IMG/VR virus record: IMGVR_UViG_3300037245_002005
Coordinates: 1-49,304 of that record
Source of the DNA: a virus
Length of the DNA: 49,304 nt
Strand: one strand, 5' to 3'
Each line of letters opens with the position of its first letter. Position 1 is the stretch's first letter. The notes below the pieces were generated by a model. It saw nothing but the letters and a program-made list of their open reading frames with translations, did not search any database and had not been told where the DNA came from. Below, piece after piece: positions 1 to 49,304 of the stretch. The position numbers and the translations under genes were made by a program.

Positions 1-15
1 CCCTACACTCGTAGA
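1..15. repeat. 15-base terminal direct repeat, left copy; putative cos end
   Basis: CCCTACACTCGTAGA opens the window and is repeated exactly at 49290-49304. Inside it, CTAC (3-6) and GTAG (11-14) form a dyad centred at 8.5, while the repeat is centred at 8. Filled-in 5' cohesive ends of a cos phage would give such a short terminal repeat. The distance to the small terminase gene (264) resembles lambda, where cosN lies just upstream of nu1, and the large terminase is of the lambda gpA family. The alternative is a chance or assembly overlap of a circular molecule. Confidence 0.55.
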
Positions 16-24
16 CATTCAATT

Positions 25-49
25 TTTTAGGTGCGAAAGTTTTTTTTCG
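25..49 (+). other. TAGGTGC motif and small hairpin in cos-side leader
   Basis: TTTTAGGTGCGAAAG (25-39) closely matches TTTTAGGTGCAAAG at 47566-47579. CGAAA (34-38) can pair with TTTCG (45-49) as a weak hairpin. The role is unknown. It lies between the putative cos end and the GTTGAC boxes. Confidence 0.3.
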
Positions 50-51
50 TA

Positions 52-247
52 GTTGACAATCCACCCACACCCAATTTACACAAATTACATTAAAACATTT
101 ACACAAATAAGAATGAGTATCAAAGTATGCTATTCATCACGTTTCATTCAGTGCTTTGTGTTGACTATTATTATTACTAGCCTGTCAACTAGAGCCGGTT
201 TACAATTATTGGTTTACAAAAAAGGTTGACAGGTTGACAGGTTGACA
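52..247. promoter_or_regulatory. Cluster of six GTTGAC boxes upstream of terminase
   Basis: GTTGAC occurs at 52-57, 160-165, 225-230, 233-238 and 241-246, and inverted at 184-189. The last three are tandem 8-base repeats (GGTTGACA) that fill the -35 and spacer of the terminase promoter. The inverted copy CCTGTCAAC (181-189) pairs with GTTGACAGG. No gene fits in 16-263. By position these could be terminase small-subunit binding sites, like the lambda cosB R sites, or an operator. Both readings are inference. Confidence 0.5.
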
Positions 248-254
248 TTATAAT
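226..254 (+). promoter_or_regulatory. Sigma70 promoter of the terminase operon
   Basis: TTGACA at 226-231 and TATAAT at 249-254 are both full consensus and 17 bases apart. The expected start of transcription (about 261) lies only about 3 bases before the ATG at 264. No Shine-Dalgarno sequence is present, so the mRNA from this promoter would be nearly leaderless. Confidence 0.75.
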
Positions 255-263
255 ATATATTGT

Positions 264-977
264 ATGTTGGAACTGTCACAATCGGAATTTAGTAAACTAG
301 CAGGTGTTTCCCGTGCTGCCATTGGTAAAGCTGTAAAGTTTAAAAAACTATCTTTAAATAAAAATAAGAAAATAGATCCCAAGCATAAGTTATCAGTTAG
401 TTATATTAAGCAGCAAAAACAAAAAGGTAAATCAAAATCAGATTCTAAAAAATTAGATAGCAAAATTATTAAGGCACGTAATAATTTAATCAGTAAGCAG
501 TCAAAAAAGACTACTAAAAAACCATCTTCCAAAACTGGCAAGAATAAAAAAAAACCTGATGATTCTGAAGAACCTGATGTAAATAAAATAATAAATGAAA
601 TTGGTAAAGTTACTGAACAAGATAGAATTCGTGACCCTGGATTAAAATACTTAACTAAAGCTGAACTTGAACGGCAAAAGATAATTGAAGATATATTGCA
701 ACGGCAAATTAAAAATGATAAAGATCGGGAAAAATTGATTGATCGTGATTTTGTGAAAAGAATGTTTTTAGAATTATACAATATTGATGTTAATGAGTTT
801 CTTCAGTTACCAGCATTGTTATCTTCAAAGGTGTGCACTATATTCAAAGATGATGATCCGAAAAAAATAATGCAATTAAATGAAACTATAGAAAAAGAGT
901 TATACAGATCCCAGAAACATATTAAAAAAGAGATTGATAAATTTTTAGAGAAAATGCAAAAGGATGCTAAAGTATGA
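264..977 (+). CDS. Terminase small subunit (Nu1-like)
   Basis: DNA-recognition subunit of the packaging motor, partner of the large terminase at 1971. The N-terminus (about residues 4-25, QSEFSKLAGVSRAAIGKAV) is a helix-turn-helix of the Nu1 type. Residues 45-105 are a Lys/Ser-rich linker. The C-terminal half carries the LKYLTKAELER region and charged helices expected to contact the large subunit. At 237 aa it is longer than lambda Nu1 (181 aa), mostly because of the basic linker. The ATG has no Shine-Dalgarno sequence and sits 9 bases after a consensus -10. It overlaps the methyltransferase start by 4 bases. The family call rests on the HTH, the position and the partner gene. Confidence 0.8.
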   Translation: MLELSQSEFSKLAGVSRAAIGKAVKFKKLSLNKNKKIDPKHKLSVSYIKQQKQKGKSKSDSKKLDSKIIKARNNLISKQSKKTTKKPSSKTGKNKKKPDDSEEPDVNKIINEIGKVTEQDRIRDPGLKYLTKAELERQKIIEDILQRQIKNDKDREKLIDRDFVKRMFLELYNIDVNEFLQLPALLSSKVCTIFKDDDPKKIMQLNETIEKELYRSQKHIKKEIDKFLEKMQKDAKV

Positions 978-1978
978 AAAATATAAAATTATTAAATGGT
1001 GATTGTTTAATTGAAAGCGATTATATAGAGAGTGGAAGTGTTGATTTAATTTTAACAGATTTACCTTATGGAACGATTAAAGGACTTGGCGTTGGTATAA
1101 AAAAATACGATAGACTTTCTAGTAGTAATTGGGATGTTGTAATTGATACAAAAAAAATAATGGAAATATCAAATAGAATATTAAGAAAAAATGGTAAAAT
1201 GATTTTATTTGCTAATCAACCTTTTACAACAGAATTAATATCCAAAGCAATTCCAAATTTACCATATTCTTATAATATGTATTGGGATAAAATGCACTTC
1301 GCTAATTGTTTGCTAGTAAATAAAGCTCCTGTGAGTTATGTTGAGGATGTTTTAATGTTTAGTAAAAACAATCAAAAACATGACTTTGAGGGTTTTCATC
1401 CATTAAGACCGTATTTTAAAAATGTTCTTTGTTTTATTGGACTTAACTTAAAGCAGGTAAATTTTAAATTAGGACACAGAAGAGCAGAACATACTTTTTA
1501 TGTTAATTCAACACAATATTTACTATGTACCGAAAAAACATATTTAGAATTGATTAAAGTATTTGGTATTGATAAGATGTCAGGCTTTATGTCATTTTTA
1601 GAATTAAAGGAAATTGATGTAAAATATAGATCTGGGTTACTAAAAACAATGAATGATAAATTTCCAAGCACTTTTAATCTTTGGCAAGGAAGCAAATACA
1701 AGAGCAACATATTAAAATATAAAAAAGATTGCAATGGATATCATCCAACCCAAAAACCAATATTATTATTAGAGGATTTAATAAAAACTTTCAGTAATGA
1801 GAATAATTTAATTGCTGATCTAACTATGGGAAGTGGATCTACTGGTGTGGCGTGTGTAAATACAAAACGAAAGTTTATAGGAATAGAAAAAGACGATAAA
1901 TATTATAGTATAGCACATTCTCGCATTAAAAAATCTGAAAACAAAAAAACGGAAAGTCTTATAAATTATTATGAGTAA
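974..1978 (+). CDS. DNA adenine/cytosine-N4 methyltransferase (beta class)
   Basis: Probable N6-adenine or N4-cytosine methyltransferase using S-adenosylmethionine. The catalytic motif DLPYG (residues 29-33) comes first, and the AdoMet motif around LTMGSGSTGVAC lies near residue 285; this order defines the beta class. The region between (about 110-260) is long and would hold the target recognition domain. It is inserted between the two terminase genes, overlapping both (4 and 8 bases), so it is co-expressed late. Likely roles are protection of phage DNA from host restriction, or marking DNA near packaging. The target site cannot be read from sequence. Confidence 0.85.
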   Translation: MKNIKLLNGDCLIESDYIESGSVDLILTDLPYGTIKGLGVGIKKYDRLSSSNWDVVIDTKKIMEISNRILRKNGKMILFANQPFTTELISKAIPNLPYSYNMYWDKMHFANCLLVNKAPVSYVEDVLMFSKNNQKHDFEGFHPLRPYFKNVLCFIGLNLKQVNFKLGHRRAEHTFYVNSTQYLLCTEKTYLELIKVFGIDKMSGFMSFLELKEIDVKYRSGLLKTMNDKFPSTFNLWQGSKYKSNILKYKKDCNGYHPTQKPILLLEDLIKTFSNENNLIADLTMGSGSTGVACVNTKRKFIGIEKDDKYYSIAHSRIKKSENKKTESLINYYE

Positions 1979-4046
1979 TCTTGATTTATCGTTTTTATCT
2001 GATTTAAATTTTATAAAAGACCTAAACAGCCAAAAACCAACAGAACCACCAATTGGATTAATATCAGAGTTTATATCTGAACACCGTGTGATGCCATCCG
2101 GCACACCTTTTCCTGGTGCAGTAGATTTATCATTGACCCCATTTGCTATAGAGTGGATGGATAACATGTCTCCATATTCACCAGTACAACATCAAGCGAT
2201 TAAGAAAGCAGCACAGGTTGCTGCAACATTTGCTATTGAATGTATCATTGCTTATTGGATGCGAGAATACCCCACAGCGATTTTATACATGTCAGCAACT
2301 GAAAAGCTGCTTGAAAAATGGGCAACCAAAAGACTAGAACCGATGATTGATAGTTGTGGTATTAGGGATAAAATACTTCAAAATGCTGAAAATACTTTTG
2401 GTAAAAAAAGCAGAAGAACTGGTGATAAAACTTTTAGTAAATTATTTATTGGTGGTTTCCTTGAAATGGCTTCTGCACAATCTGCAAGTTCACAAAGATC
2501 TGATTCAATAAGGGTTTTAATCCGTGATGAAACTGAAGGTGCACCAAAGCAATTAACAACAGGTGAAGGTTCTTGGCTTGATACATCTGGTGCAAGGGTT
2601 AAATTTTTTGGACCACGTAAAAAAATAACTGACTTATCAACACCAGCATTATCAAAAGGTAGTTATATTGATGAAGCATATAACAATGGTGACAAAAGAT
2701 TGTATATGGTACCATGTCCAATGTGTGGGAAAAAACAGCCACTTTACGAAATACCGGAAGAAGGTAATCATGGACTGAGAGCAGACAGAAAAGGTGGTGT
2801 TATAGAAAGCGTGTATTATTTATGTGAGTTTTGCCATGATGCAATATTCGATACATCGAAATATCAAATGTTTAATGGTGGCAAATGGCAACCAACTGCT
2901 GTTTCAATGTCTAATGTGTATAGATCTTATTATATTAATTCACTTTATTCACCAACAGGAACAGTTACATGGCGTGACTACTATGATCAATGGGATAAAA
3001 TAAAAACAGACCCTGATAAAGAAAGAGGTTTTAATAATTTGTGGGCTGGTTTAAGTCATGAAGAAACTGGATCAAGACCAAAAATTGAATCTATTCATCA
3101 TCTAAGGGGTAAATATGAAGAAGGTTCAATTCCTGATGATGTATTATTTTTAACTGCTTCTGTTGATGTTCAGATTGGTAAAGAAGAATATCGTAAAATG
3201 ACAATTGAAGATTTAGAGCTTGAAATAGCTGATGCAAAGAAAAAAGGAAAAGTGTTGCCGTTCCCACGGCTTGAATTAGAAATACTTGGTCATGGTTATG
3301 GTTATAGAACTTGGTCAATAATGTATAAACGCTTTGAAGGTGATATTTATGATTCTATAGAAACTGGTGCATGGGGTAAATTAACAGATTTTTATAAAGA
3401 TCTTGCAAAAGATTCTGACATTGTAAATGATGGTTTTAGAATGCCTAGTATAAAACGTTCAGATGGTTATAATTTCGAGATACCAATAACATTTATTGAT
3501 GCTGGTGATGGTAATATGAAGGATATAGTTTATAATTATACACACCAGTTTTCTGGCTTTTATCCTTCAATGGGTGTTAATAAGTTATCAGACATTCATA
3601 AACGTGGCGATGTTGAGACAACACATGACAGGGCACGATATAAAATTAAAAAAGTTGGATCAGATTTGTTTGCATATATTATTGCCACAAATCATTATAA
3701 AAAAGCTATCTATCATAGGTCTAAAACTGGCCGTCAATCATTTGGGCAACAGCGCCCGGCATTTATGGATCACCCAAAAGAATATGATGAAAGATATTTT
3801 AAAATGCTTTTTGCTGAAGAACATTTATCTGATGGTTCATTTGATGCAAAAGGTAGACCGAATGAAGCATTAGATTTAAAAGTATATAATATGTGTGCTG
3901 GTGATGTTTGGCTTGATATGTTGGTTGACCATTGGCGCAGAGTTAAACATGATCAGGGGCATAGCATTCAGCAATGTAAAAATGAAATAGATACAGTTTG
4001 GGTTTTAAAGTATCTTGAAGACATTACAAAAAAACAGAAAACTTAA
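1971..4046 (+). CDS. Terminase large subunit (lambda gpA family)
   Basis: ATPase and nuclease of the packaging motor. The N-terminal ATPase domain has a deviant Walker A, KAAQVAATF (residues 79-87). It aligns with lambda KSARVGYSK: the leading Lys is kept, but the Gly and the final Lys are not. A Walker B-like LIRDET lies at 183-188. A zinc-ribbon-like pair (CPMC, later CEFC) lies near residues 250-290. The C-terminal nuclease domain starts with SVDVQ and continues with FIDAGDGN, both typical of the gpA family. At 691 aa it is close to lambda gpA (641 aa). gpA-type terminases normally cut at cos, which agrees with the terminal repeat. Confidence 0.93.
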   Translation: MSNLDLSFLSDLNFIKDLNSQKPTEPPIGLISEFISEHRVMPSGTPFPGAVDLSLTPFAIEWMDNMSPYSPVQHQAIKKAAQVAATFAIECIIAYWMREYPTAILYMSATEKLLEKWATKRLEPMIDSCGIRDKILQNAENTFGKKSRRTGDKTFSKLFIGGFLEMASAQSASSQRSDSIRVLIRDETEGAPKQLTTGEGSWLDTSGARVKFFGPRKKITDLSTPALSKGSYIDEAYNNGDKRLYMVPCPMCGKKQPLYEIPEEGNHGLRADRKGGVIESVYYLCEFCHDAIFDTSKYQMFNGGKWQPTAVSMSNVYRSYYINSLYSPTGTVTWRDYYDQWDKIKTDPDKERGFNNLWAGLSHEETGSRPKIESIHHLRGKYEEGSIPDDVLFLTASVDVQIGKEEYRKMTIEDLELEIADAKKKGKVLPFPRLELEILGHGYGYRTWSIMYKRFEGDIYDSIETGAWGKLTDFYKDLAKDSDIVNDGFRMPSIKRSDGYNFEIPITFIDAGDGNMKDIVYNYTHQFSGFYPSMGVNKLSDIHKRGDVETTHDRARYKIKKVGSDLFAYIIATNHYKKAIYHRSKTGRQSFGQQRPAFMDHPKEYDERYFKMLFAEEHLSDGSFDAKGRPNEALDLKVYNMCAGDVWLDMLVDHWRRVKHDQGHSIQQCKNEIDTVWVLKYLEDITKKQKT

Positions 4047-4075
4047 TTGACTTTTTTTAGGATATGAAATATAAT
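4047..4075 (+). promoter_or_regulatory. Putative promoter before the gpW-like gene
   Basis: TTGACT (4047-4052) and TATAAT (4070-4075) are 17 bases apart in the 34-base gap after the large terminase. The expected transcription start falls at the ATG at 4081, so a transcript from here would be leaderless. The only Shine-Dalgarno-like AGGA is too far upstream. Confidence 0.5.
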
Positions 4076-4080
4076 TAACT

Positions 4081-4356
4081 ATGTCTTGTCTTTCAGCCAC
4101 CAGAAGAACCGCATTAATTGCACGTAGAGATAAATTGATAGCACAGATTGCTGCAGCTGAAACAACTTTAGACAATGCAATTGAACGTGGTCATCTAACT
4201 AGTATTGAAATGGATAGTGGTGATGGAAAAGAAAAATCATCATATAGAAACCCGGAAGATTTAAGAAAGTTTATAAATAATCTTGAACTAAGTCTTGAAA
4301 GAGTGTTAAATACTTTGGCCTGTCGTGGCGTTGTTAATTTTGCATTGAGGCGATAA
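4081..4356 (+). CDS. gpW-like head-tail connector protein
   Basis: Small head-completion protein, expected to bind the portal and complete the connector. In 91 aa it shows a first helix, then a short turn with DGKE and YRNPEDLRKFINNLELSL. This matches the gpW pattern of a short beta turn followed by S/N-x-x-DL-x-x-Y/F-I-x-x-LE. It lies between large terminase and portal exactly as W does in lambda. Its stop and the portal start share TAATG. Similarity is by pattern and position, not alignment. Confidence 0.7.
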   Translation: MSCLSATRRTALIARRDKLIAQIAAAETTLDNAIERGHLTSIEMDSGDGKEKSSYRNPEDLRKFINNLELSLERVLNTLACRGVVNFALRR

Positions 4357-6026
4357 TGGATTTTTTTGGCTATCAAGTAACATTACCATCATTTAAAAAA
4401 GTTGTACCAACTAAAGGTGTAAATGCTAATAGTCCACAAAATAATTTTAGGGTTGGTAGTAATCGGTCTGGTTCACAGGGTGGTGATTATCGTTCTGCTG
4501 GTGCTAAATGGCCGGGTGGGCTTCCTTCTTCTTATGGTGAATTTACCTATGATCATTATGCTTTACGTCAAAATGGGCGGTCAGCATATCAAGATTCAAT
4601 TCATGCGCATGGACTAGTTACAAGATGGGCAGATTCTGTTGCCGATACTGGTTTAAGATTAGATTGTAATCCACTTCATAGAGTTTTAGGTATAACAGCC
4701 AAAGCAAGAGATATATGGGCAGCAGATACTGAAGAACGTTTTAATTTATGGGCAGTCAGCAAAAATCAAAATAGACCAAATGTTTTAAATTTTTATCAAT
4801 CGCATAGGTTTTATCAAAGAAATAAAAAAAGAGATGGTGAAAATTTCATTAGATTCTACTATGCAAATGATATTGATTTAATAAATAAGCTACAATTTGA
4901 GTTTATAGATCCAAATCAAATCCGTGGTGATGCATATACTAGTACACTTGGTCCATTTGCAAATGAAGATGGTATTGGTCGTGATGATCGAGGACGTGAA
5001 GTTGATTATAAGGTTTGGAACACTAAATTGGTTGATGGTGTTTCTTCTGTAAATTATGGAACTATTCCACGTATAGGACCTAAATCAAAACGGATAATGA
5101 TGCTTCATTGTTATGAACCAGAATATTGTGGTCAACAACGTGGATTTTCAGGGCTTGCACATTTTATTCAAGAGTTTTCAAAGGTTACAGATTTTACTTC
5201 TGCACAAATCCAAAAAGCTATAAATCAAAGTAATATTGTTTTTACTGTTGAAAATCAAATTCAAGATCCTAGTAATCCAACAGCAGATATGCCAATGACA
5301 AGGCCGGGTGGTCAAGCTTGGGGTCAAAAAGCATCAACAACTGAAGGTGCAGGTTCACTTGCAGACTCATGTTTTGATCCTACATTAGAACATAGTTCTT
5401 TACCTGAAGTAGAATTTAATGTTCCAGGAAGCACATCTTTTTTTAATACCCGTCAAGGTGATAAATTAACACCAGTAAAAGACACTGCACCATCTGATGG
5501 TTTTGGTGAGTTTATGGATTCTTTTCTATCTAATTTAGTTTCATCAGATTCAATGCCTTTAAGTGTTTATAAAATGAAAATGGAATCGTCTTACTCTGCA
5601 GCACGTGGTGAACTACTTCTTTTTTATCGTTCTGTAATGATACAAAGAGAGGAACAATCATCTGATTATCTTAATCCTACGTTTGAAATGTGGTTGTGGG
5701 AAGAGATTGCTGCAGGAAGAATAAAAGCGCCCGGATTTGCTAAAGATCCTATATTAAGGGCTGCTTGGCTTAATTGTTCTTGGATTGGTGCACCGATGCC
5801 AAATATTGATATGTTACGTACTGCAAAAGGTGAAAAAGAATATCTTGCAATGGATTATACCACTGGTGAACGTGGGGCAAGGGAACATAATGGTTCTGAT
5901 TTTAAAGCAAATACATTAAAAAATAAAAAAAGTTTTGAAGAAATGCCAGCGCCCTTTTGGCTTAAGGATGAACGGCTTTCAAAACAGGGAGAAAATAACG
6001 ATGGCAAATCCACAATACCCGGTTAA
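4356..6026 (+). CDS. Portal protein (lambda gpB-like)
   Basis: Dodecameric channel at one capsid vertex and docking site for the terminase. The N-terminal part contains the RWADSVADTGLRL region and a wing-like middle with HCYEPEYCGQQRG. The C-terminal half includes SLPLSVYKMKMESSYSAARG-like residues, the region that marks lambda-type portals around the crown and clip. Its 556 aa match the family (lambda gpB 533 aa). The gene order terminase, gpW, portal is lambda-like. It overlaps the next gene by 26 bases. Confidence 0.9.
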   Translation: MDFFGYQVTLPSFKKVVPTKGVNANSPQNNFRVGSNRSGSQGGDYRSAGAKWPGGLPSSYGEFTYDHYALRQNGRSAYQDSIHAHGLVTRWADSVADTGLRLDCNPLHRVLGITAKARDIWAADTEERFNLWAVSKNQNRPNVLNFYQSHRFYQRNKKRDGENFIRFYYANDIDLINKLQFEFIDPNQIRGDAYTSTLGPFANEDGIGRDDRGREVDYKVWNTKLVDGVSSVNYGTIPRIGPKSKRIMMLHCYEPEYCGQQRGFSGLAHFIQEFSKVTDFTSAQIQKAINQSNIVFTVENQIQDPSNPTADMPMTRPGGQAWGQKASTTEGAGSLADSCFDPTLEHSSLPEVEFNVPGSTSFFNTRQGDKLTPVKDTAPSDGFGEFMDSFLSNLVSSDSMPLSVYKMKMESSYSAARGELLLFYRSVMIQREEQSSDYLNPTFEMWLWEEIAAGRIKAPGFAKDPILRAAWLNCSWIGAPMPNIDMLRTAKGEKEYLAMDYTTGERGAREHNGSDFKANTLKNKKSFEEMPAPFWLKDERLSKQGENNDGKSTIPG

Positions 6027-6267
6027 TATAGCCGCTGGTGCATGGGTAAAAGTTGCAACAAACGTTACAACAGGTGTAATACATAAGATGTTAAAAGGGA
6101 CATATTTTCAGACCTATAGACTGACTGGTGAAGATGCACCGATAACAAAAGATGAAGCTGTGAAAGTGTTTATGGATAAGCCATTAACTGAAGACATTTT
6201 ATCGTCTGTTGGTATTGATGTTTATATATGGAATGATGTCGTTGGAATCATTCGGGTTGATGTATAA
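6001..6267 (+). CDS. Small hypothetical virion-region protein
   Basis: 88 aa starting MANPQYPVN. This ATG is chosen over an upstream one at 5935 because GGGAG precedes it, while the upstream start would lie inside the portal gene. The protein looks like a small mixed alpha/beta domain without signal peptide or membrane segment (NVTTGVIHKMLKGTYFQTYR, later VGIDVYIWNDVVGIIRV). It overlaps the portal end and abuts the next start. Lambda has no gene here. A head-associated role is inferred from position only. Confidence 0.6.
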   Translation: MANPQYPVNIAAGAWVKVATNVTTGVIHKMLKGTYFQTYRLTGEDAPITKDEAVKVFMDKPLTEDILSSVGIDVYIWNDVVGIIRVDV

Positions 6268-7010
6268 TGATTGGCAATAAGGGCATTTTTGGGATAACCA
6301 AAGGTCCAGGGTATAATGTAATAAATAAATTTGGTGTAAATCTTGATATAGATACAGGTTCTACGCCTGAAACTATATGGGCACATGGCGGAGTATTTCC
6401 TTTCATTGATGCTGGTATTGCAATGGACATTGTTTCTTCTAGTGCGAATGATACACTTGAAGGAACGGGCGCGCAAAAAATAAGAGTAACATTCTATCAA
6501 GCAGATAATACGGAAATAATTCAAGATTTTGATATGGATGGCGTAACACCTGTTCAAATTAATGATGATATTAAAATTTGTACTCGTATTGAAGTTATTC
6601 AGACAGGCGCAGGTATGTCGAACGCTGGTGAAATAAATCTTGTCGATAGAGCTACAGGACTGGTTGTTTACCAATCTGTAGAAATTGGCGAAGGACAAAC
6701 TTTGTCTGCTATACAGATTTGTCCTAAAAACAAAAAAGGGCTTGTTAGGAAACACACTGTTACTTATGCAAAAGAACAAAATCCACTGGGATCTGCTGAT
6801 ATTAGATTTAATATAAGAAAATCAAACGGGTCAATACTTGTCAAGCATTCTACCGTAATTTCTGCTATAAAAGATTTTGACAAAGTTAAATATGATGTTG
6901 GCGGAATAGAAATGTCAGAAGGTGATATTTTTTATTGCGAATGTATTGCTGTAACCGCTGCTGACACTCCAATTGAAGCCCGTTTTGATATAGAATTTCA
7001 GGATAGTTAA
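6267..7010 (+). CDS. Beta-rich phage structural protein
   Basis: 247 aa, mostly beta-strand-like, with no signal peptide. Residues 38-70 (ETIWAHGGVFPF then VSSSANDTLEGTGAQKIRV) match a motif set I recall from virion structural proteins of several marine phages, in which an IWxxGGxYPF-like segment is followed by SSSAxDTxxGTGARTV. It therefore probably coats or decorates the virion, perhaps the head or a head fibre. It sits between portal and prohead protease, where lambda has nothing, next to another beta-rich gene. Confidence 0.6.
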   Translation: MIGNKGIFGITKGPGYNVINKFGVNLDIDTGSTPETIWAHGGVFPFIDAGIAMDIVSSSANDTLEGTGAQKIRVTFYQADNTEIIQDFDMDGVTPVQINDDIKICTRIEVIQTGAGMSNAGEINLVDRATGLVVYQSVEIGEGQTLSAIQICPKNKKGLVRKHTVTYAKEQNPLGSADIRFNIRKSNGSILVKHSTVISAIKDFDKVKYDVGGIEMSEGDIFYCECIAVTAADTPIEARFDIEFQDS

Positions 7011-7011
7011 A

Positions 7012-7773
7012 GTGATAGGGGCAGGAAGAAAAGAATTTGACGTTAACATTCAGGATCAAACAACTGAACCAATAAATGATTATTTCCTGCAATCAATTTC
7101 TAATTTTTCACTTGTTGTTGATACTGGCGTAAGCGGAACAACAAATTTGATTTTTACTTTTACGGCAGCAGTAGGTCATTTATTGATAGTAGGAAAAGAA
7201 CTAATATTGCTGGATGTTGCGTCTGATCGGAGTTTATATGCGGTAGTAGTTGGTGTTGCTGGTGACGACATTACAATTGACAGACCAATAGATCATGATT
7301 TTAAATCAGTTTCTACACTTGGACGAATAACTACATCCCAAATGAATGTAGCTGGAAGCCAAGCATCACCACAAATCTTTTCAGTAAGAGCAGGATCTAT
7401 TCCACAAGATTTTACAAAATTTAAAATAACAATGACTGATAACTCTGCTATGGACGATGAAAAGTTTGGTGGTTTGGCTGCACTAACAAATGGATTAGTT
7501 TTTAGAATTAATAATAGCTTTCAGAAAACAATCTTTACGTTTAAAAAGAATGGCGATTTTGCACAGTACGGTGCGACAAAATACCCTGACAAAGTTCCGG
7601 CAGGTACGTTTGCATTTAATGCATCTCTTGATTTTGGTGGACAAAATCAAAGGGGCGTTGTTTTGAGAATATCTGATACTGATGTTTTGCAATGGATTGT
7701 AACCGATGATTTAAGTGCAGGTGCTTCTTTTAGAATTTCTGCAATTGGGCATAAAACAAAAGGTGAGACATAA
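7012..7773 (+). CDS. Beta-rich structural protein, GTG start
   Basis: 253 aa, no signal peptide, high Thr/Ser/Val/Ile content and many short alternating segments typical of beta-sandwich virion proteins. The GTG at 7012 is one base after the preceding stop, with the purine stretch of the previous gene's end (AGGATAG) as ribosome site. Together with 6267 it forms an extra head-region cassette that ends just before a new promoter (7793). I do not recognise a specific family. A decoration or fibre role is inference. Confidence 0.55.
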   Translation: MIGAGRKEFDVNIQDQTTEPINDYFLQSISNFSLVVDTGVSGTTNLIFTFTAAVGHLLIVGKELILLDVASDRSLYAVVVGVAGDDITIDRPIDHDFKSVSTLGRITTSQMNVAGSQASPQIFSVRAGSIPQDFTKFKITMTDNSAMDDEKFGGLAALTNGLVFRINNSFQKTIFTFKKNGDFAQYGATKYPDKVPAGTFAFNASLDFGGQNQRGVVLRISDTDVLQWIVTDDLSAGASFRISAIGHKTKGET

Positions 7774-7792
7774 AAAAAAGTTAAAAAATGGT

Positions 7793-7821
7793 TTGACATA
7801 AAAATAGATATGTAGTATACT
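7793..7821 (+). promoter_or_regulatory. Internal sigma70 promoter for the capsid genes
   Basis: TTGACA (7793-7798) and TATACT (7816-7821) are 17 bases apart in the 103-base gap before the protease gene. The expected start is near 7828. It would boost protease, scaffold, decoration and major capsid expression over the genes upstream. Confidence 0.8.
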
Positions 7822-7833
7822 TTAGATAGTTCA

Positions 7834-7876
7834 GTTTGACATGGAGGTCAAACATTGCCCATGGAGGGGTTGCTGA
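7834..7876 (+). promoter_or_regulatory. Leader hairpin and 11-codon leader frame before the protease gene
   Basis: GTTTGAC (7834-7840) pairs perfectly with GTCAAAC (7847-7853) around the loop ATGGAG. CATGGAGG occurs at 7840-7847 and again at 7860-7867, where it serves as the ribosome site for ATG 7877. A frame of 11 codons (7841-7876, ending CPWRGC) stops at the base just before ATG 7877. Whether it is translated is unknown, since it has no clear ribosome site of its own. Confidence 0.4.
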
Positions 7877-8989
7877 ATGAAAATAATTTCCATACGTGGT
7901 ACTATTGGTTGGGACGTAACGCCTGACGATATACGTAATCAATTTAAAGATGCTAAAGGTGATATTATTGTTGAAATTGCTTCACCTGGTGGTTTTGTTT
8001 ACGATGGTCTTGATATTTTCAATTTAATTCGTGATTATAAAGGCGGAAAAGTAACAACTAAGTTAATGGGAATTGCTGCTTCTATGGCGTCTGTTATTGC
8101 CCTTGCTGGTGATAAAGTAATCGCTCATGATAATGCAGTTTTTATGATTCATAATGCTTCAAATATCGTTTGGGGCAATCATCTTGAAATGCGAGAAATG
8201 GCAGATCATTTGGAAAAAGTTTCTAATCATCTAGCTAAGATTTACGTTCGTAAAACAGGGAAATCAATAAGCGAAATAAAAGAACTGCTTGATGCAGATG
8301 GTGGAAGTGGAACTTATCTATTTGGTGACGAAATATTAAAAGCTGGATTTGTTGACGAAATAATTGAAAGCGATGATTCAGATACACTCGATAAAGATTC
8401 TTCTATACTAACCGCAATGATGGAAATTGAAAATTGTACAAATAAATTAAAAGAATCTGAAAATTCTAAAAAAGATTTACAAAAAGCTGCTGCCTCTCTT
8501 ACTCCTATGGCGCAACCAAAAAATAATACTGACATTTCCCCGGCTACTCCGGGAATTGTAAATTCAAAAATTAAGGAAGAAAATACTATGAATGAGTTAG
8601 AAAAATTTCTTGCTGCAAACCCCGGAGCAAAAGCTGATTATGACAAGGCTATTGCATCTGCTGTTAAGCAAGGTGAAGAAAAAGTTAATGCACGTATTGA
8701 AGTTGCAAAAAACTATATTGGTAATGATAAATATCCAACCTTGTCTGTATTGGCAATGAAGGTTATTAACGGTGAAATTGATGCACTTGCACTTGAATCT
8801 GCAGTTGCTGTTATTGATGCAACTATTGCAAAAACTGGATCAGATGCTGCTATTGACGAAACCCAAAAACTTGGTGATACTGGTGCTGAAGGTGGAAAAC
8901 CTGTAAACGATTCAGGCGATTGCGAAAATGATGCTGATCTTGATCAAGAGATTGCACGAACTAAAAAACAAAATGGTGATGTAAAATGA
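7877..8989 (+). CDS. Prohead protease, ClpP-type, fused to scaffold (lambda C-like)
   Basis: Capsid maturation protease. Residues 1-165 are a ClpP/S49-type serine peptidase domain. Ser69 in GIAASMAS and His92 in MIHNAS are the probable catalytic residues, and SPGG (36-39) is the usual substrate-groove loop. Residues 180-230 are a linker. Residues 238-370 form a helical, charged scaffold domain that can also be made alone from an internal start (see 8588). This fused protease-scaffold layout is that of lambda C/Nu3. The start at 7877 follows GGAGG. The stop overlaps the decoration gene start by 4 bases. Confidence 0.9.
   Translation: MKIISIRGTIGWDVTPDDIRNQFKDAKGDIIVEIASPGGFVYDGLDIFNLIRDYKGGKVTTKLMGIAASMASVIALAGDKVIAHDNAVFMIHNASNIVWGNHLEMREMADHLEKVSNHLAKIYVRKTGKSISEIKELLDADGGSGTYLFGDEILKAGFVDEIIESDDSDTLDKDSSILTAMMEIENCTNKLKESENSKKDLQKAAASLTPMAQPKNNTDISPATPGIVNSKIKEENTMNELEKFLAANPGAKADYDKAIASAVKQGEEKVNARIEVAKNYIGNDKYPTLSVLAMKVINGEIDALALESAVAVIDATIAKTGSDAAIDETQKLGDTGAEGGKPVNDSGDCENDADLDQEIARTKKQNGDVK
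8588..8989 (+). CDS. Nested in-frame scaffold protein (Nu3-like)
   Basis: Within the protease gene, ATG 8588 is in frame (codon 238) and is preceded by AAGGAAGAAA, a good ribosome site. The product of 133 aa (MNELEKFLAANPGA onward) is the helical C-terminal domain alone. In lambda, Nu3 is made in this way from the 3' part of C and acts as the assembly scaffold. The internal ribosome site is visible. Actual use of it is inference. Confidence 0.65.
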   Translation: MNELEKFLAANPGAKADYDKAIASAVKQGEEKVNARIEVAKNYIGNDKYPTLSVLAMKVINGEIDALALESAVAVIDATIAKTGSDAAIDETQKLGDTGAEGGKPVNDSGDCENDADLDQEIARTKKQNGDVK

Positions 8990-9744
8990 GTGTAGAAAAT
9001 TCTGTTGACATCAATACACGTCCACTAATTCTTGAAGAATATCCTGTTGCTGTCCGTAAAGATGACGCAGTTATGAAGCAAGATGCCGGGCGTACTACTG
9101 TACTAGCGAGTAAAACACTTGTTGGTAAACTTGCCGTTGCTGCTGCCGTTGCTGCAGCTGCTGATGCGGGTAACACTGGTGATGGTACTGTTACCGTCTC
9201 AACTGTTGTTGGTATCAATGCTGCTGGTGAAAAAATAATTCCTAAAGTTGGAATTTGGCTATTAACTCTGACTGCTGCCTTGGTTGCAACACTAACTGAT
9301 CCAGATGGTGTTGATAGAGTTACTGGAATTGCATTGAATGATGGAACAACAACCGTTGTTAAATATGCAGGTCTTCAGTTTACTGTTACAGATGGTGCAA
9401 TAGCGTTTATTGCTACTGATGAATTTACATTAACCGTTGCTGTTGATGGTGACTATACACCATATGATCCAGCATCTGTTCTTGGTGCAGATAAACCTGC
9501 AGGATTTTATGATCCAGAAGGAAATCTTGGTGAAATAACTGCTGCTGCACTTGTTGCAGGTGACGTTGCTGATGTTCCAGTTTTAATTGCTGGTGCTCTT
9601 TTTGATTCCGAAATGCTTGTAATGGAAACAGGCGCTTTAACTGACATGGTTGCTGATACTGGTCTAACAGTAGAAGAGTATTTGCGACGCGTAAGCTTGA
9701 TAGCAGAAAATGCAATTTCAAATTCAAGCCCTGAAAACTCATAA
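8986..9744 (+). CDS. Head decoration protein (gpD-like) with inserted beta domain
   Basis: Stabilises the expanded capsid. The N-terminus carries a gpD-like start (RPLILEEYPVAVRKDDAVMK) and the end has the VPVLIAGALFDSEMLV region. Between them, about residues 48-155 form an extra beta-rich domain (GNTGDGTVTV, VGIWLLTLT, GLQFTVTDG) often found joined to phage decoration proteins. At 252 aa it is more than twice lambda gpD (110 aa). It overlaps the protease end by 4 bases and lies just before the major capsid gene. Confidence 0.8.
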   Translation: MSVENSVDINTRPLILEEYPVAVRKDDAVMKQDAGRTTVLASKTLVGKLAVAAAVAAAADAGNTGDGTVTVSTVVGINAAGEKIIPKVGIWLLTLTAALVATLTDPDGVDRVTGIALNDGTTTVVKYAGLQFTVTDGAIAFIATDEFTLTVAVDGDYTPYDPASVLGADKPAGFYDPEGNLGEITAAALVAGDVADVPVLIAGALFDSEMLVMETGALTDMVADTGLTVEEYLRRVSLIAENAISNSSPENS

Positions 9745-9761
9745 AAGGAGAGTTAAATAAT

Positions 9762-10967
9762 ATGGCAACACCAAATCCAACAGATCAATATACCCGTTTC
9801 ATGGTGGGTATGTTTGATGAAAGAGATCAACAAGGAATACCAACAGCTTTTCAATCATTTTTTGGAAACAATGCTGCAAGTGAAACAGTTTTTGAACCGG
9901 ATGCAGGAACGATTGAAATCGATATTATTCGTGCAAATGGTGAGCGTTTAGCCCCACTTGTGCACCGTGGCCAATCATCTAAGGATGTTAGTCGAGGTAA
10001 AAATTTAACTGATGAAGAATTTTCAAATTTTGTCCGTAAATGGCCATTGATTGAAAAAGAAGGTAACATTAATTCACAGCAATTGCTCAATAGGCTTGCT
10101 GGTGATAATGCTTTCCAACGTAGATCTAAGTTAGATAAAAACCGTCAATTAGCTAGGAAGATTCATTTTAGTCAAATACGTGAAAGCGTAAGAACTTGTG
10201 AATTGCTTGCTTCCCAATCAATTTTGGAAGGTGTACAGGATGCTATTCTTGATACATCAAATACAGCGCTTCAATATGATTTTAGAAGAAAATCTACCCA
10301 TAATGTAAGCGTTGAGGAATATTGGGATGGTGAAAGTGCTGCTATTATGGATGATCTTGATGCTGCATGTGATCTCAGTGAAGCCGATGCATATGTTACA
10401 CCTGATTTTTTAGGTCTTGGTGATAAAGCTATTGCTGCTCTGATACGTGATACAGAAATGCAGACACTAGCCGACAACCGTAGATATAAAATCATACAGG
10501 TAAGCCAAAACAATCCAGTTCCAACTGAATATGCTAAGTATATAAAAGCCGGATGGACTGCACGTGGACTTTTAATGACATTGAGTGGTCGTGAATTGTG
10601 GATGTTTACAAACAATCAGAGATATACAAATGATTCTGGTGCTTCTACTCGTTACATGCCATCTGACAAAGCGTTTCTTTTGAATACAAATGCACGTCTT
10701 GATAAATATTTTGGTCCACGTGATTCATTTGATCCAACCCCTGCTGAAGCAACTTGGATGCAGCAAATGTTTGGTTTCAGTGTAAACTCTGCACCTATTC
10801 CGCAAAATGTTGCTGTTACTGGTGTAATTGATCCACGTATGTTTTATTTTGATGGATATATGGGAAAAGGTCGTAAAACTCAGACATTAAGAGCACAATG
10901 CGCACCGATATTTCCAACAACTCAGACTGATACAATCATTGTTCTTTCTGATTTGATAACACCATAA
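9762..10967 (+). CDS. Major capsid protein (lambda gpE family)
   Basis: Main shell subunit, 401 aa (lambda gpE 341 aa). Recognisable family features are the N-terminal DQYTRFMVGMF, the FEPDAGTIEIDIIRANGERL strand region, and LAPLVHRGQ before the long spine helix. A C-terminal segment (WMQQMFGFSVNSAPIPQNV) leads into the last strands. It has a strong ribosome site (AAAGGAGAG) and follows the decoration gene as in lambda. No cleavage site is obvious. Confidence 0.92.
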   Translation: MATPNPTDQYTRFMVGMFDERDQQGIPTAFQSFFGNNAASETVFEPDAGTIEIDIIRANGERLAPLVHRGQSSKDVSRGKNLTDEEFSNFVRKWPLIEKEGNINSQQLLNRLAGDNAFQRRSKLDKNRQLARKIHFSQIRESVRTCELLASQSILEGVQDAILDTSNTALQYDFRRKSTHNVSVEEYWDGESAAIMDDLDAACDLSEADAYVTPDFLGLGDKAIAALIRDTEMQTLADNRRYKIIQVSQNNPVPTEYAKYIKAGWTARGLLMTLSGRELWMFTNNQRYTNDSGASTRYMPSDKAFLLNTNARLDKYFGPRDSFDPTPAEATWMQQMFGFSVNSAPIPQNVAVTGVIDPRMFYFDGYMGKGRKTQTLRAQCAPIFPTTQTDTIIVLSDLITP

Positions 10968-10984
10968 CACAAGGATAAGGAACT

Positions 10985-11389
10985 ATGTCTGATAAAAAAT
11001 TGTTTTGGATAAATAAAAAAGGCGTTCTTGGTGTTGGTAAAAACTGCACCAAGTATGGTGAAGAAATAGATGTTAAAAAAATAGGTAAAGCTGTACTTGC
11101 AAAACATGTACAGCTTGGGAACATTGGCCAAATGGCCGTTCCTCCTGTTGCTGGTGATCAAAAAAAGATCATTGAGCTTGAAGGGAAAATTGCTTCTTTG
11201 AAAGATGAAGCAAAAAAACCAAAAGACAGTGATGCTGATATTGAAACATTGAAAGCTGAATTTGATGAAGAAATTTCTAAAAAAGATGAAGAACTTGAAA
11301 AAGTGGAAGCAGATTTTAAAGAAGTTATTGATGCAAAAGATGCTGATATTGAAACATTGAAAGCTGAATTAAAAAAGGCGACTAAATAA
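10985..11389 (+). CDS. Coiled-coil hypothetical protein with internal repeat
   Basis: 134 aa. The N-terminal 55 residues form a small domain (MSDKKLFWINKKGVLGVGKN). The rest is a highly charged coiled coil. DADIETLKAE appears twice, encoded by a perfect 32-base direct repeat (11231-11262 and 11339-11370, 36 codons apart). It occupies the place of lambda FI, after the capsid gene, and could be a packaging or head-completion helper, but there is no sequence proof. Its stop overlaps the next start. Confidence 0.55.
   Translation: MSDKKLFWINKKGVLGVGKNCTKYGEEIDVKKIGKAVLAKHVQLGNIGQMAVPPVAGDQKKIIELEGKIASLKDEAKKPKDSDADIETLKAEFDEEISKKDEELEKVEADFKEVIDAKDADIETLKAELKKATK
11231..11370 (+). repeat. Two perfect 32-base direct repeats within a coding region
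   Basis: The same 32 bases occur at 11231-11262 and 11339-11370, both in the same reading frame (108 bases apart). They encode the repeated coiled-coil segment DADIETLKAE and suggest a recent in-frame duplication. Confidence 0.85.
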
Positions 11390-11745
11390 TGAAATTGCCT
11401 AAAGGCATAAAAATCAAAATCAATAATCGTACTTACCAGGGAGAAATTCCTGGTAATATTACAGTTAGCGTTGCACAAAAAAAGCTGATCAAAGATTTTG
11501 AAGAACGTGTTGTTAGTTGCAAAAACAAAAATTTTTCTATGGCAAAAAAAAGAAAAGTTATAGAAGAAGAAAAAAAAGAAACTGCAAAAAAGTTGAAACG
11601 TGAAGCAGCAAAAAAGATTGAAGATGCAAAAAAGCAATCTGAAAAAACTGCCGATGTTTCGCCTGCTGCTGAAGATGATGATGTTGAAGATGATTCAACA
11701 GGTAAAGATGATTCAACAGGTAAAGATGGTAAAGCCAAGAAATAA
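11389..11745 (+). CDS. Lys-rich hypothetical protein with tandem DDSTGK repeat
   Basis: 118 aa. Residues 1-45 form a short ordered part (MKLPKGIKIKINNRTYQGE). The remainder is Lys/Glu-rich, probably helical, and ends in a disordered acidic tail. There an 18-base tandem repeat (11689-11706, 11707-11724) encodes DDSTGK twice. It is translationally coupled to the neighbours. Family not recognised. Its place between capsid and neck genes suggests a head-linked protein. Confidence 0.5.
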   Translation: MKLPKGIKIKINNRTYQGEIPGNITVSVAQKKLIKDFEERVVSCKNKNFSMAKKRKVIEEEKKETAKKLKREAAKKIEDAKKQSEKTADVSPAAEDDDVEDDSTGKDDSTGKDGKAKK

Positions 11746-11747
11746 AA

Positions 11748-12143
11748 ATGAGTAACAACAGGGATCTACTAAGAAAAGACATGAATGCAATTCGTGATGA
11801 TTGGTGGATTCCTATTATTTTAATTTCACCTGATGGAGTTCCTTACAATAAACAGGTCGGAACTGAAAATGATTTACTTGGTGGTACCCGAAAAGATCCA
11901 AAGCTATTTAATGATGAAAATGGTAATCCTGTAACCATTAAGGCTTCGACTATAACTATATTGGTTGCTGACCTTGAAAGAGTTCCAGCACAGGGTGAGC
12001 AATGGATTGTAAAATACCCAAAAGGTTTAATTGCTTCTGGTGAACTTGTTACGGCAGCTTTTACTGCAAATAATGAAGAAGCTGGTTCTGATTCATTAGG
12101 TTATATAAAAATATTTCCACAGGCTGTTAAGGTGGTTGCATAA
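11748..12143 (+). CDS. Putative head-tail joining (neck) protein
   Basis: 131 aa. Features are a WWIPIILISPDGVPY start, a middle segment NPVTIKASTITILVADLERVP followed by GEQWIVKYP, and a C-terminal strand GYIKIFPQAVKVV. This resembles the fold order of small gpFII-like head-completion proteins: helix, then beta barrel with a GD/Q-x-W-x-V turn. It lies between capsid and sheath, where neck proteins are expected. Function is inferred mainly from position. Confidence 0.5.
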   Translation: MSNNRDLLRKDMNAIRDDWWIPIILISPDGVPYNKQVGTENDLLGGTRKDPKLFNDENGNPVTIKASTITILVADLERVPAQGEQWIVKYPKGLIASGELVTAAFTANNEEAGSDSLGYIKIFPQAVKVVA

Positions 12144-12736
12144 TGATGAATTTTAGAACATTAAAAGCAAATATTGTTACTTTACTTGCTGATAATGCTA
12201 ATGGAAATTTTCAGGTTGTTCAGGCTCAAAGGCAAAAAGAAGGTGCTGAAGATATTAATCTTTTGCGTAAAGTAGCTGTTTATTTTGCCACAAATGATTT
12301 ATCTGAAAACAAAGGTACTACAAATGGTGAACTTGTAACAAAACCGACTTACCACATTGAATTAAAAGTTGCTGAAAAAGGTACTTTAACTGATATTACT
12401 GATCCAACTACTATAACAAGTGCTGAAATAATCGCTGATGATGCACTTGATGAATTATTTGAAAATGTTCTTCAAATAATAATGGATGCAAGAAACATTG
12501 ATTTAGAACTGCCAGTTGGAACTATTTCTAATAGATATATTAAGAGTTTAATAAAAGGAAGCCCAAACCAACACGGTGAATTTGTTGTTTTGGTCGGAAG
12601 GATGGATTTGGATTGTAATTTAGCTGAATCTATCCTTGGTGATGAAGGCGTTGAAGGTACTAATATTGATAGTACATTAGAAATAAACGGTGATGGTACT
12701 CAGGCAACTGGTATAAACGAACCACAAACAGAATAA
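12143..12736 (+). CDS. Putative tail terminator/neck protein
   Basis: 197 aa, overlapping the previous stop. It begins with a helix (MMNFRTLKANIVTLLAD), followed by alternating strands with KPTYHIELKVAEKG and later NRYIKSLIKGSPNQHGEFVVLVGRMDL. The layout (N-terminal helix, strands, long helix, strands) and its position directly before the sheath gene fit a tail terminator, like Mu gp37 before the sheath gene L. No diagnostic motif is visible. Confidence 0.45.
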   Translation: MMNFRTLKANIVTLLADNANGNFQVVQAQRQKEGAEDINLLRKVAVYFATNDLSENKGTTNGELVTKPTYHIELKVAEKGTLTDITDPTTITSAEIIADDALDELFENVLQIIMDARNIDLELPVGTISNRYIKSLIKGSPNQHGEFVVLVGRMDLDCNLAESILGDEGVEGTNIDSTLEINGDGTQATGINEPQTE

Positions 12737-12752
12737 AAAAAAGGACAATAAC

Positions 12753-14315
12753 ATGACAGTAAATGAAAATTCATTAGCACCTGCAAACGCAGTAAGTGGT
12801 CAAAATGTACCACAATCAATAGCACCATCAGTTTTAAAAAGAAAATTAATAATAATTGCAACGTATGATCCAGCACTAACTGCTGTTGTTCCTGAAGTTC
12901 CTGTTAGAGTTTTATCTGCAAATGCTGTTGGTGACCAATTTGGTTTTGGTTTTATGGCTCATAGGCTTGCAATTAAGGCTTTTAAAACAGCACCTGGTGC
13001 TGAAATTTATATACAACCACAGGAAGAAGAAGCTGCTGGTACACAGGCTGCCGGGTCAATTTTGATTGACACCGCACCTGGTGTTGCAGGGTCTATCTAT
13101 GTTTATATAGCTGGTGAACTTGTAAAAGTTAATGTTGCTACCGATGATGATGAAGCAGCCATTGCAGGGCTTATAATTGCAGCAATTAATGCCGATAAAA
13201 CCCTTCCTGTCACTGCACTTGTTAATGCTACACCGGAACAACTTGATATTACTGCAAAGTCTGAAGGTGATTATTATGGAAATGCTATCACAATAGATAC
13301 AAATATTTATGGTGAAACTGATATTGGTGCACTTGCCTACACTATAACTGCTATGACTAGTGGTGTTGGTACACCTGATATAGATGATGCGCTTAATGCC
13401 CTTGGTACTGGTTCTGGTCAAAATGGTGATAATTACACTGATTTGGTTCATGGTTATGGTCCAGTGACTGCTGTTCTTGATAAAATCAGCACTTACAACG
13501 GTATTGCTGATCAAAAATCAGGGAATTATTCTGAACTTGTTCATAGACCTTTTAGATCCGTTAATTGTGATACCGCTGCTGGTTCTGGTGGTTTATCTGC
13601 ATTAATCGTAATTGGTAATGGTAGAAAAACAGATAGAAGTTCTGGTATTATTGGTGTCCCTGGTTCGGCTTCACATCCTGCAGAGATTGCAGCACAGATT
13701 ACTGGTTACATGGTAACTCAAAACAATAAACAAGCTGAATTATCATATCGTGGTTTTATTCTTGATGGTATTCATACAGGTGCTGTTGCTGATAGATGGA
13801 CTGATGATTATGATTCTGGTCGGGAAGCTGCAGCACAGGCTGGAATTTCTTGCACATTGGTTAAATCTGGTTCTGTAACACTTCAAAATGCATTAACTTT
13901 TTATCATCCAGATTCAATACCTGTTGATTCTAATGCATATAGAAACATGCGTAATATTTCTATATTACAGAATATTTTTGCAGCGGTTGATCTTCAATTT
14001 AGTTTGCCAAAATGGCAACAGTTTTCTGTTGTAAAAGATTTGGCAAAAGTTGGAAATGTTAGCAGCCGTAAAACTGCAAAAAGTCCATCAAGTGTAATTG
14101 ATGATTGGATGTCATTGTTTACTGCTTTTGCTGGTAGAGCATGGATTGCTGATTTAAATTTTTCGGTTAATGCTTTAAAAGAAACAGGTGCAGTTGTTAT
14201 TCGTGGTGCTGGAAATGGTTTTGATGTTTTACCAAAATTTATTTTTAGTGGTGATGGTGATATCATAAATACAAATATAGAGTATGATACATCTTTTGCA
14301 ATATTAAATCAATAA
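12753..14315 (+). CDS. Contractile tail sheath protein (Mu gpL-like)
   Basis: Outer tube that contracts on infection, so the virion is a myovirus. 520 aa. The N-terminal part (APSVLKRKLIIIATYDP) matches Mu-type sheaths. About residues 95-200 hold an inserted Ig/beta-like domain, followed by VHGYGPVTAVLDKIS. The C-terminal half has the sheath core (FDVLPKFIFSGDGDIINTNI at the end). It has ribosome site AAGGACA and is followed by the tube gene, as in Mu. Confidence 0.9.
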   Translation: MTVNENSLAPANAVSGQNVPQSIAPSVLKRKLIIIATYDPALTAVVPEVPVRVLSANAVGDQFGFGFMAHRLAIKAFKTAPGAEIYIQPQEEEAAGTQAAGSILIDTAPGVAGSIYVYIAGELVKVNVATDDDEAAIAGLIIAAINADKTLPVTALVNATPEQLDITAKSEGDYYGNAITIDTNIYGETDIGALAYTITAMTSGVGTPDIDDALNALGTGSGQNGDNYTDLVHGYGPVTAVLDKISTYNGIADQKSGNYSELVHRPFRSVNCDTAAGSGGLSALIVIGNGRKTDRSSGIIGVPGSASHPAEIAAQITGYMVTQNNKQAELSYRGFILDGIHTGAVADRWTDDYDSGREAAAQAGISCTLVKSGSVTLQNALTFYHPDSIPVDSNAYRNMRNISILQNIFAAVDLQFSLPKWQQFSVVKDLAKVGNVSSRKTAKSPSSVIDDWMSLFTAFAGRAWIADLNFSVNALKETGAVVIRGAGNGFDVLPKFIFSGDGDIINTNIEYDTSFAILNQ

Positions 14316-14326
14316 GGAGATAGTTT

Positions 14327-14707
14327 ATGTCAGACGTTTCAGGATCGTTAAGAGGGGTGTCGCTTGATGGTACTTCATTTAGAGTACCAGCAGATGCAGA
14401 TGTTACAATGAAATTTTCATCGTTTGAAACTGAAGGGATACCAACTTCAGGTGATACGATGTATAAAAAAACAATTATATCACCAAATCATGAAGGTGTA
14501 CCATTAACTGTTAATGGCGATGAAATTGAACTTTTGGAAGAGCTTGCAGCTCGAAATGAGCCATTTCCAATGTCAGTGAATCTTGCAAGTGGCGATGAAT
14601 TCAAATGCCAAGGTATGATAAATTTTGGTGATACAGGATCTGCAGATATGAAAGCAGAGGTTGATCTTATTCCTTCAAACGCATTGACAGGATGGAACAG
14701 GTTTTAA
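14327..14707 (+). CDS. Tail tube protein (Mu gpM-like)
   Basis: Inner tube subunit, 126 aa, close to the 118 aa of Mu gpM. It starts MSDVSGSLRGVSLDG and contains FRVPADADV, an EGIPTSGDTMYKK loop and the family-typical ADMKAEVDLIPSN strand near the end. It sits between sheath and tail assembly chaperone in the usual order, with ribosome site AAGGAGA. Confidence 0.88.
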   Translation: MSDVSGSLRGVSLDGTSFRVPADADVTMKFSSFETEGIPTSGDTMYKKTIISPNHEGVPLTVNGDEIELLEELAARNEPFPMSVNLASGDEFKCQGMINFGDTGSADMKAEVDLIPSNALTGWNRF

Positions 14708-14732
14708 AATTCAATAAACATAGGAGCTGTTT

Positions 14733-15182
14733 ATGTCAATATTTACAAAAAAGAAAAAGTTCAATGAGATACCTTTAGAAGCTGCAAAAGAGCAGGTAAA
14801 AGTATTTCTTGAATTTTATGAAATAGATCCAGAAGAAGACGGATCTAATCAGGCACATAGGGAAAGTTTAGAAGCATCGGTAAAAAGATTAACAAAACAT
14901 GTTATGAAAGGACGTGTTGAAATAACTGAAGCTGATGATGGGCGCATTAAAATTCTGCAGAGATTGCAATTTAAATCTGAAGGTGTTACTGAACTCGAAT
15001 ATAAACTTGTTGGTGGTAACGCTAAGAAGAACATGAAAAATGCTGAAGATAATGATTTGTCCGGTAAGATATATAATCTTGTTGGTGCAATGACAGGTAT
15101 TTCTGGGAAAGCAATTGCCAATCTTGAAGCACTTGATCTTTCAGCTGTTGAGTGTCTAGGGGTACTTTTTTTGGCTCAGTAG
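14733..15182 (+). CDS. Tail assembly chaperone, short form (Mu gp41-like)
   Basis: 149 aa, lying between tube and tape measure genes. It is largely helical and charged, without enzyme motifs, as expected for a chaperone that coats the tape measure. Near its end the codons CTT TTT TTG carry a slippery T TTT TTG heptamer (15167-15173), so a fraction of ribosomes should move to the -1 frame and make a longer form. Ribosome site AGGAGC. Confidence 0.8.
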   Translation: MSIFTKKKKFNEIPLEAAKEQVKVFLEFYEIDPEEDGSNQAHRESLEASVKRLTKHVMKGRVEITEADDGRIKILQRLQFKSEGVTELEYKLVGGNAKKNMKNAEDNDLSGKIYNLVGAMTGISGKAIANLEALDLSAVECLGVLFLAQ

Positions 15183-15346
15183 TTCCTACAGCACACCAAA
15201 TTTGTGGGAACTTATTTTCACGTGGTCAATCTATCTCTGATATTGAAGCGTTAGATTGGGAGGGTCTTAAGTATTGGGGTCATTGGCACGATGTTATGAC
15301 TGCTGAAGAAAAAAAAGCTGTTGATGAAGCAGGAGGAAAAAAGTAA
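14733..15346 (+). CDS. Tail assembly chaperone, -1 frameshift fusion
   Basis: Predicted product of joining 14733-15173 with 15173-15346 after a -1 slip at T TTT TTG: 147 + 57 = 204 aa. The second frame has its own coherent sequence (SVVPTAHQICGNLFSRG, then DWEGLKYWGHWHDV) but only a poor GTG start, which favours frameshifting over separate initiation. Long tailed phages commonly make two chaperone forms in this way. The second frame's stop overlaps the tape measure start (TAATG). Confidence 0.72.
15167..15211 (+). promoter_or_regulatory. Programmed -1 frameshift signal
   Basis: The slippery heptamer T TTT TTG (15167-15173) is followed after 8 bases by a hairpin. GTTCCTACA (15182-15190) pairs with TGTGGGAAC (15203-15211) over 9 positions with one G-U pair and a 12-base loop. 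The zero-frame stop TAG (15180-15182) lies between slip site and stem. This is the standard layout of a bacterial -1 signal. Confidence 0.78.
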
Positions 15347-17292
15347 TGCCTACTTATAATGTAAACACTGCATTTAATGGTGTTGATAAAGTTTCTCCTG
15401 CATTTATTAGAATGGGTAAATCTGCCGGACGTTTTCAGAAACGTGCTAGTGCTGCTTTTGGCCGTGTTAAAAAAGACAGTCTTGGTATGGGTGGTATCAT
15501 CGGTGGTAATCTTGTTGCTGGTGGCATAACAAAAGGTCTTGGTTTATTAACTACTGGTGTTAGGTCGGTAGTAACAGAATTTGTTCAATTTGATGATGCA
15601 ATCACTGCAGCATCAGCAAAGTTTAAAAATCTTACCCCTGAAACATTAGAAAAATTAAAAATGACTGCACGTGATGTTGGTGCAACTACAAAATTCAGCG
15701 CAACAGAAGCGGGTCAAGGTCTTGACTTTCTTGCAATGGCAGGCTTTAATGCGCAACAATCAATGGCTGTTTTAGCACCAACGGCTGCCCTTGCTACCGT
15801 TGCAAATGTTGACATGGCAAGATCTACAGATATAGCATCTGATTCGTTAGGTGCTTTTGGTTTAATGACTGAAGACTCTGTTTCATTACAGAAAAATTTC
15901 ATAGCTATGAATGATTCAATGGCGGCAACAATGACACGTAGCAACACGGGTATTGAAGACATGTTTGAATCTATTAAAAAAGGTGCGCCTGCTTTTACAG
16001 CAGCTGGTCAAAGCATGAATTCTTTTAATACTTTGGTTGGTATTATGGCAAATTCAGGTGTTAAAGGTTCTGAATCTGGTACAGCTTTAAGAAATGTTAT
16101 GTTGCGTCTAGCATCACCAACAAAAGAATCACAAAAAGTTTTAGATAAATTAGGTGTAACAACACAGGATTCTGCAGGTAATTTTCGTGATATTGTTGAT
16201 ATACTCGGTGATGTCGAAGGTGGTTTAAAAGGTATGGGAACTGCACAAAAAACTGCTGCACTTGCAACTGTTTTTGGTGCTCGATCTGTAACTGGTGTCA
16301 ATATACTTCTTCAGGAAGGAACAAAAAGTATTAGAGCGTTTAGAAAAGGTCTTGATGAATCTGCGGGATCTTCAAAAAACATGGCTGCTGTCATGGAACA
16401 ATCACTTGGTAATAAGCTTTTATCATTAAAATCTGCAGCTATTGAACTTGGTTTTAAATTTATGTCAGCATTTGAAGGTGATATGAAAGGTGGTATTGAT
16501 ACCGTTATAGAAGCAATTAGAAATTTAAATGTTAAGCCAATTGTGGATGGATTTAAAAGGGCGTTTGATTTATTTGTTAGGTTGTTGCCAGTGATAAAAT
16601 TAATCGCTGCTGCTTTTGTTATTTGGAAGGTGGCTATCATAGCAACTATGCTTTCATTAAAAGCTATGGCATTGATTGGTATGATAGGCCAAATAATGCG
16701 ATTTGTTAGAATTGTTTTTTTGATTGCAAAGGCAAAAGGAGTTTGGACTGCTGCACAATGGCTTCTGAATGTAGCACTAAATGCTAATCCAATTGGTTTA
16801 GCTGTGATTGCAATACTTGCTTTGATTGCTGCTGTTGTTATTATCACCAAGAAATGGAATGAATGGGGTACTATAATTGGCGTTGTTTTAGGTCCAATTG
16901 GCATGGTACTTTTGGTAATTGGTGCTATTGCCAATAATTGGGAAAACATTAAAAAAGCTTTTACTGATGGTGGTTTAATTGCCGGATTAAAAATGATAGG
17001 TATAACTTTACTTGACGTTGTTTTATCTCCATTACAGGCAATATTAAATTTACTTGGTAAAATACCAGGTATGGGTTTTCTCTCTAAAGGTGGCGATGCT
17101 ATAAATAAATTGCGTGCTGATCTTGGTATAAACACAGGTGAAGAAAGTGCACCGAATGCAGCCAAAGAAGAAGGTAAAAGAACTTTACAAGGTGAAGGAA
17201 AAATTACTGTTAGTGCTGAACCTGGATCAAAAGTTACTGGTATTGATAGCGGTATTCAGGGGGTTGATATGTCCATGGCAGGTGCTAACTAA
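15346..17292 (+). CDS. Tail tape measure protein (TP901 family)
   Basis: Sets tail length. 648 aa. The N-terminal third contains the phage tape-measure core (VRSVVTEFVQFDDAITAASAK region, then TKFSATEAGQGLDFLAMAGF, then SGVKGSESGTALRNVMLRLA). Several hydrophobic segments lie between about residues 415 and 560, as expected for the membrane-channel part. The C-terminal tail is polar with Gly/Ser. Mu's tape measure (gp42) has the same place in order. The start overlaps the chaperone stop and the stop overlaps gpN (TAATG). Confidence 0.92.
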   Translation: MPTYNVNTAFNGVDKVSPAFIRMGKSAGRFQKRASAAFGRVKKDSLGMGGIIGGNLVAGGITKGLGLLTTGVRSVVTEFVQFDDAITAASAKFKNLTPETLEKLKMTARDVGATTKFSATEAGQGLDFLAMAGFNAQQSMAVLAPTAALATVANVDMARSTDIASDSLGAFGLMTEDSVSLQKNFIAMNDSMAATMTRSNTGIEDMFESIKKGAPAFTAAGQSMNSFNTLVGIMANSGVKGSESGTALRNVMLRLASPTKESQKVLDKLGVTTQDSAGNFRDIVDILGDVEGGLKGMGTAQKTAALATVFGARSVTGVNILLQEGTKSIRAFRKGLDESAGSSKNMAAVMEQSLGNKLLSLKSAAIELGFKFMSAFEGDMKGGIDTVIEAIRNLNVKPIVDGFKRAFDLFVRLLPVIKLIAAAFVIWKVAIIATMLSLKAMALIGMIGQIMRFVRIVFLIAKAKGVWTAAQWLLNVALNANPIGLAVIAILALIAAVVIITKKWNEWGTIIGVVLGPIGMVLLVIGAIANNWENIKKAFTDGGLIAGLKMIGITLLDVVLSPLQAILNLLGKIPGMGFLSKGGDAINKLRADLGINTGEESAPNAAKEEGKRTLQGEGKITVSAEPGSKVTGIDSGIQGVDMSMAGAN

Positions 17293-18542
17293 TGAGCTGG
17301 ATTGATAGATTAGTTCCTTTAAAAATGACCTCTCCTGAAAATGATACATTCACACCAAAATGGATTGGTAATGAAAGAAGCAGAGAAAAGAAAGTTGGTA
17401 TTTTTTCATATCCTGATATAGCTGGTAGTATTGTACAGGATCTTGATATTAATGCTACTAAATGGCCGTTGACAATTTATTTTGATGGCAGTGATAATGA
17501 TATTGAATCAGAGCGATTTTTTAAGGCAACAGCTCAAAAGGGTTTATGGTCTGTTGAACATCCAGTAAAAGGAATAATTGACCTTCAATTATTGACAATA
17601 AATGATTCAATTCAACCAGTTACATCTGGAAACGTAACAGCAGCAAATATTGAATTTATTGAACCTGTTTCATCTTCTGTTATACAGTCTGCACTTGAAT
17701 TGCAAAGTTCTGTTGGATCATCTATAATAGATTCAAATGAAAAGACATTAGAACAGTTTGTTGCTAGTGTCGGTACTGCCCGTGGTAAATTACGTGCAGC
17801 GGTTAATAATGCAACAACAAAAGTTAATGCTGCTATCAATAAAATACTTGGTCCAATAGCAAAACTTGATGCAACATTAAATTCAAATTTTAATGCAGTC
17901 AGTAGAGCAATAGACACCACTATTACAAATGTCATACTTGCACCGGATGTTTTAGCTGGTCAAATACAAAGTTTAGTTCAGCTACCAGGAAATATTATTA
18001 CTTCTACTGAAGAAAAAATTACTGCATATGGTAATTTGATAAATGAAGTATATAAAGTTTCTGGTGATACTAAAGAAACGTTTGCTGTTAAAGATTTGGT
18101 TTTAACGTCTGCAAATGCAGCGCTTGCAGACGTTGCAGCAAATACAGATGCAAAAACAAGAACTGAAATTGTAAGTCAAATCGAAAACATTAGTGGTTTA
18201 TTTGATGGTATAGTTAATCAACTTGATAATGATCAAGATTTGGTAAACACTGATAAAATAGAGGATCAATATATTTCACAGGAATCTAGTTTTCCACAAA
18301 ACTTACTTGTAACATCATTGGCAGTAAATTTTCTATTGAATGCTTCTTTTGATTTATCTATTGAAAAACGATTTACATTGAAAGAATATAAGTTACCAAT
18401 TTTAATATGTGTTGAAGAGTATGGCACATATACTGAAGATCTTCTTGATTTTTTCTATTCAACAAATAAAATTAGCGGGCTTGATCATTTACTGCTTTCA
18501 CCTGGCTTTGAAGTAGTTGTTTATCCCGGTGTGGTATTATGA
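17292..18542 (+). CDS. Baseplate hub / DNA circularisation protein N-like
   Basis: 416 aa. Residues 1-100 match the N-terminal domain of Mu gpN-type proteins (SWIDRLVPLKM, then NERSREKKVGIFSYPDIAGS, then WPLTIYFDGSDNDIESE). The rest is mostly helical. In Mu, gpN follows the tape measure and belongs to the baseplate hub; the old family name refers to circularisation of Mu-like DNA. It overlaps the next gene by 4 bases (ATGA). Confidence 0.85.
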   Translation: MSWIDRLVPLKMTSPENDTFTPKWIGNERSREKKVGIFSYPDIAGSIVQDLDINATKWPLTIYFDGSDNDIESERFFKATAQKGLWSVEHPVKGIIDLQLLTINDSIQPVTSGNVTAANIEFIEPVSSSVIQSALELQSSVGSSIIDSNEKTLEQFVASVGTARGKLRAAVNNATTKVNAAINKILGPIAKLDATLNSNFNAVSRAIDTTITNVILAPDVLAGQIQSLVQLPGNIITSTEEKITAYGNLINEVYKVSGDTKETFAVKDLVLTSANAALADVAANTDAKTRTEIVSQIENISGLFDGIVNQLDNDQDLVNTDKIEDQYISQESSFPQNLLVTSLAVNFLLNASFDLSIEKRFTLKEYKLPILICVEEYGTYTEDLLDFFYSTNKISGLDHLLLSPGFEVVVYPGVVL

Positions 18543-19798
18543 AACCAGTACCAGGAAAACAATATACTGCTCAATCTGGTGATGAACTAAATAAAATTGC
18601 TGGTATCGCTTATGGTATACCGAGTAAATGGCCTGTAATATGGAATGCAAACAGCACTGTTTTAAAAAGTGATGATCCTGATTTAATTTACCCTGGTGAA
18701 AAAATATATATTCCTGTTTTAAATGAACTTCAAGAAACTGAAAACCATAAAATTGAAAAGATACTTGAAAAAGAAGGTGCTGATTCGTTTAAGTTAATAA
18801 TAAACGATATCGTTTTACCTGTTCAGGCTGCAACTATAACAAGAACAATGGATACTGCTGCAGATGGATTTACAGCTTCGATTGGTTGGAATCCTGGTGA
18901 AGATGAACGGCTTGATGCTGCAACAAAACCTTATGGATATCAAAAAGCATCTTGTTATATTGCCGGGAAACTAAAGTTAAATGGTTTTTTATATGGAGTT
19001 ACACCAACACTTGAATCTGATAAACGTGGCAAAAATTTAGAGGGTTGGAGTAAGACAGCAGACATTATTGATTCGTCAATAAAACCACCTTATGAAGTGA
19101 ACAATACAACATTGAAACAACGGGCACTTGATCTTGTTGCAGGTTTTGGAATTGGTATAAAATGGGAAATTGACGATGATTTGAAGTTCAGCAAAATGAC
19201 TGCATCACCTGGTGATAAAATTTTTGCACATCTTCTGAAATATGCAAAACAAAAAGGTGTGTTGATATCGTCTGATATTTTTGGTGATCTTCATTTTTTA
19301 CGTGCTAATGTAAAGGGTCAAAGTGTAGGCACTATTGAAGAAGGAAAACAGCAAGGGTTTTTGACGTATTCTGCAAAGTTTGATAGTCGAAAAAGATTTA
19401 ATACATATCGTGCTATTGGACAAAGTCCAAAATCAGGTAATAAAGTTGAAGTTGCAAAAGATGATAAAGTTCCAAAATCAAGAATGGTTACCTTTAAAAA
19501 TCCTGATGCAACTGAAGGTGATTTAAAATCTGCAGCGGAATGGATGCGTTCAAGTAGTTTATCAGAAGCATTGACTCTACCATTTAAAAGCACATCTTGG
19601 TTTTCTCCTAATGGTGAATTATGGGAAGAGAATACAATTGTAACTGTTAAAAGTAAAACAATTTCTATTCCTGAAGGTTTTAATTTTTTAATTAAAAGAG
19701 TGAAGTATGATTATAATTCTGGTGGTAGGACAACAGAATTAAGTTTGGTCCCACCACAGGTGTATTCAGGCGAACCAATCCCTGATTTTTTCGTGTGA
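18539..19798 (+). CDS. Baseplate hub protein (Mu gpP-like) with N-terminal LysM
   Basis: 419 aa. Residues 8-58 form a LysM domain (YTAQSGDELNKIAGIAYG to YPGEKIYIPVL), suited to binding peptidoglycan near the tail tip. From about residue 70 the protein follows the late-control D/gpP hub pattern (GFTASIGWNPGEDERL, then LKLNGFLYGVTPTLESD). The C-terminal part holds the hub beta domain. The LysM fusion is the odd part: Mu gpP itself is the hub only. It is placed between gpN- and gp45-like genes as in Mu. Confidence 0.85.
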   Translation: MKPVPGKQYTAQSGDELNKIAGIAYGIPSKWPVIWNANSTVLKSDDPDLIYPGEKIYIPVLNELQETENHKIEKILEKEGADSFKLIINDIVLPVQAATITRTMDTAADGFTASIGWNPGEDERLDAATKPYGYQKASCYIAGKLKLNGFLYGVTPTLESDKRGKNLEGWSKTADIIDSSIKPPYEVNNTTLKQRALDLVAGFGIGIKWEIDDDLKFSKMTASPGDKIFAHLLKYAKQKGVLISSDIFGDLHFLRANVKGQSVGTIEEGKQQGFLTYSAKFDSRKRFNTYRAIGQSPKSGNKVEVAKDDKVPKSRMVTFKNPDATEGDLKSAAEWMRSSSLSEALTLPFKSTSWFSPNGELWEENTIVTVKSKTISIPEGFNFLIKRVKYDYNSGGRTTELSLVPPQVYSGEPIPDFFV

Positions 19799-19817
19799 GT
19801 ATGGTATAATATAAAAT

Positions 19818-20339
19818 ATGAAAACATATACTGGAATTGTAACAGGCCAATCTATTGAAAAAAATAGAGATAGTGAAAACAACGTTAGAATGTTACAATT
19901 GGAATTAACTGAACCTGGTGATGTTCAAGGCGCTCAGTTAATGACGTTTTCAGGTGATGATAATTCACCGCCTGAAGGAACAAAAGTTACCATTATAGAA
20001 ATTTCGCCAAGTTATAAAATAGCAGTAGCATCTGAAGATCAAATTGAACCGTCTGTTGCTACTGGTGAAAGGAAGTTATATAGTCAAAAAAATAACGCAA
20101 TTGAAGCTTTTATATATTTAAAAAATGATGGTAAAATTCAATTGAATGGAACTGGTGATAATGCTGTTAGGTTTAAGGCGCTGGAAACTGCTTTTAATGA
20201 ATTACAGGGCAAATGGAATGCGTTTGCTGCTGCTTATGTTCCGGGCGGTCCAACTGTTGTTGGTTTGCCACCATCGGCTGGATCATCAACTGGTGATATA
20301 TCGCTTGCAAAGATTGATGAATTAGAGGTTGCACCATGA
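19818..20339 (+). CDS. Baseplate spike / assembly protein (Mu gp45-like)
   Basis: 173 aa. The N-terminal OB-like barrel (NVRMLQLELTEPGDVQGAQL, SPPEGTKVTIIEISPSYK) is followed by FIYLKNDGKIQLNGTGDNAV, typical of gp45/gpV-type spikes. The C-terminus ends in a Gly/Pro-rich tip region without a visible metal-binding HxH. It would form the membrane-piercing spike under the tube. Order agrees with Mu. Confidence 0.85.
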   Translation: MKTYTGIVTGQSIEKNRDSENNVRMLQLELTEPGDVQGAQLMTFSGDDNSPPEGTKVTIIEISPSYKIAVASEDQIEPSVATGERKLYSQKNNAIEAFIYLKNDGKIQLNGTGDNAVRFKALETAFNELQGKWNAFAAAYVPGGPTVVGLPPSAGSSTGDISLAKIDELEVAP

Positions 20340-20773
20340 AAGATATTTATCAAGGTGATCCAAAAATTTATATTGATAATGATGGTGCTGATTTTAATTT
20401 ACCTGGTAACGGTGGGCAACCTGAAATGGAACAGGGTGTTGAAAATATAGTTGCAATTAGTTTGTTTACAAGAAAAGGTTGGCCTGGTAATTTTTTCTTG
20501 AAAGAAGCAAATAAAAAAATAGGTAGCGATTATGAAGAAGCTACTGAAAAAGCAATTACTGTTAGTAATATAGAGTCATTAAGAAAAATTTCTATAAAAG
20601 CATTGGATGATGATGCACTTGGTGAAGTTGAATCAACTGTAACTGTTCCATCTTCAAATCAATGGAACACAGAATTAGTTGTTCATCCACCGGGACAAGA
20701 TCAGCAAACAATAATTTCAAAAAAAAATGGCCAAAATTGGTTGCTTCAAGCTGAAAAAGGTCAGGGGGCATAA
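20336..20773 (+). CDS. Baseplate wedge protein (Mu gp46-like)
   Basis: 145 aa, with ATGA overlap to the gene before and TAATG to the one after. It contains LFTRKGWPGNFFLKEANKKI and GSDYEEATEK, matching the gp46 pattern of an 'xRRGWWGD'-like turn followed by SxLW/EL. It acts with the gp47-like protein in the baseplate wedge, like gp25-type proteins of other myoviruses. Confidence 0.8.
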   Translation: MKDIYQGDPKIYIDNDGADFNLPGNGGQPEMEQGVENIVAISLFTRKGWPGNFFLKEANKKIGSDYEEATEKAITVSNIESLRKISIKALDDDALGEVESTVTVPSSNQWNTELVVHPPGQDQQTIISKKNGQNWLLQAEKGQGA

Positions 20774-21957
20774 TGTCAGTAGATATACCAAAAACATTAG
20801 ATTTAGTTCTTCGTAATATAGCAATATATGAAGGAAAGCTAAATCAAACAGTTCCGGCAACTGATAAGGCGTTTTATAACGTTTTATCAGTTGTTAATGC
20901 ATTGACTGAAACTGAACTTGTAAGAATGATAATTAGTCTTGCAAAACAGAATTTAGCTTTAACCGCAGATAGGAAAGGTTTGATTTTACTTGGTACTGAG
21001 CAGGGCATTTTACCAAACCCTGCTGAAGCTGCTGTTTTAACTGGAACAATACCTGCAACTACAGGTGCAACCTTGCCAGCAACAGTTAATTTTATTGGTT
21101 TGTCCAATGGTGTTAGATATTTTCCTGATGCTTCTTATACTGAATCTGGCGGTGTAATAACTGTAACCGTAACTGCAGAAAATGTTGGTGCAGTTGGTAA
21201 TCTTGAAGTTGGTGCTGAACTTGAAATTAGTTCACAAATTTCTGGTATTGGTTCGACTTTAACTGTAACTGTTGTTGATAATATTGGTGCAGATGAACAA
21301 GATACTGAAGATTACAGGCGTGATGTTTTAGCAAACCAAAGAGCATTGAAAGGTGGTGGTAATCCTGCAAATTATAGATCCTGGTCAGAAGAAGTAACTG
21401 GTGTTTTAAATGCATTTCCTTATTCCAAATTACCATGGAATGATGGTAATTATCCTGGTGTTCCACCTGAAAGAACAGCTTATATTGAAGCTACGACTGA
21501 TGTTGATGCTGATGGAATACCACCACAGGCATTACTTGATGAAGTGCGTGCAAGCATAACTATAGATCCAGAAACAGGACTTGCCAGACAGCCATTAGGA
21601 ATAACAGATGATACATTGTATGTTGAACCTATTTTTAGAACAACTATTTATGTCGAAATAGTTGGTTTGGTTGTTCCTTCTGCGCAGGAAGCAGATATAA
21701 AAACTAAACTTGGTATTGCTGTTCAAGAATATTTATTAGCAGTAAGGCAATTTATTGTTGGTTTAGATTTTGAAGATGATCAAAATAATACTATTACAAA
21801 AGTTTCTTTTTCTGATTTGGTTCAAGGTGTTATTGAAGATGTTGGTGGTAGTGCAGAAGAAGTTAATTTTGGAACTACTGCAGGTGTGTTTACTTTAACA
21901 ACTAAAACATTAACAGAAGGTGAAACATTTAAATCAGGTGGCATTACATATGCCTAA
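20773..21957 (+). CDS. Baseplate J-like protein (Mu gp47-like)
   Basis: 394 aa wedge component. It contains the J-family features: LILLGTEQGI-like early segment, a beta domain rich in Thr/Val (about 95-175), and DTEDYRRDVLANQRALKGGG followed by YRSWSEEVTGV. The C-terminal helix and strand region (VSFSDLVQGVIEDVGG) is also typical. It links the hub to the fibre-side wedge. Confidence 0.88.
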   Translation: MSVDIPKTLDLVLRNIAIYEGKLNQTVPATDKAFYNVLSVVNALTETELVRMIISLAKQNLALTADRKGLILLGTEQGILPNPAEAAVLTGTIPATTGATLPATVNFIGLSNGVRYFPDASYTESGGVITVTVTAENVGAVGNLEVGAELEISSQISGIGSTLTVTVVDNIGADEQDTEDYRRDVLANQRALKGGGNPANYRSWSEEVTGVLNAFPYSKLPWNDGNYPGVPPERTAYIEATTDVDADGIPPQALLDEVRASITIDPETGLARQPLGITDDTLYVEPIFRTTIYVEIVGLVVPSAQEADIKTKLGIAVQEYLLAVRQFIVGLDFEDDQNNTITKVSFSDLVQGVIEDVGGSAEEVNFGTTAGVFTLTTKTLTEGETFKSGGITYA

Positions 21958-22732
21958 TGAAAAAACATGTGAATTAACTATTAGGGCTGCATTACCAAAA
22001 GGCGCTGCATGGAATCCAAAGGCAGGTGGGAACTATGATAAAACAATAGAAGGATCAGGTGAAATTTTAAAAGAAATTTGTACAGAAGCTGAAAAAGTTG
22101 CTACTGTAAGAGATCCATATAAAACTTTTTTGCTTGATGATTTAGAGCGTGAATTTGGTATTTTAAAAAACGATATATTAACTGATGATGAAAGAAGAAG
22201 TGCAATAGCACAAAAAAAATATAATTCGATTATACAGGGTAATCCAGAACGGCTTCAAGATATTTTGCAGCAAATTGATTCAAGATTAAATGTTTATCAA
22301 AATAGTCCTGCAGTTGATCCTACACCATTTATTGGACAGGGGTTTTTAATAATTGATGCAGGGCGTGGTGATAGTGCTGGTGGTGCAATTCCTGCTGATA
22401 GTTGGCCATTAGTCTTTTTTGTCGGTGGCGCTGTTACCCGTGCAGGTGATGGAAGTATTTTGACAATTGAAGAAGTTGTTCTGCCAATTGAAAAAGAAAA
22501 ACTTGTAACTGATCCAATAATTGGGTTTAAAGGTTCTTTTACATGGTGTGCTTGTGTTTTGGTTGTTGGTGAAAAGGGCTATATTCACGATGCAGTGGGT
22601 AACTTTTTGGTTGATGCTAACGTAAATCAAATTTATTCATTGTTTGAATGGACTGCTGATGATATTTGGGTTGATGATAATGGTGATAATTTCGTTGATG
22701 ATAACGGGAATGATTTTAATTTTTATTATTAG
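21950..22732 (+). CDS. Baseplate/tail protein (Mu gp48-like)
   Basis: 260 aa. The start MPNEKTCEL (ATG 21950) is chosen because it overlaps the preceding stop by 8 bases and follows AGGTGG; an upstream frame extension lies inside gp47. The N-terminal half has the family pattern (LRAALPKGAAW, then LLDDLEREFGILKND, then RRSAIAQKKY). The C-terminus departs from the family: it has an acidic, imperfect repeat DDIWVDDNGDNFVDDNGNDF. It is the last conserved Mu-like tail gene before the fibres. Confidence 0.82.
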   Translation: MPNEKTCELTIRAALPKGAAWNPKAGGNYDKTIEGSGEILKEICTEAEKVATVRDPYKTFLLDDLEREFGILKNDILTDDERRSAIAQKKYNSIIQGNPERLQDILQQIDSRLNVYQNSPAVDPTPFIGQGFLIIDAGRGDSAGGAIPADSWPLVFFVGGAVTRAGDGSILTIEEVVLPIEKEKLVTDPIIGFKGSFTWCACVLVVGEKGYIHDAVGNFLVDANVNQIYSLFEWTADDIWVDDNGDNFVDDNGNDFNFYY

Positions 22733-22743
22733 GAGTAAAAAGA

Positions 22744-23469
22744 ATGAGTGATATAACAGTTTTAGCGTTTCCGGTGATAGCCTATCCGATACAGGAAACA
22801 GATGTATTATATGTAATTCGTGGAACAGGTGCGGATAGAGATACAAAGGCAGAAGCTAGTTCATTTTTAAGACAAACTATTAACGTTGATGCTTTGCCTG
22901 TTACAGTTGATTTATCTACCGCAACAGGCGATGCAACTATTTTTGTTGATGTTACTGGTGTAGGTGTTTTAACTTTATCGAATGAATTGGTAAAAAACAA
23001 GCAATTAAAAATTGTGAACGTTGGAACGTCTAGTTTTAGCGTTGCTGGGAGTTGGGTAGAGCCAAGTGTTGTTGTGGGCGATGTTTTAACTTTATTTTCA
23101 AATGGTACTACTTTGTACAAAGATTTTTCAATAGTTACTGATGGTACACGTTTAAGAAAAAGAGTTATCCTAATTGGTGATTGGGATATGAATGCGACTA
23201 GTTTTTTAAATGTTCCAATAGGAATAACCGGATCTGATATATTTAAAATACGGGAAATTAGTGTTTTAATTATAGACGATTTAGAAAGTAAACTTTATTT
23301 TATAGACGCTGATCCAAATAATGCAGATGTACGTCAGGGGAAAGTTGATAGTGTTGATCAATCCTTTGGCGTTGCACTATCAAGAAAAACAGGCGGTTTT
23401 TTTGATTCAACACTATACGACGCAACATCGTTCAACCGTGGACATATTACAATCACTTACGAGGTATAG
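22744..23469 (+). CDS. Putative tail fibre protein with adaptor-like N-terminus
   Basis: 241 aa. It opens with a short module (IQETDVLYVIRGTGADRDTK, then FLRQTI) of the type 'x-ETD-x-LYV-ss-G-xx-TKK-xx-xxFL' common at the N-termini of phage fibre and appendage proteins. The rest is beta-rich, with a VTVDLSTATGDATIFVDVTG stretch. It has a strong ribosome site AGGAG. Position after gp48 fits a fibre or tip protein. The receptor is unknown. Confidence 0.6.
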   Translation: MSDITVLAFPVIAYPIQETDVLYVIRGTGADRDTKAEASSFLRQTINVDALPVTVDLSTATGDATIFVDVTGVGVLTLSNELVKNKQLKIVNVGTSSFSVAGSWVEPSVVVGDVLTLFSNGTTLYKDFSIVTDGTRLRKRVILIGDWDMNATSFLNVPIGITGSDIFKIREISVLIIDDLESKLYFIDADPNNADVRQGKVDSVDQSFGVALSRKTGGFFDSTLYDATSFNRGHITITYEV

Positions 23470-23472
23470 AAA

Positions 23473-23988
23473 ATGGCAATAGAAATAAAAGATTTAACAG
23501 CAAGAACAACAGGAACGGCAGATGATAACGATCAATTTGCGGCACAGTCAGGAGGTAACCCACTTTTTAAATATACGCTTGGCATATTAAAAAAAATATT
23601 TTCGCAACACAAAAAACCAATTGTATTTTATTTCGATACATTAGACACAACAACATCTAATTTATGGGAAGATAATCACGGATCAAAATATGTTTGGCGT
23701 GGCGATTCAATAAGTGTAAAAACTATCTACATCGCACAGGGTACAGCAGACACAGGCGGAACACAACCAACATTAAATATTAAAGTAAATGGTGTGACTG
23801 TTGTAAACTCCGCTATAATGTCAATGAATGCATCAGATGGTGTTTGGCAGTCTTACACTGTTTCAGCAACAGAAGCGGATACAGTTATAACAGATGGTGA
23901 TACGATCGAATTTGACTATACTGTTGGTACAAATGGTGACAATGAAAAAGTTATGGTTGCAGCAAAAGTTCAGGAGTATTTATCATGA
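23473..23988 (+). CDS. Putative tail appendage protein
   Basis: 171 aa. The N-terminus (EIKDLTARTTGTADDNDQF, then FKYTLGILKKIF) repeats the adaptor logic seen in the gene before: a 'I-x-x-L-x-x-x-T ... D-x-x-x-x-x-x-GN-x-x-x-K' segment. Residues 50-171 look like a single beta-sandwich. It overlaps the next gene by 4 bases. It is likely part of the fibre or tail tip. No enzymatic motif seen. Confidence 0.55.
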   Translation: MAIEIKDLTARTTGTADDNDQFAAQSGGNPLFKYTLGILKKIFSQHKKPIVFYFDTLDTTTSNLWEDNHGSKYVWRGDSISVKTIYIAQGTADTGGTQPTLNIKVNGVTVVNSAIMSMNASDGVWQSYTVSATEADTVITDGDTIEFDYTVGTNGDNEKVMVAAKVQEYLS

Positions 23989-24356
23989 AAAAAATAATTG
24001 TAAATAAGGAAGGCGGTTTCAAAATTGAAACACATCCACGGAGATTCATTGGGAAAGGTCAAATATTTTCAAAAGATACCGATATTCAAAAAGAAGATAT
24101 AAACCCTGTATTGAAAGAAAAATATAAAAATTTAAAGACGATTGACATTATTGAATTTATTGCAAGGCCTGAACCAACGTTCGCACAATTGAAAATGAAA
24201 AAAATAAATATGTTTAGAAATAAAAAGCAAGTTGAAATCAATGAGTTTATTTTATCTCTATATAATGAACAACAGACCTCAAATATTGAAGGTAAAATTT
24301 CAGCATGTGAATCTGCAAAAAATCAAACTGATTTAGATAAAATTCCGGAAAATTAA
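23985..24356 (+). CDS. Hypothetical protein in fibre cluster
   Basis: 123 aa, soluble, Lys/Glu-rich, with a C-terminal helical half (KKQVEINEFILSLYNEQQ). The size and place between fibre-like genes would suit a fibre-assembly chaperone, but no known chaperone motif is visible. It is coupled to both neighbours by short overlap and spacing (ATGA; one base before the next start). Confidence 0.45.
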   Translation: MKKIIVNKEGGFKIETHPRRFIGKGQIFSKDTDIQKEDINPVLKEKYKNLKTIDIIEFIARPEPTFAQLKMKKINMFRNKKQVEINEFILSLYNEQQTSNIEGKISACESAKNQTDLDKIPEN

Positions 24357-24357
24357 A

Positions 24358-25083
24358 ATGTTAGGAACAGTCAATCCTTTTCCGGTTCCTTCGGGTGTTG
24401 CGCCTGAAGTTGGGTTATTGTCGCACTGTACTTGTGAAGATGTAGCTGCTTTAAATACGTGGGCAGTTGGTACTGGGTTTGATGTCAATACTAATCCTGC
24501 ATTTGTCCCAGGGACTAATGGTAATGGTTTAGATTGTGATACGGGGGTGACGTATTCTCACTTAAATACAGATGCAAATATAAATGCTATGTTTGTAGAT
24601 AGCAAATTCACAGTTGAATATGGGATAAAGTATACAGGGTTTACGGTTACTAATGGAGTATCATCAGGAGGGCAAAATTATGCTTTTGACATATCGGATG
24701 GGGTTTTTAGTAATAACGTTTTATGGCACAGACACAACAGTGGAGACGGGGGGACAGGTTTTTATTTTAAAGATAATTCAGGCACTATTATATTTCCCAA
24801 ATTAACAAATTATTCTGTTGCGTTAAATGATACTATAATCTGGAAAATTGTACATGATGCATCGGGTATAGATGGTGGTTCAGACACTTTGAGAATTTAT
24901 GTTAATATAAACGGTGCAGGATATGTATTAAAGTACAATACAATAACTGCTATGGATTTTCATTTCAATACAACCACTACTTCATTAATATATTCTTTAG
25001 GCTCTTCGGTTATTAATTCATCAACTAATAAATTAAACAGTGTTGTTGATGAATTTAAAACATATAATTATGCAAAAATATAG
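24358..25083 (+). CDS. Concanavalin/LamG-like tail protein
   Basis: 241 aa. After a short N-terminus (PVPSGVAPEVGLLSHCTCED) the protein follows a LamG-type jelly roll: GTNGNGLDCDTG, a FTVEYGIKYTGF strand, a GTGFYFKD strand, LRIYVNINGAGYV, and the final VDEFKTYNYAKI typical of the last strand of such folds. These domains bind sugars, so it may contact surface polysaccharide of the host. Confidence 0.65.
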   Translation: MLGTVNPFPVPSGVAPEVGLLSHCTCEDVAALNTWAVGTGFDVNTNPAFVPGTNGNGLDCDTGVTYSHLNTDANINAMFVDSKFTVEYGIKYTGFTVTNGVSSGGQNYAFDISDGVFSNNVLWHRHNSGDGGTGFYFKDNSGTIIFPKLTNYSVALNDTIIWKIVHDASGIDGGSDTLRIYVNINGAGYVLKYNTITAMDFHFNTTTTSLIYSLGSSVINSSTNKLNSVVDEFKTYNYAKI

Positions 25084-25092
25084 GAAACAAAT

Positions 25093-25440
25093 ATGAAAAA
25101 AGTATTAATTGGAATAGGAATTTTTACGGCATTAATAATAATTATTGATGTTGGTTTATTGGTCGCAGGATGGCCAACAATTTCAAAAACTATTTTAACT
25201 TATACATTTGATAAAAACTGGCAGATATTTCCATTTTTTATTGGTGTTTTGGTTGGGCATTTCTTTTTGCCGATTAAGAAAAGTGTGTTTAAAATGTGGT
25301 TTGGGATTATTTGTTTAGTTGTTTGCTATGTTATTTTACAGTTAATTAGTAGTTGTGTTATATTTATTTTACCAATAATAACTGTCATTATTGGTACTGG
25401 TTTAAGTGTTTTGTTTTGGGCGCAGGTCAAGAAAAAGTAA
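25093..25440 (+). CDS. Small membrane protein
   Basis: 115 aa with about four hydrophobic segments (residues 5-27, 43-62, 67-88, 90-108) and a Lys-rich C-terminus. It is the last plus-strand gene of the left arm. Its stop directly abuts the stop of the convergent lipoprotein gene, with no spacer or terminator. It could be a second holin or a superinfection-exclusion protein. Neither is supported by a motif. Confidence 0.5.
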   Translation: MKKVLIGIGIFTALIIIIDVGLLVAGWPTISKTILTYTFDKNWQIFPFFIGVLVGHFFLPIKKSVFKMWFGIICLVVCYVILQLISSCVIFILPIITVIIGTGLSVLFWAQVKKK

Positions 25441-25800
25441 CTATTTCGCTATGCCCTGAACAGAAATAATAACACTTCCGTTTGTTGGCTTTACTCTATC
25501 TGCTTCAATGCCATTATAATATAAAGTTAGTGTCAAATTACTATAATTAGATAAATCTGGCGATGATAATGCGCAATAATTAGATGTCCCAATAGGCTGA
25601 ATAAAACTTTTTGTATAATATAAAACACCTATAAATTCTATATTATACAAAGATTTTCCGTAAACACAATAAAGGTTTTCAATATCATCGCAACCTTCAA
25701 TTTGATACATAACTAAAACAGTATCTATTGGTTCACTTACACCACTACAACCAATCACTCCAACAAACACCAATAACATAATTAATATTAATTTTTTCAT
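25441..25800 (-). CDS. Lipoprotein
   Basis: 119 aa. The signal peptide MKKLILIMLLVFVGVIG is followed by Cys18 and Ser, a lipobox with outer-membrane-type +2 residue. The mature part is about 100 residues with a few more Cys and beta-like segments. It is the last gene of the minus-strand middle operon. Phage lipoproteins often block receptors against superinfection or serve as outer spanins. Here neither is demonstrated, and it lies far from the lysis genes. Confidence 0.65.
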   Translation of the reverse strand: MKKLILIMLLVFVGVIGCSGVSEPIDTVLVMYQIEGCDDIENLYCVYGKSLYNIEFIGVLYYTKSFIQPIGTSNYCALSSPDLSNYSNLTLTLYYNGIEADRVKPTNGSVIISVQGIAK

Positions 25801-25818
25801 AATTTTCTCCTTTTATTT

Positions 25819-26805
25819 TTATAAAACTTCATCCAAACCTTTATCTTTTTCTTTCTCTTTTTCAACAACAACTTCTTCTTCTATTTTTTCAACATCAATT
25901 AAATCTTTACCGGACGTTGCAAAAGAATCTGCACTTATGTCCATTGATTTGCTTTTGTTATCAGACTTTTTGTCTTCAAAATAAAATTCATCTTCAACAT
26001 CACTAGGTTCATCATTGTCACCAAGAACACCAGTTTTTTCAGCTAGTAATTCGATCTTGTTCATGTCTATGCCGTTTTTTAATCTATATTCAATAAGCTG
26101 CTTGACTTCATTTTGTAATGCTTTTCGATCACCCTTAAAGGCAACATTTAGAACATCAATTTCACCATGTTCTTCAGTAGGCATTTTTATTATTTGTAAT
26201 TTTAGTGGTATTCCTGCAAGCTTGCCACCTGTTTGACTGGCAATAACACTTAAAGAGCTTAAAATGTTTCTGATAGAATTCCATGATGTTGTTCTGATCT
26301 TATGTACACCGCCAATATAACCACTATCAGGAAGTATCATAGATAAAATCCCATTTGGTTTACACTGTTTATTCACTAAAAATAGGCAACCATCTTCAGC
26401 ACATTTTACTTCTTTTGGTTCTCGAAGGTCATAACCTTTTTTGTCTTTTTTAAATCCGCCTTTGCCATCTGGTATCTTTTGTTGCTGAATTGCTGTTTCA
26501 CCATCACCACGGCAAATACATTTTCTACCTGCATAGAGAGCTAATGAATTTAAAAAGTCTTTTTCTATTGAATCATAGCAGAGAATCATATCGATCTCTC
26601 TACAATTTTTGCCTATTTTCCCCATGATAACTTCATCAGTAATAAAATTATCTGATTTATCTTTTGTTAATTTCGTTGCAACAAAATGATCTAATTTTTG
26701 CGGAAGCCTGTATTCCTTGCCCTGTTTGGAAAGTCTCTTTTGTCCTTTGCATCCAATTTTTAGTTTACCTATTTCCGCAAGTCTTGGTAATAGTGATTTA
26801 ATCAT
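25819..26805 (-). CDS. phiC31 gp3-like (RDF-like) conserved phage protein
   Basis: 328 aa. The start KSLLPRLAEIGKLKIGCKG and then YRLPQKLDHF match a widespread phage family related to phiC31 gp3 (recombination directionality factor-like). It has a Cys-containing middle (RKCICRGDGE, later KCAEDGCLF) that may bind metal, and an acidic C-terminus of about 60 residues (EEVVVEKEKEKDKG). In phages without an integrase these proteins sit with recombination genes, and the role is unclear. Here it lies downstream of YqaJ and P-loop genes and overlaps the latter. Confidence 0.6.
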   Translation of the reverse strand: MIKSLLPRLAEIGKLKIGCKGQKRLSKQGKEYRLPQKLDHFVATKLTKDKSDNFITDEVIMGKIGKNCREIDMILCYDSIEKDFLNSLALYAGRKCICRGDGETAIQQQKIPDGKGGFKKDKKGYDLREPKEVKCAEDGCLFLVNKQCKPNGILSMILPDSGYIGGVHKIRTTSWNSIRNILSSLSVIASQTGGKLAGIPLKLQIIKMPTEEHGEIDVLNVAFKGDRKALQNEVKQLIEYRLKNGIDMNKIELLAEKTGVLGDNDEPSDVEDEFYFEDKKSDNKSKSMDISADSFATSGKDLIDVEKIEEEVVVEKEKEKDKGLDEVL

Positions 26806-27166
26806 TTTGTTTTCCTTCAGTTTTGCTTGTTTCTATTATATAAAAATCGTATGGATAATTTTTTATTTTCAATATATCTTCTAAATTTAAAAATGGACTA
26901 CATACGACTATTATGTTTGGTGTTTTTATTTCTATTGGTGACTTCATTTGACGCTCTACTTTCATTATATCAGAAAAAATAATAGGAGTTATATCTGATG
27001 GCTCTCTTAAATCTTCGTAGATTATATATTCTGTTGTTTCGTCTATGGGTATAAATCGACTATTGCATTCAGATGGAGGCAGAGATACATATTTTTTATC
27101 ACCTACTATCTGTCTTGATAATCTTGTTTTTCCAGTTCCTTCATCACCAATTATAAATGTTACCAT
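26798..27166 (-). CDS. Small P-loop ATPase-like protein
   Basis: 122 aa. The perfect Walker A GDEGTGKT lies at residues 7-14, a Walker B-like YIIYEDL near residues 48-54, and a sensor-like NIIVVCSPF near 104-112. This is the core of a viral AAA/SF3-type ATPase without its accessory domains. It may act with the replication or recombination proteins around it. It overlaps its downstream neighbour by 8 bases. Confidence 0.65.
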   Translation of the reverse strand: MVTFIIGDEGTGKTRLSRQIVGDKKYVSLPPSECNSRFIPIDETTEYIIYEDLREPSDITPIIFSDIMKVERQMKSPIEIKTPNIIVVCSPFLNLEDILKIKNYPYDFYIIETSKTEGKQND

Positions 27167-27167
27167 G

Positions 27168-27530
27168 TTAGTTTCCTATGTCAAATATTCTTTGAAATAA
27201 ATTTCTGCCATCTAAATTTATACGTTCTTTTTTCAATTTTTCATTTTCGCTAATTATATCTTTAATCATTTTTTCGTTATCGGCTTTGTAGTTGTTGACT
27301 AGTTTGTTGAAATGGTCGTTAATTCCTTCTATACCTTTATCGTTTTTATGATATACGAATTCTAAACTTGGTTCAAAAAAATTCATAAAAGGGCTGTGAT
27401 AGAGCACATCTTTTTTGTATTCCCCAACAACAATACTTAGCTTATTGTCTTTTAGAATTTCGTCAAGTTCATTTTTTACAGTTAGTAGTGTTTTATATTC
27501 CTTCAGTTCTATTGTAACCATTGCTTCCAT
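27168..27530 (-). CDS. Hypothetical coiled-coil protein
   Basis: 120 aa, acidic and basic alternating, with a C-terminal coiled-coil half (YKADNEKMIKDIISENEKLK). The start ATG 27530 follows GGGGAAAATT. It lies between YqaJ exonuclease and the P-loop gene, so a recombination accessory role is possible but unsupported. Confidence 0.45.
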   Translation of the reverse strand: MEAMVTIELKEYKTLLTVKNELDEILKDNKLSIVVGEYKKDVLYHSPFMNFFEPSLEFVYHKNDKGIEGINDHFNKLVNNYKADNEKMIKDIISENEKLKKERINLDGRNLFQRIFDIGN

Positions 27531-27540
27531 AATTTTCCCC

Positions 27541-28545
27541 TTAAAAAGTTAATCTTGTTTTTTCTGTGATATTTATCATATCATTTTTTAACAAATATTT
27601 GTATATTCGTTTGTGCTCTTTTTTGATGGTAGATAATTTTAAAACTTTTTCTTCATCCCAGCAAGTTATTTTTGCAATCTGTTCACCATCTGCTGTTTGA
27701 ATCAAATTGTTTTGAGTCATTGAAGCCATAACAGAATTTTTAATTTTATCCTTTTCTGTTTCTAGTTGCTTTATTCTTTGTTTCACATATGCAAATCTAT
27801 CTTTCATCATTATTGTTTCCATTTCAAGTTCTTCAGGAAGAATGATTGATTTAAAATTTCTGTTTGGAAACATTTTTTTCCAATCTTTCCGGCTTTCTGG
27901 CATCGGTGGTTCTTTTCGTTTTACCAATCCCCAAAAATCAGCACAAATTTTTTCAATTTTTGGATAGAATTTTTTATTAGCTTTTACAGGAAAATAGAAA
28001 TTTTCAGCACCTTGATAATTAGCACAAACAATTGTTTCATTTAACCCTGTGCACATCATTTGATATTGAACTTGAAGATAGACTTTAAATGGCAAACCTT
28101 GTTCTGTTAAGTCCTTAAAATCCCATTCACCTTTGTATTTTACAAATTTTCCTTCGACATTTATATTTTTTTTACCATCAAAATAAATCATATCAGGATG
28201 TGCGAACATGTAATCATTGTGTTGGAAGCGTGTGAAAAGTTTGCTGTTTGCAGTTGTTACTGTGCTTTGATTTAAATGAGTTTCAAATATTTTATCAGCA
28301 TCTTTTTCATTTACACTTTTTAAAAATCGCCAAAGTGTAACCGGTTCTTGCTCATTTCCAGCAGTAAACAATTTTTGTAGTTCGTCTGAAATTTCTTGTT
28401 TTTCTTGTTCTGTTTTAATCGCCCATAAATCACGGGGTGTCATAAAATTACTTTCAAGGCATAGTATAGCAAAATCAGATGCACCTATTCCATTATTGCG
28501 GTCTTCTTGGAAGGTGTCGTGATTTATGTGTGTGTATTTATTCAT
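27541..28545 (-). CDS. YqaJ-type phage recombination exonuclease
   Basis: 334 aa nuclease of the lambda exonuclease/YqaJ family, expected to resect double-stranded DNA for single-strand annealing. Visible motifs are GIGASDFA (about residues 20-27), FTAGNEQEPVTLW (61-73), FAHPDMIYFDGKKNINVEGKF (the D...E-x-K catalytic core, about 113-133), and YLQVQYQMMCTG (156-167). A C-terminal helical extension follows. With SSB and the RDF-like protein it makes a recombination set, though no classical Beta/RecT annealing protein is seen. Confidence 0.85.
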   Translation of the reverse strand: MNKYTHINHDTFQEDRNNGIGASDFAILCLESNFMTPRDLWAIKTEQEKQEISDELQKLFTAGNEQEPVTLWRFLKSVNEKDADKIFETHLNQSTVTTANSKLFTRFQHNDYMFAHPDMIYFDGKKNINVEGKFVKYKGEWDFKDLTEQGLPFKVYLQVQYQMMCTGLNETIVCANYQGAENFYFPVKANKKFYPKIEKICADFWGLVKRKEPPMPESRKDWKKMFPNRNFKSIILPEELEMETIMMKDRFAYVKQRIKQLETEKDKIKNSVMASMTQNNLIQTADGEQIAKITCWDEEKVLKLSTIKKEHKRIYKYLLKNDMINITEKTRLTF

Positions 28546-28760
28546 TTAACAGCCTTTGATTTTCCTTGTCCTGTTTTAAAATCTTCAAAAAATATTCCAT
28601 TTGAAAATTTGAAAAAGTCACGTGCTCTTTTCATTATTAATTTTTGAAAAGCCTTTAAGTCAGGTCTCACGTCTTCGCAAATGATTCTTTTCGATGGTGG
28701 TGCAGGTGGTGCAGGTGGCTTTGAATTTTCCGGTGGTGGTGGATTACTTTCTTTTTTCAT
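28542..28760 (-). CDS. Small Pro-rich hypothetical protein
   Basis: 72 aa. Residues 6-23 are a Pro-rich tract (NPPPPENSKPPAPPAPP), followed by a short helical region with basic residues. It is coupled to both neighbours (ATGA overlap with YqaJ; shared base with the gene before). Function not recognised. Confidence 0.45.
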   Translation of the reverse strand: MKKESNPPPPENSKPPAPPAPPSKRIICEDVRPDLKAFQKLIMKRARDFFKFSNGIFFEDFKTGQGKSKAVK

Positions 28761-28945
28761 TATAAATTCTCCGATAATTCACTACTTTTCTTTACTTCCT
28801 TCAACTGCCTGACTACATCCTGTGATGCTTTTTCATACCAATTAACAACGAAAAAAAGAAACTCCTGTTTCACACTGCCATCTTCATTGAATGGATTCTT
28901 ACCATATTTTTTTTGTAAGGTGATTAAAATATCTTTTGTTTCCAT
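28760..28945 (-). CDS. Small hypothetical protein
   Basis: 61 aa, soluble, mostly helical (LITLQKKYGKNPF, then ASQDVVRQLKEVKKS). It abuts the deformylase stop and shares a base with the next gene. No family recognised. Confidence 0.45.
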   Translation of the reverse strand: METKDILITLQKKYGKNPFNEDGSVKQEFLFFVVNWYEKASQDVVRQLKEVKKSSELSENL

Positions 28946-29407
28946 TTAATTTAATTCCTCAATTCTATCATCAGGCGTTCCATTAAGATGTGAAATTTCA
29001 TGTTGACAAATAATTGCAGACATTCCATGCAGCTTAATAGTTGTTATCTCTTTTTTAGATAAACTGTAGTAAGTCATTTTTATCATTTTGTGGCGTTTGA
29101 TTACAAACTTTCTACCTGGAAAACTAACACACCATTCTATACTTGAAACAATTTTTGAATTTTTGCAAGGCTCAAAAGTTGGGTTGATTATTATTGAATC
29201 AGATAATCCAAATCTAGATGCATTGATCACAAAACAACGTTGTTCAAATCCTAGTTGATTAAATGCAACTGCAAATACTTTTTTATATTTAAACCATTTT
29301 TTAATTCTTTCAGCTATTTCAACAACTTCTTCAATTGAATCAGGAATAACAATAGTAGTTCTTTTGTATAAAGTTTTTTCTGTTATCGCTATTTTATCAT
29401 TTTTCAT
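28946..29407 (-). CDS. Phage peptide deformylase
   Basis: Removes the N-formyl group from new proteins; a metalloenzyme. All three family motifs are present in 153 aa. The loop AFNQLG (48-53) with Gln51 corresponds to GLAAPQ. EWCVS (91-95) has metal ligand Cys93. QHEISH (135-140) has His136 and His140 as ligands and catalytic Glu137. Odd points are W in place of G in motif 2 (EGCLS) and the missing C-terminal helix, both of which fit short phage deformylases. It lies directly behind a zinc-ribbon gene. Confidence 0.85.
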   Translation of the reverse strand: MKNDKIAITEKTLYKRTTIVIPDSIEEVVEIAERIKKWFKYKKVFAVAFNQLGFEQRCFVINASRFGLSDSIIINPTFEPCKNSKIVSSIEWCVSFPGRKFVIKRHKMIKMTYYSLSKKEITTIKLHGMSAIICQHEISHLNGTPDDRIEELN

Positions 29408-29411
29408 AGTA

Positions 29412-29561
29412 TCATTTTACCTTGTTTACTGGACACTTTTTGTCCATAAATTTTTGAAATTCTTTTTTGCTGCATTCACCACAAATTCCATGACTTATTT
29501 CTTTTGAGTTATCAGGATTACTAATAACTTTTTTACACCATGCACAGATAACTTTCAACAT
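29412..29561 (-). CDS. 49-aa zinc-ribbon protein
   Basis: Starts at ATG 29561 after a strong ribosome site (AAGGAGTGA). The product MLKVICAWCKKVI onward has two Cys pairs (CAWC at 6-9 and CGEC at 27-30), a typical small zinc ribbon. It is the first gene after a consensus promoter and precedes deformylase by 4 bases. Such proteins often bind nucleic acid or a protein partner; the partner is unknown. Confidence 0.75.
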   Translation of the reverse strand: MLKVICAWCKKVISNPDNSKEISHGICGECSKKEFQKFMDKKCPVNKVK

Positions 29562-29583
29562 TCACTCCTTAATTGATAAATCA

Positions 29584-29612
29584 ATTTTAGCTTGTTATAA
29601 TTATTTTGTCAA
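29584..29612 (-). promoter_or_regulatory. Minus-strand promoter for zinc ribbon/deformylase operon
   Basis: Reading leftward, TTGACA (29612-29607) and TAAAAT (29589-29584) are 17 bases apart. The -35 region is nearly identical to those at 38047 and 47268 (TTGACAAAATAAT). Confidence 0.75.
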
Positions 29613-29642
29613 GTTTTTTGATAAAATAATTTATATTTTTTT

Positions 29643-31211
29643 TTATGCCAAATCATCCAATTTTGCACCATATTTTCCACGTAGAAATTTCCATACAGAA
29701 TATTTGTATTCAGATTTATATCCTAATCCATCAGTCATTGCAGCAATTTTATTTTTTAGATTTATTTCACCATCACGAATAGAGTTATGTAAAATTTTAA
29801 ACATTGCATTACGTTTGTTATCATATGTTTTTATACGTAAAATTACTTTGCTCAATGACTCAGCTTGCATTTTTTCAATATCATTTACATTTATTAGTTT
29901 TTCTTTTAGTTCGTGCATTTCAAATTCTTTTTTTTGTCTTGCTGCAACGTCAAAAGAGTGACCGCAATGAGGGCAAATTTTAGTATCTACTTCCCAACTA
30001 AAAGCGCAAACAGGGCAGGTTATTTTTTTGATAGTTTGTTTTTCTCTGTTATTGCGTTTTTTATGGTCTATGCTCCATTCTCGTTCTTTTAAAATAGATC
30101 CGTGATTCCAGAAATTACCAGCGTGATCAAGTATTATTGATTCTGGTTTTCCCTCCTGCAATGCCTTTTTTCTTTGGTGGTCATCTTCTAAATTATAGCC
30201 ATCTGCATAAACAGGTGTCATTCCACGTGCAGACATTTGAAGATACAACGATAATGATTTTGTTTTTCGTAATAATTGCACACCAGCAGCTGCGGGTACA
30301 TCGACTCCTTCGCCAATTAAATCCACACTTATCAATAATTGGTATTTACCAGATCTGAAGCCATCCATAGAATCATTTCTTTGTTTCTTGGTCATTTTAC
30401 CGTGTATTATGGCTGGCTTCCATCCATCACGTTCATATGCTTCAGTCATTGTTATGGCGTGTTCTATAGTGCAGCAGAAGACAATTACAGGTGCACCATT
30501 AAAAAATTCGCGATATGATTTAACAACATCAGCACAGACAACATGTTTTTTCATTATGTCAGTTTGGCTTTGTTTATCGTAGTCACCCATCCGAAGTTTT
30601 AAATTTGCTTTATCTAGTGGTGAGGGTGGGCACAGGTGAACGGGGCGTGATAGCCAATGGTTATCAACCATCCATTGTGTTGATCTCCCGATTACCATAG
30701 TATCAAAAACTTCTATTAATCCAGTGCCGTCCAACCTTTCAGGCGTTGCAGTAAATCCAATACGTGGAACATCATCAAAATAATCCAATACTTCTTTCCA
30801 TGTTTTACTTACGGTATGATGACATTCATCTATAATGATTAAGTCAGGTTTTTTAATTATTGTAAAGTTTTTAAATCTTTTTTTCATCTTCTCCTGTTTT
30901 TGTAATCGCTTATGAACGGTTTGAATCATTCCTAACTGGATTAAGTTTCTAGTTATTAATTTATCAGATTTAATTTGCCCAGCAGATATTCCGAATTCAG
31001 AAAATTTTAAAAATGTTTGGTCAAATATTTCTTGGCGGTGTGTTAATACTAAAACATATTTTCCTGCATCCTCCATACGTCTGGACATATCAGCAAACAT
31101 AATTGTTTTACCTGATCTAGTCGGTGCAACAGAGCATATTTTTTTTGATGTCAGGATTGCTTTTTTATTCAGCATCCTTTGTTCTTGTTGGTATGTCCTA
31201 AGTTTATACAT
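29643..31211 (-). CDS. SF2 DNA helicase (DEAD/DEAH, DECH type)
   Basis: 522 aa ATP-dependent helicase or translocase. Walker A APTRSGKT lies at residues 29-36, LTHRQ at 56-60, Walker B DECHH at 128-132 and TATP at 154-157. Domain 2 carries the later SF2 motifs (IIHGKMTKKQRN, VDLIGEGVDVPA, LQMSARGMTP). A zinc-binding segment near the C-terminus has CPVC and CPHC. It resembles phage UvsW/RAD25-like helicases that act in replication fork restart and recombination. It shares a base with the J-domain gene upstream. Confidence 0.88.
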   Translation of the reverse strand: MYKLRTYQQEQRMLNKKAILTSKKICSVAPTRSGKTIMFADMSRRMEDAGKYVLVLTHRQEIFDQTFLKFSEFGISAGQIKSDKLITRNLIQLGMIQTVHKRLQKQEKMKKRFKNFTIIKKPDLIIIDECHHTVSKTWKEVLDYFDDVPRIGFTATPERLDGTGLIEVFDTMVIGRSTQWMVDNHWLSRPVHLCPPSPLDKANLKLRMGDYDKQSQTDIMKKHVVCADVVKSYREFFNGAPVIVFCCTIEHAITMTEAYERDGWKPAIIHGKMTKKQRNDSMDGFRSGKYQLLISVDLIGEGVDVPAAAGVQLLRKTKSLSLYLQMSARGMTPVYADGYNLEDDHQRKKALQEGKPESIILDHAGNFWNHGSILKEREWSIDHKKRNNREKQTIKKITCPVCAFSWEVDTKICPHCGHSFDVAARQKKEFEMHELKEKLINVNDIEKMQAESLSKVILRIKTYDNKRNAMFKILHNSIRDGEINLKNKIAAMTDGLGYKSEYKYSVWKFLRGKYGAKLDDLA

Positions 31212-31837
31212 TACCAGTTGGCATCAAATCCAAAACGAGAACAACCGCCACGCCTGATTTTTCCAAAAGCAATATCAGGAATTTCACCTGTTTCATTAAT
31301 GTATTCAAAATTATCTTTCAAATATTTGAATATTTTTGTTTGCAGCTCTTTTTGGTTTTTAAGTTCAGTTAGTTTCAACTCCATTTGTGCCGTTGTTTGT
31401 TTTAACATAGTTAATACAGTGTTTTCTTTATCTTTATTTTTCAAAACTATTCTATCAATGAACTTTTGTGTTTTTTCAATGTTAGTTTTCACTTCATTTT
31501 CTTGACTTTCTAATTGTTCAAATGCATTTTCTTTCATAAGATTAATGTCGTCATCTATATTATTGCTATCTCGCTGTATTAGAAGAAGGAAAATTTGCAT
31601 AATATTACTGTATAATTTATTCTGTTGATCTTCTTCTGTTGTATCACCAGTTTCATCATATTTTTTTCGTCTAGTTGGACAAAGTAAAACAGCATATTTA
31701 TTTTTTTTATCTCTGAAATCTTCTGTATCGCCACCAACATCAGGATGATTATTTTTGCAGTAGTTACGATATTCTTTTTTGATAGTTTGTTCATCTGCAT
31801 TTTTATCTATATTTAAATCTTTGTATAAATCATTCAT
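31211..31837 (-). CDS. J-domain (DnaJ-like) protein
   Basis: 208 aa. Residues 3-60 form a J-domain: YKDLNIDKNADEQTIKKEYR, then HPD at 31-33 with the GG turn, then a helix with RRKKYDETG. No G/F linker or zinc domain follows. The rest is a long charged helical region that would bind a client. A phage J-protein would recruit host DnaK, perhaps to remodel replication complexes as lambda does through host DnaJ. It directly precedes the helicase. Confidence 0.8.
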   Translation of the reverse strand: MNDLYKDLNIDKNADEQTIKKEYRNYCKNNHPDVGGDTEDFRDKKNKYAVLLCPTRRKKYDETGDTTEEDQQNKLYSNIMQIFLLLIQRDSNNIDDDINLMKENAFEQLESQENEVKTNIEKTQKFIDRIVLKNKDKENTVLTMLKQTTAQMELKLTELKNQKELQTKIFKYLKDNFEYINETGEIPDIAFGKIRRGGCSRFGFDANW

Positions 31838-32063
31838 ATGATTTCCTTTTTAGTATAACACTACCATCAATAGTTTTAATTATTTTTATCTGGCCATCTT
31901 TTATAACTTCTTTGACAATTGTGTCTACTAAATTAGAGAATAAAATTTTTCTAGTTGCTATTGGCGTACCAATTATGGGATAGTCACATATTGGTAAAAT
32001 GCATTCATTTACATTTATTGGGTCGGTTGATTCTGGTAATTCGTCTATTGTTTTTAAACCCAT
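31830..32063 (-). CDS. Small protein resembling fibre adaptor module
   Basis: 77 aa. The sequence KTIDELPESTDPINVNECIL, then PIATRKILFSNLVDTIV, follows the 'I-x-ELP-x-x-x-ITxx-D-x-LPI ... TRK-xx-xxNLV' pattern common at the start of tail-appendage proteins and faintly present in the genes at 22744 and 23473. It is on the opposite strand, far from the tail cluster, and holds only this module plus a short strand pair. Function unknown. Confidence 0.5.
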   Translation of the reverse strand: MGLKTIDELPESTDPINVNECILPICDYPIIGTPIATRKILFSNLVDTIVKEVIKDGQIKIIKTIDGSVILKRKSYE

Positions 32064-32066
32064 AAT

Positions 32067-32231
32067 TTATCCTATTAAATATAATACAGCAAAGGCACCC
32101 AAAAATATTGTTAAAAGTATGTTCATAACTCTTAAAAAGCCAACTTTCTTTTGAAGTAATTCAATTAAAATTTCATTTTCTTCATCACGCTCATTTGCAA
32201 TTTGCAATAATTCTTTGTAATCTATTGACAT
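32067..32231 (-). CDS. 54-aa single-pass membrane protein
   Basis: ATG 32231 with ribosome site GGGGAAAATT. An N-terminal acidic helix (MSIDYKELLQIANERDEENE) is followed by one membrane segment (about residues 33-53, ending FAVLYLIG). It stands between two other small genes of the operon. Function unknown. Confidence 0.6.
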   Translation of the reverse strand: MSIDYKELLQIANERDEENEILIELLQKKVGFLRVMNILLTIFLGAFAVLYLIG

Positions 32232-32240
32232 AATTTTCCC

Positions 32241-33005
32241 CTATTTAAATAAATATATTTGACCGTCTTTTTTTTTCTTCTTAAATTTTAAAACTTTTTT
32301 TGTGCGCTGTCTGAATAGAGCCCCCGTAAATGTAGCCGAACCATAAACCATTAATTCCAATATAACACTAACGAATATTAGAAAGATGAAAGCAATGAAA
32401 CTTTCACTGACATTAAATAATTTTGATAATCCAGATAATGAACTAATTACACCAGACTGACTTTTTAATAGTGTTGCTTTCTTTGATTTTAATTCAAATA
32501 GTCTATTGTAGATATTAGTTTTCGCAACCTGAAATTTATTCTTTTCTTTTATTAATCTAATAACCGCCCATTGATTTAAATTAGTTCCTGTCATTGCTGT
32601 ATTGATTGCGGTATCTGTTTCATCAATATCAACAGTTTCAATATCTGAAATCATTTTATCTAATAATTCTATTTGCGTTGTGTTGTCAATATTGTTTAAT
32701 TTTGTTTTTTCAATATGACTATAACCAGCGCCAAGTGTTCCTGCAATAGACCCAACAGTGCAAATAATATAAAAGGCAAGATGTAAATATCTGATTGATT
32801 TAGTAGTGTTAAAAAATTCTCTTAATTTTGCAGTTTGAAAAAATACTGCAGATACACCAACCAGGCCCCAAATAATTCTAATTCCAATATTTTCACCAAT
32901 AGATGAAAATAGCATTATATTAAAAAATGCAGATGCAAAAACAGAAAACAGGAATACTATTTTTTTGTTGCTGTTTGTGTGTAGTGGTACTGTGTTATTT
33001 TTCAT
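32241..33005 (-). CDS. Membrane protein with four predicted segments
   Basis: 254 aa. Hydrophobic segments lie at about 17-34, 41-57, 74-93 and 205-228. A helical soluble region of about 100 residues (IELLDKMISDIETVDIDETD to LKSKKATLLKSQ) lies between the third and fourth, and the C-terminus is very basic. The shape suggests a host-membrane-associated phage protein. No family recognised. Confidence 0.55.
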   Translation of the reverse strand: MKNNTVPLHTNSNKKIVFLFSVFASAFFNIMLFSSIGENIGIRIIWGLVGVSAVFFQTAKLREFFNTTKSIRYLHLAFYIICTVGSIAGTLGAGYSHIEKTKLNNIDNTTQIELLDKMISDIETVDIDETDTAINTAMTGTNLNQWAVIRLIKEKNKFQVAKTNIYNRLFELKSKKATLLKSQSGVISSLSGLSKLFNVSESFIAFIFLIFVSVILELMVYGSATFTGALFRQRTKKVLKFKKKKKDGQIYLFK

Positions 33006-33171
33006 TTAATTCCTTGAATGCATCGGATGCAGTTAGTTCTTCATTTTTTTTATATTCATCGCATATAGTTACATCAGAATGAAAGAAACAATTATTTTTT
33101 TCGTGGTCAACTATTTCTATGCTGTAACTTATGCACTTATCATTACCACAAAAAGTTGATTCATTGCACAT
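32995..33171 (-). CDS. 58-aa Cys-containing small protein
   Basis: ATG 33171 overlaps the nuclease stop and has AGGA upstream. The stop overlaps the membrane-protein start. It contains Cys2, 8, 13, 28 and 37 (MCNESTFCGNDKC), so metal binding is possible. No family recognised. Confidence 0.55.
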   Translation of the reverse strand: MCNESTFCGNDKCISYSIEIVDHEKNNCFFHSDVTICDEYKKNEELTASDAFKELNEK

Positions 33172-33514
33172 AAATAATTTCCTTTTCCTCTGTCTTATAA
33201 TCTATTAAATCAATATCACCATCTTCACGTTCTTTGGCAATATAAATTATGCAACCATCATTAATCATCATTGTCAAAATCTTAATCTGAACTTTTGACA
33301 GCTTATCATTAATGGTTTTAATCTCAACACCAAATGTTTTACCGTCTGGTGTACGCCAACCCATAGTATCAGGTGTTCCTGGTGGATAACCCAAATCTTT
33401 TATGGCTTGCCAACAACCACGAATCTTTTTTTTATGTGGTTCGTTTTTAAATAATTTTACTGAGCGGTAAGAAAAAAATATTCTTACCGCATTAGTAATG
33501 TCTTCTTTTGTCAA
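33161..33514 (-). CDS. VRR-NUC domain nuclease
   Basis: 117 aa, the size of a stand-alone VRR-NUC domain. Catalytic PD-(D/E)xK features are GTPD (46-49), EIK (64-66) and the conserved SKVQ (73-76). Proteins of this family cut DNA junctions or flaps and are common in phage replication modules. It lies directly after SSB. Confidence 0.82.
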   Translation of the reverse strand: MTKEDITNAVRIFFSYRSVKLFKNEPHKKKIRGCWQAIKDLGYPPGTPDTMGWRTPDGKTFGVEIKTINDKLSKVQIKILTMMINDGCIIYIAKEREDGDIDLIDYKTEEKEIIYVQ

Positions 33515-33520
33515 TTGTAT

Positions 33521-33961
33521 TTAAAAAGGAACATCACCTTCATTGATAGCGCCATTATTCCATTCTGGTTCAGGAATTGGAATATCATCTGGTGGTTGCC
33601 CTTGCTGCTGTCCTGTATACTGCTGCTGCTGCTGCCCACCTGCTGCTGCATCAGATTTCCCACCTATGAACTGAACGATACGAGCAATTATTTTAACTTT
33701 AGAACGGTTTTGTCCGTCCTTATCTTGAAACCTATCTTGGTGCAATCTTCCCTCAATAATACATTGACTTCCTTTTTTAAGAAACTTTGCAACATTATCT
33801 GCTGTTTTACTCCAAGCTGTTACATCAAAAAAAGAAACTTCACCTTCTTTCATTCCGTTGGATGCAATTGAAAAATTGCAAACTGATGTTTGATTTTTTG
33901 TATACGACAATTCAGGATCTCTTGTTAGTCGTCCTGCGCCTACCCATTCATTTATATCCAT
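33521..33961 (-). CDS. ssb: Single-stranded DNA-binding protein
   Basis: 146 aa. Residues 1-100 are an OB fold of the bacterial SSB type (INEWVGAGRLTRDPELSYT, FFDVTAWSKTADNVAKFLKK, then KGSQCIIEGRL). A Gln/Gly-rich linker (103-122) leads to an acidic tip ending DVPF, the host-interaction tail that recruits other repair proteins. It coats phage single strands in replication and annealing. Confidence 0.93.
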   Translation of the reverse strand: MDINEWVGAGRLTRDPELSYTKNQTSVCNFSIASNGMKEGEVSFFDVTAWSKTADNVAKFLKKGSQCIIEGRLHQDRFQDKDGQNRSKVKIIARIVQFIGGKSDAAAGGQQQQQYTGQQQGQPPDDIPIPEPEWNNGAINEGDVPF

Positions 33962-33965
33962 GCTT

Positions 33966-34271
33966 TTATTCCTTTAGTAATTTTTTTAATTCGGTATTTT
34001 CGTTTTTAACAAAACGATCAATATTAGTATTCCAATGTTCCATGAAACTATTCATCATTTCTTGCATATTGAAACCCCTGCCATCTTTCATATCATCAGG
34101 AAACATTGAAGGCAAATCATTTTTGATACTTCTGAAAACACTAACATCTTCAAGCTCAAATTTATCTAAAAAAGATAAGTTATGTTTCAATGATTTTAAT
34201 TTTCTGATATGGTCGTGGTGCATAACGACTTTTTCACTATCTGTTAGTTTGTATTCATTTTCATTTGGCAT
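33966..34271 (-). CDS. Hypothetical first gene of the replication operon
   Basis: 101 aa from ATG 34271, preferred over ATG 34277 because AGGA is well spaced only for the former. It is a soluble, helical protein (SEKVVMHHDHIRKLKSLKHN). It is the promoter-proximal gene before ssb and could be an annealing or regulatory helper, but no motif supports this. Confidence 0.5.
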   Translation of the reverse strand: MPNENEYKLTDSEKVVMHHDHIRKLKSLKHNLSFLDKFELEDVSVFRSIKNDLPSMFPDDMKDGRGFNMQEMMNSFMEHWNTNIDRFVKNENTELKKLLKE

Positions 34272-34286
34272 ATTCATTCCTAGATT

Positions 34287-34315
34287 ATTATATTATAAAT
34301 AACAATATTTGTCAA
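34287..34315 (-). promoter_or_regulatory. Consensus minus-strand promoter of the replication operon
   Basis: Reading leftward, TTGACA (34315-34310) and TATAAT (34292-34287) are perfect and 17 bases apart. The predicted start (about 34280) leaves a leader of only a few bases before the first ATGs. It is back-to-back with the plus-strand promoter at 34334. Confidence 0.82.
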
Positions 34316-34333
34316 ATTATTTATAAAAAAAGT

Positions 34334-34362
34334 TTGCAATAAACTTATAAATATGTTACAAT
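34334..34362 (+). promoter_or_regulatory. Divergent plus-strand promoter
   Basis: TTGCAA (34334-34339) and TACAAT (34357-34362) are 17 bases apart. The expected start (about 34369) is followed by the ribosome site AAAGGAG and ATG 34387. Its -35 lies 19 bases from the -35 of the opposite promoter, so the two may compete or share a regulator. Confidence 0.7.
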
Positions 34363-34386
34363 TCTACTATATAAAGGAGTTTCATT

Positions 34387-34554
34387 ATGAATGAAAAAAT
34401 TATTGCGTGGGCAAAGAAAAAGCCTAGGACAATTTGGGAAATTATGGATCATTTCAAGATACATCCATCTAAGCGTCAAACATTAAGAAGACGATTAAGT
34501 GAAAATAATATTACACTTAAGGAAGCACGTGGCAGAAGAAAAGAAGAATTTTAA
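34387..34554 (+). CDS. 55-aa winged-helix-like DNA-binding protein
   Basis: Ribosome site AAAGGAG, ATG 34387. Small, very basic protein with a helix-turn-helix/winged-helix pattern (RTIWEIMDHFKIHPSKRQTL, then RRLSENNITLKEARGR). As first gene of a short divergent operon opposite the replication genes it is the best candidate for an early regulator, although no repressor family is recognised. Confidence 0.65.
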   Translation: MNEKIIAWAKKKPRTIWEIMDHFKIHPSKRQTLRRRLSENNITLKEARGRRKEEF

Positions 34555-34729
34555 TAAATATCACAGAAAATTAAAACTCTTCTATAGGGTAGAAGGTAAT
34601 AAACTAATTTTTCAAGATGATGTTGTTTATAGTATTGCTGAAATTTATGTTTTAAGACAAAAAAAAGATTTTGATTATGATACAATACATAATGCAAAAA
34701 AAATATTTCAAGGGGTGGTTGTAGGATGA
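34529..34729 (+). CDS. Hypothetical protein, GTG start
   Basis: 66 aa starting at GTG 34529 (MAEEKKNFNK), which has AAGGA upstream; an earlier GTG at 34499 lacks this. Short mixed alpha/beta protein. It overlaps the winged-helix gene by 26 bases and the next gene by 4. Confidence 0.5.
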   Translation: MAEEKKNFNKYHRKLKLFYRVEGNKLIFQDDVVYSIAEIYVLRQKKDFDYDTIHNAKKIFQGVVVG

Positions 34730-34863
34730 AAAAAGTAAATTTTATAGTGTTTATACTTTGCGGAATTGCTGCTATTGGTAATTTTATTATGGGTGATCAA
34801 GAGTGGGGTATTTACCAAAGCGTGTTATCTATTGGTAATTTAATTTGTTGGCGTTTTACTTAA
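34726..34863 (+). CDS. 45-aa membrane peptide
   Basis: ATGA overlap with the gene before, with GTAGG as weak ribosome site. Contains two short hydrophobic stretches (NFIVFILCGIAAIGNFIMG and YQSVLSIGNLICW). Function unknown. Confidence 0.5.
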   Translation: MKKVNFIVFILCGIAAIGNFIMGDQEWGIYQSVLSIGNLICWRFT

Positions 34864-34879
34864 GTGATTTTTGATGTGT

Positions 34880-34966
34880 ATGAAAAAAAGCTTTTATAGA
34901 AAACTGTTCATAATTTACGTATTATTTTTTATTATTTGTGCTGCAGCTAAGATTTTAACTTTATAA
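34880..34966 (+). CDS. Possible 28-aa membrane peptide
   Basis: ATG 34880 opens a short frame (MKKSFYRKLF, then a hydrophobic stretch ending CAAAKILTL) with a poor ribosome site. It follows the plus-strand island and overlaps the end of the convergent gene by 20 bases. Uncertain. Confidence 0.3.
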   Translation: MKKSFYRKLFIIYVLFFIICAAAKILTL

Positions 34967-35252
34967 CAGTAACAATTCCAAAAACAAAGCCAGCTACAAT
35001 TCCAATTCCTGAAGAAACAAATATTTTACGTCTGGTATTTTTTTTGTTTAATTGATTCTGTTGTTTATATTTTTCGATTAATTCTAAATTTATCGGATGC
35101 AGTTTTACTATCTTTAAAAGCTCAGAACCTTCTTCAAAAGAAAAACAAATTTTATTGTCAATTACACTTGGTTCAAAGGTGCTATTAGTATTTGCGTTTA
35201 ATGTCACAAAACTGATTAAGCAGATCATTAATATTATCAGGCTTTTTTTCAT
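34947..35252 (-). CDS. Signal-peptide protein with C-terminal membrane anchor, lysis region
   Basis: 101 aa. It has a signal-peptide-like start (KKSLIILMICLISFVTLNAN), a periplasmic-type middle with a charged helix, and a C-terminal hydrophobic segment (about 79-97, GIGIVAGFVFGIVTVIKL). It overlaps the previous gene by 68 bases in another frame, as Rz1 overlaps Rz. It lacks a lipobox Cys, so it is not a standard outer spanin. It ends the right-arm operon. Confidence 0.5.
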   Translation of the reverse strand: MKKSLIILMICLISFVTLNANTNSTFEPSVIDNKICFSFEEGSELLKIVKLHPINLELIEKYKQQNQLNKKNTRRKIFVSSGIGIVAGFVFGIVTVIKLKS

Positions 35253-35403
35253 TCTTTACATCCTTTGCTTTTTTTTCTAGGTCAATTATATCTGCAATAA
35301 TTCCTGTGTTTGCTTTGTCAATTCTGTTTTTTTGTTTTCGTAATAACATTATTACTATTATTAAAATTAAGATAATGATTGTTAAAACTGCAACCGGACT
35401 CAT
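35185..35403 (-). CDS. Putative inner-membrane spanin-like protein
   Basis: 72 aa. The N-terminal membrane segment (VAVLTIIILILIIVIMLL) is followed by a basic, helical tail (KANTGIIADIIDLEKKAKDV). This matches the build of Rz-type inner spanins but is shorter than usual. It comes right after the holin candidate and overlaps the next gene in another frame. Called by topology and position. Confidence 0.45.
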   Translation of the reverse strand: MSPVAVLTIIILILIIVIMLLRKQKNRIDKANTGIIADIIDLEKKAKDVKNEKKPDNINDLLNQFCDIKRKY

Positions 35404-35606
35404 TTTTTACTCTCTGCAAATTTTTGAACAGCCTTGCCACCAATAGCAGCAATCCAACCCCACTTTATAAGATTCATATCATTATCAGATACATCAAGTC
35501 CTTTAAGTTTTAAGATTATCCACATTCCAATGCAGACAAAAAACAGAATGAAGGATAGTAGTCTACCCATTGAAAGTTTGTTGTTATCGTAAAAGAATTT
35601 TTTCAT
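35400..35606 (-). CDS. Putative holin
   Basis: 68 aa from ATG 35606 (ribosome site AAAGGGG). Two hydrophobic segments, about 13-31 (GRLLSFILFFVCIGMWIIL) and 44-60 (IKWGWIAAIGGKAVQ), are separated by a short acidic loop. The Lys-rich tail also fits a class II holin. It lies directly downstream of the endolysin. Confidence 0.6.
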   Translation of the reverse strand: MKKFFYDNNKLSMGRLLSFILFFVCIGMWIILKLKGLDVSDNDMNLIKWGWIAAIGGKAVQKFAESKK

Positions 35607-35608
35607 GT

Positions 35609-36040
35609 TCAACCCCTTTTTAATCTTCTATAACCAAGCAATCTATCCTTTGGATATGGCTTGATACAAACCTCGTTACCTTGATTACCGCCTAAAACAT
35701 TTATATTTTTAGAATCTTCATTTATATAAATGCCAACGTGACCCTTCCAGCCATCTTTGTTTTCTCGCCAAAAAATAACAATATCACCAAGAACAGGATC
35801 TTTTATTTCATTACCAACTTTTAACCAGGACCGAGCATTTAATTTTTTGCTCATATTTTTTTCTAGTCCAGATTTTAATGCACACCAATTAATAAAAGCA
35901 GAGCACCAAGGGGTTTCATCATTATCAATTTGTTTAAATCCGATTTCTTTAAAATAATTGACAACAACCGGATTATGTTTTTTACCAACAATTTCTTTTA
36001 CACCATACTGACTAAAGGCAACTTCAATTAATTTTTTCAT
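35609..36040 (-). CDS. Endolysin, NlpC/P60-CHAP-like (TIGR02594 type)
   Basis: 143 aa cysteine peptidase or amidase that cuts peptidoglycan. Catalytic Cys46 lies in TPWCSAFINWC and His101 in KGHVGIY. The early VAFSQYGVKEIVGKKHNP region and the LGGNQGNEV strand match the TIGR02594 family. No signal peptide, so release needs a holin. It ends next to the holin gene and overlaps the XhlA-like gene by 4 bases. Confidence 0.85.
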   Translation of the reverse strand: MKKLIEVAFSQYGVKEIVGKKHNPVVVNYFKEIGFKQIDNDETPWCSAFINWCALKSGLEKNMSKKLNARSWLKVGNEIKDPVLGDIVIFWRENKDGWKGHVGIYINEDSKNINVLGGNQGNEVCIKPYPKDRLLGYRRLKRG

Positions 36041-36459
36041 AAGACACCTAATTTTGATAATGTGGCAATAATAGCAACAATAACCCCAAAGGCAATGTAC
36101 AATGTTCTAACCGATGTTTTTATTTTCACTACTTCTATTTCGTTTTTTTCTGATTTTGTTTCATTGGTTTTATTTTTTGATTCACAGTCTTCAACTCTTT
36201 TTGTTAAGTCAGGTTTTTTTTCAATTGCATTAATTTTGTTGTAAAATTCTTCATGCTGTTTGTTATTTTTTACGCCTAAATTATTTAAATCTTTTTCGTA
36301 AACTTCAATTATTGTTTCAATCTTAATTAGTCGTTCAGTGTTATCGGTTGTTTTATCAACAAAATCTTTTAATAGAATTTTTATATCTCTGAATTCATTG
36401 TTTTGGTGCTTTTCGTATTGTTGAAACCATATTGGCGGATTAGTGTATTCATCTGACAT
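36037..36459 (-). CDS. XhlA-like coiled-coil membrane protein
   Basis: 140 aa. A long coiled coil (about 15-110: VDKTTDNTERLIKIETIIEV and others) ends in one C-terminal membrane segment (LYIAFGVIVAIIATLSKLGV). This is the build of XhlA/hemolysin-type holin partners. It lies between transglycosylase and endolysin genes. Confidence 0.6.
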   Translation of the reverse strand: MSDEYTNPPIWFQQYEKHQNNEFRDIKILLKDFVDKTTDNTERLIKIETIIEVYEKDLNNLGVKNNKQHEEFYNKINAIEKKPDLTKRVEDCESKNKTNETKSEKNEIEVVKIKTSVRTLYIAFGVIVAIIATLSKLGVL

Positions 36460-36491
36460 ATTACTAATTATACTCCATTTATTGTATTATT

Positions 36492-36683
36492 TCAAGTTAA
36501 ATTTGATAATTTAACAGCTTCTATTTTGTTGTTTTCTAGGTATAACTGAAAATCTTCCGTCCCTATATCGTGCATAAAGTCAGCTTCATTTAAATCAGGT
36601 ACATAGTATTTTACAATTCTTGTTGCTATTTTTAGTTTTTCTTTCAATGAACAAATTTCCTGTAACAAAATATCATCCACCAC
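36492..36683 (-). CDS. Small hypothetical protein
   Basis: 63 aa, tandem GTG start with GGAG upstream. Contains a helix (LQEICSLKEKLKIATRIVKY) and an acidic middle (DLNEADFMHD). It lies between two lysis genes. Function unknown. Confidence 0.45.
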   Translation of the reverse strand: MVDDILLQEICSLKEKLKIATRIVKYYVPDLNEADFMHDIGTEDFQLYLENNKIEAVKLSNLT

Positions 36684-36690
36684 AATATTT

Positions 36691-37170
36691 TCACTCCACC
36701 TCTACTATCCAAATATTATCATAAAATCGCAATACTTTTATTGTTCTGATCCAATAGGTTGTTTCAACTGGAATTATGTCTTTTAAATATGTAAAATTAT
36801 ATTTACCTTTTGCAGTGTTACCGCTACCCATATTATAAGCATTTACCATTTTAATTATGTTTCCATTGTAGAGAGTATACAGAAATTGAAAGAAGTACCA
36901 TTTGCCAACTTTCCTATTAATTTTTTTATTATATAAATCTTTTGTTTTGTAATTGTTCGAAGTCGCTTTGTTGTAATCAATTAATAAATCCGGCATAATT
37001 TGGCATAATCCAATAGCACCTTTTGGGCTGATAACAACAGAACCATTGACTGAATGAACGTTCCCTGTTTCGTGCTCAATGACATTATCAAACACAAAAT
37101 AATAGTAACCGTTGTATGAATAGCTGTAGATTGCAGATAGAAGTAAAACGAAAATTATTATTTTCTTCAT
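36691..37170 (-). CDS. Lytic transglycosylase (SLT-like), secreted
   Basis: 159 aa with N-terminal signal peptide (IIIFVLLLSAIYSYS). The catalytic domain has HETGN with Glu34, then SPKGAIGLCQIMP (49-61), and MVNAYNMGSGN near 108-118; these are the three SLT marks (E-S/T, GxxGLMQI, AYNxG). A secreted muralytic enzyme besides the endolysin could clear a path for assembly or aid lysis. Its start overlaps the preceding small gene. Confidence 0.82.
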   Translation of the reverse strand: MKKIIIFVLLLSAIYSYSYNGYYYFVFDNVIEHETGNVHSVNGSVVISPKGAIGLCQIMPDLLIDYNKATSNNYKTKDLYNKKINRKVGKWYFFQFLYTLYNGNIIKMVNAYNMGSGNTAKGKYNFTYLKDIIPVETTYWIRTIKVLRFYDNIWIVEVE

Positions 37171-37337
37171 TTATCAATTATACTTTTAATTTTATTCTCA
37201 GTCAAGCCACTTTTTTTAGCAAGTTCTTCTATTGTAGCTCCATATTTGATAGCATTTTTAACAGCTTTTTCAAAAAAGTCTTCAGTTATTTTTGCTGTTT
37301 CTGCAAGTGCTTCATCAAATTGTTTCAATTCTCTCAT
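37167..37337 (-). CDS. 56-aa helical, HTH-like protein
   Basis: ATG 37337 (MRELKQFDEALAETAK). The second half (IKYGATIEELAKKSGLTENK) reads as a helix-turn-helix of the 'ATIEELAKxxGLTxxxI' type. It overlaps both neighbours by 4 bases. Possible DNA-binding or membrane-linked regulator. Confidence 0.5.
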   Translation of the reverse strand: MRELKQFDEALAETAKITEDFFEKAVKNAIKYGATIEELAKKSGLTENKIKSIIDK

Positions 37338-37573
37338 AAAATTTCCTTGTCAAATTCATTCATTTTTTCATTATGCCTACCTATAGTAGAAAATTTTGTT
37401 TTATTAGGCTTGTTAGGTTTATTTTTTTCTGCATAAAGCTGCATGTGCAAACGTTCAATATAGTCACCAAGTGTATTTAATTTCATTTGATAGGCTTTTG
37501 TATTATCTTCAGTTATACCGTTTGTAGTGATTTCTTTTTTAAATAGTATTTCAATTTCAAATAATCGGTTCAT
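37334..37573 (-). CDS. Hypothetical protein after the structured island
   Basis: 79 aa with ribosome site AGGAA. Helical N-terminal half (FEIEILFKKEI, LNTLGDYIERLHMQLYAEK), followed by an Asn/Pro/Lys-rich linker. It directly follows the GC-rich structured stretch at 37612-37742, so its expression may depend on it. No family recognised. Confidence 0.45.
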   Translation of the reverse strand: MNRLFEIEILFKKEITTNGITEDNTKAYQMKLNTLGDYIERLHMQLYAEKNKPNKPNKTKFSTIGRHNEKMNEFDKEIL

Positions 37574-37611
37574 ATTTTGTTCCTGACTTTCGTTTTTCTC
37601 TGTAAATTATC

Positions 37612-37742
37612 GACCACCCATCGCCAAAGTAGGAGGGTGGAGGGGGTGGCCGAAAGTTACCAAGGCACTCCCAAATGAATTTGCCCTGGTAACTCTAACA
37701 ATTTTCTTAATGACTAGTTAAGACGGTGCCCCTTTTCAGGGG
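37612..37742 (-). promoter_or_regulatory. GC-rich structured RNA/DNA island
   Basis: This gene-free stretch (gap 37574-37751) contains three hairpins. GACCACCC (37612-37619) pairs with GGGTGGCC (37644-37651) with one G-U in the RNA of the minus strand. GTTACCAAGGCA (37656-37667) pairs with TGCCCTGGTAAC (37682-37693) with one mismatch and a 14-base loop. CCCC (37729-37732) pairs with GGGG (37739-37742). The plus strand also has a G-rich run at 37632-37649. Unlike the surroundings it is strongly GC-rich. Confidence 0.5.
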
Positions 37743-37751
37743 TGTTTATTT

Positions 37752-37997
37752 TTATGTAAAATCTGCAGCAAACTGTAAAGCTGCAATAATTTTTTTATTT
37801 TTATAATTTTCAATAGCTTCATTCATATTGTTGAAAAATTTACCCATACCTTTGTAGGCGTTATGTGAAGCATTTTTAATTACCACCTGAACTGAATCTT
37901 TTGATTTGCAAATACAAATATTTACATTTTCAACAGATACTTCAAACGAAGTGTAATCACCAACAGTTTCTTTATTACTTAATTTAATGTTTGTCAT
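37752..37997 (-). CDS. Hypothetical protein
   Basis: 81 aa from ATG 37997 (preferred over ATG 38003 for its spacing from AAGGA). Beta-like N-terminal half (YTSFEVSVENVNICICKSKD) and helical C-terminus (GKFFNNMNEAIENYKNKK). First gene after a consensus promoter and last before the structured island. Not recognised. Confidence 0.5.
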   Translation of the reverse strand: MTNIKLSNKETVGDYTSFEVSVENVNICICKSKDSVQVVIKNASHNAYKGMGKFFNNMNEAIENYKNKKIIAALQFAADFT

Positions 37998-38023
37998 AGT
38001 CATTTCCTTAATTGTTATAAGTA

Positions 38024-38052
38024 ATTATACACTGTTATTATTATTTTGTCAA
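38024..38052 (-). promoter_or_regulatory. Consensus minus-strand promoter
   Basis: Reading leftward, TTGACA (38052-38047) and TATAAT (38029-38024) are perfect and 17 bases apart. It drives 37997 and probably the lysis genes through the structured island. Very T/A-rich upstream sequence, as in the related promoters. Confidence 0.85.
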
Positions 38053-38090
38053 ACTTTTTTATCATTTTTTTGATATTTTTTATGTTTTTT

Positions 38091-38828
38091 TTAAAAAAGT
38101 GTTAATTGTTGTTTATGCAGATCTAGCCGTTTTTTTGCTATATCGTAAATTTTAACATCATTTTCAATGCCTATTCCGTTTCTTTTAGTATTATGGCATC
38201 CCACTAATGATGTACCGCTACCACAGGTAAAATCCAGCACTGTTTCACCTTCATTTGTATATGTATTTATAAAGTATTCTATTAATTTCACTGGTTTTTG
38301 TGTTGAATGTAATGATGAATTTTGAGTATCAGAAGAAACAGCTTGTATACTTCTTGGATATCTTGTAGTAGATTCATAATAATAGTTGTTTTTCATATCA
38401 CCATATACTTTAGTTTGATGGTGTTTATTTCGGCTTGATTGCTTTAATTTGTGTCCTGTTGTTTTTTGTGGATTATATGTGCATTGGTTTTCATAAAATA
38501 TGCTAATTATTTCATGGTTTCTCATTGGCTGTTTTTTGGCATTTAAAAAACCAGTTCCTTTTATTTTATCCCAAATCCAGTCATATTTGAAATTTTTTAT
38601 ATTTGACATTCTCAATGCACTTGAAAATGGTTCACTGCCAAATAAAGCAATTGCGCCATTATTTTTAATTACTCTATTTAGTTGTGGCCACATTAAGTCA
38701 AATGGAATTACAACATCCCATTTACATTGTGTTGTTCCATATGGAATATCAGCGCAAATGAAATCAATGCTTTTAGATGGTATAGATGGTAAAATTTTTA
38801 AACAATCACCATATATTAATTCAGTCAT
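38091..38828 (-). CDS. DNA adenine/cytosine-N4 methyltransferase (beta class)
   Basis: 245 aa. Catalytic motif DIPYG (27-31), then KWDVVIPFDLMWPQLNRV, and the AdoMet motif FTCGSGTSLVG near residue 205, hence beta class. FGSEPFSSALRMSN and YDWIWDK are typical of phage DAM-like enzymes of this size. The target domain is short. It follows the primase/helicase gene and is the second of three such enzymes in the genome. Confidence 0.88.
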   Translation of the reverse strand: MTELIYGDCLKILPSIPSKSIDFICADIPYGTTQCKWDVVIPFDLMWPQLNRVIKNNGAIALFGSEPFSSALRMSNIKNFKYDWIWDKIKGTGFLNAKKQPMRNHEIISIFYENQCTYNPQKTTGHKLKQSSRNKHHQTKVYGDMKNNYYYESTTRYPRSIQAVSSDTQNSSLHSTQKPVKLIEYFINTYTNEGETVLDFTCGSGTSLVGCHNTKRNGIGIENDVKIYDIAKKRLDLHKQQLTLF

Positions 38829-38834
38829 CTTTTT

Positions 38835-40862
38835 TCATCCCGAAAAAGGCCCACCTTCTTTTGCTTTACCTGGATAGAATTCAAACACTCTATCACCATT
38901 TTTATTTTTAAATCTAACATCTTTCATTCTTGATACTTCTTCATAAAATTTACTTTTCCCGTATGGTTTTTTATCGGCTTCTTCACTGCAGTATGTTTTA
39001 TATTTTTCGTATAAACTTCCACGTTGTTCTTCTACATTGTATTCATACCGCAAATACTTTTCATTGATGAAACCACGTACAGTATCACTTTTTTCAATCC
39101 AGGCTTGTTTTGCATCTGCAACCCATTTTGGGAGTGTAAAGTTGCTGCCATTTTTTAAGAATGATTTCCATCCCTGCATTGCAAGCCCTAATATAATAGG
39201 CCGTTCGTCAAATTGTCGTCCACTATGTTTACCTGCTTCTTTTCCTTTTGGTTCATTGCCAGATATTTTATCTCTTAACGCTGTATCAGGGTTTTCAATT
39301 CTATTTTTAAAAGGAAGGTAAATAACCCTACGTGCCAACCCTTCCATACCTTTTGTTATAAAATCAAAGTTAGAAACAAAGAACATTGCAATAGAAATAT
39401 TGACACCCTTATCAGGTTGTTTTTGTTTGTGTTCAACTGTAATCTGTTTTTGTCCTGAGAATGTTTTAATAAATGCTTCAGGAAGAACGCTATTTGTTTT
39501 CATATCCGGTTCAACATATACTTTGGATCCCCAAAAATCAGAACTTGCAAATCTATTATCCATCATTTCATCAATTGATCTTTCAAGGAAAAAGCTGTCA
39601 CCAATAATATCTTTTATTACATCAACAAAAAATGTTTTTCCAGTTCCTTCATTGCCATAAAGGCCAAAAAAGAATTCACGGGGTTTGATGGGGCTGATTG
39701 AATATGCAATTATTTGACTAAAGAATTCATATGTTTTTTTTCGTTCTGTATCTGATATTTCTAAGTCATAAGGAATGAAGTTATCAATAACATATTTATA
39801 GCAAGGTGCATCATTTATATCAACTTTTGTTAAATGCTTTTTATTAAATTCATAATCGCAGCAATGGACCGGGTATTTTTTTCTAAAAAAATCTTCATTT
39901 TCTTCTGCTCTATCAATCCATTCTGCCATCTTTCCTTTTTTAGATAAATAAATCATACCATTTTCTAAATGTATATAAGGACTAATTGCACTATCTTTAA
40001 ACGGGTTGCTATATATCCGGCAGGATGCATGTCGTCTGATAAATTCAATTGTATTATTGATAAATTTATTAATTGCTTGACCTTCTGCCCTGACATAATC
40101 AAGTAAAGAAGTTCCTATATCTTCACGATGTTCAGCAAACCACGTTTGGTAATTTGCTTTTATGTTTTCCATATCTTCTTTTATCCAGTGGTGCTCATTT
40201 TTCATATACTGCCAGAAGATACCATTTCTCTGCTCAAGACTTTCATCCCCATAAAATTCATTAATATATAATTTATAAAATTCATATGGGTCTGGTTCAC
40301 GTACATCCAACTGTGCAAGCTTTAAAATATCTGTAAATACTAAGCTATGATTTTCGCATTCAGAGAATTTACCTCTGGTAATAATTTTGGCATGTGGCAA
40401 TCTTTGTTTAATCTTCTTTGCAGATTTTTCATCTGTCCAAACTATAATATTTTCTATGTTAGTTAGCTTTTTCCAATTGCTATAACCAATAGTTTTAAAG
40501 TTACCACCACACCAAGATAAACCGTGCCAATCTTTTATTTTTTTCATAGCATCTTTTTCAGAATTTACTATAAAAACATTTTTACATTTTTCTGATATTC
40601 TGGTTACATTGAAAAGATTAATAGGTTTTATGTTTCTTGGTGTTGCTGGAATCCAGCCTGATTCAGAATAATAAAAAGTACGTGTTGATTTTTCAAATTC
40701 TGCAGCAACAAATTGTATCTGATCTGTGCTGTCTCTATATCCATAGAGTTTTTTATATTTACCGTGTTTGTTGGTCCAAAAATCAGAAGTTAGTTTTTTT
40801 TGTAATTCATTAATCTGTTCTTGCGTAACTGGATGTATTGCTTCAGGTAGTTCAGACGACAT
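38835..40862 (-). CDS. Primase/helicase with SF3 ATPase domain
   Basis: 675 aa, the main replication protein visible. The N-terminal part has a TOPRIM-like segment (VFIVNSEKDAMKKIKDW at about 97-112, then IIVWTDEKSAKKI at 139-151), suggesting primase or ligand binding. The C-terminal part is a D5/SF3-type helicase: GNEGTGKT (403-410), then MMDNRFASSDFWGSKVYVEP, then FVSNFDF and GMEGLARRVIYLPF (arginine finger region). No DNA polymerase gene is seen, so host polymerase is probably used. Confidence 0.85.
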   Translation of the reverse strand: MSSELPEAIHPVTQEQINELQKKLTSDFWTNKHGKYKKLYGYRDSTDQIQFVAAEFEKSTRTFYYSESGWIPATPRNIKPINLFNVTRISEKCKNVFIVNSEKDAMKKIKDWHGLSWCGGNFKTIGYSNWKKLTNIENIIVWTDEKSAKKIKQRLPHAKIITRGKFSECENHSLVFTDILKLAQLDVREPDPYEFYKLYINEFYGDESLEQRNGIFWQYMKNEHHWIKEDMENIKANYQTWFAEHREDIGTSLLDYVRAEGQAINKFINNTIEFIRRHASCRIYSNPFKDSAISPYIHLENGMIYLSKKGKMAEWIDRAEENEDFFRKKYPVHCCDYEFNKKHLTKVDINDAPCYKYVIDNFIPYDLEISDTERKKTYEFFSQIIAYSISPIKPREFFFGLYGNEGTGKTFFVDVIKDIIGDSFFLERSIDEMMDNRFASSDFWGSKVYVEPDMKTNSVLPEAFIKTFSGQKQITVEHKQKQPDKGVNISIAMFFVSNFDFITKGMEGLARRVIYLPFKNRIENPDTALRDKISGNEPKGKEAGKHSGRQFDERPIILGLAMQGWKSFLKNGSNFTLPKWVADAKQAWIEKSDTVRGFINEKYLRYEYNVEEQRGSLYEKYKTYCSEEADKKPYGKSKFYEEVSRMKDVRFKNKNGDRVFEFYPGKAKEGGPFSG

Positions 40863-40865
40863 ATT

Positions 40866-41045
40866 TTATTTTTTCTTTTTAATTATTTTTTTAACAACAG
40901 GTCTTTTTACTATTTGCCATAGTTCATAATTCAAATAATCACTATAAGTATGTCCTGATTGAATTGCTCTTACTTTTAATAGTGGAACTAAATCATTGTC
41001 TAGTTCTGCACCTGTTCTTTTTCGTGTTGTTTTTGGTGTTGGCAT
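40866..41045 (-). CDS. 59-aa basic protein, ribbon-helix-helix-like
   Basis: ATG 41045 with AAAGGAATG upstream. MPTPKTTRKRTGAELDNDL then VPLLKVRAIQSGHTYSDYL resembles the strand-helix-helix of CopG/Arc-type DNA-binding proteins. The C-terminus is Lys-rich. It sits 3 bases before the primase/helicase gene. Regulator or plasmid-type partner, inference. Confidence 0.55.
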   Translation of the reverse strand: MPTPKTTRKRTGAELDNDLVPLLKVRAIQSGHTYSDYLNYELWQIVKRPVVKKIIKKKK

Positions 41046-41065
41046 GTTACATTCCTTTTATGTTT

Positions 41066-41368
41066 TTATGCTATATTTCTGCATACTACACATTTATTTC
41101 CGTTTGTTTTTATTAGATGAAATGTGGGTTTTTTACAGTGACTACAGAACACACTCCGTTTATCTCTTTTTGTTCCAGCCTTTAAATTAAATCTTTCCAT
41201 TAACACTCTATCCTGTGCCTTGACCATCGCCTCGTAAATAGGGGTAGTCTCATCACGTGTGAAGTGACTACGCAGAACCTTCTGTATGTGTCGGAAGGCC
41301 CTTATTATCTCAAATCTTTCAATTTCATCAATAGAGAATCCATTTTCTTCATTTACTCCTATTTTCAA
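41066..41368 (-). CDS. Zinc-ribbon-ended hypothetical protein
   Basis: 100 aa; the best available start is TTG 41368, overlapping the preceding stop. Helical N-terminus (SIDEIERFEIIRAFRHIQ). The C-terminal zinc ribbon has CSHC and CVVC. Function unknown. Confidence 0.55.
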   Translation of the reverse strand: MKIGVNEENGFSIDEIERFEIIRAFRHIQKVLRSHFTRDETTPIYEAMVKAQDRVLMERFNLKAGTKRDKRSVFCSHCKKPTFHLIKTNGNKCVVCRNIA

Positions 41369-41451
41369 AACGGCACTACCTCAACCTTGCATCCATCCAA
41401 AATAGCTTTTACCATTTCAGTATTAAAAATTATTGCTTTTTCTTTTTGCAT
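41365..41451 (-). CDS. 28-aa remnant-like phage protein
   Basis: ATG 41451 with AAAGGAATGGGAT upstream. The product (IIFNTEMVKAILDGCK at its core) matches only the first part of a widespread phage protein whose N-terminus reads 'PILFxxxMVRAILxGRKTxTRR'. It stops right where the Arg-rich motif would follow. Truncated relic, or a minimal version. Confidence 0.45.
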   Translation of the reverse strand: MQKEKAIIFNTEMVKAILDGCKVEVVPF

Positions 41452-41472
41452 ATCCCATTCCTTTAGTTTCTT

Positions 41473-41507
41473 ATTGTTGGTGAACACTACCAGCGCCCAC
41501 CAACAAT
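41473..41507 (-). promoter_or_regulatory. Intergenic hairpin
   Basis: ATTGTTGGTG (41473-41482) and CACCAACAAT (41498-41507) form a perfect 10-base stem with a 15-base loop, in the gap between two minus-strand genes. No T-tract follows, so it is not a normal terminator. On the minus strand it contains GCTGGTAG, also in the hairpin at 42836-42887. Confidence 0.5.
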
Positions 41508-41517
41508 CAAACAGCTC

Positions 41518-41784
41518 CTATTGCATAGATTGAATTAATTTATGCCAGTCTACAAATTCGCATGAAATACTATACAATCCATAACAAGCTAATAAAAACA
41601 TTATCGCAAATGTATAGCGCAAAATTTCAGCTTGCCACCGTTTACCCTTTACAATAGACCATGCAATTGATATACGTGGTGAAAACTTAAATGCTTTGAT
41701 CTCATTGATGTACGTTCTTAAGATATCCACACTATGTTTTTTAACAGAGCGTTTCAACCTTTTATTTCTGCTGCCTTTACCCAT
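41518..41784 (-). CDS. Basic single-pass membrane protein
   Basis: 88 aa. The very basic N-terminus (KGSRNKRLKRSVKKH) would face the cytoplasm. One membrane segment lies at about 58-76 (FAIMFLLACYGLYSISC), with a short outside tail. Function unknown. Confidence 0.5.
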   Translation of the reverse strand: MGKGSRNKRLKRSVKKHSVDILRTYINEIKAFKFSPRISIAWSIVKGKRWQAEILRYTFAIMFLLACYGLYSISCEFVDWHKLIQSMQ

Positions 41785-42139
41785 TATTTTTCTCCTTTAG
41801 TATATTTAAATTAAATCCACCAATTATAAATAACCTGCATAAGTCACGATTTACACCATTTCCAAGATATGTATAAATTTTCATCATATCATCTTTAGAC
41901 CAATTTATATTGAAATAACTATTGATTCCACGTCGCATATATCGTTGCCAATAATCAGAAACACCTTTACATGCTGACCTTGAACAGTATTCTAATATTT
42001 TGCAATCAAATTCTAAGTTAGATCTAACGTTATCAATTCTGAAATAAATATTATTTTTTGGTTCAATTATTAGTTCATCGCTTTTATACACGTGAGCCGT
42101 TGGGAAAAATGGTAAAACTTTATCTAAATATGTTTTCAT
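41777..42139 (-). CDS. Hypothetical protein
   Basis: 120 aa, soluble, with several Cys (CKILEYCSRSACKG). It shares one base with the DUF3310 gene before it and overlaps the next by 8. No family recognised. Confidence 0.45.
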   Translation of the reverse strand: MKTYLDKVLPFFPTAHVYKSDELIIEPKNNIYFRIDNVRSNLEFDCKILEYCSRSACKGVSDYWQRYMRRGINSYFNINWSKDDMMKIYTYLGNGVNRDLCRLFIIGGFNLNILKEKNNG

Positions 42140-42591
42140 TATTTCTCCTGTTTTTTAATTTGATCTTCAATATACCAGATGGCCTTTTTTAGATCTTGAA
42201 TGCTGCTATTGTCTTTTTTTAAGCCCTGTCTCCATAGATATTTTATAGCACTACCAATATTAAAATTATGGTGGCGAACTATATCAATGCATTCAATTCC
42301 AGATGGATGTGCATTATAGTGATCAGGGTGATTTACTTGTTCTGATGTTGGTGTTTTCCCAAAGTCTGGATCAATAGTAAATTCATTTTCTTTAGAGTCT
42401 CTCAGTTGGTCTTCTGGATCAACTGGCTTCCATTCTTCATCAGATTTTCTTTCTATTACTCCAATTAGAGTATCAATTGTTTGCCTCATTCTATAAAACA
42501 ATGTTTCTGTATTAATTGACGATTCTTTTACATATGATTCAAGTTCTTTTAAATCTGACTTAATTTTATTTATAATCATTTTAATCATCAT
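42139..42591 (-). CDS. DUF3310 (phage nucleotide kinase-like) protein
   Basis: 150 aa from ATG 42591, which forms an ATGA overlap with the previous stop and has AGGA upstream. The C-terminal half carries the DUF3310 signature: VNHPDHYNAHPSGIECIDIV and then AIKYLWRQGLKKD with DLKKAIWYI. This domain is frequent in phages and often annotated as nucleotide kinase; the exact activity is not proven. Confidence 0.8.
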   Translation of the reverse strand: MMIKMIINKIKSDLKELESYVKESSINTETLFYRMRQTIDTLIGVIERKSDEEWKPVDPEDQLRDSKENEFTIDPDFGKTPTSEQVNHPDHYNAHPSGIECIDIVRHHNFNIGSAIKYLWRQGLKKDNSSIQDLKKAIWYIEDQIKKQEK

Positions 42592-42818
42592 TTTTTCCTG
42601 TTTTTTATTATTACGCCTGATCCACATTTAGTAACTTCAGTTTTTTTGCTATTCCAATCTAAAGATGCAACAACAACTATTTTTATTTCTTTTAAAGCTT
42701 CTTCATGTGTAATGCCAAAAGCAGATAGTGAGGGAAATTCAGAACATGTTCCAATGAAAGAATCATCTTCATCAGACCATTTTGTTTTGTATGTAAGTTG
42801 TATTAAATCGTTATTCAT
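42588..42818 (-). CDS. HicB-like antitoxin-domain protein
   Basis: 76 aa. KWSDEDDSFIGTCSEFPSLS and AFGITHEEALKEIK match the HicB-like fold (partial RNase H-like, 'W-x-x-ED-x-x-x-A-x-x-PE-L-G-x-x-A-x-G-x-T-EEA'). No HicA-type toxin gene lies beside it, and the C-terminus lacks a clear DNA-binding domain. Ribosome site AAAGGAG. It could be an orphan that blocks host HicA toxins, inference. Confidence 0.65.
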   Translation of the reverse strand: MNNDLIQLTYKTKWSDEDDSFIGTCSEFPSLSAFGITHEEALKEIKIVVVASLDWNSKKTEVTKCGSGVIIKNRKK

Positions 42819-42835
42819 TATTCACTCCTTTCCTT

Positions 42836-42887
42836 CATTCCTTTTTAATGGCTGGCAACCTATGCACAGCTACCAGCCAAAGGAATG
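42836..42887 (-). promoter_or_regulatory. 5' leader stem of the HicB-like operon
   Basis: On the minus-strand mRNA, CATTCCTTT pairs with AAAGGAATG and GGCTGG with CCAGCC. This makes a 15-pair stem with a 5-base bulge and 17-base loop (42836-42855 with 42873-42887). It starts a few bases after the promoter's expected start and ends before the ribosome site of 42818. Confidence 0.6.
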
Positions 42888-42895
42888 AACAAATT

Positions 42896-42924
42896 ATTTT
42901 ACCTTATAATTTTATTTTTGTCAA
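42896..42924 (-). promoter_or_regulatory. Minus-strand promoter
   Basis: Reading leftward, TTGACA (42924-42919) and TAAAAT (42901-42896) are 17 bases apart. It drives the HicB-like, DUF3310 and following genes. It lies in the gene-free stretch 42819-42958. Confidence 0.75.
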
Positions 42925-42958
42925 ATATTTTTATTATTTTTGTTATTTTTTTTAACCT

Positions 42959-43588
42959 TTAAAAAAAAGTATTTTGATCTGTATGATTTTTTAATCGTTT
43001 ACTTGTATTATCAAAATAATCTTTGTCAATTTCGCACCCTTCCAAATCAAATCCCATATCATGACAGGCTATTGCAATAGATCCGCTGCCGAGGTGTGTA
43101 TCAAGTATTTTATCACCTTCTTTGGCATAGTTTTTTAGTAGCCATTTGTAGAGCATTATTGGTTTTTGACAGGCCTGTATAGGTGAAATAGTTCTTTCTG
43201 ATTCCTTAAAAGCACCACACCATTGATGTTTAAATATTCTCGCAGTGCCCTTAATTGAACAATATGCAAGTTCAGCATCAGCAAAATAACTTGACCCCGT
43301 AACTTTATCCCATATCAGAACACTACTGCAATCATCTAAATCAGATATAAAATATTGCATACCCCAGATAATTTGATTATTACTGACTCTCTTTAATTCT
43401 TTGAAATATTTACTATCTGGCCTCTTATCCCACGTTGATGCTTTTTTGTTATTCATTGGTCTCATAAATCCTGATGATTTCTTTTCGTCCATTATTCCAT
43501 AAGGAGGATCAACAATAGCCAAATCAAATTGATTATCAAGACACGTTGCCATGTATTTCATACAGTCGATATTGTGTAAATTAGACAT
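42959..43588 (-). CDS. DNA methyltransferase (beta class), third copy
   Basis: 209 aa from ATG 43588 (ribosome site GGAAGGTGG). Catalytic DPPYG (27-31) comes first and the AdoMet motif LDTHLGSGSIAIAC near residue 172 follows. VLIWDKVTGSSYFADAELAY and the KPIMLYKWLL helix are typical of short phage N6-adenine enzymes. It is last of its operon, before the promoter at 42896. Confidence 0.85.
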   Translation of the reverse strand: MSNLHNIDCMKYMATCLDNQFDLAIVDPPYGIMDEKKSSGFMRPMNNKKASTWDKRPDSKYFKELKRVSNNQIIWGMQYFISDLDDCSSVLIWDKVTGSSYFADAELAYCSIKGTARIFKHQWCGAFKESERTISPIQACQKPIMLYKWLLKNYAKEGDKILDTHLGSGSIAIACHDMGFDLEGCEIDKDYFDNTSKRLKNHTDQNTFF

Positions 43589-43766
43589 TATAAAAACCAC
43601 CTTCCAAAAATTGAAGTCTAGTATTTAAGTTTGTGCTTTCTTTTTCTAGTGAATTAAAGTCTATAAAATGAAGACGGGCAAAATCATTTTCAATTGTGAA
43701 TAGTCGTGTAAATGCATTTAAAAATAGATTAAATTCAAGATCATTTACATTGTCATTTTCTATCAT
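43581..43766 (-). CDS. Small hypothetical protein
   Basis: 61 aa, acidic, predicted helical (LEFNLFLNAFTRLFTIENDF). Overlaps both neighbours slightly. Not recognised. Confidence 0.45.
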   Translation of the reverse strand: MIENDNVNDLEFNLFLNAFTRLFTIENDFARLHFIDFNSLEKESTNLNTRLQFLEGGFYNV

Positions 43767-43972
43767 GCTTCATCCCAAAACTTATCAACCCACATTTTAT
43801 ATAATGGCATTAATTGTTCAGTTCCATTGTCAATACAAACTCCTTTAATAATGGCAATTGTTTCTTCTTTTGAATATCCACCATTTTTATTAAGTGAAAT
43901 CTGTTCTTTTAAATTTTCTATCATTTCCGTTCTTTGCGCTTCAATTTGCGCTGCTGTTGGTTTTTCAGCCAT
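43763..43972 (-). CDS. Small helical hypothetical protein
   Basis: 69 aa from ATG 43972 (ribosome site GAAGGAATT; an earlier start lies inside the previous gene). Helical, with EIAAQ-like repeats at the start (AEKPTAAQIEAQRTEMIENL) and a Trp-rich end. Function unknown. Confidence 0.5.
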   Translation of the reverse strand: MAEKPTAAQIEAQRTEMIENLKEQISLNKNGGYSKEETIAIIKGVCIDNGTEQLMPLYKMWVDKFWDEA

Positions 43973-44256
43973 TATAATTCCTTCACTTTTTTCCCGCAAA
44001 ATTGACAGAACTTAGCACCAATATCAATTTTAAATGCATAGCGAGCTTTGCAGGTTGTTTTGTATTTATTGCCTTGTATTTGAAATAGCCATTCACAAAA
44101 TTCTTCTTTTGGTTTAATTTCACTTTTGCTATAATTTATTATGACAGGTTTGATATAATCTATATTATGATCAATCAATTCACCTTTACAGTTGCTGCAA
44201 ATTATAGCGTGCTGATTAAAATTAATTAGACAGTTTGGGCAGTGTTTTACTTTCAT
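43972..44256 (-). CDS. Double zinc-ribbon protein
   Basis: 94 aa. An N-terminal ribbon (CPNC ... CSNC at 6-9 and 20-23) and a C-terminal ribbon (CKAR ... CQFCGKK) flank a short helix/strand middle with FCEWLFQIQG. Probably a nucleic-acid or adaptor protein. Confidence 0.6.
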   Translation of the reverse strand: MKVKHCPNCLINFNQHAIICSNCKGELIDHNIDYIKPVIINYSKSEIKPKEEFCEWLFQIQGNKYKTTCKARYAFKIDIGAKFCQFCGKKVKEL

Positions 44257-44492
44257 TTTGTTTTTAACTCTGCAGCATTTTCAGCAATGAAATCCTTGAT
44301 ATCCTCAATAAAAGGAAAAACTTTCTCCCATTGTTCTTTGTACAGTGTGACCGGAAAACGGCCTAATCCATATAATGACACAGCGCCTTTTTGGCTTACT
44401 TTTAAAGATAATATTCTGTTTTTACTATTTTCTTTATCTTTTTTTAGTTGTTCAAATTCTTCTCTTTCTGTTTTATTTAGTTCTTCTGACAT
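44253..44492 (-). CDS. Conserved phage protein of the 'YGLGRFPVTLYKEQW' type
   Basis: 79 aa. Its end contains LKVSQKGAVSLYGLGRFPVT followed by LYKEQWEKV, a motif I know from small phage proteins in many hosts. The function is not known. Coiled-coil N-terminus. 4-base overlap with the next gene. Confidence 0.7.
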   Translation of the reverse strand: MSEELNKTEREEFEQLKKDKENSKNRILSLKVSQKGAVSLYGLGRFPVTLYKEQWEKVFPFIEDIKDFIAENAAELKTK

Positions 44493-44501
44493 AATTTTAT
44501 C

Positions 44502-44702
44502 CTATTTGTTTTTTTTAATTTTACGACTTTTGTACTTATAGTTATTATTTTTAAGTCCTATTGCTTCATTGAACAGCTTTGTTAACCAATCGTGGCTTGT
44601 ATATTTGATTGGTATTAATCCGTGTAAGATGTGCATCACTGCTAGTAATTGGCATTTTAATCCTACTAATATATTTACAATTAAGTGTGTGAAATAGCTC
44701 AT
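44502..44702 (-). CDS. Small membrane-associated protein with LFNEAI motif
   Basis: 66 aa from ATG 44702 (2 bases after the previous stop). Hydrophobic start (YFTHLIVNILVGLKCQLLAV), then HDWLTKLFNEAIGLK, and a very basic end. The KLFNEAI segment is shared with the proteins at 44841 and 45420. Confidence 0.5.
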   Translation of the reverse strand: MSYFTHLIVNILVGLKCQLLAVMHILHGLIPIKYTSHDWLTKLFNEAIGLKNNNYKYKSRKIKKNK

Positions 44703-44703
44703 T

Positions 44704-44841
44704 TTATTTAAACAATTTCTTCGCCACGTAGTCAAGACCATCTGTCTTTTCCCATTCTTCCACCTTTTTCTTTCCATATAGTCTGATATCCCTATCTCTG
44801 TCTTCTTTTTGTTTCTTTACTATGTTTTCTAAGTAACTCAT
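44704..44841 (-). CDS. 45-aa charged protein
   Basis: ATG 44841 overlaps the previous stop (TAATG). Highly charged helix (MSYLENIVKKQKEDRDRDIR, ending DYVAKKLFK). No family recognised. Confidence 0.5.
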   Translation of the reverse strand: MSYLENIVKKQKEDRDRDIRLYGKKKVEEWEKTDGLDYVAKKLFK

Positions 44842-45152
44842 TAATAATTTAAACATAACATTCCCCTTGTCGCTATTGCTTCATTGAATAGCTTATATTT
44901 TTTCAATAGTTCCGCTAATTTTTTGTAACTCTTTACTGTTTTTCCACCGTTGTCTTTTGCTTTTTCATAGGCGTTTCCAAAAATATCATAATGAGGTAGC
45001 TTTTTATTGTTTTGAAACCACGCCCTTTTTAATCCGATCAATTTTGCAAAATCGTGCAACTCCTTAAAGTTATTATCAAAACTATCAGTAAACAAATGAT
45101 ATGTATCCTTGTATTGCTTAAATGAAAGTCCAGTTTTATGTATGTAAATCAT
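44841..45152 (-). CDS. DUF4031-like protein
   Basis: 103 aa from ATG 45152 (ribosome site GAGGAGAATAAG). The first 60 residues (MIYIHKTGLSFKQYKDTYHL, then ELHDFAKLIGLKRAWFQ, then LPHYDIF) match DUF4031: short N-terminal strand, helix with ELHxFAxxLGL, and PHYD motif. The end carries the shared LFNEAI segment. Confidence 0.65.
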   Translation of the reverse strand: MIYIHKTGLSFKQYKDTYHLFTDSFDNNFKELHDFAKLIGLKRAWFQNNKKLPHYDIFGNAYEKAKDNGGKTVKSYKKLAELLKKYKLFNEAIATRGMLCLNY

Positions 45153-45153
45153 C

Positions 45154-45420
45154 TTACTTATTCTCCTCATAATATTTCCTACTTCTTTCAGAATTCTCAT
45201 AGGATTGTTTTATAGCTAATTTCTTATCTTCTTCTCCAAGAGCAAACAACCAATCTTGGTGTATATATGCAGACTCTCCGTGGGTAACACCGTAGCAGTA
45301 TATAAAAGGAAGATTAGATATAGTATCACGAGTTTCAACTATATCGTTATTTTCTATTCTACCTATATTTTTATCTAGGTTCTTTACTCGGTAGTATGTG
45401 TTATTTTTTATTTCTTCCAT
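45154..45420 (-). CDS. Hypothetical protein
   Basis: 88 aa from ATG 45420 (ribosome site AAGGAGAAGAG). Beta-like N-terminal half (YYRVKNLDKNIGRIENNDIV) and charged C-terminal helix (YENSERSRKYYEENK). Possible SH3-like fold, not verified. Confidence 0.5.
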   Translation of the reverse strand: MEEIKNNTYYRVKNLDKNIGRIENNDIVETRDTISNLPFIYCYGVTHGESAYIHQDWLFALGEEDKKLAIKQSYENSERSRKYYEENK

Positions 45421-45716
45421 CACTCTTCTCCTTCTCGCCATTCTTTACCGCACCAACAACAGGAATCGTGTGACCAAGAATGATTGCAATGATGCCCACA
45501 TTTACGCTTAGAACTTAGACATTCATTTTTAGGCATATTCTCACCACAAGAACTACACCCTATATTGATTACTTTATTTTCTATTGCTTCATTGAATAGC
45601 TTTGTAATTTCTGATTTAGACCTTAATATCAGCCCAATACTCCAAAACTTCCAATAGTGTTTATCCCACTTCCTCAATGCTTTTATCATTTTGCTCTTTG
45701 ATTTTGGTTTAGTCAT
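45420..45716 (-). CDS. Cys/His-rich zinc protein with LFNEAI motif
   Basis: 98 aa. Basic N-terminal helix, KLFNEAI at about 39-45, then a Cys/His cluster with CSSCGE, CGHHCNHSW and CCWCGKEW, giving at least two potential zinc sites. Function unknown. Confidence 0.55.
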   Translation of the reverse strand: MTKPKSKSKMIKALRKWDKHYWKFWSIGLILRSKSEITKLFNEAIENKVINIGCSSCGENMPKNECLSSKRKCGHHCNHSWSHDSCCWCGKEWREGEE

Positions 45717-45856
45717 TTAGTGGTGTCCGTAAGTTGCTCAATTTCTCTGTCTCCATATCCTACTTTTTTGCCTAATTTGTAACCTTCAGTGAAACCAATT
45801 AAATATCCTACGGATAGCAAAAAGAAAACAATAACTATAATAAGTAATATACTCAC
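45713..45856 (-). CDS. 47-aa single-pass membrane peptide
   Basis: GTG 45856 after a strong ribosome site (GAGGAGGGGAA). N-terminal membrane segment (ILLIIVIVFFLLSVGYLIG) and a polar tail (GKKVGYGDREIEQL). Overlaps both neighbours by 4 bases. Confidence 0.6.
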   Translation of the reverse strand: MSILLIIVIVFFLLSVGYLIGFTEGYKLGKKVGYGDREIEQLTDTTK

Positions 45857-46173
45857 TTCCCCTCCTCATTCATAATATATTCCAGTGCCTTGACTAAAGC
45901 CCCTTGCATACCGTTGTGGTCTTTCCAATTAAATACCTCATTTTTAAGTGGTATGCTGTTTTGATAAAAATCCCAATATACTCTCCAAAACTTTTCACCC
46001 ATACAGATCATATACTGTTTACCACTACTTGTATTTATCTTCTCGACTGCTTGCATAAGATTGTCGAATGTTAGTCTATAGTGAAGAGCATTATTTTGCA
46101 TTTGTATTTTAGTTCTAGCATCTTTTTCAAAACTAGCTACGAACTTCTTAAACTCTATATTATCACTCATCAT
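45853..46173 (-). CDS. Hypothetical protein
   Basis: 106 aa. Helical, with a conserved-looking middle (KQYMICMGEKFWRVYWDFYQ). It overlaps the previous gene by 11 bases. Not recognised. Confidence 0.45.
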   Translation of the reverse strand: MMSDNIEFKKFVASFEKDARTKIQMQNNALHYRLTFDNLMQAVEKINTSSGKQYMICMGEKFWRVYWDFYQNSIPLKNEVFNWKDHNGMQGALVKALEYIMNEEGK

Positions 46174-46381
46174 TACTACCCTTATCTCTAAATGATAGAT
46201 AATCTTTTTTGCTTATTTTTGTGATACCTAGTATAACAAGGCTTGTAAACTCTCCGTATAGAATCTTATCACATATGACTTTTCTTGGAGGAAAAACCTT
46301 GCAAGATATGTTAGCATCCCCATAAAAGGTTTTACTAGCATCATTATTTGTGCATCGATAACTAATAATAAAATATTTCAT
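46163..46381 (-). CDS. Hypothetical small protein
   Basis: 72 aa. Alternating strand-like segments (KYFIISYRCTNN, NISCKVFPPRKVICDKILYG) and one LVILGITKI strand. A compact beta domain is possible. Not recognised. Confidence 0.45.
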   Translation of the reverse strand: MKYFIISYRCTNNDASKTFYGDANISCKVFPPRKVICDKILYGEFTSLVILGITKISKKDYLSFRDKGSNDE

Positions 46382-46417
46382 TCATTCACCCCTAATCTAT
46401 AGCCATATAAGATATAA

Positions 46418-46648
46418 TCATTTGATTTCCTTTCCTAATCCATTTTTTAAACACCATTTGTTGAATGGTAATTCGTCTTTATTGGGTGAACGATTCCATA
46501 AATCGACTAATAAAACATGCATACAGGCATCCTGATCTAGTTTGACAAGCTTGATTTTATGTGGTGGTTTCATTGATTTACATTCAGGACATAAGTTTGA
46601 ATCATCTTCCATGATAACCGTTCCGCAGTCTTTGCAACTATAACTCAT
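46418..46648 (-). CDS. Zinc-ribbon N-terminal small protein
   Basis: 76 aa. N-terminal ribbon with CKDCG (5-9) and CPECK (20-24). A helical rest (ACMHVLLVDLWNRSP) follows. ATGA overlap with the gene before. Confidence 0.6.
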   Translation of the reverse strand: MSYSCKDCGTVIMEDDSNLCPECKSMKPPHKIKLVKLDQDACMHVLLVDLWNRSPNKDELPFNKWCLKNGLGKEIK

Positions 46649-46947
46649 TTCAAAATATCCTCTATTTTTAATCCTGTGGCTTTTTCGATTAAAGTTTTTA
46701 CAAATAATGCCGTGGCTCTTTTTTCAGGGTTATTCATAAAATCTAATTTATATAGATCAACTAATATTTCCAACATTTCCGGTGCTGATGCAATTAAACG
46801 GGCGTTTGCTTCATTCTGAGTATCACAAATGTATTTATCTAATTCACCTATTACTTGAGTCTTGCAACCACATGGACAAACTTTCCATGGACCAGATGTG
46901 TGTTTTAAATTATAGCCAAGGCAGTGTTTTTGAAATTCTTTTTTCAT
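46645..46947 (-). CDS. Conserved phage protein with ANARLIASAPEMLE motif
   Basis: 100 aa. TSGPWKVCPCGCK then NEANARLIASAPEMLEILVD is the signature of a small phage family often annotated as Ea22/eae-like. A CPCGC cluster in the first half may bind metal. Function unproven. Confidence 0.65.
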   Translation of the reverse strand: MKKEFQKHCLGYNLKHTSGPWKVCPCGCKTQVIGELDKYICDTQNEANARLIASAPEMLEILVDLYKLDFMNNPEKRATALFVKTLIEKATGLKIEDILK

Positions 46948-47216
46948 GGGGTGTCCTTGTTCTCTATTTCAATAGTTGTTTCAAATGGAATATCCATACC
47001 CATAAAAATGTGTTCACCAAATATTGCCATTAAATTCCATAATTGTGTAGAATAATATCCATTTACTTCTACTGGGTATTTAGGCTTAATCATTATTTTA
47101 TTGTATTGTTGGTTTAATTTATCGTTTTGGTGGTAATAAATATCCCTACCTTTATCAGTTAATCTTACTTTAACTGTATGATTTAAATTAACATTATACC
47201 ACTTATTTTCACACAT
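46944..47216 (-). CDS. Hypothetical first gene of the right-arm operon
   Basis: 90 aa from ATG 47216 (ribosome site GGAGG; an earlier start at 47246 would need the same region as leader). Beta-like protein (YNVNLNHTVKVRLTDKGRDI). First gene after the promoter at 47245. Confidence 0.5.
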   Translation of the reverse strand: MCENKWYNVNLNHTVKVRLTDKGRDIYYHQNDKLNQQYNKIMIKPKYPVEVNGYYSTQLWNLMAIFGEHIFMGMDIPFETTIEIENKDTP

Positions 47217-47244
47217 TTTGTCAACCTCCACACCCAACATAAAC

Positions 47245-47273
47245 ATCTTAATCTATTATAATTATTTTGTCAA
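47245..47273 (-). promoter_or_regulatory. Minus-strand promoter of the right arm
   Basis: Reading leftward, TTGACA (47273-47268) and TAAGAT (47250-47245) are 17 bases apart. The -35 and following bases (TTGACAAAATAATTATAA) are nearly identical to the promoter at 29584-29612. Confidence 0.7.
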
Positions 47274-47414
47274 GTATTTTTATCATTTTTCCCATTTTTT
47301 TTGCTTTTATCATTTTAGATATAATTATTTTCATAAAATATCGTTCTAAACCCTTTGTTTTATGCTAGGGTGCATTTTATATTCAAAAACACGCTTTTCA
47401 TAATTCCGTTTTTA

Positions 47415-47453
47415 GTCACGTACTACACCACCGTACAGTGCGTGACCTTTTTT
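47415..47453 (+). terminator. Plus-strand terminator-like hairpin without an upstream gene
   Basis: GTCACGTACT (47415-47424) pairs with AGTGCGTGAC (47437-47446), 10 pairs with one G-U, 12-base loop, followed by CTTTTTT (47447-47453). A standard terminator for plus-strand transcription, but no plus-strand gene lies upstream. It could end a small RNA or block read-through into the promoter region. Confidence 0.55.
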
Positions 47454-47516
47454 AATTTCCTAACCAATACCCAAATAGTAATAATAGACCCTTTTTTTGC
47501 ATTTTTACGGAATTGT

Positions 47517-47766
47517 AATGCGTCTAAAAAACATCTTAAACATTGTTATACATCATATACTCTGATTTTAGGTGCAAAGATGCAGCTATTTCAACTTATT
47601 CTTGAATCTTTATTATGACAAAAGTAACCTTTATCACTTTAGTTACTTACTGAACTATTTTAAAAAAAAAGATAGAAAGAGTTTTTTTAGCAAAAAAGCT
47701 GCATTTTTGCACCTTGGCTTTTTCTCCTTTGTTTTAATTGCCTTTTAGTTTTAATTTAGACGCATT
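47517..47766. repeat. Large nested dyad in non-coding region (origin- or operator-like)
   Basis: Outer arms AATGCGTCTAAA (47517-47528) and TTTAGACGCATT (47755-47766) are perfect complements. Inner 18-base arms at 47570-47587 and 47697-47714 match at 17 of 18. Both pairs are centred at about 47642. The centre is AT-rich with a further short inverted pair (47622-47628 and 47642-47648). CTAGGGTGCA is directly repeated at 47365-47374 and 47775-47784. The rest of 47274-47903 has no convincing gene. Confidence 0.6.
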
Positions 47767-47903
47767 CTAATTTTCTAGGGTGCAAAACATGTCCGAATTT
47801 TGAAAAAATATCGATGAAATTATCAAGAAATATCCATTTTTTCCAAAAAAGTCAAAAAGTGTCTTTTAGACTAATTCTAATTAATTTCTGCATTTTAAAT
47901 AAG

Positions 47904-47932
47904 TTGACAATTTAACTTGGTTTTAGTATAAT
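47904..47932 (+). promoter_or_regulatory. Plus-strand promoter
   Basis: TTGACA (47904-47909) and TATAAT (47927-47932), both perfect, 17 bases apart, in front of ATG 47961. The -35 overlaps a GTTGACA box like those near the left end. Confidence 0.82.
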
Positions 47933-47960
47933 AATGTAAACCTCAAAAACTGGAAACAAT

Positions 47961-48674
47961 ATGCCCCTTCAAATTAAACCAGACTTCAAACAATTTAATA
48001 AATTCAAAAAACTTGGTAAATCTCAAACAATCGGTGTAATCAAAAGATCAATCAGAGCAACATTGAATGATCAAGCTTATTCAACTCAAAAACGTGCTAA
48101 ATTCGTTGAACTACCTAGATCAATGACAGTACGTGGTAAATTCAATCAATCAAGAATTAAAGTAACAACCGCCCGTGGGCGTGATATGACTGCAGAAGTT
48201 GGTGATATATCAAAGGGTACATATCTTGGTTTATTCAACCTTGAAAAAGGTCTATCTGAAAATAACAAAGCAATCCCACATCTTCAAGAAAGACGTGGTG
48301 GCAGTCGTAAACGTAAAATTGGTAAATCTAAGCGATTGAATAGTAAGCCTGTACGCAATGTTAGGACTGGTGGCGCTCTCAGTAAGTTATCTATATCTGG
48401 TTACAAAGGTCTATTCAAGATGGTTAATAAATCAACTAAGCTTAATCCTGGTATATATCAATTCTATGGCAGAACTACAATAACAACTAATGGATTTAAA
48501 AGACGTAAAATAGAGATGGTATATGATACACAACATCCAAAGACTAAAGCTAATAGAAACAAATGGTTAGAGCGTTCCACTAGACACGGTGCATCAGCTA
48601 AGCTAACTAAACGTTTTTGGCAACGTAATCAAAAAAGAATGTTGGATAAGGCCTTGCAAAGACTTACTACATAG
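47961..48674 (+). CDS. Basic virion-like protein (minor tail/neck type)
   Basis: 237 aa, extremely basic. The start (KPDFKQFNKFKKLGKSQT, then RSIRATLNDQAYSTQKRA) and the segment TAEVGDISKGTYLGLFNLEKG follow a phage virion protein pattern: N-terminal 'xDFxxFxxxLxxL', then 'ALNDTAxxxxxxx', then a 'F-x-KG-xx-YL' part. Such proteins are usually encoded among tail genes, but here it stands alone under its own promoter at the other end of the genome. DNA binding is an alternative because of the high Arg/Lys content. Confidence 0.5.
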   Translation: MPLQIKPDFKQFNKFKKLGKSQTIGVIKRSIRATLNDQAYSTQKRAKFVELPRSMTVRGKFNQSRIKVTTARGRDMTAEVGDISKGTYLGLFNLEKGLSENNKAIPHLQERRGGSRKRKIGKSKRLNSKPVRNVRTGGALSKLSISGYKGLFKMVNKSTKLNPGIYQFYGRTTITTNGFKRRKIEMVYDTQHPKTKANRNKWLERSTRHGASAKLTKRFWQRNQKRMLDKALQRLTT

Positions 48675-48682
48675 AGTATAAT
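48654..48682 (+). promoter_or_regulatory. Promoter inside the end of the virion-like gene
   Basis: TTGCAA (48654-48659) and TATAAT (48677-48682) are 17 bases apart. The expected start, about 48689, lies just before the hairpin at 48701. It could drive the HNH gene. Confidence 0.6.
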
Positions 48683-48700
48683 ATAAATACCTATGAACTG

Positions 48701-48736
48701 CCTGTTAGATGTCGACAATCTAACAGGTGTCTTTTT
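48701..48736 (+). terminator. Strong hairpin terminator, possibly an attenuator
   Basis: CCTGTTAGAT (48701-48710) and ATCTAACAGG (48718-48727) form a perfect 10-base stem with 7-base loop, followed by TGTCTTTTT. ACCTAT (48689-48694) and ATAGGT (48737-48742) could extend it. It ends the gene at 47961 and would also stop transcripts from the promoter at 48654 within about 50 bases. Confidence 0.75.
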
Positions 48737-48766
48737 ATAGGTAAATTAGTTTATAGGAAACAATCA

Positions 48767-49210
48767 ATGAATATAACAGAAGAAGAATTTTACAGTAAAG
48801 TAGAGTGGTGTGTAGATAATAATGGCTGTCATAGTGTAATTAGTCATAAACCTAAAAAAACAGGATACGTGCCTATAAGAAAGAGCGGTATTCAATACCT
48901 TATGCATAGAGTAGTATATGAACTAAGACATAGACGATTAACATCTAATGATGTCATAATGCACAGCTGTGATAACCCACAATGCATTAACATAGATCAT
49001 TTATCTATTGGAACACATAAAGATAATATGGTTGATATGGCAAATAAAATACGTGGACGCAATGGATTGAAGAAAAGAGTAATGAGTTTAAAACAATACA
49101 ATGAAATAATGTCTAGTACATTGGGTTCGTATGCATTAGCCGATATATATAAATTAGATCCATCACACATTAGACGTATACGTAGAGGTGTTTGCTCTAA
49201 CTATTGTTGA
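48767..49210 (+). CDS. HNH homing-type endonuclease
   Basis: 147 aa. The HNH domain spans about residues 35-92: HRVVYELRH, then IMHSCDNPQCINIDHLSIGT with His66, Cys68, Cys73 and His78, and HKDNMVDM with Asn87. A C-terminal part (YALADIYKLDPSHIRRIRRG) looks like a DNA-binding helix-turn-helix of the type found in free-standing phage homing enzymes. HNH proteins beside terminase and cos are also known to help cos cleavage in some phages. Which role applies here is open. Confidence 0.82.
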   Translation: MNITEEEFYSKVEWCVDNNGCHSVISHKPKKTGYVPIRKSGIQYLMHRVVYELRHRRLTSNDVIMHSCDNPQCINIDHLSIGTHKDNMVDMANKIRGRNGLKKRVMSLKQYNEIMSSTLGSYALADIYKLDPSHIRRIRRGVCSNYC

Positions 49211-49216
49211 TTAAGC

Positions 49217-49245
49217 TTGACACCTACCCTTATGCATTGTATAAT
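49217..49245 (+). promoter_or_regulatory. Consensus promoter reading toward cos and terminase
   Basis: TTGACA (49217-49222) and TATAAT (49240-49245) are perfect, 17 bases apart. After circularisation its transcript would cross the putative cos site into the small terminase gene. Confidence 0.82.
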
Positions 49246-49251
49246 TAAAAC

Positions 49252-49281
49252 AAAAAAGGTACTGTAACCCACTCCTTTTTT
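49252..49281 (+). terminator. Weak hairpin with T-tract right after the promoter
   Basis: AAAAAAGG (49252-49259) and CCTTTTTT (49274-49281) can pair over 8 bases with a 14-base loop and the stem's T run at the end. It begins at the expected transcription start. Being A/T-rich, its strength as a terminator is uncertain. Confidence 0.4.
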
Positions 49282-49289
49282 ACCGAAGG

Positions 49290-49304
49290 CCCTACACTCG
49301 TAGA
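49290..49304. repeat. 15-base terminal direct repeat, right copy
   Basis: Identical to bases 1-15 (CCCTACACTCGTAGA). See the left copy for the cos interpretation. Confidence 0.6.

Follow-up and report, generated by a model that had tools for sequence, protein, structure and literature searches.

The left part of the window (the whole analysed stretch of 49,304 nucleotides, virus record IMGVR_UViG_3300037245_002005) carries four genes on the plus strand. The first encodes the small terminase subunit TerS (264..977; phrog_57, E 2.8e-8), for which a structure model predicted an N-terminal winged helix. It is followed by a DNA methylase gene of the N6_N4_Mtase type (974..1978; PF01555, E 5.5e-28), by the gene of the large terminase subunit TerL, a gpA-family protein with ATPase and nuclease parts (1971..4046; PF05876, E 1.9e-43 and PF20454, E 7.5e-33, both matches exceeding the curated cut-off), and by a portal protein gene of the lambda family (4356..6026; PF05136, E 2.3e-37). 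A head protease, a major head protein and a tail sheath were identified downstream of the portal by profile search. Genes run rightward from 1 to 25 kb and leftward from 25 to 47 kb, two rightward genes stand at the end of the record, and the skew switches sign in step with gene direction. The layout looks like that of an entire tailed-phage genome, opened immediately left of TerS.

A previous sequence-only reading had placed a small terminase gene about 250 bases right of the end repeat and had called the large terminase gpA-like, and the profile matches bear out both assignments. It did not mention the methylase gene that separates TerS from TerL. This is one of two N6/N4 DNA methylase genes in the window, the other being located at 38091-38828, and a gene other than TerS also directly precedes TerL in one relative, L106. 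No near DNA relative of 1-20000 was found among phage records, where TerL identity reaches at most about 28%.

Terminal repeat and coincident contig ends

As the sequence-only reading had stated, the 15-mer CCCTACACTCGTAGA was found at 1..15 and, as an exact copy on the same strand, at 49290..49304; end-to-end comparison showed that the identity stops at 15 bases. These are the candidate left and right copies of a cohesive-end sequence (cosN). Allowing up to three mismatches, the 15-mer (G+C 8/15) occurs in the two end copies and nowhere else in the window, while dinucleotide shuffles gave a mean of 0.26 copies and never two. Base composition puts the probability of a chance 15-base agreement between the ends at approximately 5e-9 for any 15-mer at all and at 2e-10 for this particular one.

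The repeat contains a dyad with arms CTAC (3-6) and GTAG (11-14), centred at 8.5, half a base from the repeat centre at 8.0, exactly where it had been described. The dyad was previously described as what a symmetric terminase dimer making staggered nicks would be expected to leave. It is real but weak evidence when taken alone, because an equally good near-centre dyad occurs in 2.2% of shuffled 15-mers (P ~0.02), and its offset equally allows a 16-base overhang. It is mostly absent from the relatives described below; L108 has a dyad CCTC/GAGG centred at 8.0, where the middle of a 15-base end would be.

A second contig, IMGVR_UViG_3300043219_000075, is 100% identical to 1-19400 over 19,400 bases (19.4 kb) and starts at the same base. 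It is likely to come from an assembly other than that of the window, since one assembly would hardly keep two identical copies apart, and perhaps from a sister sample. This sibling also bears on the origin of the 15-mer. A common Illumina adapter also contains a stretch that starts with CCCTACAC, and adapter or primer residue at both ends was considered; the remainder of the 15-mer has no adapter match, and in viral_contigs the 15-mer is terminal only in the identical sibling, with three other matches internal to unrelated contigs. The adapter explanation was rejected on this absence from the ends of unrelated contigs, and its probability is negligible.

Using alignment-based searches, TerL relatives with 38-47% identity were found in other metagenomes. 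Six of the contigs (L016, L017, L018, L020, L105 and L108; 5.6 to 43.8 kb, separate IMG metagenomes) begin 11-176 bases ahead of the start of TerS. When their first 40 bases were stacked without gaps at base 1, with the window not used, 209 pairwise matches were counted, against a mean of 148 (sd 10.7, maximum 192) in 20,000 random-start draws, and the result persisted without L020 or with the window added. Shift zero gave the best individual fit for L017, L018, L105 and L108 and a poorer one for L016 and the window, the latter fitting better at shift one. The motif T[G/C]CG is located at 32-35 in the window and in the same four contigs, and one base later in L016. TGTC is present at 6-9 in five of the six relatives, and the core of the window lies one base off the TCG core of the relatives. 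The coincident starts of the identical sibling and of the divergent relatives show termini fixed at one site, and contig ends at the same base across separate assemblies are best explained as physical DNA ends.

An arbitrary break in a circular or permuted genome, with a short overlap left over, was considered as a source of the repeat. Circular contigs can indeed keep end overlaps from assemblers, but the usual k-mers are longer than 15. Such an artefact also leaves unexplained that a second, truncated contig begins at the same base, that the register of the start is shared by relatives assembled from other samples, and that the break falls just left of TerS with a landmark spacing that is conserved and is seen uncut in L154 (next section). 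We regard this origin as very improbable.

End repeats were absent from the contigs of L016, L017, L018, L020, L022 and L024, most of which are plainly fragments, and the 43.8-kb contig of L017 is among those with no end repeat. No right-end contigs of relatives were found when searched via the right-end protein. As both ends were found for none of the relatives, the length and polarity of the overhang are read from the window alone. In the more distant 32-kb contig L022, TerS follows ~109 bases after the contig start, and GGTAACA occurs four times as inverted iteron pairs; this suggests that positions 1-109 of L022 are arranged like the ends described above and that such ends extend to more distant parts of the gpA family.

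Uncut junction in L154 and landmarks beside the proposed cut

The contig L154, from a Desulfobacteraceae MAG and with a TerL 46% identical to that of the window, runs through the corresponding region. Directly left of its TerS lies a homologue of the right-end gene of the window (47961..48674, plus strand; 29% identity, E 8e-10); it is the L154 homologue that was assigned to the minor tail protein family phrog_4688. The order across the junction is the right-end gene homologue, GGTACTGT, GGTGCG-N4-TTTTTTTTCG (GGTGCG-N4-T8-CG), iterons and TerS. In this relative, the counterparts of the two ends of the window are thus joined and uncut, from the right-end gene homologue to TerS via a landmark-flanked site.

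In the window, GGTACTGT is located at 49258..49265 on the plus strand, 24 bases before the left nick, and is a cosQ-like landmark; GGTGCG-N4-TTTTTTTTCG is located at 30..49, also on the plus strand, as a conserved segment between cosN and the candidate cosB. The distance from GGTACTGT to GGTGCG is 61 bases start-to-start, in L154 and in the joined window alike. GGTGCG-N4-TTTTTTTTCG has a sole copy in the window and in L154. The 8-mer GGTACTGT occurs three times in the window, and for this reason its spacing and position, not its presence, are the evidence. The cut maps to L154:1276, the best gap-free register for -60..+60 and for 15..60; over -40..0 this register ranks third, one match short. 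The nick site proper has diverged in L154. The arrangement of the L154 junction fits a cosQ-cosN-cosB plan.

The pattern GGTACTGT-N(52-54)-GGTGCG was also searched in viral_contigs, where no TerS or TerL was found with the matches listed (at least 80 loci), and these were set aside as chance hits. GGTACTG upstream of TerL showed no clear excess among 217 relatives (16 forward, 10 reverse), with the exception of L154. An inverted repeat AAAAAAGG...CCTTTTTT at 49250-49282, resembling a terminator hairpin, surrounds GGTACTGT in the window, and the GGTACTGT of L154 likewise lies inside an inverted repeat (GGTGC...GCACC). A homing-type HNH_3 endonuclease gene (48767-49210) is located directly left of the right end of the window; it is probably a mobile insertion and not a part of the packaging machinery, because it is absent at the same place in L154.

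Iterons and the TerS DNA-binding domain

GTTGACA occurs five times in 1-263, out of 11 copies genome-wide. The first copy (52..58, plus strand) is an R3-like candidate TerS site, the second (183..189, minus strand) has the opposite orientation and is an R2-like candidate, and three tandem copies (225, 233 and 241; 225..247, plus strand) are R1-like candidates that overlap the likely TerS promoter. Compared with dinucleotide shuffles, the excess in the window has a P of 0.012. The same kind of test gave P 0.002 for six GGTTAAG in L154 and P 0.004 for three CCTAACG in L108, and the four GGTAACA of L022 were matched by 0/500 shuffles; no significant iteron excess was found by the shuffle test in L016, L017, L018 and L105. 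The sequence of the iteron differs among several relatives while its location is the same, and in the window, L154 and L108 the iteron series begins near base 50.

The IHF consensus WATCARNNNNTTR is absent from the candidate cosB (1-263), and the window has no lambda-type IHF site between the R3- and R2-like copies. The simple cosB of the N15 type likewise has no IHF site (PMC4669245). The predicted N-terminal domain of TerS (pLDDT 85-90) matched the DNA-binding domain of lambda gpNu1 (1j9i), with a Z of 5.8 and an rmsd of 2.6 over 60 residues, values at which many MerR-type domains score alike. On the evidence of sequence and position, the iterons could be TerS sites of a cosB-like element or, instead, operators of the TerS promoter. 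Among the TerS proteins, that of L017 (L017:117-971) contains extra sequence similar to the FtsK/SpoIIIE-like profile phrog_13700 (E 2.8e-5, residues 80-158), and one of the aligned TerS proteins has a match to PF09397, the FtsK gamma domain (4.7e-7).

Proposed cos site and comparison with known systems

We consider the window to be the virion genome, linear and complete, of a phage with a contractile tail, and 1-15/49290-49304 to be its 5'-overhang cos nick site, at a probability of roughly 0.88. Without the duplicated end, the window comprises 49,289 unique bases. The 5'-overhang reading was already put forward from the sequence, and it is now well supported, mainly by evidence from beyond that first reading: the start of the sibling contig, the relatives in register and the uncut junction in L154. 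The terminase types also support it.

In the proposed mechanism, TerS would bind the iterons at 52-247 (cosB-like), and the gpA-type TerL would make staggered nicks in concatemers, in the top strand before base 1 and in the bottom strand after base 15 (or 16). The products would have complementary single-stranded 5' extensions, 15 or possibly 16 bases long, which would anneal after infection and circularise the genome. GGTACTGT, which lies 24 bases to the left of the cut, may end packaging in the manner of cosQ. During library preparation the 5' ends would be filled in, placing the overhang at both contig ends, and the assembler would stop at cos because few reads span the joint. According to the PhageTerm authors, end repair fills in 5' overhangs, giving the two ends an identical sequence over the overhang, and removes 3' overhangs, and assemblers make a cos end the limit of a contig when few reads span it (PMC5557969). 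From this fill-in we infer the 5' polarity of the ends; the exact overhang length and the protein-DNA roles are likewise deduced. An overhang of 16 bases, with one base lost at the right end, is possible, because 16 is the length predicted if the nick lies before base 1 and the dyad has its centre at 8.5.

Coincident contig ends speak for fixity and not for polarity, and would also suit 3' overhangs, blunt ends or a genuine direct terminal repeat, very short and produced by duplication. Trimming of 3' overhangs by end repair would leave no shared end sequence, however, and the smallest terminal repeat known to the same source is 131 bases (PMC5557969); TerL is also of the gpA family. Ends of these other kinds are quite unlikely, and the 5'-overhang cos site is retained as the preferred reading.

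The lambda-like cos sites of lambda, 21 and N15 have 12-base 5' ends and a cosQ-cosN-cosB order. The R3 TerS site of lambda includes the critical bases 56 and 59, its R2 lies in reverse orientation, and seven conserved bases make up cosQ (PMC4669245). Shared with this group are the gpA-type TerL, the predicted gpNu1-like winged helix in TerS and the lambda-family portal, as well as the order of cosQ-like element, nick site, conserved segment, iterons and TerS, with the first iteron near base 50 (cf. lambda R3) and one iteron reversed. In contrast, the window has 15-base ends of unrelated sequence, no IHF consensus, a methylase gene between TerS and TerL, a contractile-tail sheath gene and an otherwise unrelated genome. 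The term lambda-type, as used in the sequence-only reading, is apt for the enzyme and the layout, but not for the end sequence or its length of 15 instead of 12 bases.

P2-like phages share the contractile tail and a short fixed end sequence, but their 5' ends are GC-rich and 19-20 bases long (PMC5247547, PMC5557969), whereas those of the window are 15 bases of other sequence with 8/15 G+C, at a site that adjoins a lambda gpA-type terminase gene set. HK97-type 3' cos sites share fixed staggered ends near the terminase genes; their 3' overhangs, in contrast, would leave no shared end sequence, the TerL of the window is gpA-type, and its right-end HNH gene is a homing-type one (HNH_3) with no counterpart at the L154 junction. 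A 15-base cohesive end was not found named in the literature in the wordings tried. The cos site is an ordinary, hitherto undescribed example of a well-known mechanism, with a lambda-type terminase and an end length and sequence unlike those of the lambda-like and P2-like groups.

The identical 15-base ends very probably arise because the sequence stops at the true DNA ends of the phage, sticky ends cut by the packaging enzyme, and the genome in this 49-kb record is very probably complete even though its 15-base repeat is shorter than the end repeats that usually signal completeness. The ends of uncultured-phage contigs, compared across divergent relatives, can locate cos and its recognition elements without virion DNA. 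There is about an even chance that the site represents a distinct cos family of gpA-type phages, which would be characterised by 15-16-base 5' ends, the GGTACTGT cosQ-like element, T[G/C]CG fixed 31 bases inside the left end, lineage-specific iterons changing with TerS, and relatives in Desulfobacterota MAGs.
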